The notes under the pieces: model-generated
The model's input: the letters and a program-made list of their open reading frames with translations, nothing else
What the model was told of the DNA's origin: nothing
Databases searched by the model: none
Shown: positions 1 to 24,773 of the stretch, piece after piece
Numbering within the stretch: position 1 is the first letter of the stretch
Layout: every line of letters starts with the position of its first letter
Program-made: the position numbers and the translations under genes
Source: a virus
IMG/VR virus record: IMGVR_UViG_3300024255_001080
Coordinates: 1-24,773 of that record
DNA: 24,773 nt
Direction: 5' to 3' (one strand)

Positions 1-470
1 AACAAGAAACTAATAACACAAACGGCATATATTGGAGTGTTGAAAACAACGGTATTGGAGAAGCTTGCCTACTTGTAATCAACGACTTCGGCGAGGAAAA
101 CATACCGGGTCTATTTGTTAGTGAGCCCATGCGCAAAGGACATGTACGCAAGTTTCGCAAGGGATTTAATACTACGCACGGTACTAAAATTACAGCTTGT
201 AGTAGACTAAAAACTATGATTGAAAATGATAAAATGATTATACATAGCAAGCCGTTAATATCAGAATTAAAAGGGTTTGTTGCAACAGGATCAAGCTATC
301 AAGCAAAAAGTGGAATGGCTGATGATTTAGTTAGTGCTACATTATTGTCACTAAGAATGATGGCAGTGTTAAAAGATTGGGATCCTAGGATCTATAATAC
401 GTTTACACAAGCAGAAGACATGGAAGATTATGAAGCTCCGATGCCCATCTTCATTAGCACAAACTTTTAA
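1..470 (+). CDS. 17: Terminase large subunit, C-terminal nuclease part (gp17-like, 5' partial)
   Basis: The frame is open from base 3 (codon phase +3) and ends in TAA at 468-470, so only the last ~155 residues are present. This is the DNA-packaging motor subunit; its C-terminal RNase H-fold nuclease cuts concatemeric DNA at the portal. Supporting features are the core strand LLVINDFGEEN (bases 69-101), a central segment of the type in which gp17 proteins carry a conserved Asn/Gly/Thr-rich stretch, and GMADDLVSATLLSLRMMA near the end, where the DD matches the last metal-binding Asp of gp17 nucleases followed by a helix. The rest of the gene (ATPase domain) lies upstream of the window. The assignment rests on this C-terminal motif and on the T4-like neighbourhood; the level of identity was not measured. 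Confidence 0.78.
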   Translation, partial: QETNNTNGIYWSVENNGIGEACLLVINDFGEENIPGLFVSEPMRKGHVRKFRKGFNTTHGTKITACSRLKTMIENDKMIIHSKPLISELKGFVATGSSYQAKSGMADDLVSATLLSLRMMAVLKDWDPRIYNTFTQAEDMEDYEAPMPIFISTNF

Positions 471-477
471 CTAGGTA

Positions 478-485
478 GATAAATA
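478..485 (+). promoter_or_regulatory. T4-type late promoter (GATAAATA)
   Basis: GATAAATA differs from the T4 late consensus TATAAATA only in the variable first base. It ends 4 nt before the ATG at 490. In T4 late promoters transcription begins about 6 nt after the octamer, so the start would fall at base 491, within 1 nt of the start codon. No Shine-Dalgarno sequence is well placed (an AGG at 473-475 is too far). Confidence 0.55.
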
Positions 486-489
486 CATT

Positions 490-2115
490 ATGCAAGAATT
501 TGACGGAATAGGTGAAGACCTTTTTAACAAAATTAGAGGACGTTTTCCAGAAGTTACCATAGGTGATGAAAACGGAACAGTTACTAACGAGCCAACTATG
601 GCCCGCTTCTTTGACTTTGATTACAACGGACTAGGAAAAGTAAGTGTTGCAATTGAAGAAGACGAAGGTCTAACTGTGATCTATGCCAAAGACTTTATGG
701 AAGATCAAGACGAGCAGACCAAAGAAGCTTGGTACGACTTTCTGAAAGAACTGCGTGTGTTTAGTAAAAAACGTATGCTAAATTACAGTGTAAGAGATAT
801 TACAAAGTCAAATTTAACAAAGAGAGATTATAACTTCTTAGCAAAAACCCCTGAGGACGAACAAATGACAGAATCAAAACTTTATGGCACAAGCCGTATT
901 AGCTATCAAAAAGTAGGCGAAGCACGTATTGTAATTAAACATACAGAAGGCATTAACCAAGAAAGTACAACAGGACGTACACAAAAAATTGGTAAAATAT
1001 ATATTGAAAGTGCAGGCGGCGAAAGATTCCGTTATCCATTCAAACACCTAAGTGGTGCTAGAGCAATGGCAAGACACGTTGCTGAAGGTGGAAACACATA
1101 CGACGAGTTTGGTAAACATATTGTAGGTTTATCAGAAGAGATGGCAAAATTACGCAAATTTAAGAACTACATGGGTCGTTCAGCTGTAATGGCAGAAAGT
1201 CTCGCAGGGTATGTAGATGTTGTTAAAGAGCGTATTGCTACAGTTAAGAAAACAATTGGATCACTTCAAAAGCCAGCATACTATGCAGAAGCATTTGCAG
1301 CATTTGAAACACCAATCATGGAAGATGTACCAACAGACGTACAAGAAAATTGGATTGACCAGTTAACTATCAAACAGTTTAACGAAGAACTGTCAGATGT
1401 ATTTCCGTACATTTACAAACTAGTAAGTGAAGCAACAAAAGCACAAGAATTAGGCCCAGAAGATTTAGTAGATGAATCAGCAGAAGAGCTAGGCGCACTA
1501 AAAGACAAGTATAGCAAAGCTGCAAAGAATAAAAAGACCAAAGAAGAAATTCAACTAGAACAAGGCTTTGAAGAAATGATGGGTCAGTTTAGTGAAAATG
1601 AAGCAGAAGAAGTAATGGATCCAGAAGAACAAAAGACACCATTAGGCGAGTTCATCCTTAGTTACTTTGATCGTGAGAATGGAGCATTTCCAAAAGGCGA
1701 AACAGCAGTACTAACTATGGTAGAAAAAGATTACGGCGAGCAGTTCATAGAACCTGCTAAGGCATTTATTGAGCAAATAACAGCAAAGTTTGACGAATGG
1801 CAAATGCGTACACAACCACAGCAAATGGAAGCAAGCGGACCATGTCACCATTGTTCGGGATCAGGCCATGAAATGGGTAACCCAGGAAAAGCATGTCTAG
1901 ACTGCGGTGGCTCAGGAAAAAGTACAGAAAAAAATGAAGATGCCGTTGACGAAAACTTTACACAGGCAGCAGCGGCAGCAGCAAGAGCACATAAGACTGA
2001 ATTTGAATATCCTAAAGGATCAGGCAAAATGCACCCTGTAAAGATGAGCAAAGGCACAGCACACGAAATAAATGACGATTATGATAGAATTCGTGAGTTA
2101 GCAGGACTACGCTAA
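490..2115 (+). CDS. Large phage protein of unknown function with a DnaJ-type zinc motif
   Basis: 541 residues; I do not recognise a named family. The N-terminal half (1-230) is mixed alpha/beta. A long helical middle follows, with an acidic Lys/Glu-rich stretch at about 320-385 that looks coiled or disordered. Near the C-terminus are two CxxCxGxG motifs, at residues 452-459 and 469-476, the arrangement of half a DnaJ zinc-binding domain. An alanine run and a final helix ending DRIRELAGLR follow. There is no J-domain. The start at 490 sits 4 nt after a late-type promoter, so it is probably a late gene like the terminase gene before it, which would fit a virion or assembly role; that is inference from position only. 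The segment at about 388-430 (EFILSYFDRENGAFPKGE) resembles conserved segments I recall from marine T4-like phage proteins, unverified. Confidence 0.72.
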   Translation: MQEFDGIGEDLFNKIRGRFPEVTIGDENGTVTNEPTMARFFDFDYNGLGKVSVAIEEDEGLTVIYAKDFMEDQDEQTKEAWYDFLKELRVFSKKRMLNYSVRDITKSNLTKRDYNFLAKTPEDEQMTESKLYGTSRISYQKVGEARIVIKHTEGINQESTTGRTQKIGKIYIESAGGERFRYPFKHLSGARAMARHVAEGGNTYDEFGKHIVGLSEEMAKLRKFKNYMGRSAVMAESLAGYVDVVKERIATVKKTIGSLQKPAYYAEAFAAFETPIMEDVPTDVQENWIDQLTIKQFNEELSDVFPYIYKLVSEATKAQELGPEDLVDESAEELGALKDKYSKAAKNKKTKEEIQLEQGFEEMMGQFSENEAEEVMDPEEQKTPLGEFILSYFDRENGAFPKGETAVLTMVEKDYGEQFIEPAKAFIEQITAKFDEWQMRTQPQQMEASGPCHHCSGSGHEMGNPGKACLDCGGSGKSTEKNEDAVDENFTQAAAAAARAHKTEFEYPKGSGKMHPVKMSKGTAHEINDDYDRIRELAGLR

Positions 2116-2155
2116 CCCACTTATAAGTTTTTATGTTTTTTCTTTCAAAAAAGAC

Positions 2156-2184
2156 TTGACATTAGTTGTAGACGGTGTTATTAT
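2156..2184 (+). promoter_or_regulatory. Sigma70-type promoter for gene 32
   Basis: TTGACA at 2156-2161, a 17-nt spacer, then TATTAT at 2179-2184, with TG at 2176-2177 forming an extended -10. The predicted transcription start is near 2191, giving a leader of about 76 nt before the gp32 ATG. It is a host-RNA-polymerase-type promoter, consistent with early expression. Confidence 0.75.
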
Positions 2185-2212
2185 TAATACTGTGCTATAA
2201 CACTAAAGGCAC

Positions 2213-2236
2213 TGGAGTAACAATGTAGTTACTCTA
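2213..2236 (+). promoter_or_regulatory. Leader hairpin in gene 32 mRNA, possible pseudoknot operator
   Basis: A perfect 7-bp stem GAGTAAC (2215-2221) / GTTACTC (2228-2234) with a 6-nt loop can be extended by a G-U and a U-A pair to 2213-2236. Loop bases 2222-2226 (AATGT) can pair with ACATT at 2249-2253, which directly abuts the Shine-Dalgarno GGAGG at 2254-2258. T4 gp32 represses its own mRNA by binding from a leader pseudoknot; a similar role here is inference. Confidence 0.5.
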
Positions 2237-2266
2237 CACATAGGCATAACATTGGAGGCATTAACT

Positions 2267-3247
2267 ATGGCATCATTAGCAGAAATTCGAGCTAAACTTA
2301 AAGAACAAGAAGCCCGCTCTAGCGGCAATCAAGGACCAAGCGGTCCGAACCCAATTTACCCATTTTGGAATATCAAAGAAGGCGAGTCGGCAACGATGCG
2401 TTTCCTACCTGATGGTAATGCGGATAATACATTTTTCTGGGCAGAACGTTTGATGATCAAACTTCCGTTTGCAGGAATCAAAGGCGAAACTGACTCGCGA
2501 CCTGTACAAGTACAAATTCCATGTATGGAAATGTACGGCGATACATGTAACATTCTTAACGAAGTACGTGGTTGGTTTAAAGATCCAAGTCTAGAAGACA
2601 TGGGTCGTAAGTATTGGAAAAAGCGTTCATACGTATTCCAAGGCTTTGTAACTGATAATCCGTTGACTACAGACGAAGCACCTGAGAACCCAATCAGACG
2701 CTTTATTATTGGTCCACAGATTTTCCAGATTATCAAGGCAGCACTTATGGATCCAGACATGGAAGAACTGCCAACAGATTATACTGCTGGTGTAGACTTC
2801 CGTCTTAACAAAACAAGTAAAGGCGGATATGCAGACTATGGAACATCTAACTGGGCTCGTAGAGAGCGTCCATTAGGTGATGCAGAAATGGCTGCTGTTA
2901 ATACACATGGATTGTTTGATCTAAGTGAGTTCCTTCCTAAGAAGCCAGATGCAACTGCACAAAAAGTAATGCAGGAAATGTTTGAAGCATCTGTAGATGG
3001 CGAAGCATATGATCCAGAGCGTTGGAGTAACTACTTCCGTCCTGCAGGTATGCAAGCACGTACAGGCGATCCACAAAAAGCAGCAAGCCCACAAGCAACT
3101 GCCACAAGCCAAAGTGCTCCAGAAGCACCAACACCAGCGGCAGCACCTGCTCCAGTAGCAGAGGCAGCTCCTACAACAATTGAAGAAGCACCAGCTGGCG
3201 GCGGCGCACAGGACATTCTTGCAATGATCCGTTCACGTCAAGGTTAA
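2267..3247 (+). CDS. 32: Single-stranded DNA-binding protein gp32
   Basis: 326 residues (T4 gp32 is 301). It coats ssDNA in replication, recombination and repair and interacts with UvsX-type recombinases and the replisome. A short basic/polar N-terminal segment (1-25) would mediate cooperativity. The OB-fold core has the family-like segments YPFWNIKEGESATMRFLPDG and SLEDMGRKYWKKRSYVFQGF, and a Pro/Ala/Glu-rich linker (about 265-310) leads to the C-terminal end QDILAMIRSRQG. Only two cysteines (C86, C94) are visible in the region where T4 gp32 holds zinc with His-Cys3, so the zinc site is altered or absent. I chose ATG 2267 over the in-frame TTG at 2252 because GGAGG at 2254-2258 is an ideal ribosome-binding site for 2267 and would otherwise lie inside the gene. 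It has its own promoter upstream and a terminator downstream. Confidence 0.9.
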   Translation: MASLAEIRAKLKEQEARSSGNQGPSGPNPIYPFWNIKEGESATMRFLPDGNADNTFFWAERLMIKLPFAGIKGETDSRPVQVQIPCMEMYGDTCNILNEVRGWFKDPSLEDMGRKYWKKRSYVFQGFVTDNPLTTDEAPENPIRRFIIGPQIFQIIKAALMDPDMEELPTDYTAGVDFRLNKTSKGGYADYGTSNWARRERPLGDAEMAAVNTHGLFDLSEFLPKKPDATAQKVMQEMFEASVDGEAYDPERWSNYFRPAGMQARTGDPQKAASPQATATSQSAPEAPTPAAAPAPVAEAAPTTIEEAPAGGGAQDILAMIRSRQG

Positions 3248-3255
3248 TAGCAACT

Positions 3256-3291
3256 AAAAAGGGTTGCTTTTACAAGATGCAACCCTTTTTT
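3256..3291 (+). terminator. Rho-independent terminator between gp32 and uvsX
   Basis: The stem is AAAAAGGGTTGC (3256-3267) paired with GCAACCCTTTTT (3279-3290), a 12-bp perfect inverted repeat with a GC-rich core, an 11-nt loop and a run of T at 3286-3291. It begins 9 nt after the gp32 stop and ends 27 nt before the uvsX ATG. Confidence 0.88.
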
Positions 3292-3317
3292 ATTACAGCT
3301 TTTATATAGGAGAAAAC

Positions 3318-4412
3318 ATGGCTAAATCGTTTGATGTTAGTAAGTTCCGCAAGGACTTAACTAAAAGTATCTCAGGCATGAGTAGTGGCTTTAACGATCC
3401 TACAGATTGGATCTCAACAGGCTCATATGCACTTAACTATCTTATCTCAGGAGACTTTCACAAAGGTGTTCCACTAGGTAAGGTTACTGTGTTTGCAGGC
3501 GAATCAGGAGCAGGTAAGAGTTATTTCTGTTCAGGTAACGTTGTAAAACACGCACAAGATCAAGGCATCTTTGTAGTACTAATTGACTCAGAGAACGCAC
3601 TTGATGAGAGCTGGTTACAAGCTCTTGACGTTGACACTAGTGAAGAAAAACTTCTTAAACTAAACATGTCAATGATTGATGATGTAGCAAAAACTATCTC
3701 GACATTTATTACAGACTTTAAAGCAATGGACGAAGAAGACCGTCCTAAAGTGTTGTTTGTAATTGACTCGTTGGGCATGTTGCTAACACCTACTGACGTT
3801 GATCAGTTTAACAAAGGTGATATGAAAGGTGATATGGGTCGTAAGCCTAAGGCATTGACTTCACTTGTTCGTAACACAGTTAACATGATTGGCTCATTGA
3901 ACGTTGGACTAGTATGTACTAACCACACATACGCATCGCAAGATATGTTTGACCCAGATGATAAGATTAGTGGTGGTAGTGGCTTTATCTATGCATCAAG
4001 TATTGTTGTTGCAATGAAGAAGCTAAAACTAAAAGAAGACGAAGCGGGAAATAAGATATCAGAAGTTATGGGTATCCGTGCTGGTTGTAAAGTAATGAAG
4101 ACACGCTATGCAAAACCTTTCGAAGGTGTGCAGGTTAAGATTCCTTATGAAACTGGCATGAATCCTTATAGCGGACTTATTGAATTATTTGAAAAGAAAG
4201 GCTTGTTGACAAAGCAAGGCAATCGACTCAAGTATGTAAATCTCGCAGGTGAGGAAGTTCTTGAATATCGCAAGGCGTGGATGCATGGTGATAAACTTGA
4301 TTTGATTATGTCAGAATACAATGAAAAAATGGCTCCGGTGGTAAATACCGACGAAGTTGATTTAGAAGAAGCAACTGTAGATCAAATTGAGGAAGCAACT
4401 GCCAATGAATGA
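3318..4412 (+). CDS. uvsX: UvsX RecA-like recombinase
   Basis: 364 residues (T4 UvsX is 391). This ATP-dependent strand-exchange protein acts in recombination-dependent replication and repair, loading on gp32-coated ssDNA. Walker A is GESGAGKS (61-68). The Walker B strand VLFVIDSLGML follows, then a basic/flexible DNA-binding loop region rich in KGDMKGDMGRK, and the C-terminal part of the core with GSGFIYASSIVVAMKK. The tail (about 340-364) is acidic. ATG 3318 is chosen because AGGAGA at 3308-3313 is a good ribosome-binding site; a longer in-frame start at 3264 would place the terminator hairpin inside the coding region. No separate promoter is visible in the 27 nt after the terminator, so expression probably relies on read-through from gene 32. 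Confidence 0.92.
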   Translation: MAKSFDVSKFRKDLTKSISGMSSGFNDPTDWISTGSYALNYLISGDFHKGVPLGKVTVFAGESGAGKSYFCSGNVVKHAQDQGIFVVLIDSENALDESWLQALDVDTSEEKLLKLNMSMIDDVAKTISTFITDFKAMDEEDRPKVLFVIDSLGMLLTPTDVDQFNKGDMKGDMGRKPKALTSLVRNTVNMIGSLNVGLVCTNHTYASQDMFDPDDKISGGSGFIYASSIVVAMKKLKLKEDEAGNKISEVMGIRAGCKVMKTRYAKPFEGVQVKIPYETGMNPYSGLIELFEKKGLLTKQGNRLKYVNLAGEEVLEYRKAWMHGDKLDLIMSEYNEKMAPVVNTDEVDLEEATVDQIEEATANE

Positions 4413-4632
4413 AGAACACATTAGTGACATCTGGACGATGTTCAAGGAATATACAGACAAGAAACAAATGGATCTTGTCGCTGAAAAATATATTGATTTG
4501 TTAGCCGATTATGGTGTCAGTGATGAAACTTTTAAAGAAGTTATCGGCACAGATTCATATCTAGACGAAGCAATTACTTATTACTTGGATTTAGATAATG
4601 TAGACGATGACGAAGAAGAATGGGATGAGTAA
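4405..4632 (+). CDS. Small acidic protein after uvsX
   Basis: 75 residues, mostly predicted helical, ending in a strongly acidic tail of Asp/Glu (DDDEEEWDE). It overlaps the 3' end of uvsX by 8 nt and has a Shine-Dalgarno GAGGAAG at 4388-4394, so it is co-translated with uvsX. An upstream in-frame TTG at 4387 is less likely. I do not recognise a named family. Acidic tails of this kind occur on DNA-mimic or ssDNA-binding-protein partners, and the neighbours suggest a recombination or replication accessory, but nothing in the sequence shows this directly. Confidence 0.7.
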   Translation: MNEEHISDIWTMFKEYTDKKQMDLVAEKYIDLLADYGVSDETFKEVIGTDSYLDEAITYYLDLDNVDDDEEEWDE

Positions 4633-5087
4633 TGGGTTGGTATAGCGAAGTATCAAGAGACATTAGCAAGATACCGAGTGCTGTACAGTTCTTCGAAGAC
4701 GAGCTAGTTAACGCTCGTGTAGAAGTAAAACTTAAAGGTAATGTTGAACGTGCCGCGGCAGAAATGCCCGGTATCGTTGAACATCGATTTAATCAACTTC
4801 AAGAAATTGAAGCGATCTTGCACTACTTAAATATTGAGTTGCGTAGATTACGTAGTTCATACTTTAAAAAATATCTCGAAAACTACCAGCGAGCTCTGTC
4901 TAGTCGTGACGTTGAAAAATACGTTGACGGCGAGGCAGATGTCGTTGACTACGAAAAAATTATTAATGAATTTGCGCTAATGCGCAACAAATGGCTAGGC
5001 TTACTCAAAGGCTTAGATCAAAAACAATGGCAAATTACTAATGTTGTAAAACTTAGAGTAGCTGGGATGGAAGATGCTAGCCTATGA
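4632..5087 (+). CDS. Helical protein, candidate UvsY-like recombination mediator
   Basis: 151 residues, almost entirely helical and rich in charged residues. Distinctive segments are ELRRLRSSYFKKYLENYQR (about 72-90), RALSSRDVEKYVDGEADVVD, and a C-terminal WQITNVVKLRVAGMED. Start and stop are coupled by TAATG at 4630-4634 with the preceding gene, and it overlaps the next gene by 4 nt (ATGA). UvsY of T4 (137 residues) is a small helical protein that loads UvsX on gp32-coated ssDNA, and this protein has the right size, fold type and position two genes after uvsX. I do not see a clear UvsY sequence signature, so this is positional inference; it may be an unrelated conserved phage protein. Confidence 0.45.
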   Translation: MGWYSEVSRDISKIPSAVQFFEDELVNARVEVKLKGNVERAAAEMPGIVEHRFNQLQEIEAILHYLNIELRRLRSSYFKKYLENYQRALSSRDVEKYVDGEADVVDYEKIINEFALMRNKWLGLLKGLDQKQWQITNVVKLRVAGMEDASL

Positions 5088-5770
5088 GGACACGTATAAT
5101 ACGTCTTGAAGAAAATGAACACTCGTGCCAAATGGCTCAAGACTGTTTTAATCAAGCAGTATTACACGGATTGCAGCCTGAGTTTTATAAAGCAATCAAC
5201 GGCAATGATGTAATACGTCATTATCAAGCAACAGGTATTAGATTAAAACGAAAAATGAAAAAAGGCAGACTAGGTGTACTAGGATGCTTTTTTAGCCATT
5301 ATTATTTGTGGCAAGAATGTATGGTATCAGGCATGCCAACTCTTATTTTAGAACATGACGGTTACATGTTAAAACCCCTGCCAAAAAATATATTAGACAC
5401 ATTTGAAGATGTATTAAAATTAGATAGATGTGATCCGTATAGTGGTTCATATAATAAATTACTAGAAGAAGAATCAACCTTAAATCTATCAATAGAAAAA
5501 TATACAAACTTACAAAATAAAAATCCTGTTAAAATTGGTACTGGCAATTATTTTAAGGGCGCATATGCATATATAATTAAACCAGCAGGTGCAATAAAGA
5601 TAATAAAACATATTAGACAAAATGGCCATGTACCGGCAGATCAACAAATTGGCGATTGGATTGTAGACACTCAAACAACTATTCCTAGTCTTGCAAGATT
5701 GCATCCTCATTATGCAATCGGTTCAAATATTAAAAAAGATAGTCTAACTAGAAATTTAAAGGAAACATAA
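5084..5770 (+). CDS. Glycosyltransferase family 25-like (LPS-type)
   Basis: 228 residues. GT25 enzymes transfer galactose or other sugars onto LPS or proteins. Family features are the GVLGCFFSHYYLWQ segment (about 63-76), which matches the GCxxSHxxLW motif; then TLILEHD (86-92), at the position of the usual EDD metal-binding motif; and GAYAYIIKPAGAIKII near residue 160, matching the family's GTHAYLISP-type strand. The middle His (E90-H91-D92) is a departure from EDD; the outer acidic residues remain. It starts in a 4-nt ATGA overlap with the previous gene and ends in TAATG with the next, so it is translated as part of the same run. First gene of the glycan island. Confidence 0.72.
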   Translation: MRTRIIRLEENEHSCQMAQDCFNQAVLHGLQPEFYKAINGNDVIRHYQATGIRLKRKMKKGRLGVLGCFFSHYYLWQECMVSGMPTLILEHDGYMLKPLPKNILDTFEDVLKLDRCDPYSGSYNKLLEEESTLNLSIEKYTNLQNKNPVKIGTGNYFKGAYAYIIKPAGAIKIIKHIRQNGHVPADQQIGDWIVDTQTTIPSLARLHPHYAIGSNIKKDSLTRNLKET

Positions 5771-6759
5771 TGTCAAAGAAATTAAGAAAAGCAATTGCTT
5801 CGGGCACAGTAGAAAACACAATGGAAAAAAGAGATCATTGGTTTAACGAATACCATGATATGCCCGAGTTAGGAATTACTGGTACACGTAAAATTAATGA
5901 CAGAATTGCACATTACAATCAAGACGATTTTAAAGGTGCTACTGCTATTGACCTAGGATGTAATATGGGACAAATGTCCTTCCAGGCTGAGAAGTGGGGA
6001 GCAGATGTTATTGGTGTAGAATTTGATTCTAATGCTATTGCCAATGCATTGGAAATTAAAGAGAAAATAGGTTCTAACGTAAACTTTGTAGTTGACGATT
6101 TAGACAGTAATTTCTTTTGGAATAGTATTCCTAAAATTGATGTCGTTATGTTCCTAGCAGTAATTGATACAATTGAACTTGATAATAGATATGGCATACT
6201 ATCTAAAGCATGTGCAAAAACTAACAAAGTAATGTACTTTGAAGGACACGGCAAAGCACCAGTAAGTAAGTACATGAAAAACATTGTTGACTATACCGAC
6301 TTTTCACAAATTATATACAAAGGTAATACACCTACTAAGCGTCCGTTCTTTAGATGTACTAGAGACACGCTGACAAGTCAAGAATGTGTACAACAAATTA
6401 TAGATTCAAGATATAATAAAATTGCAGTTGTTGGTAAATCATTAGCAGGCAAAACTACCATTAGAAACGATTTACAAAAAGTAAACAACGGTAAATATGA
6501 TATAATAGACGACTTAAAACATTGGACTGATACTGGTAGTGCAACACAAATTGAAATAAACGATTTAAAGAAGTATGAAAAATTTGTATGTTTTGATTAT
6601 CGCGCACTAGAATATTACAATGAGTTTGATGCTGTATTTTTTCTTACAGCAAACGAAAATTTAATTGGCCAACGGAGGCCAAACAAAGGTCCATTAAGAA
6701 GTCCGACAATAACAAATTACGATACACTTAAAGAAGTGTACACTGTAAAAACTTACTAG
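5770..6759 (+). CDS. Methyltransferase / P-loop NTPase fusion
   Basis: 329 residues in two domains. Residues ~20-200 form a Rossmann-fold SAM-dependent methyltransferase: motif I is AIDLGCNMG (59-67), followed by the acidic post-I strand VIGVEFD and a motif IV-like strand IDVVMFLAVID. Residues ~215-329 start with a Walker A loop GKSLAGKTT (222-230) after the strand KIAVVG, then further strands (KFVCFDYRA, AVFFLTANE) and an Arg-rich lid-like segment GQRRPNKGPLR, as in small kinases. The second domain may be a small-molecule kinase or other P-loop enzyme; no substrate can be read. Location among glycosyltransferases suggests action on a sugar or its carrier. Coupled by TAATG to the preceding gene. 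Confidence 0.72.
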   Translation: MSKKLRKAIASGTVENTMEKRDHWFNEYHDMPELGITGTRKINDRIAHYNQDDFKGATAIDLGCNMGQMSFQAEKWGADVIGVEFDSNAIANALEIKEKIGSNVNFVVDDLDSNFFWNSIPKIDVVMFLAVIDTIELDNRYGILSKACAKTNKVMYFEGHGKAPVSKYMKNIVDYTDFSQIIYKGNTPTKRPFFRCTRDTLTSQECVQQIIDSRYNKIAVVGKSLAGKTTIRNDLQKVNNGKYDIIDDLKHWTDTGSATQIEINDLKKYEKFVCFDYRALEYYNEFDAVFFLTANENLIGQRRPNKGPLRSPTITNYDTLKEVYTVKTY

Positions 6760-6768
6760 GAAAAAACA

Positions 6769-7479
6769 ATGAAAATTAAGTCAGCAAAAAAACTAGGTGC
6801 AAAGTTTCATTATAAGTGGAGCACACATCAACCTGTAACTAACACAATGTTAGAAGTATTAGAGCCTGAATTAGTTGTTGAAATAGGCACTGGTAGATAC
6901 TCGTCTCCAGGATTAATAACATCAAATGCATTGAAAACAATACATATTGATAACGAGCCAGGCTGGGTTGATCTAGTTAAAAAAGAAAATGCTGAAATAA
7001 TAACTGACAAAAATGAATTTAGAATACATGATATTATTCCTTTAGGAATTGCAAGTTTAAAAGTATTGCCGTCAGAATTAAATCCAATGCAAAAAGAATC
7101 TATTGATAATTATCATAACGAGTTGGCTGCTGAAATTAAAGCAATGAATTATAAGTCTACTATGATATTCACAGACGGATTTGCTTCATGCAGAAAATCA
7201 TCTGTAGACATACTAACAAGTGGTGTTGATTCAATGATCTTTCACGATGCAGAAAAGCCAGCAGCATACGGATATGATAACCTTAATAAAGACTTGTATA
7301 TCACACACGACGAATACTTATTAAAAACTGCAATGTCGTACACTGGCTTTTTTGTACGCAAGGGTATTATTACGTTTGAAGATTTAAAAGTAATTATGGA
7401 CAAGCATGTTAATGTGTATGTTGAGAGTTTAGGTATTTCTAAAGACGGAATTGAATTAATCCAAATGCCAGTGCAGTAA
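6769..7479 (+). CDS. SAM-methyltransferase-like protein
   Basis: 236 residues. VVEIGTGRYSSPGL (36-49) matches motif I of class I methyltransferases, followed by the strand KTIHIDNEPGW, which ends in an acidic residue as in motif II. A later strand TMIFTDGFASCRKSS and VDSMIFHDAE resemble the motif IV/V region of the Methyltransf_24-like group, in which an Asp or His binds metal. The ribosome-binding site is AGGA just upstream (6758-6761), 9 nt after the previous stop. The target is unknown; as a neighbour of glycosyltransferases it could methylate a sugar. The methyltransferase fold is fairly clear; enzymatic activity is not proven by the sequence. Confidence 0.6.
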   Translation: MKIKSAKKLGAKFHYKWSTHQPVTNTMLEVLEPELVVEIGTGRYSSPGLITSNALKTIHIDNEPGWVDLVKKENAEIITDKNEFRIHDIIPLGIASLKVLPSELNPMQKESIDNYHNELAAEIKAMNYKSTMIFTDGFASCRKSSVDILTSGVDSMIFHDAEKPAAYGYDNLNKDLYITHDEYLLKTAMSYTGFFVRKGIITFEDLKVIMDKHVNVYVESLGISKDGIELIQMPVQ

Positions 7480-7490
7480 TAAACTGCATA

Positions 7491-7498
7491 TATAAATA
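7491..7498 (+). promoter_or_regulatory. T4-type late promoter (TATAAATA)
   Basis: An exact match to the T4 late consensus, ending 5 nt before the ATG at 7504. The usual late start site, 6 nt after the octamer, coincides with the A of that ATG. No Shine-Dalgarno sequence precedes the gene. It would drive the main glycan operon (7504-12410) late in infection. Confidence 0.68.
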
Positions 7499-7503
7499 TC
7501 TAC

Positions 7504-8274
7504 ATGAGCAAAGTAGTATTGGTTACAGGCGGGTTTGATCCACTGCATAGTGGACACATTGCCTATTTTAAAGAAGCAAAAAACCTCGGCGACAAACTTA
7601 TTGTTGGCGTAAATAGTGATGATTGGCTTACACGTAAGAAAGGCAGACCTTTTATGCCCTTTAAAGAACGTTGTGCAATTATTAAAGAATTGTCTGTTGT
7701 AGATAAAGTTATCGGATTTGATGATAACGACGACAGCGCATGTCAAGCAATTTTCCATACTATGTCAACTAACACTGGTACAATTATATTTGCTAACGGT
7801 GGCGATAGAACAAACACAACTACACCTGAATATGCTACATACGGCGATCATCCACAGGTTGAATTTGCGTTCGGAATTGGCGGCAAGAACAAAGCCAACA
7901 GCAGTAGTTGGATACTCGACGAGTGGAAAACACAAAAGACTGAACGTGATTGGGGCTACTGGCGTGTGTTAGATCACAAGCCAGAAAAAGGTTACAAAGT
8001 AAAAGAACTAGTGATATACCCAGGCAAAAGTCTAAGCGATCAAAAACATTTCAAACGCTCAGAGCAATGGATAGTACTTGAAGGTGAAGTTGATATGATA
8101 TCTGAATGGCAATCAAATGTTAACCGAGTCCTAATAACTCCAGACCGATCACCTTATGAAATCGGTATTGAAGTTTGGCACAAGCCAAGCAATCCTGGAA
8201 AAGAAAATGCACACATTCTTGAGATACAATGGGGCAGTGAATGCGTTGAAGAAGATATAGAAAGAAGAGATTAA
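7504..8274 (+). CDS. Nucleotidyltransferase / sugar-isomerase-type cupin fusion
   Basis: 256 residues. Residues 1-~140 are a cytidylyltransferase-family domain: GGFDPLHSGH (9-18) contains the HxGH nucleotide-binding motif, followed by LIVGVNSDDWL and the basic RKKGRPFMPFKER, as in RfaE2/HldE and TagD enzymes that make ADP- or CDP-activated sugars or polyols. Residues ~150-256 are a cupin like the mannose-6-phosphate isomerase type II domain of GDP-mannose pyrophosphorylases: WGYWRVLD (150-157), YKVKELVIYPGKSLS, and HFKRSEQWIVLEGEVD (182-197). Only one of the usual histidines is kept in that last motif. The combination suggests a bifunctional sugar-nucleotide enzyme. The gene begins right after a late-type promoter without a Shine-Dalgarno sequence, and ends in TAATG with the next. 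Confidence 0.75.
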   Translation: MSKVVLVTGGFDPLHSGHIAYFKEAKNLGDKLIVGVNSDDWLTRKKGRPFMPFKERCAIIKELSVVDKVIGFDDNDDSACQAIFHTMSTNTGTIIFANGGDRTNTTTPEYATYGDHPQVEFAFGIGGKNKANSSSWILDEWKTQKTERDWGYWRVLDHKPEKGYKVKELVIYPGKSLSDQKHFKRSEQWIVLEGEVDMISEWQSNVNRVLITPDRSPYEIGIEVWHKPSNPGKENAHILEIQWGSECVEEDIERRD

Positions 8275-8948
8275 TGAAAGTATATGTAGGTTACGACACA
8301 AGAGAAGACATGGCATACCAAGTTTGTAAACACAGCATTACGACTAAACAGCCAGAGGCACAGATACGTCCTCTAAAGCAACAAGAGCTACGAGATGCAG
8401 GCTGGTATACTCGTCCCAAGGACAAGCTTGCAAGCACAGAGTTTACATTTACCCGTTTTCTTATTCCTGAACTAATGAACTTTAAGGGATGGGCGGTGTT
8501 TATGGATTGTGATATGATCCTTACTACAGACATTAAAGAACTGTTTGATCAAGCAGATGACAAGTATGCTGTTATGTGCGTACAGCACGATTATACACCT
8601 AAAGAAGGTACTAAAATGGATGGACAGAAACAAACTATCTATCCACGCAAGAACTGGTCAAGTGTGATGTTATTCAACTGCGGGCATCCTAGCAATGCTA
8701 GACTTACACAGGATATGGTAAACGATCCTGAAATTAATGGCGCATACTTACATCGCTTTAGCTGGCTCAAAGACGAAGAAATAGGCGAACTAGATCATAC
8801 ATGGAACTATCTAGTAGGTGTATACGATGATATTGAAACACCAAAACTAATACACTACACAGAAGGCGGACCGTGGTTTGAAAACTACAGAGACTGCGAA
8901 TTTAACAAATTATGGAAACACGAACTACAGGATATGATGAATGGGTAA
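8274..8948 (+). CDS. GT-A glycosyltransferase (GT8-like, DxD)
   Basis: 224 residues. The N-terminus VYVGYDTREDMAYQVCKHSI and the segment STEFTFTRFLIPEL leading to AVFMDCDMI are typical of a bacterial GT8-like family with a GT-A fold. D78-C79-D80 is the DxD motif that binds divalent metal and the nucleotide-sugar. The C-terminal IHYTEGGPWFENY resembles the acceptor-side HxxGxxKPW-type motif of this group. Acceptor and donor cannot be read. It starts in TAATG with the previous gene and overlaps the next by 8 nt. Confident as a glycosyltransferase, less so for the exact family. Confidence 0.78.
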   Translation: MKVYVGYDTREDMAYQVCKHSITTKQPEAQIRPLKQQELRDAGWYTRPKDKLASTEFTFTRFLIPELMNFKGWAVFMDCDMILTTDIKELFDQADDKYAVMCVQHDYTPKEGTKMDGQKQTIYPRKNWSSVMLFNCGHPSNARLTQDMVNDPEINGAYLHRFSWLKDEEIGELDHTWNYLVGVYDDIETPKLIHYTEGGPWFENYRDCEFNKLWKHELQDMMNG

Positions 8949-9807
8949 AACAGCACCAATAGAAATAGCAGCAATAGACAGTGTCGGCGGCAATAACTAC
9001 CATAAAAAAGGACACTCGTATGATCCTTACTTGGCAAGTATACTTAGAGGGATTGCACAACATCCTAGTACACTATCTACAATTGAATCTAATTGGGAAG
9101 AACAAGAAGATACTTCGACTATGCTTCTCATAAGAGGACTTGGTGGCGGCAGTCAGAAAGCTATCAAACGTTGTTGGGAAGAAGGGCGCGAATTTTATGC
9201 AGTTGACACTGGTTATTTTGGAAACGGGAAACATAAAACTTGGCATCGAATTACCCGCAATGCTCTGCAAAATATGGAACAGATGATTGATCGTGATTTT
9301 GAAAGACTTGCTGTTCAATTACAAGTTGAAACATGGGACGAAATCTATAAGCCATTTACACCTGGTTCTAAAATATTAGTTTGTCCTCCTAGTGACAAAG
9401 TAATGAACATGTTTGGACAACCAAAAGCAGAAGAGTGGACTAACAATTTAGTAGAACAGTTAGCACAAATAACCGATAGACCTATTGAAATTAGAATGAA
9501 GCCTATTAGAAGCCAGCGAGTTACTGGAAGCACTATACAAGAAGCATTACAAGATGATGTACATTGTTTAGTTACATACAACAGTATTGCAGCTACTGAA
9601 GCTCTGATGGAAGGCAAGCCTGCATTAACACTAGGCCCAAATGCAGCACAACTAATTTGTGAAACAGACCTTAATAATATTGATAATCCACGCATACCAA
9701 CTGAAGAAGAAATGTATAGATTTTTAACTCATCTATCATATTCACAATTCACACAGCCAGAAATGGAAGACGGCACTGCTTGGGATATTTTAAGGAAGGA
9801 TGTGTAA
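8941..9807 (+). CDS. GT-B-like capsule/glycan transferase, paralog 1
   Basis: 288 residues. The C-terminal half resembles GT-B-fold glycan transferases of the capsule-synthesis type: a Rossmann strand KILVCPPSD (~141-149), an NLVEQLAQITDRPIEIRMKP helix-strand unit where relatives have an HP motif, and VTYNSIAATEALMEGKPALTLG, the donor-binding loop pattern (S..ATEA...G.P) common to KpsS/KpsC and related enzymes. Here the HP position reads KP, so the donor-site His may be lost. It shares this layout, and the ending DGTAWDIL, with the genes at 9807 and 11559 (DGTAWRHL in the former), showing gene duplication. It overlaps both flanking genes by a few bases. Confidence 0.6.
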   Translation: MGKTAPIEIAAIDSVGGNNYHKKGHSYDPYLASILRGIAQHPSTLSTIESNWEEQEDTSTMLLIRGLGGGSQKAIKRCWEEGREFYAVDTGYFGNGKHKTWHRITRNALQNMEQMIDRDFERLAVQLQVETWDEIYKPFTPGSKILVCPPSDKVMNMFGQPKAEEWTNNLVEQLAQITDRPIEIRMKPIRSQRVTGSTIQEALQDDVHCLVTYNSIAATEALMEGKPALTLGPNAAQLICETDLNNIDNPRIPTEEEMYRFLTHLSYSQFTQPEMEDGTAWDILRKDV

Positions 9808-10739
9808 TGACTATTAGTGTAGCAAGTTATCTAATGGGCATACCGCCTGGAAATAAGAATCCAGAAAAACCTAAAATTATTGTAAACTTTATTGAAGGTG
9901 TTTGGACTGCTGGAGACAAAGGTGAAATTGTATGTGACTATGATCCAATTGATGCTGATGTTGCAGTAGTACAAGGCTTTGTTCATCCTGGCAGTAAGCA
10001 AGGACAACACCTAACATTACGCAAAGCAGTATTTGACAAGCAACAACGCGACAACAAGCGCAGTATTATTGTGGATAGTAACTTATTTTTATATGCGGAT
10101 AAAGGCAACTCGCAACAGTTTTTAAGATTTAGTTATGACGGAGTGTTTCCTAGTACAGGAGATTATTGTAATCAAAACCCCGATCCTACAAGATGGGACT
10201 TAATTAGTAAACGTTTAGGAATTAAACTTAAACCTTATCGTAAAACAGGAGACAATATTTTAATATGTTGTCAGCGTGATGGCGGGTGGAGTATGGGAGG
10301 CGAAGCCTTAATGCCATGGCTAGTTAGAACAGTACAACAAATAAGAAAACATAGCGATAGAAGAATTTTAGTTAGATTTCATCCTGGCGATAAAAATATA
10401 CTTAATCACAAAAGAATGTTAGCAAGATATAGAATGCCAAATGTAATAATAAGTCACGCAGTAAACATATTAGAAGACTTTCAACATGCTCATTGTGTTA
10501 TAAATCTTAACAGTAGTCCTACAGTAGCAGCAGCAATCGAAGGACTTCCTACTATAGTATTAGATTCCCAAAGAAGTCAAGCAGCAGAAGTATCTCATCA
10601 TAGTTTAAGTGATATTGAAAAATTAACAGAACGTGATAGAGAACATTGGATACATAAAATGGCACAAATGCATTGGTCATTAAGTGAATTAAAAGATGGT
10701 ACAGCATGGAGGCACCTGAGACAATGGGCAATCAAATAA
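9807..10739 (+). CDS. GT-B-like capsule/glycan transferase, paralog 2
   Basis: 310 residues. It has the same organisation as its two neighbours: ILICCQRDGGW strand-loop, helix, then RILVRFHPGDKN with an intact HP motif, then NVIISHAVNILEDFQHAHCVINLNSS- and AIEGLPTIVLD, which forms the C-terminal nucleotide-binding motif, and a tail ending DGTAWRHL. KpsS/KpsC-type beta-Kdo transferases and CDP-glycerol transferases share these short motifs, so the donor is not fixed by sequence alone. ATG 9807 is preferred to an upstream in-frame TTG at 9780 because AAGGAAGG (9792-9799) is a good ribosome-binding site and the start forms TAATG with the previous stop. The N-terminal ~110 residues are also conserved in general layout among the paralogs but poorly in sequence. 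Confidence 0.62.
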   Translation: MTISVASYLMGIPPGNKNPEKPKIIVNFIEGVWTAGDKGEIVCDYDPIDADVAVVQGFVHPGSKQGQHLTLRKAVFDKQQRDNKRSIIVDSNLFLYADKGNSQQFLRFSYDGVFPSTGDYCNQNPDPTRWDLISKRLGIKLKPYRKTGDNILICCQRDGGWSMGGEALMPWLVRTVQQIRKHSDRRILVRFHPGDKNILNHKRMLARYRMPNVIISHAVNILEDFQHAHCVINLNSSPTVAAAIEGLPTIVLDSQRSQAAEVSHHSLSDIEKLTERDREHWIHKMAQMHWSLSELKDGTAWRHLRQWAIK

Positions 10740-11569
10740 CAGTAGTAACAACATTTCATCCAGCAGGATTAGTAAGATACGGACAACGGTTTTTAGATAG
10801 CTTTGCTGCAAGAGTGGACAAACGTATCAAGTTATTAGTATATGCTGAAGATTGTAAACCTGACAATCCAGACTCTACAAGAATTGAAATATTAGATGCA
10901 AAGGCAGTATTACCAAAACTAAATGCATTTAAAGAACGCTGGCGCAATGTTCCTAAAGCCAATGGTGACGTTAGCAATGAGCCACAGCGTCACACACGCA
11001 AGGATTGGAACAAAGAATTTAAATGGGATGCTGTACGCTTCGCTAACAAGACTTATGCTGTGTATGACGCTGTAACACGCTCTAAGGACTGGTGTGTGTG
11101 GATGGATGCAGATACATTTGTACACAGCGATTGGAGTTATGAAGACTTTGTAGAGCTACTTCCTAGCAATGCTTACATTACATATGTTGGTAGAGGCAAA
11201 GGATCACAGACATGGCCCGAGTGCGGCTTTTATGGTATGAACTTAAATCATCCTGTATGCCATGAATTCTTAAAAGAATTTGAAAGATTTTACGAAGATG
11301 CAGACAATGGTATCTTCACTCTCGATGAATGGCACGACAGTTATGTGTTTGGGCATTTGTTAAATAAGTACAAAGACTTTCCGTCACATGATTATAGTGC
11401 AGATATGTATCTTAAAGAAGCAAAGTCAGGCGGTGGCGGACATCCATTAATTAATGGACCATTAGGTAAATGGATTGATCATATGAAAGGCGGTCGCAAA
11501 GACAAAGGCAAAAGTCTTAGATCAGATATTATGGTCAACAGAAAAGAAGCATATTGGAATGAGGTTTAA
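10724..11569 (+). CDS. GT-A-like glycosyltransferase (DxD)
   Basis: 281 residues. N-terminal strand ITVVTTFHPAGLVRYGQRFL, a segment LLVYAEDC, and WCVWMDADTFVHSDW with D128-A129-D130 as the DxD metal/nucleotide-sugar motif of GT-A enzymes. Further on, ITYVGRGKGSQTWPECGFYGMN and WHDSYVFGHLL look like the acceptor and catalytic regions of GT8- or GT32-like transferases. The chosen start ATG 10724 has GGAGG at 10708-10712 upstream; another in-frame ATG at 10706 lies before it and is less likely. It overlaps the previous gene by 16 nt and the next by 11 nt, so it is firmly inside the glycan operon. Acceptor unknown. Confidence 0.68.
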   Translation: MGNQITVVTTFHPAGLVRYGQRFLDSFAARVDKRIKLLVYAEDCKPDNPDSTRIEILDAKAVLPKLNAFKERWRNVPKANGDVSNEPQRHTRKDWNKEFKWDAVRFANKTYAVYDAVTRSKDWCVWMDADTFVHSDWSYEDFVELLPSNAYITYVGRGKGSQTWPECGFYGMNLNHPVCHEFLKEFERFYEDADNGIFTLDEWHDSYVFGHLLNKYKDFPSHDYSADMYLKEAKSGGGGHPLINGPLGKWIDHMKGGRKDKGKSLRSDIMVNRKEAYWNEV

Positions 11570-12410
11570 CTTACATGAAAAATTTGGTGCTCTCAACAGC
11601 AAGCCTGTTTTTGATGCCTTTCGCGCTGGTGCTAATGCTCTTGGGCATGATGTTGTTGTTAATGGTAATGACGGCATTGATGTTATTTGGAGTGTACTTT
11701 GGCACGGTCGCATGGCTGGAAACCGTGCTATTTGGGAAAGAAACATTTCGCAATCAAAACCGACCTTGGTTTTAGAAGTAGGCAGTATTAAACGTGGAAC
11801 AACTTGGAAGGTAGGTCTAAATGGAATTAACAGAGATGCTTACTTTGGTGAGCAAAACAATGATAGGACTAGGGCTGATCACCTGGGACTGGTTTGTAAA
11901 ACTTGGAGATCCGACGGCAATTATGTTTTAATATGCGGTCAACACAACAAGAGCTTACAGTGGCAAGGCATGCCTAGTATGAGCAATTGGTTCTTAAATA
12001 CTTATGACAAAATACGTAAATACACAGACCGCCCTATAATATTTCGACCACATCCTCGATGTAGATTAGAACATATAGAACGTGGTCTCAAACACGTATA
12101 CAGACAGGAGCCTAAGCACATTGCCAGCACTTACGACGATTTTGATATGGACTTTAGCGATGTGTGGGCTACTATCAGTTACAGCTCAAATCCGGGGACA
12201 CACTCTTGTATCAATGGTGTTCCAGCTTTTGTTAGCACCCATAGTCTTGCTTATAGTGTTGGTAACGACATAGACTTCCTTCACGACATAGAAAATCCGT
12301 TGATGCCTGATAGATCACAATGGCTCAACGATTATGCACACACCGAATGGACCATTGAGGAAATATCTCAAGGTGTGCCAATAAAAAGCTTGACAAGTAT
12401 CTTAGTTTAA
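11559..12410 (+). CDS. GT-B-like capsule/glycan transferase, paralog 3
   Basis: 283 residues, third member of the local family. YVLICGQHNKSLQW strand-loop, IIFRPHPRCR with a clear HP motif, and ATISYSSNPGTHSCINGVPAFVST as the C-terminal donor-binding loop, in the same order as in the genes at 8941 and 9807. It also has a longer, better defined N-terminal Rossmann domain (VFDAFRAGANALGHDVVVNG and DVIWSVLWHGRM), which looks like a full GT-B N-terminal half. The KpsS/KpsC capsule Kdo-transferase superfamily is the best comparison, unproven. The start ATG 11559 lacks an obvious ribosome-binding site and overlaps the previous gene by 11 nt. The end of the gene contains the promoter for the next gene. 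Confidence 0.62.
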   Translation: MRFNLHEKFGALNSKPVFDAFRAGANALGHDVVVNGNDGIDVIWSVLWHGRMAGNRAIWERNISQSKPTLVLEVGSIKRGTTWKVGLNGINRDAYFGEQNNDRTRADHLGLVCKTWRSDGNYVLICGQHNKSLQWQGMPSMSNWFLNTYDKIRKYTDRPIIFRPHPRCRLEHIERGLKHVYRQEPKHIASTYDDFDMDFSDVWATISYSSNPGTHSCINGVPAFVSTHSLAYSVGNDIDFLHDIENPLMPDRSQWLNDYAHTEWTIEEISQGVPIKSLTSILV

Positions 12411-12418
12411 GTTATACT
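12390..12418 (+). promoter_or_regulatory. Sigma70-type promoter, leaderless spacing
   Basis: TTGACA at 12390-12395, 17-nt spacer, TATACT at 12413-12418. Six bases separate the -10 element from the ATG at 12425, so the expected start site (7 nt after the -10) is the A of the ATG. It lies inside the 3' end of the preceding gene. Confidence 0.65.
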
Positions 12419-12424
12419 TTATGT

Positions 12425-13597
12425 ATGATATTAAATTTAGAAGATTGCTTAGAACACCTTGCAGGCTTACGTAGCTCACCAATAGAGTTTTCTATTGAAA
12501 AAACTGACTATACTATCATAACTAGTATTGCTAGACAGTGTTTCAAAGGTATGGCGTTGACTGACAGGCAGTCTGCACTTATGCATGAAAAACTACAAGC
12601 CTACAGAGATCAATTTACTAATTTAGATTGGGACTTTGATTATGCAGTTAATCAATTGCGTCAGCCAATTCGACATATTGATCGTAGCAAATATATTAAA
12701 ATTGTAGACAACGACATTGAAGTAAGATTTCCTTTTAGAAAAACTGAAATAATGTTAGTCCAAGAAGTTGCAGCTCATGCAGGTGACGGATACCATCATC
12801 AAAAAGGTTCTCACAAACATTCTTTTGCATTTACCGAAAGTAATATTTTAAAATTAATAGATAATTTTATTAACAAAGAGTTTGAAATTGACGAAGAACT
12901 TATTAGTATATACAAACAAATTAAATCTATACATGAAACACCGCAAGATTATCTAAGCGGAGTTTCTGACTTAGAATTAATAAACATTAACAATAAATTA
13001 TTACCTATAATAAATGACGAACTTGGCGAACTTTCGAATAAAACATTATTTCAATTTATTGACAGAAGATTTAGATACGGTTTTAATTGTGTTGATGAAC
13101 TAAAAGAAACAAAACTTGCAGATAAGATTGCATTACGCAAAGACGTATATTATCAAAGCAAGCCAAGTCAAGAATCAACTTCTAGTATTTTAAATGCACT
13201 GTGGGATCTAAATAGATTTCCAATATTAGTAATATTAGAAGAAGATAGAGCAGAACAGCAGTTATATGATTTTGCAAATCATTATAGAGATATTTTAAAT
13301 CCAGAACAACAAAGTGTACTGTTTCGTTTAGAAGATAAAAATGCTGGGTTTAACCAATTGATTAAGGACAGAAAATTAAACAATTGGGTTGACAAAACTA
13401 CAAAAGTAGTGTATATTAATAAGAGTAAGTTACCTAAACTACTTGTAAACAACGAATGGAAGCCTAGTGCAGCATTTTGTTTTTCAAGTTCTATGGACCG
13501 TTTTGTGGACAGCTTTGTTTCATTTAACTGTGACTTAATTGTATACAGAGAAGAACACATGAGTCCAATGAGGAGACATTCTAGATATTATGGCTAG
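12425..13597 (+). CDS. Unknown 390-residue protein ahead of uvsW
   Basis: I do not recognise a named family. Visible features: a helical N-terminus with GMALTDRQSALMHEKLQAYR (42-61), a short helical segment of the kind seen in several phage and helicase-associated proteins; a basic stretch RQPIRHIDRSKYIK; a His-rich patch GDGYHHQKGSHKHSF (about 121-135); and alternating strands and helices in the C-terminal third (PILVILEEDRAEQQL, KVVYINKSKLPKLL, AAFCFSSSMDR, CDLIVYREE). This C-terminal pattern is like a P-loop or helicase half without a visible Walker motif. It overlaps uvsW by 8 nt, so a role with that helicase is a reasonable guess. It has its own promoter and no ribosome-binding site. Confidence 0.7.
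   Translation: MILNLEDCLEHLAGLRSSPIEFSIEKTDYTIITSIARQCFKGMALTDRQSALMHEKLQAYRDQFTNLDWDFDYAVNQLRQPIRHIDRSKYIKIVDNDIEVRFPFRKTEIMLVQEVAAHAGDGYHHQKGSHKHSFAFTESNILKLIDNFINKEFEIDEELISIYKQIKSIHETPQDYLSGVSDLELININNKLLPIINDELGELSNKTLFQFIDRRFRYGFNCVDELKETKLADKIALRKDVYYQSKPSQESTSSILNALWDLNRFPILVILEEDRAEQQLYDFANHYRDILNPEQQSVLFRLEDKNAGFNQLIKDRKLNNWVDKTTKVVYINKSKLPKLLVNNEWKPSAAFCFSSSMDRFVDSFVSFNCDLIVYREEHMSPMRRHSRYYG
13389..13417 (+). promoter_or_regulatory. Possible internal sigma70-type promoter upstream of uvsW
   Basis: TTGACA at 13389-13394, 17-nt spacer, TATATT at 13412-13417, inside the preceding coding region. It would start transcripts near 13424, about 165 nt before uvsW. The spacing is ideal, but because it lies in coding sequence it may be chance. 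Confidence 0.35.
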
Positions 13598-15053
13598 TTG
13601 CAAATTAATAATTGAAGATGAAGTAAACATTAAGCTAGAAGGACTAGAGGTAGACATACGACGAAAATTAGCCAATGCCCTCAAGTTTGAAGTTCCGTAT
13701 GCAAAACATATGCCGCAATACAAACTAGGACGTTGGGATGGCAAAGTTGCTTTCTTTGGCATCGGTGGTAGCGGATATGTTAATCACCTTGATGTTGTTA
13801 GTCAAGTACTGGCAAAAAACAATGTTGAAATAGTTAGTATTGAAGACAAGCGACATCCAATTAAATTAGAATTCAAACCAGTAACAGAAACGTACTGGAA
13901 AGATCAAGGTGTTGTATGGCCAGAAGGTCATCCGGCACAAGGCGAAGATATTATTCTTCGCGACTATCAAGTTGAAGCAATCAACAACTTTATTGCTAAT
14001 CCACAGAGTCTCCAGCAAATTGCTACAGGCGCAGGTAAGACAATTACAACAGCTACGTTATCACATCTCAGTGAACCTTACGGGCGTAGTTTAGTTATTG
14101 TACCTAATAAGTCCTTGGTTGAGCAGACAGAAGAAGACTATATTAACTGTGGATTAGACGTAGGGGTGTACTTTGGTGACAGAAAGCAACTAGGTAAGAC
14201 TCACACCATTTGCACTTGGCAGAGTTTGAATATACTCGACAAGAAGCACAAGGACGGCAGCGCGGTGCTATCACTCGCTGAATTCCTAGAAGGTGTTAGC
14301 ACTGTTATTGTTGACGAAGTACACATGGCGAAAGCAGAGGTCCTCAAAAATCTGCTTACTCGCAACCTACGTAACGCACCTATACGTTGGGGACTAACTG
14401 GTACAGTGCCCAAAGAAAAGTTTGAGTTCGAAAGTATTCATGCTAGTCTAGGCCCAGTCATTGGAAGTATTAGTGCAAAAGAATTACAAGACAAAGGTGT
14501 ACTATCACAATGCCATGTTAACGTAGTACAACTAATTGACACAGTGGCACATAGAGATTATCAAAGCGAATTAAAATATCTAACAACAGATACAGCACGT
14601 TTAGAATATATCGGTAAGATGATGAATACTGTATCACAAACAGGCAACACTCTAATTCTAGTAGATAGGATTAGTGCAGGCGAAACACTAGCAGAACTTA
14701 TACCCGGGAGTACATTTGTAAGCGGCGCTGTAAAAGTAAAAGACAGAAAAGAAACATACGATACAATACGTGAAGGCACTAATCAAGTAATTATTGCTAC
14801 GTATGGTGTAGCAGCAGTTGGACTTAATATTCCGCGAATATTTAATCTTGTATTATTAGAACCAGGAAAGAGTTTTGTAAGAGTAATCCAAAGTATCGGT
14901 AGAGGCGTAAGAAAGGCAAAAGACAAAGACTTCGTTCAAATATGGGACTTGACATCAACATGCAAGTTTGCGAAGCGACATCTAACTCAGCGTAAAAAGT
15001 TTTACAAAGAAGCAGAGTACCCATTTACTATCGAAAAAGTGGATTGGAATTAA
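13590..15053 (+). CDS. uvsW: UvsW RNA/DNA helicase
   Basis: 487 residues. UvsW is a superfamily 2 helicase that unwinds R-loops and branched DNA, switching T4-like phages from origin-dependent to recombination-dependent replication. Domains in order: an N-terminal UvsW-specific domain (1-~110) with YKLGRWDGKVAFF, then RecA-like domain 1 with a Q-motif-like RDYQ, Walker A ATGAGKT (145-151) and DEVH (242-245), the SAT-like motif LTGTVP, and RecA-like domain 2 with NQVIIATYGVAAVGLNIP and motif VI QSIGRGVRKAKD (434-445). All SF2 motifs appear intact. It overlaps the preceding gene by 8 nt and its stop abuts the next ATG. Confidence 0.93.
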   Translation: MASCKLIIEDEVNIKLEGLEVDIRRKLANALKFEVPYAKHMPQYKLGRWDGKVAFFGIGGSGYVNHLDVVSQVLAKNNVEIVSIEDKRHPIKLEFKPVTETYWKDQGVVWPEGHPAQGEDIILRDYQVEAINNFIANPQSLQQIATGAGKTITTATLSHLSEPYGRSLVIVPNKSLVEQTEEDYINCGLDVGVYFGDRKQLGKTHTICTWQSLNILDKKHKDGSAVLSLAEFLEGVSTVIVDEVHMAKAEVLKNLLTRNLRNAPIRWGLTGTVPKEKFEFESIHASLGPVIGSISAKELQDKGVLSQCHVNVVQLIDTVAHRDYQSELKYLTTDTARLEYIGKMMNTVSQTGNTLILVDRISAGETLAELIPGSTFVSGAVKVKDRKETYDTIREGTNQVIIATYGVAAVGLNIPRIFNLVLLEPGKSFVRVIQSIGRGVRKAKDKDFVQIWDLTSTCKFAKRHLTQRKKFYKEAEYPFTIEKVDWN

Positions 15054-15560
15054 ATGAGAATATTAACATTAGATAACGAGTGTTTTAATTTAGACGACTT
15101 ACCAGAAACTATAGAAGAAGATGTACGTTTTAGCGTACTAGATAATTCAGATCCAAAAAATCCTGACTTCTTTTTTGTGCCTCTAATTTTCTTAGAAAGT
15201 TTTAGCGCACCTGCTATGGTATTAGACATTGGCGGCAAAGAAGTTACTATGCCGGTAGATTGGAATATAGCAGTAGGCTGTTCAGAAAGCGGCAACGACT
15301 TAGAAATTTTGCCGCTAACTAGTATTAACGATAGAGGATTTGAAGCGTTCCTTTTTAATCCTTTAACTAGTTTTAAAACAGACTTTGCTGAAATTAAAAT
15401 TACTAATTTTTATACAGATGTAAAATGGTATTTTCCTAAAGTAAAAAATGGGCAATTACTGAGCATACCAATTACAGAAGGCAAAAATCCATTGTGTGCG
15501 TTTTTTGTTAAAGATATTAGCAGACAGTGTGAAGTAATAGAATATAGCTTGTTGATGTAG
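15054..15560 (+). CDS. Conserved phage-type protein of unknown function
   Basis: 168 residues; the start ATG directly follows the uvsW stop (TAAATG). The protein is beta-rich with no transmembrane segment and no catalytic motif I can identify. Distinctive segments are NPDFFFVPLIFLESFSAPAM, ITSINDRGFEAFLFNP-like strands and DVKWYFPKVKNGQLLSIPI. The sequence resembles a family I recall from marine T4-like phages near uvsW, but I cannot name a function or confirm it here. It may be co-transcribed with uvsW. Confidence 0.65.
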   Translation: MRILTLDNECFNLDDLPETIEEDVRFSVLDNSDPKNPDFFFVPLIFLESFSAPAMVLDIGGKEVTMPVDWNIAVGCSESGNDLEILPLTSINDRGFEAFLFNPLTSFKTDFAEIKITNFYTDVKWYFPKVKNGQLLSIPITEGKNPLCAFFVKDISRQCEVIEYSLLM

Positions 15561-15571
15561 GAGTAAACAAC

Positions 15572-15931
15572 ATGGGAATTAAAGCAGGAAAGATATGGGG
15601 TCAAACAGAATTGATCCATGCAAACGGTGTACTAGAGTTTCACCGTATTGAATACAAAGCAGGATACAAATGCTCAGAACACGAGCATCAATTTAAATGG
15701 AATGGATTCTTTGTAGAGTCGGGCAAGATGCTTGTTCGAGTTTGGCAGGATGATCAAGGACTAGTTGACGAAACTATTCTTGAAGCAGGGGACTTTACAC
15801 AAGTGAAGCCTGGAAAAATTCACCAGTTTGAAGGTTTGGAAGATGGTGTCGCTTTTGAACTATACTGGGCTGAATTCAACCACGACGACATTGTTCGTCG
15901 TACAAGTGGCACTAGAACAGAAGGAAAATAA
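15572..15931 (+). CDS. Single-domain cupin protein 1
   Basis: 119 residues forming one cupin beta-barrel. KAGYKCSEHEHQFKWNGFFVESG matches cupin motif 1 (G(X)5HXH(X)nE-like, with His from EHEH), and GDFTQVKPGKIHQFEG matches motif 2 (GDxxxxPxxxxH). The two His pairs could bind a metal. Ribosome-binding site GGAG at 15560-15563, 8 nt before the ATG. It sits ahead of the transporter and sugar genes, and small cupins in such clusters are often sugar isomerases, epimerases or sugar-binding regulators; the substrate cannot be read. Confidence 0.7.
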   Translation: MGIKAGKIWGQTELIHANGVLEFHRIEYKAGYKCSEHEHQFKWNGFFVESGKMLVRVWQDDQGLVDETILEAGDFTQVKPGKIHQFEGLEDGVAFELYWAEFNHDDIVRRTSGTRTEGK

Positions 15932-15934
15932 ACT

Positions 15935-16543
15935 ATGTTTAAAAACATCGATAAGAAAATGATGCTTAAACTTGCAATTCTGCAGGTAGTAGTAGTCGTT
16001 GTCTCCAACGCCCTAGTTTCTATACCTGTAGAAATTTTTGGTGTTAAACTAACATGGGCAGCATTTACGTTCCCATTAGTTATTCTAGCAACTGACTTAA
16101 CAGTACGTATGTTAGGTAAGAACATTGCTCGAGCAACTATTGCAGCAGCGTATCCATTGGCCATCATTGGCTCAATTGCAGTTGTAATGTTAGAAGGCGC
16201 ACCTCAGAGTGTTGCACTACGTATTGGCTTTGCAAGTGCTACAGCATATGCAGTTGGTACAATGCTAGACGTGTATGTATTCCAATACTTGCGTGAAAAG
16301 TATCGTGCATGGTGGTTAGCGCCAGCTTTGTCTACAGTTATTGCAAATGTAATTGATAGTTACACATTCTTCTTTGTTGCGTTTAACAACTCAGCAGACG
16401 AGTATATGGCAGCAAACTGGATGGAGATTGCAGGATCACAAACTGTACTTAAAATTGCAGTAGGCTTAATTATATTCTTACCAGCTTATGGCGTACTACT
16501 ACGCTACTTAAATGGTAGATTACAAGAGAATGCCGATGGGTAA
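15935..16543 (+). CDS. yhhQ: Queuosine-precursor transporter (YhhQ/VUT family)
   Basis: 202 residues (E. coli YhhQ is 221). An inner-membrane protein with about six hydrophobic segments; YhhQ imports preQ0/preQ1, the 7-deazaguanine precursors used for tRNA queuosine. Family signatures seen are the AFTFPLVILATDLTVRMLG segment (about 43-61), the amphipathic REKYRAWWLAPALSTVIANVIDSYTFFF region with the conserved Asp-Ser before the next membrane span, and the C-terminal YGVLLRYL. It starts 3 nt after the cupin stop. In a phage it may feed tRNA modification or 7-deazaguanine DNA modification, but no dpd or que enzyme is in this window. Confidence 0.8.
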   Translation: MFKNIDKKMMLKLAILQVVVVVVSNALVSIPVEIFGVKLTWAAFTFPLVILATDLTVRMLGKNIARATIAAAYPLAIIGSIAVVMLEGAPQSVALRIGFASATAYAVGTMLDVYVFQYLREKYRAWWLAPALSTVIANVIDSYTFFFVAFNNSADEYMAANWMEIAGSQTVLKIAVGLIIFLPAYGVLLRYLNGRLQENADG

Positions 16544-16793
16544 TTTATTGCCCAATGAAGCAATAGTATATGAGCGTAGCGATGGAGTCGTCTACGCTCA
16601 TTACCGCAACAAGCCTGAGATTGATCGTTGGATTGTAGGAGGCGATCCTGCAGGAGTTGCAAGAGCACAAGGCGATTTAATAAGCTATATTGAATGGCAA
16701 GAACTGTGCGAGCTATCAGAAAACTATCCTACATTGAGAAAGTTGTTAGATACACTTGTAACAACTTACTACACAATCAAGGAACACAAATGA
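16536..16793 (+). CDS. Small phage protein of unknown function
   Basis: 85 residues from ATG 16536, overlapping the transporter gene by 8 nt; in-frame ATGs at 16530 and 16512 are possible starts. Mixed alpha/beta, no transmembrane segment. Distinctive segments are AIVYERSDGVVYAHYRNKP and WIVGGDPAGVARAQGDL, followed by a helical C-terminus ending in a Tyr-rich stretch (TTYYTIKEHK). I do not recognise it as a named family. Co-translated with the flanking genes and ending in an ATGA overlap with the next cupin. Confidence 0.6.
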   Translation: MGNLLPNEAIVYERSDGVVYAHYRNKPEIDRWIVGGDPAGVARAQGDLISYIEWQELCELSENYPTLRKLLDTLVTTYYTIKEHK

Positions 16794-17119
16794 AATATGA
16801 AAATTGGGACATAGGCGGCAACATTGTCAAAGAAGATGATCGTTATATTGTAACAGATAATACTATATTAAAAAATTTAGTTGTAAGTAGTACAATGTTA
16901 TCAGCTAATAAGAGTACAACAGGACACAGACACGCTGGACAAGAAGAAGTTTATATTTTTGTTAGTGGTAGTGGACAAATGGAACTTGATCATAAAATAT
17001 TTGATGTTACAGCAGGTGATACTGTACTAATTGAAGACAATGTATTCCACAAAGTGCATAACACAACAGACGTTGGATTAAAATTTATTTGTGTATTTGA
17101 TGGCGGAAGGAATCACTAA
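16790..17119 (+). CDS. Single-domain cupin protein 2
   Basis: 109 residues. STTGHRHAGQEEVYIFVSGSG is cupin motif 1 with the HxH-(x)n-E metal-binding set (HRH and the following Glu), and DVTAGDTVLIEDNVFHKVHN is motif 2 with its His. The arrangement is typical of Cupin_2 proteins related to mannose-6-phosphate isomerases. Start ATG 16790 has AAGGAA at 16779-16784; a much longer in-frame extension upstream has no support. It ends in TAATG with kdsA, so coupling with Kdo synthesis is likely. The small cupin at 15572 has the same domain but is a different gene. Confidence 0.75.
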   Translation: MKYENWDIGGNIVKEDDRYIVTDNTILKNLVVSSTMLSANKSTTGHRHAGQEEVYIFVSGSGQMELDHKIFDVTAGDTVLIEDNVFHKVHNTTDVGLKFICVFDGGRNH

Positions 17120-17892
17120 TGAGAATTATAGCAGGACCATGTCAACACGAAGGACTAGCACAGTCAGCAGAGATTGCTAAAGAGTGCAAACGTGTATGTG
17201 ACAAATATGGCATTGATTATTACTTTAAAGCAAGTTATGACAAAGCTAATCGTACAAGTATAAACGGAGAACGTGGCGTTGGAATAAATGCAACACTAAA
17301 TGACTTCTTAGCATTGAAAGATACATTAGGTGTAAAAACGCTAACCGATATACATGATCATGTGCAACTTGCACGTATTGAACGAGAATTTAAATATGCA
17401 GTTGATGTCTATCAGATTCCTGCATTTTTGTGTAGACAGACTGACTTAATCAAAGCAGCATGTGCTACAGATAAAATAGTAAATATAAAAAAGGGACAGT
17501 TTCTTGCTCCTTGGGATGTTGAAGGTATTATTAGTAAAACTAAAAACGCCAAGGAAGTATGGATAACTGAAAGGGGCACTAGCTTTGGTTATAATAATCT
17601 CGTTGTTGATTTTACTGGCATTCAGTATATGCTTGAGTCCTATGATGTACCTGTGGTCTTGGACGCCACCCACAGTGTTCAAAAGCCCGGCGGCAATGGC
17701 ACTAGTAGTGGTGGCAATCGTAACTATGTACCAGGCTTATCACGTGCTGCATCTGCTCTTGGAGTTACTAACTTCTTCTTAGAAGTACACAAAGATCCAG
17801 ACAATGCACCTAGTGATGGCCCTAATATGCTTAGATTAGAAAATTTTGAGGAGATTGTACGTGACATCATCGGCTATTCTTATACCGGCTAG
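17119..17892 (+). CDS. kdsA: 3-deoxy-8-phosphooctulonate synthase (Kdo-8-P synthase)
   Basis: 257 residues (E. coli KdsA is 284). It condenses phosphoenolpyruvate with arabinose-5-phosphate to make Kdo-8-phosphate, an early step of Kdo synthesis in the cytoplasm. Matches to the family are AGPC (5-8), FKASYDKANRTS (36-47), QIPAFLCRQTDL (99-110), NIKKGQFLAPW, RGTSFGYNNLVVD, DATHSVQKPGG (182-192) and FFLEVHKDPDNAPSDGP (219-235). Cys8, His185, Glu222 and Asp233 are the ligands of the metal-dependent class (Aquifex type), in which Cys replaces the Asn of E. coli. It is translationally coupled by TAATG to the cupin and overlaps kdsB by 32 nt. No kdsD or kdsC is seen, so those steps must come from the host. 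Confidence 0.88.
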   Translation: MRIIAGPCQHEGLAQSAEIAKECKRVCDKYGIDYYFKASYDKANRTSINGERGVGINATLNDFLALKDTLGVKTLTDIHDHVQLARIEREFKYAVDVYQIPAFLCRQTDLIKAACATDKIVNIKKGQFLAPWDVEGIISKTKNAKEVWITERGTSFGYNNLVVDFTGIQYMLESYDVPVVLDATHSVQKPGGNGTSSGGNRNYVPGLSRAASALGVTNFFLEVHKDPDNAPSDGPNMLRLENFEEIVRDIIGYSYTG

Positions 17893-18544
17893 ATACGGTA
17901 GTACACGCTTTCCAGGCAAGCCTCTTGTGGCGCTTAATAACATTCCTATGATACGCAGAGTGTTTGAGAGTTGTCATAAGACAGGTTATGATGTATACGT
18001 GCTTACAGACGATGTACGTATTGCAGAAAAATTTGAGCCGCATCAAGTTATTATAGATGTAGCAGATTATGATAACGGCACAGAACGATGTGCTGGCGCT
18101 GTAGCAATGCATACACTCGACGACTACGATCAGTTTGTTAACGTGCAAGGAGACATGCCTGATGTAACTCAAGAAATGATTCATAGATGTATCGCTAGCC
18201 TTACTGAATATGAAGTAAGTACAGTATACACTGAGATGACAGAAGAACAGCAAAACGATCCCAACTCAGTTAAGATGGTACGTGCAAAAGATCAAGCATT
18301 GTGGTTTGGCAGAGGCATGACAGGTTATGGCGATTGGCACTTGGGTGTATACGCTTACCGCAAACATGCACTACAGGCTTATCCTAATTTACAAATAGAA
18401 CAAGAAGAACGCATAGAGAAACTTGAACAACTACGCTGGTTAAAAAACGGTTGGCAAATTGGTTGTTTGAGTGTATACTTTAATGGAGTAGAGATTAACA
18501 CACCCGAGGATGTAGAAACATGGCAGCAGAAAAACTTGCAATAA
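17861..18544 (+). CDS. kdsB: CMP-Kdo synthetase (3-deoxy-manno-octulosonate cytidylyltransferase)
   Basis: 227 residues (E. coli KdsB is 248). It activates Kdo with CTP to give CMP-Kdo, the donor for Kdo transferases. The N-terminus ILIPARYGSTRFPGKPL is the family signature with the nucleotide-binding Arg/Ser/Lys set. DDVRIA, DNGTERCAGAVAM (the TG-type ERC loop), NVQGDMP (Mg2+-binding Asp in the NVQGDEP motif, with E changed to M), and the C-terminal EQLRWLKNGWQI and GVEINTPEDVE are all typical. I choose GTG 17861, which has GAGGAGA at 17848-17854 upstream and gives a start directly before the signature; the alternative is TTG 17846. It lies in an operon with kdsA. The Met in place of Glu in the QGD motif is unusual. 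Confidence 0.85.
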   Translation: MTSSAILIPARYGSTRFPGKPLVALNNIPMIRRVFESCHKTGYDVYVLTDDVRIAEKFEPHQVIIDVADYDNGTERCAGAVAMHTLDDYDQFVNVQGDMPDVTQEMIHRCIASLTEYEVSTVYTEMTEEQQNDPNSVKMVRAKDQALWFGRGMTGYGDWHLGVYAYRKHALQAYPNLQIEQEERIEKLEQLRWLKNGWQIGCLSVYFNGVEINTPEDVETWQQKNLQ

Positions 18545-18987
18545 AAGAAATCCTCAGTTGGATTGACAACGGCGAAAGCGAGATTTGGAATCATCTTGAA
18601 GATGATCATAAAAAGCAAATTAGTTTTTGGTTGTTGAATAGATACGTTAGTGGAGTACAAGGCAGTCGCGAGAAACAAGAACTTGCTGTATTTAAAACTA
18701 ACGAATACTACAACAAGCACTTTAACGACATTGGTGTCGGCAAAGACAGCGGACATCAAAAACTAATGTGGCAGTTGTTGTGCATGTGTGGTAACACAGG
18801 CAAGAATGAATTCCATCCTTGGATTGGTTTTAAGAAGCGTGACGGCAGCACTGGAAAAGCAATGCAACTGCTAGAGAAATTAAATCCAAATATGAAAACA
18901 GACGAGGTCGAATTACTTGCTAGAATATCTACAAAAAAAGAACTCAAAGCACTTGCAGAGGAACATGAAATTGCAGTTAAGCTCTAA
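18520..18987 (+). CDS. Possible clamp-loader small subunit (gp62-like)
   Basis: 155 residues, mainly helical. It shows a series of features I recall from gp62, the T4-type clamp-loader subunit (187 residues in T4): a LNRYVSG-like motif near residue 38, a KTNEYYNKHFNDI region, and a later short motif FHPWIGFKKR, with a C-terminal helical tail of repeated Lys/Glu. In T4 it pairs with gp44 to load the gp45 clamp. No gp44 or gp45 lies in this window, which weakens the call. It overlaps kdsB by 25 nt and the next gene by 23 nt. Other readings are possible; this is my best fit, not a confirmed family match. Confidence 0.4.
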   Translation: MAAEKLAIKEILSWIDNGESEIWNHLEDDHKKQISFWLLNRYVSGVQGSREKQELAVFKTNEYYNKHFNDIGVGKDSGHQKLMWQLLCMCGNTGKNEFHPWIGFKKRDGSTGKAMQLLEKLNPNMKTDEVELLARISTKKELKALAEEHEIAVKL

Positions 18988-19660
18988 GCCATACAAATGT
19001 GAATACTGTGGAAGCAGTTATGTAAGAGAGTCAACTCTTATGGCGCATGTGTGTGAAAAGAAACGCAGAGCTTTGCAAAAAGACGAACGCAGAGTGCGCT
19101 TAGGGTTTTATGCATTTAATCAGTTTTATAAACTAAGTGCAGGATTAAAGCGTGATAAAACATATGAAGAGTTTTGCAAAAGTAGTTACTACAATGCGTT
19201 TGTAAAGTTTGGTAGTTTTGTATCCAATGTAAAGCCGTTGTATCCTGAGAAGTATATTAACTATGTTGTAACCAGCGGAGTTAAACTTGATCACTGGTGC
19301 AGAGAAGAAATGTATGAAACATATGCAATTGAACTTATTAAAAAAGAAGGTGTCGAAACTGCACTAGAACGTAGTATTAATACTATGGCAGAGTGGGCAG
19401 ATGAAAACAACAGTGTATGGAACCACTACTTCTTGTATGCATCTCCTAACAGAGCAGTATGGCATATTAAGGATGGAAAGATTAGTCCATGGCTGATGCT
19501 TAATTGCAAAAGCGGAAAAGAAATGCTAGGCAATTTTAACGACGAGCAACTGGGTATGATATATAATATTGTAGATCCCAAGCACTGGGGTGTTAGATTT
19601 AAAAGACAAGTAAAAGATGTACAATTAGTAAAAGACGTCGTAAAGGAGAGTAAACTATGA
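18965..19660 (+). CDS. C2HC zinc-finger phage protein
   Basis: 231 residues. A zinc finger opens the protein: C12, C15, H28, C30 in the segment KCEYCGSSYVRESTLMAHVC, followed by a strongly basic EKKRRALQKDERRVR. The rest is alpha-rich and includes NAFVKFGSFVSNVKPLYPEKY and a region with many aromatics around AVWHIKDGKISPWLML. A DNA- or RNA-binding role is likely from the finger. ATG 18965 places the finger near the N-terminus; a TTG at 18917 upstream in the same frame lacks support. It overlaps the following peptide deformylase gene by 4 nt (ATGA). I do not recognise a named family. Confidence 0.68.
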   Translation: MKLQLSSKPYKCEYCGSSYVRESTLMAHVCEKKRRALQKDERRVRLGFYAFNQFYKLSAGLKRDKTYEEFCKSSYYNAFVKFGSFVSNVKPLYPEKYINYVVTSGVKLDHWCREEMYETYAIELIKKEGVETALERSINTMAEWADENNSVWNHYFLYASPNRAVWHIKDGKISPWLMLNCKSGKEMLGNFNDEQLGMIYNIVDPKHWGVRFKRQVKDVQLVKDVVKESKL

Positions 19661-20154
19661 AATTATTAAAATATCCAGATGACTTTTTAAATAAAAAAGT
19701 CAAAGCAGTTGATTTAGAAAATCCTGGCTTTGATCCTGTAGAACTTAAAAAAGAAATGGTAGATCTTATGCTTGCTAGTAATGGCATAGGACTTAGTGCT
19801 AATCAAGTTGGACTAGACGCACAAGTATTTGTTATGGGTGACAGTGCAGAAAATAGTACAATATGTATTAATCCTACAGTGCTACAATACACAGAAGAAA
19901 CTGTAGACGACATCGAAGGTTGTTTAAGTTTTCCAAATGTGTTTGTTAAGATCAAACGCCCTAAAGAAATACTTGCAGAATGGTATAATGAAAAGTTAGA
20001 AAAACAAACTGTAAAGATTGAAGGCTATAGTGCCAAGTGTTATCTACATGAACTAGATCATTTGCTAGGTATTACATTTAAAGATCGTGCAAGCAAACTA
20101 AAATGGAATATGGCTGAAAAGAAAGCACGTAAAATGGGGAAACAACTTGCCTGA
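19657..20154 (+). CDS. def: Peptide deformylase
   Basis: 165 residues. It removes the formyl group from N-terminal fMet of nascent proteins in the cytoplasm using a bound divalent metal (often Fe2+). All three signatures are present: GIGLSANQ (43-50), EGCLS (87-91, Cys metal ligand) and HELDH (131-135, two His ligands and the catalytic Glu). The residue before HELDH is Leu where bacterial enzymes usually have Gln. Length fits the ~170-residue bacterial enzymes, with a basic C-terminal end. Peptide deformylases are known in marine T4-like cyanophages, where they may help translation of phage or photosystem proteins. It overlaps the next gene by 8 nt. Confidence 0.9.
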   Translation: MKLLKYPDDFLNKKVKAVDLENPGFDPVELKKEMVDLMLASNGIGLSANQVGLDAQVFVMGDSAENSTICINPTVLQYTEETVDDIEGCLSFPNVFVKIKRPKEILAEWYNEKLEKQTVKIEGYSAKCYLHELDHLLGITFKDRASKLKWNMAEKKARKMGKQLA

Positions 20155-20704
20155 TATTGATATAGATTTTGCAGACAGAGATGTAATACTATCACATCTA
20201 AAACATCGTGTGGCAAAATTAAACACAGGTAAAAAACATAACACTGGTGTGTATGCTACAGAAATACCACACAACCCTATAGATAACTTATCTACAATTG
20301 AACACAAAACAGCTGAAGATCGAGGCTATTTTAAACTAGACTTCCTCAATGTTAGCATATACAAAGACGTTAAGGACAACAAGCATTTAACAGAACTAAT
20401 GGAAAGGAGACCATTATGGCAACTACTGGAGCACGAAGAATTCAGCGAAAAGGTATTTCATCTAAACGGACACAGCAGTCTCTTAAAACTATTGAAACCT
20501 TGTTCCGTGGAACAACTGGCAGCGACTTTAGCAATTATTCGTCCAGCCAAGAGACATCTAGCAAACGAAGCGTGGACGACGATAATGAAGGAAGTGTGGA
20601 CAAAGCCGACTGACGGTACATACTACTTTAAGAAAGCACATGCTGTTTCTTATGCAATGGCTGTTGTAGTACATATGAATTTAATATGCGAAGATTTTAC
20701 TTAG
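20147..20704 (+). CDS. Miniature DnaE-like (DNA polymerase III alpha) protein
   Basis: 185 residues with a TTG start. It keeps, in order, the hallmark segments of bacterial C-family polymerases: PDIDIDF (2-8), matching PDFDVDF of the palm with its two catalytic Asp; KHNTGVYATEIPH (30-42), matching KHAGGVVIAP; GYFKLDFLNV (60-69), matching LVKFDFLGL with the third catalytic Asp; VFHLNGHSSLLKLLKP plus LAIIRPAK, matching the FQLES...P...L..FRPGP region; and YFKKAHAVSYAM (160-171), matching YGFNKSHSAAYAL. PHP domain, most of the fingers, the OB and the beta-clamp parts are absent. GGGGA-type ribosome-binding site at 20136-20140 supports TTG 20147; no ATG exists nearby in frame. It looks intact, not a decayed fragment. 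Function unknown. Confidence 0.78.
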   Translation: MPDIDIDFADRDVILSHLKHRVAKLNTGKKHNTGVYATEIPHNPIDNLSTIEHKTAEDRGYFKLDFLNVSIYKDVKDNKHLTELMERRPLWQLLEHEEFSEKVFHLNGHSSLLKLLKPCSVEQLAATLAIIRPAKRHLANEAWTTIMKEVWTKPTDGTYYFKKAHAVSYAMAVVVHMNLICEDFT

Positions 20705-21065
20705 GTTTACGAACTAGTTGAACACTTTTTCGTTTGATCCGTTTGATTGTTAAATTATTTAAATTAACACACGGACCAATAGATACACGAACATCTTTAG
20801 AGTTCATTGTAATAATTGCATATCTATAAGGTTCCATTTCGTTCCTAAGAAATATACTTATTGGTATTAATCTATTAGATTCCCACCACCATACATCGCC
20901 CATTTCTAAAAATGCATGTTGTTCAGCTTCTGTCCTAAGATCTGTATAAACGTACATGCTTGTAACAATGGCATCTTGATTAATTATGATGCCAATATAC
21001 TCATGACCGCCATAAGTTACTACGCTTAAAAATGGAAAATTTTCTTGTATATCTTTTGTTAGCAT
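20697..21065 (-). CDS. Unknown protein on the minus strand
   Basis: 122 residues from ATG 21065; an in-frame TTG at 21092 would add nine residues. It is the only minus-strand gene in the window, overlapping the mini-DnaE gene tail-to-tail by 8 nt and diverging from the gene at 21087. Segments GHEYIGIIINQD, FLEMGDVWWWESNRLIPISIFL and a basic tail IKRIKRKSVQLVRK stand out. The pattern (short beta strands, a WWWESNR motif, basic C-terminus) resembles a conserved small protein I recall from marine T4-like phages, unverified. RNA or DNA binding is possible from the basic tail; no catalytic motif is visible. Confidence 0.68.
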   Translation of the reverse strand: MLTKDIQENFPFLSVVTYGGHEYIGIIINQDAIVTSMYVYTDLRTEAEQHAFLEMGDVWWWESNRLIPISIFLRNEMEPYRYAIITMNSKDVRVSIGPCVNLNNLTIKRIKRKSVQLVRKPK

Positions 21066-21073
21066 CTGATTCC

Positions 21074-21081
21074 GATAAATA
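21074..21081 (+). promoter_or_regulatory. T4-type late promoter (GATAAATA)
   Basis: GATAAATA in the 21-nt divergent gap, ending 5 nt before the ATG at 21087, with the predicted late start site exactly on that A. There is no Shine-Dalgarno sequence. The same arrangement occurs at 478 and 7491. Confidence 0.6.
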
Positions 21082-21086
21082 TTAAT

Positions 21087-21872
21087 ATGCAATTGTTACC
21101 AAGATATTTAGTCGACAATACAACCACTGTCGTTGCAGATGTGGCAGGATTCATTACGGAGTACAGACCAGTGTATAACAAACAACTTCAATTATATAAA
21201 GGCATAGATAATGTCTTAGATTTTAGATTATTAAATGCAGATCAAAAACCAGTATTATTAACATCTTACACTCCCAAGTTTGTTGCGTTTGATGAAAACA
21301 ACCAGATGATATTAGAAAAGGATGCTACAGTAGAAGACGACGGATCAACAACTACAAGAGGCAAATTTAAAGTTACTGTAACAGAAAATGAATTATTGAA
21401 TGTTAAACAGCAATACTTGACGTACAACGTATACTTGCAAGAATCAGATGGTGACAAAGTATTAACTTATAGTCACAGTAACTTTGATAATGATGCTACA
21501 ATTTTTGTTAACGGCAGAACTTTCCCAGGTCCATTAAATTCTTATTCAGTAACATCATTTGAACAAGAAGCTGTTGGTGTTGACAAATGGTATAGTAGCA
21601 CAATTGATGCACAGCCTGGCATCAACGGTAACGAAGCATTACACACCGCAGCAGCGTATACAACCTCGTACATTGGCGATCTTGTTGTACAGGCTACATT
21701 AGACAATCAAGTTACAGAAAGCACACAGTGGGCTGATGTTGCTACTCTAACGTTTGCAGGAACAGAGACTACTCCGCAACCTGTAAATTTTAATGGCGTG
21801 TTTAGTCACATACGTTTCAAAGCAGACGCAAATCCAGCAGATAAAATCACAAAAATATTAGTAAGAAATTAG
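21087..21872 (+). CDS. Probable virion structural protein
   Basis: 261 residues, beta-rich and low in charged catalytic motifs. Segments such as QLQLYKGIDNVLDFRLLNADQKPVLLTSYTPKFVAFD (each part shorter than 20 residues: YKGIDNVLDFRLLNADQKP then VLLTSYTPKFVAFDENN) resemble the N-terminal beta-sandwich of phage baseplate/fibre proteins with a DUF2479/BppU-like repeat. The C-terminal part (QATLDNQVTESTQWADVATL) reads as a second beta domain. It has a late-type promoter right at the ATG, fitting a structural protein, and no ribosome-binding site. The gene has no recognisable enzyme motifs. Exact place in the virion unknown; the structural call rests on sequence feel and promoter class. Confidence 0.55.
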   Translation: MQLLPRYLVDNTTTVVADVAGFITEYRPVYNKQLQLYKGIDNVLDFRLLNADQKPVLLTSYTPKFVAFDENNQMILEKDATVEDDGSTTTRGKFKVTVTENELLNVKQQYLTYNVYLQESDGDKVLTYSHSNFDNDATIFVNGRTFPGPLNSYSVTSFEQEAVGVDKWYSSTIDAQPGINGNEALHTAAAYTTSYIGDLVVQATLDNQVTESTQWADVATLTFAGTETTPQPVNFNGVFSHIRFKADANPADKITKILVRN

Positions 21873-21873
21873 G

Positions 21874-21902
21874 TTGACAAAGTAATATAATTACGTTATA
21901 AT
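21874..21902 (+). promoter_or_regulatory. Consensus sigma70-type promoter, leaderless spacing
   Basis: TTGACA at 21874-21879, 17-nt spacer, TATAAT at 21897-21902: perfect consensus in both elements and in spacing. The ATG follows 6 nt later at 21909, so the expected start site is the A of the ATG. No Shine-Dalgarno sequence lies between. Confidence 0.8.
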
Positions 21903-21908
21903 AAGCGT

Positions 21909-23645
21909 ATGAAAAATAAATATAAACTCGTAGCTGCACTCTGTGCAGCTTTTTTAATGACTCCAGTGTATGCACAAGAACTAGTTATATATGTATATGC
22001 TGATAGAACACCTTCATCTGTTGCTAGCACTACATATTCGTATGAGTCAGTTGAAGTAGAAGACCTTGAAGAGGTGTCTAGTTTAGACATTTTGACAAGC
22101 GGACCAAAAGGACAAATGAGCTCCTTGTACATAAGAGGCGCTGATAGTGATCAAAGCCTTGTAACCCTAAATGGTATTTCCATAAAAGACCAAAGCAGCC
22201 CAACAGGTACAGATGATCTTGGACAACACAACTTTACAGGAATAAGTCTTGTAGAAGTATACAAAGGTCCAATGAGTAGTTTGTACGGTGCAAACGCCGC
22301 CGGAGGTGTAGTTAATCTAATATCAGATGTTACTGGAAGATCATATGCTGGAGTAACAATAGGTAGCAATAATTTGTTAGCTGGCGAAACGCAACTGTCG
22401 GGTAGAGCAAAGGATATAGATTATTCTTTTACAATAGGAAAAGAAATCAGTGACGGTATAAGTGTATATCCAGATGGCCGAGAAGATGATCCGTACGATA
22501 ATGAAAATGTAAACTTAAATTTATTATACTCTAATGATTACGAAAGTGTAAGATTAAATTATATCAACGAAACTAATTTTACAAACTTAGATTCAATGAG
22601 TGATACATTAAACTATACAGGTAAATGGAATTGGAAAAATACACAACTTGATTATAACAATGAAAAATCAAGATTAGTATTAAACAATTCAAATCATAAA
22701 AGAGTGTACACCAAAGATGATTTAGTAGAAGGAGACTACAATAGTACAGTAAACACTTTATATGGTTCGCACTTAATAAATTTAAATAATACCGATGTAA
22801 TGTTTGGTGGTGAACTCGAAGAAATAGATGCTAAGTTCTTTACTAATATACGAGGCATGTATCCATATACTAGCAACGTAAACAAAGAACGTACATCCAA
22901 AGGTGTGTTTGTTAATACCAACACAGTGATGTTAAACAGTACAGTGGTGTCATCAGGTATAAGGTATGATACAGTTGACGGCTTTGGTGATCGTACTACA
23001 GGTAGGATTGGCATTTTTAAAAACGGAGCAAGGGCTAGTGTATCAACAGGATATAGAATTCCTACGCTCTACGAAATGTACGGTCAGGACAACTACGGCT
23101 TTACTGGCAATCCTAATTTGCAGGAAGAAAGTACAACTAGTTACGAAGTAGGCTATAAAACAAATTATAGTGATACAGCAGTGTTTGTTACAAAAGAAAA
23201 TGATGCAATTATATATAACGGCACATACGTCAATGACGATGATACTAGTTACACAAAAGGTATTGAAAATAAAATATTTTTTGAACTAGACGGATTCTTT
23301 ATTGCAAACAGTGTTAGTTACATAGAAGCAAAGCAAAGTAATGGTAACGAAAAACTAAGACGTCCTAAACTTACTAATAATTTAAAAGTATCAAAGTTAG
23401 TTAATGACATTGTATACTCTGTTGATGCAGATTATTATGGCAAGCACAAAGATATTAGCAGTACAACATTTCAAACTATAGATGTAGGTAGTATTATAAC
23501 ATACAACACAGAAGTAAATTATAATAAAAATAATTTAGAATTGTTTGCTGGGATATATAATATTAGTAATAAAAAATATGAAAGACCAAACGGGTACAGT
23601 CAATTAGGACGAAACTTTAAGTTGGGCTTTAGGAAATACTTCTAA
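21909..23645 (+). CDS. TonB-dependent outer-membrane receptor (BtuB-like size)
   Basis: 578 residues. A classic signal peptide MKNKYKLVAALCAAFLMTP with VYA before the cleavage site (about residue 22) confirms the start at 21909. Just after it, ELVIYVYADR resembles the TonB box position and form seen in BtuB. The plug domain follows with SSLYIRGADSDQSLVTLNG and VEVYKGPMSSLYGANAAGG plus VVNLISDV (about 76-140), standard TonB-receptor plug motifs. From ~150 to the end are alternating amphipathic strands, and the protein ends RKYF, with the C-terminal Phe that outer-membrane beta-barrels use for BAM assembly. Size is close to BtuB (about 590-610). It should sit in the host outer membrane and import a ligand (cobalamin, siderophore or other); the ligand cannot be read. 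It has its own consensus promoter. Confidence 0.88.
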   Translation: MKNKYKLVAALCAAFLMTPVYAQELVIYVYADRTPSSVASTTYSYESVEVEDLEEVSSLDILTSGPKGQMSSLYIRGADSDQSLVTLNGISIKDQSSPTGTDDLGQHNFTGISLVEVYKGPMSSLYGANAAGGVVNLISDVTGRSYAGVTIGSNNLLAGETQLSGRAKDIDYSFTIGKEISDGISVYPDGREDDPYDNENVNLNLLYSNDYESVRLNYINETNFTNLDSMSDTLNYTGKWNWKNTQLDYNNEKSRLVLNNSNHKRVYTKDDLVEGDYNSTVNTLYGSHLINLNNTDVMFGGELEEIDAKFFTNIRGMYPYTSNVNKERTSKGVFVNTNTVMLNSTVVSSGIRYDTVDGFGDRTTGRIGIFKNGARASVSTGYRIPTLYEMYGQDNYGFTGNPNLQEESTTSYEVGYKTNYSDTAVFVTKENDAIIYNGTYVNDDDTSYTKGIENKIFFELDGFFIANSVSYIEAKQSNGNEKLRRPKLTNNLKVSKLVNDIVYSVDADYYGKHKDISSTTFQTIDVGSIITYNTEVNYNKNNLELFAGIYNISNKKYERPNGYSQLGRNFKLGFRKYF

Positions 23646-23770
23646 TGAAAAATCTAGTAAAACAACCTTTCTTTTGGGCAGGGTTACTTATGATATCTCC
23701 AATTCTATACTATCTTATATACAAGGTAAGTTTAGAACTTTGGTGCATAGCATACGGATTAATCTACTAA
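23645..23770 (+). CDS. Small membrane protein downstream of the TonB receptor
   Basis: 41 residues. The start ATG at 23645 overlaps the receptor stop (TAATG), with AGGA at 23631-23634 as a ribosome-binding site. FFWAGLLMISPILYYLIY (residues 9-26) is a clear membrane-spanning helix, and LWCIAYGLIY makes a second, shorter hydrophobic end. Positive charges (MKNLVK) lie at the N-terminus. Its coupling to the receptor gene suggests a linked function, perhaps an inner-membrane partner; no family is recognised. The ORF is short, so chance cannot be ruled out, but coupling, ribosome-binding site and composition favour a real gene. Confidence 0.6.
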   Translation: MKNLVKQPFFWAGLLMISPILYYLIYKVSLELWCIAYGLIY

Positions 23771-23776
23771 AAATAC

Positions 23777-23804
23777 TTGACAAGATACAATACTCTGTTA
23801 TAAT
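23777..23804 (+). promoter_or_regulatory. Sigma70-type promoter, leaderless spacing, for the primase
   Basis: TTGACA at 23777-23782, 16-nt spacer, TATAAT at 23799-23804, with TG at 23796-23797 (extended -10). The ATG at 23811 lies 6 nt beyond, so the predicted start site is the A of the ATG. No Shine-Dalgarno sequence precedes it. Confidence 0.78.
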
Positions 23805-23810
23805 AATACT

Positions 23811-24773
23811 ATGAGTATTGTATCTGACACAATCACGGCACACTTGCCTGGTAAGCGTAAAACTACACCTAGTGGTTGGACCAGCTTCAATGCGCCCTGC
23901 TGTCAGCACAATGGCAACAGTGCGGATACTAGAGGACGCGGCGGACTTATCAGCGAAGGAGACACTGTAAGTTACCACTGTTTTAACTGCGGATACAAAG
24001 CAAGTTGGCAACCAGGCAGACCGGTATCATATAAGCTACGTAAGCTCTTACAGTGGCTCAATTGCAGTGATGATGATATAACACGGCTGACATTCGACGT
24101 CATGCGTTTAAACGAAGGCGTAGAGGTTGCAGAGCGTAAGATAGAAATACCTACGTTTGAAACTGTACCTTTGCCTACTGATGCTGTAAAGATTGCAGAC
24201 ATTGTAGAGTTCAACAAGTTTAGTATAGCAGTTGTTGAGTACATGGCTGCTCGTAACTTGAACTTGGATGATACTGATTACTATTGGAGCCCAAGCCTAG
24301 CATATCGTGACAGACTGATTATTCCGTTCTACTACGAGAAACGTATTGTTGGGTGGACTGCTAGAACTATTACAGCAGACAAACAACCTAAGTATCTTAT
24401 GGAAGTACAACCTGGATTTGTTTATGGACTAGACGAACAAGGTTATAATAAAGTGTTTGCTATCCTTTGTGAAGGGCAAGTAGATGCTATTCACGTAGAT
24501 GGCTGTGCATTAGGCGGCAGTGAGATTAATGATGCACAAGCAATGCTAATCAACAAACTTAACAAAGATATTATTGTAGTGCCTGATAGAGATCACGCAG
24601 GAAAGAAACTAGCAGAGCAAGCCATCGAACTAGGCTGGGGAGTTAGCATGCCCGAATGGAGTCAAGAGATCAATGATATCGGCGATGCTGTGAATAAGTA
24701 CGGAAGACTATATACATTATACAGCATAGCTAATGCAGCTGAAACTAGTCCACTTAAAATTAGATTGAGAGCA
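23811..24773 (+). CDS. 61: DNA primase (gp61-type), 3' partial
   Basis: 321 residues are present and the frame is still open at the window end; T4 gp61 is 342 residues, so little may be missing. It makes RNA primers for lagging-strand synthesis together with the gp41 helicase. The N-terminal zinc ribbon has C30/C31 and H33 (NAPCCQHNG) with C57 and C60 (YHCFNCGYKA), the CHC2 family layout. A middle region with DRLIIPFYYEKRIVGWTAR follows, then the TOPRIM domain: LCEGQVDAI with E221, and VVPDRDHAG with D259 and D261. Expression is from the promoter immediately upstream, apparently without a leader. The call is firm as a phage DnaG-type primase; gp61 is the nearest named relative given the T4-like context. 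Confidence 0.85.
   Translation, partial: MSIVSDTITAHLPGKRKTTPSGWTSFNAPCCQHNGNSADTRGRGGLISEGDTVSYHCFNCGYKASWQPGRPVSYKLRKLLQWLNCSDDDITRLTFDVMRLNEGVEVAERKIEIPTFETVPLPTDAVKIADIVEFNKFSIAVVEYMAARNLNLDDTDYYWSPSLAYRDRLIIPFYYEKRIVGWTARTITADKQPKYLMEVQPGFVYGLDEQGYNKVFAILCEGQVDAIHVDGCALGGSEINDAQAMLINKLNKDIIVVPDRDHAGKKLAEQAIELGWGVSMPEWSQEINDIGDAVNKYGRLYTLYSIANAAETSPLKIRLRA

Follow-up and report, generated by a model that had tools for sequence, protein, structure and literature searches.

The receptor locus in a jumbo-phage fragment

The window, by which we mean the whole stretch of 24,773 bases that was analysed (IMG/VR record IMGVR_UViG_3300024255_001080), is a fragment of a jumbo-phage genome, and it is grouped with the jumbo phages because of its core genes. 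Its UvsX protein is 66% identical to that of Vibrio phage 2.275.O and about 65% identical to those of Atu_ph07, Phosso and CBB, and its primase and DnaE-like pieces match the same jumbo phages and, in addition, PA5oct; judged by these sequences, the window phage is related to GAP32, PA5oct, Atu_ph07 and Vibrio phage 2.275.O. Elsewhere the window contains a run of glycosyltransferase-like genes (5084-12410, one of them confirmed as GT25) and, as recognised by eye, kdsA- and kdsB-like genes (17119-18544), which together suggest that the phage may remodel lipopolysaccharide or decorate itself. It also contains a peptide deformylase gene (19657-20154; 4.2e-40), detected in only a few of the relatives whose contigs cover the place of this gene.

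Near the right end of the window lies an intact open reading frame for a TonB-dependent receptor (TBDR), whose product ends in Tyr-Phe (Table 1). The first-pass annotation of this DNA had described a full-length receptor with signal peptide, TonB-box-like segment, plug and beta-barrel with terminal Phe, placed between a structural-type gene and the primase, and this description was borne out on both counts. The 578-residue frame is uninterrupted and carries both Pfam domains, with scores of 53.2 bits for PF07715 (cut-off 23.9) and 83.7 for PF00593 (cut-off 27); a BppU_N or virion-structural-like gene stands upstream and the primase downstream. The signal peptide, TonB box and C-terminal aromatic residue by which a TBDR is recognised were all found by sequence inspection and conservation. 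An AlphaFold model, built from 22 phage sequences, consists of the plug and 22 barrel strands (pLDDT 81, pTM 0.84).

Table 1. Features of the receptor cassette and of its flanks, in window coordinates.
Feature	Position	Strand	Basis
BppU_N / virion-structural-like gene, left flank of insertion site	21087-21872	+	Profile matches
Promoter TTGACA-N17-TATAAT, perfect sigma70-type, before TBDR gene	21874-21902	+	Sequence
TBDR gene, BtuB-like, 578 aa	21909-23645	+	Pfam, NCBIfam, PDB sequence and fold match
Signal peptide, residues 1-22, Sec-type, cleavage near A22	21909-21974	+	Predicted by eye
TonB-box-like segment ELVIYVYADR, E24-R33	21978-22007	+	Sequence and conservation in A1/A2
Plug domain, residues 53-134	22065-22310	+	PF07715 4.7e-14
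22-strand beta-barrel, residues 146-578	22344-23642	+	PF00593 3.3e-23; AlphaFold model
Small membrane-peptide ORF, 41 aa, ...YKVSLELWCIAYGLIY	23645-23770	+	ORF, conservation, pN below pS
Promoter TTGACA-N16-TATAAT, 6 nt before primase start; right end of cassette	23777-23804	+	Sequence
Phage primase gene, right flank, runs off contig end	23811-24773	+	PHROG 47 2.7e-34; jumbo-phage matches

Promoters and predicted leaderless transcripts

The receptor gene had also been said to stand under a perfect host-type promoter, and an exact TTGACA-N17-TATAAT is indeed present. Because the -10 box of this promoter ends 6 nt before the start codon of the receptor gene, the receptor transcript is predicted to be probably leaderless. 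The jumbo relatives have an identical promoter before the receptor gene. Similar ones lie 6-7 nt before the receptor start in phages that are unrelated to the window (L020, L023-L025 and L042).

The same spacing recurs beyond the receptor gene. In the window itself, promoter-like sites lie exactly 6 nt before start codons at 12390-12427, 21874-21911 and 23777-23813, and across 306 genes of the window and of loci L002-L015, L018, L019 and L021 a 6-nt distance from promoter to start was counted at 35 of 58 promoter-like sites, a proportion pointing to a routine use of leaderless transcripts in this jumbo-phage lineage. No Rfam match was obtained in the window, and hence no RF00174 cobalamin riboswitch was detected upstream of the receptor gene.

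A small membrane peptide beside the receptor

Overlooked in the first reading was a 41-codon frame whose start overlaps the stop codon of the receptor gene (TAATG, 23643-23647) and whose predicted product is a small membrane peptide. The peptide is conserved, with LELWCIAYGLIY as its C-terminal end, and pN falls well short of pS in each pair of jumbo copies compared, which indicates that the frame is translated. In the jumbo relatives it adjoins the receptor, and in L030-L035, L043 and L044 it lies on the receptor's opposite side.

Peptides of this family (37-41 residues, ...LELWCIAYG...) are encoded by at least 53 viral contigs (the window and L112-L164), where their neighbours are TBDR genes or genes for other apparently exported proteins. 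A dedicated pairing of peptide and receptor was considered and rejected, since phages that lack this receptor encode the peptide too, in many cases next to genes of the latter kind.

Distribution of the receptor and its gain and loss at a fixed site

A survey of related phage contigs for the same locus had been proposed as a check on the first reading. In a close search it returned 14 IMG/VR contigs that carry the window receptor at 59-99% identity, in most cases at the corresponding site. The wider receptor family comprised 47 loci by alignment search and then 74 viral loci in a broader search, distributed over several unrelated phage lineages that are mostly marine. Seventeen contigs are syntenic with the window, and wherever the contig reaches far enough the receptor is flanked by the BppU-like gene and the primase. 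Most other carriers have nothing in common with the window outside the receptor; we regard them as phages because in L042 a gp23-type major head protein gene is about 0.6 kb away from the receptor, because a head-tail adaptor gene adjoins the receptor in L028, and because five large carrier records also encode terminase. Among INPHARED isolated phages, the receptor search returned only bacterial-looking records and fragments, and among PHROG profiles the phage receptors match only PHROG 5687 (2.4e-20), an unannotated profile of 760 positions to which they align in two stretches.

The receptor is absent from all of the 80 closest primase relatives listed, and in 69 of them the site is empty, the BppU-like gene ending within about 60 nt of the primase; these counts come from a peptide-pattern search of which the best 80 were listed, and they are not prevalences. 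The nearest of the listed relatives (L287, 92%) is itself an empty site, and the primase promoter is kept at empty sites. In other phages the same gap holds a 120-residue secreted protein together with DUF6580 (L373, L375, L378 and L379), a protein of about 250 residues (L292), or small proteins. Because empty sites occur in relatives, gain and loss of the receptor is evident, and with its own promoter and its presence or absence at a fixed site among close relatives, the features by which morons and auxiliary genes are recognised, the receptor cassette is a gain/loss moron. The secreted protein just mentioned (118-120 residues, apparently beta-rich, C-terminal Trp, no Pfam match) replaces the receptor beside DUF6580 in some phages (L373:3142-3504, L378:3136-3498, L385:3148-3504 and relatives), in part at the insertion site of the window.

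An IQ-TREE phylogeny of 50 receptors contains a branch, supported at 96/87, that sets 34 phage sequences apart, and E. coli BtuB is placed, weakly, near this phage clade. The cellular receptors that were found are at most 28% identical to the phage copies, and a search for close cellular relatives among cellular genome contigs gave only 22% matches. Between close phage copies dN/dS is 0.12-0.30, from which the phage receptors are judged to be under purifying selection.

These observations bear on the suspicion that the locus is an assembly chimera or holds a stray, non-functional host gene, a suspicion that is natural enough given that the window is a single metagenome-derived contig and that cellular TBDRs are common. 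Independent contigs from many samples have this gene at one and the same site, the phage copies form a clade of their own with the low dN/dS just given, and other carriers hold capsid and terminase genes. The contig survey has thus already refuted the chimera, and we accord this reading as a whole practically no probability.

DUF6580 and cobalamin riboswitches

In several other phage groups, a gene for a DUF6580 protein (PF20221) overlaps or abuts the receptor gene. No DUF6580 was found on any of the contigs of the window's lineage that were searched, these being fragments, and in the viral loci examined DUF6580 and the 41-residue peptide family were not found together in one locus. DUF6580 is encoded by at least 94 viral contigs, and a recognisable TBDR lies nearby in half of the 80 loci listed (L367-L446), of which one (L446) is on a contig of 408,349 bases and another (L434) is directly preceded by an NAD synthase gene. 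Searches for DUF6580 in INPHARED phages and in plasmids gave no match.

In Bacteroidota, DUF6580 scored above the cut-off in 80 of 198 genomes (about 40%). Sixty DUF6580 neighbourhoods from this phylum (L085-L104 and L247-L286) contain 20 Rfam cobalamin riboswitches in 18 loci, against 0.2 expected from their density across whole genomes of this phylum sample (155 in 338 Mb), and the sole other Rfam RNA in these neighbourhoods is one tRNA. In 14 Bacteroidota loci the riboswitch, the TBDR gene and the DUF6580 gene follow one another in this order on one strand. Further bacterial loci combine DUF6580 and a TBDR with a DUF5074 beta-propeller, which we take to be BtuG-like, and one phage (L429) has DUF6580 together with DUF5074. 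DUF6580 is, in sum, strongly linked to cobalamin riboswitches in Bacteroidota, the one phylum on which this link is based. Its designation as a proven ECF S-component was tried and rejected, the structural model (pLDDT 84) having matched no solved structure.

The ligand of the receptor

The best NCBIfam match of the window receptor is TIGR01779 TonB-B12 (8e-45), with a score of 153.5 bits against an equivalog cut-off of 599.7, so that the threshold for a BtuB equivalog is missed; by sequence the receptor is B12-receptor-like, yet it is not filed as BtuB. Among PDB sequences BtuB (1.7e-21) precedes the next family, Cir (1.2e-11), and when the model was compared with Foldseek, the top 12 PDB entries were all BtuB (best E-value 4.7e-34; TM 0.82 for 2gsk). 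The five calcium-site positions that are aspartates in BtuB read S/E/D/D/G in the window receptor, three of the five being acidic, and this pattern is close to that of a riboswitch-controlled Bacteroidota receptor and of another that lies beside cobalamin synthesis genes. At the plug positions that contact cobalamin in simulations of BtuB (PMC7360065), identity is 0.35 versus 0.34 in the remaining plug, a comparison that does not discriminate for the ligand. Two of the plasmid-borne cellular relatives that were inspected adjoin cobalamin genes and one, from Shinella, adjoins an iron-ABC operon.

It had been suggested in the first-pass annotation that the receptor could import iron or cobalamin, and cobalamin has come out as the better supported of the two. 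If the receptor took up an iron chelate or heme, iron limitation in infection would be relieved, and both the Shinella neighbourhood and the weaker matches of the window receptor to models of CirA, heme and siderophore receptors would be accounted for. However, BtuB comes first by profile, by sequence and by fold, the partner family DUF6580 is linked with cobalamin riboswitches, and no iron genes were noticed around the inspected phage loci, so that we consider iron unlikely, though deserving of some weight. For the window's own lineage, the argument for cobalamin is indirect and is made from homology, from a receptor tree that mixes DUF6580-partnered and peptide-partnered members and calls for at least five partner changes, and from the DUF6580 cassettes at the same genomic site. 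Taken with the fold model, these comparisons make cobalamin the best-supported ligand and probably the true one.

The extracellular loops of TBDRs are usually their variable part. Here, mean pairwise identity in loops versus strands is 0.78 versus 0.62 in close relatives and 0.58 versus 0.38 in the whole family, and only 3 of 432 circular shifts gave a contrast as extreme (positions from the model). Since the loops are more conserved than the strands, one fixed ligand is suggested for the receptor family.

The same contrast lends no support to two earlier proposals, namely that the phage gene replaces a receptor lost by the host, or that it changes the cell surface against competing phages: no part of the barrel is better conserved than the loops, the opposite of what would be expected under phage-receptor conflict. 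It likewise weighs against a device for superinfection exclusion or competition, in which the receptor would occupy limiting TonB, or display a decoy, and so exclude TonB-dependent phages or bacteriocins. Phages and colicins are known to use BtuB-class receptors (e.g. PMC8624392), the gene shares with exclusion morons a strong promoter of its own, and its product has a TonB-box-like segment. A decoy, however, would have no need of a DUF6580 partner, and the link to B12 operons would be left unexplained; we think exclusion quite unlikely.

Another bulky nutrient could also be the substrate, for instance a queuosine precursor, as the phage encodes a putative Vut_1/YhhQ-type transporter of the queuosine-precursor class (15935-16543), whose gene lies about 6 kb upstream of the receptor and has counterparts in many relatives. 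But Vut_1 is not adjacent to the receptor gene, it went undetected in some receptor-bearing relatives (L002 and L007), and no finding here ties BtuB-like receptors to queuine, which makes such a substrate very improbable.

A proposed model for corrinoid uptake during infection

What these phages carry is an intact, conserved receptor with a BtuB-like fold that is gained and lost among them, and the partner that accompanies it in relatives is tied to B12 riboswitches in bacteria. The explanation that we favour, and consider fairly likely, is that of a moron-like cassette in which a BtuB-type receptor, powered by the host, takes cobalamin or a related corrinoid up into infected cells; we infer export by the host, energy from host TonB, corrinoid import and a benefit through host B12 enzymes.

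From its host-type promoter the receptor would be made early or constitutively, and the host Sec and BAM machineries would export it to the outer membrane. There it would be powered by the TonB-ExbBD of the host, as it must be if phages bring no TonB of their own (none was found in 25 phage records), and cobalamin or related corrinoids would enter the infected cell. B12-dependent steps of the host, for example those of methionine synthase or a class II ribonucleotide reductase, would then be supplied with the imported vitamin. In some phages DUF6580 is added as a membrane partner; the window's lineage has the 41-residue membrane peptide instead and would rely on an inner-membrane transporter of the host. 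The phage receptor would also escape control by the B12 riboswitch, because none was detected in the window and the predicted transcript has no leader. A B12-dependent ribonucleotide reductase of the phage itself was considered as a reason for import and rejected: the three reductases found encoded by carrier contigs are NrdA/NrdB pairs which, being class I, would not use B12, and no B12-dependent phage enzyme was found.

In a broader form, to which we give about an even chance, the proposal would state that unrelated phage lineages, jumbo phages included, carry interchangeable, self-promoted and riboswitch-free cassettes for corrinoid uptake, composed of a receptor or a small secreted beta-rich protein together with DUF6580 or the 41-residue peptide. 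Should this be true, metabolic takeover by phages would commonly be directed at B12 acquisition, a target hitherto unrecognised, and DUF6580, a family without assigned function to which the riboswitch linkage gives a testable role, would be an uncharacterised component of B12 uptake. A phage with its own uncontrolled B12 receptor would tie infection to competition for vitamins in the sea. The receptor would be an auxiliary gene of the transporter type, acting at the outer membrane, whose receptors serve phages, colicins and nutrients alike.

Comparison with known systems

With BtuB of E. coli (TIGR01779; PDB 2gsk and 1nqh) the window receptor shares the plug and 22-strand barrel, the closest fold, an end-to-end alignment and a TonB-box-like segment, and an SG-DL-Q motif in the second plug loop is common to BtuB and several phage members. 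Unlike BtuB, the phage receptor is encoded by a phage, is shorter, has no riboswitch leader, keeps the calcium site only in part, is about 21-26% identical and scores far below the equivalog cut-off. The operons of Bacteroidota, in which a riboswitch precedes a BtuB-like TBDR and DUF6580, contain the same adjacent pair of receptor and DUF6580 that is found in other phage lineages; they are, however, cellular and under RF00174, whereas the phage genes are preceded by host-type promoters, and the window has no riboswitch and its lineage no DUF6580.

A phage-encoded TBDR is not without precedent, since the SusC-type TBDR of the marine megaphage Mar_Mega_1 has been proposed as a possible auxiliary uptake gene (PMC9723777). 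The earlier remark that encoding such a receptor is unusual therefore needs qualification: the receptor is phage-borne, as stated, but a phage TBDR was known before and members of the B12-type family are carried by dozens of contigs. Among viral proteins, only BFVD A0A8D9FQQ5 matches the fold strongly, and it is likewise a SusC, from an uncultured marine phage; it has 805 residues and belongs to the SusC (glycan) class, not the BtuB-like one. A SusC-type assignment of the window receptor was rejected, as the two proteins are 12% identical and BtuB-type models rank first. In the literature searched, which left out most subscription papers, no report of a phage BtuB-like receptor or of DUF6580 was found.

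With the auxiliary metabolic genes and morons of phages in general, the cassette has in common its own promoter, its gain and loss at a fixed site and a nutrient-related product. It differs from them, and from anything reported in the literature just described, in what it would combine: an outer-membrane vitamin receptor and an interchangeable membrane partner.
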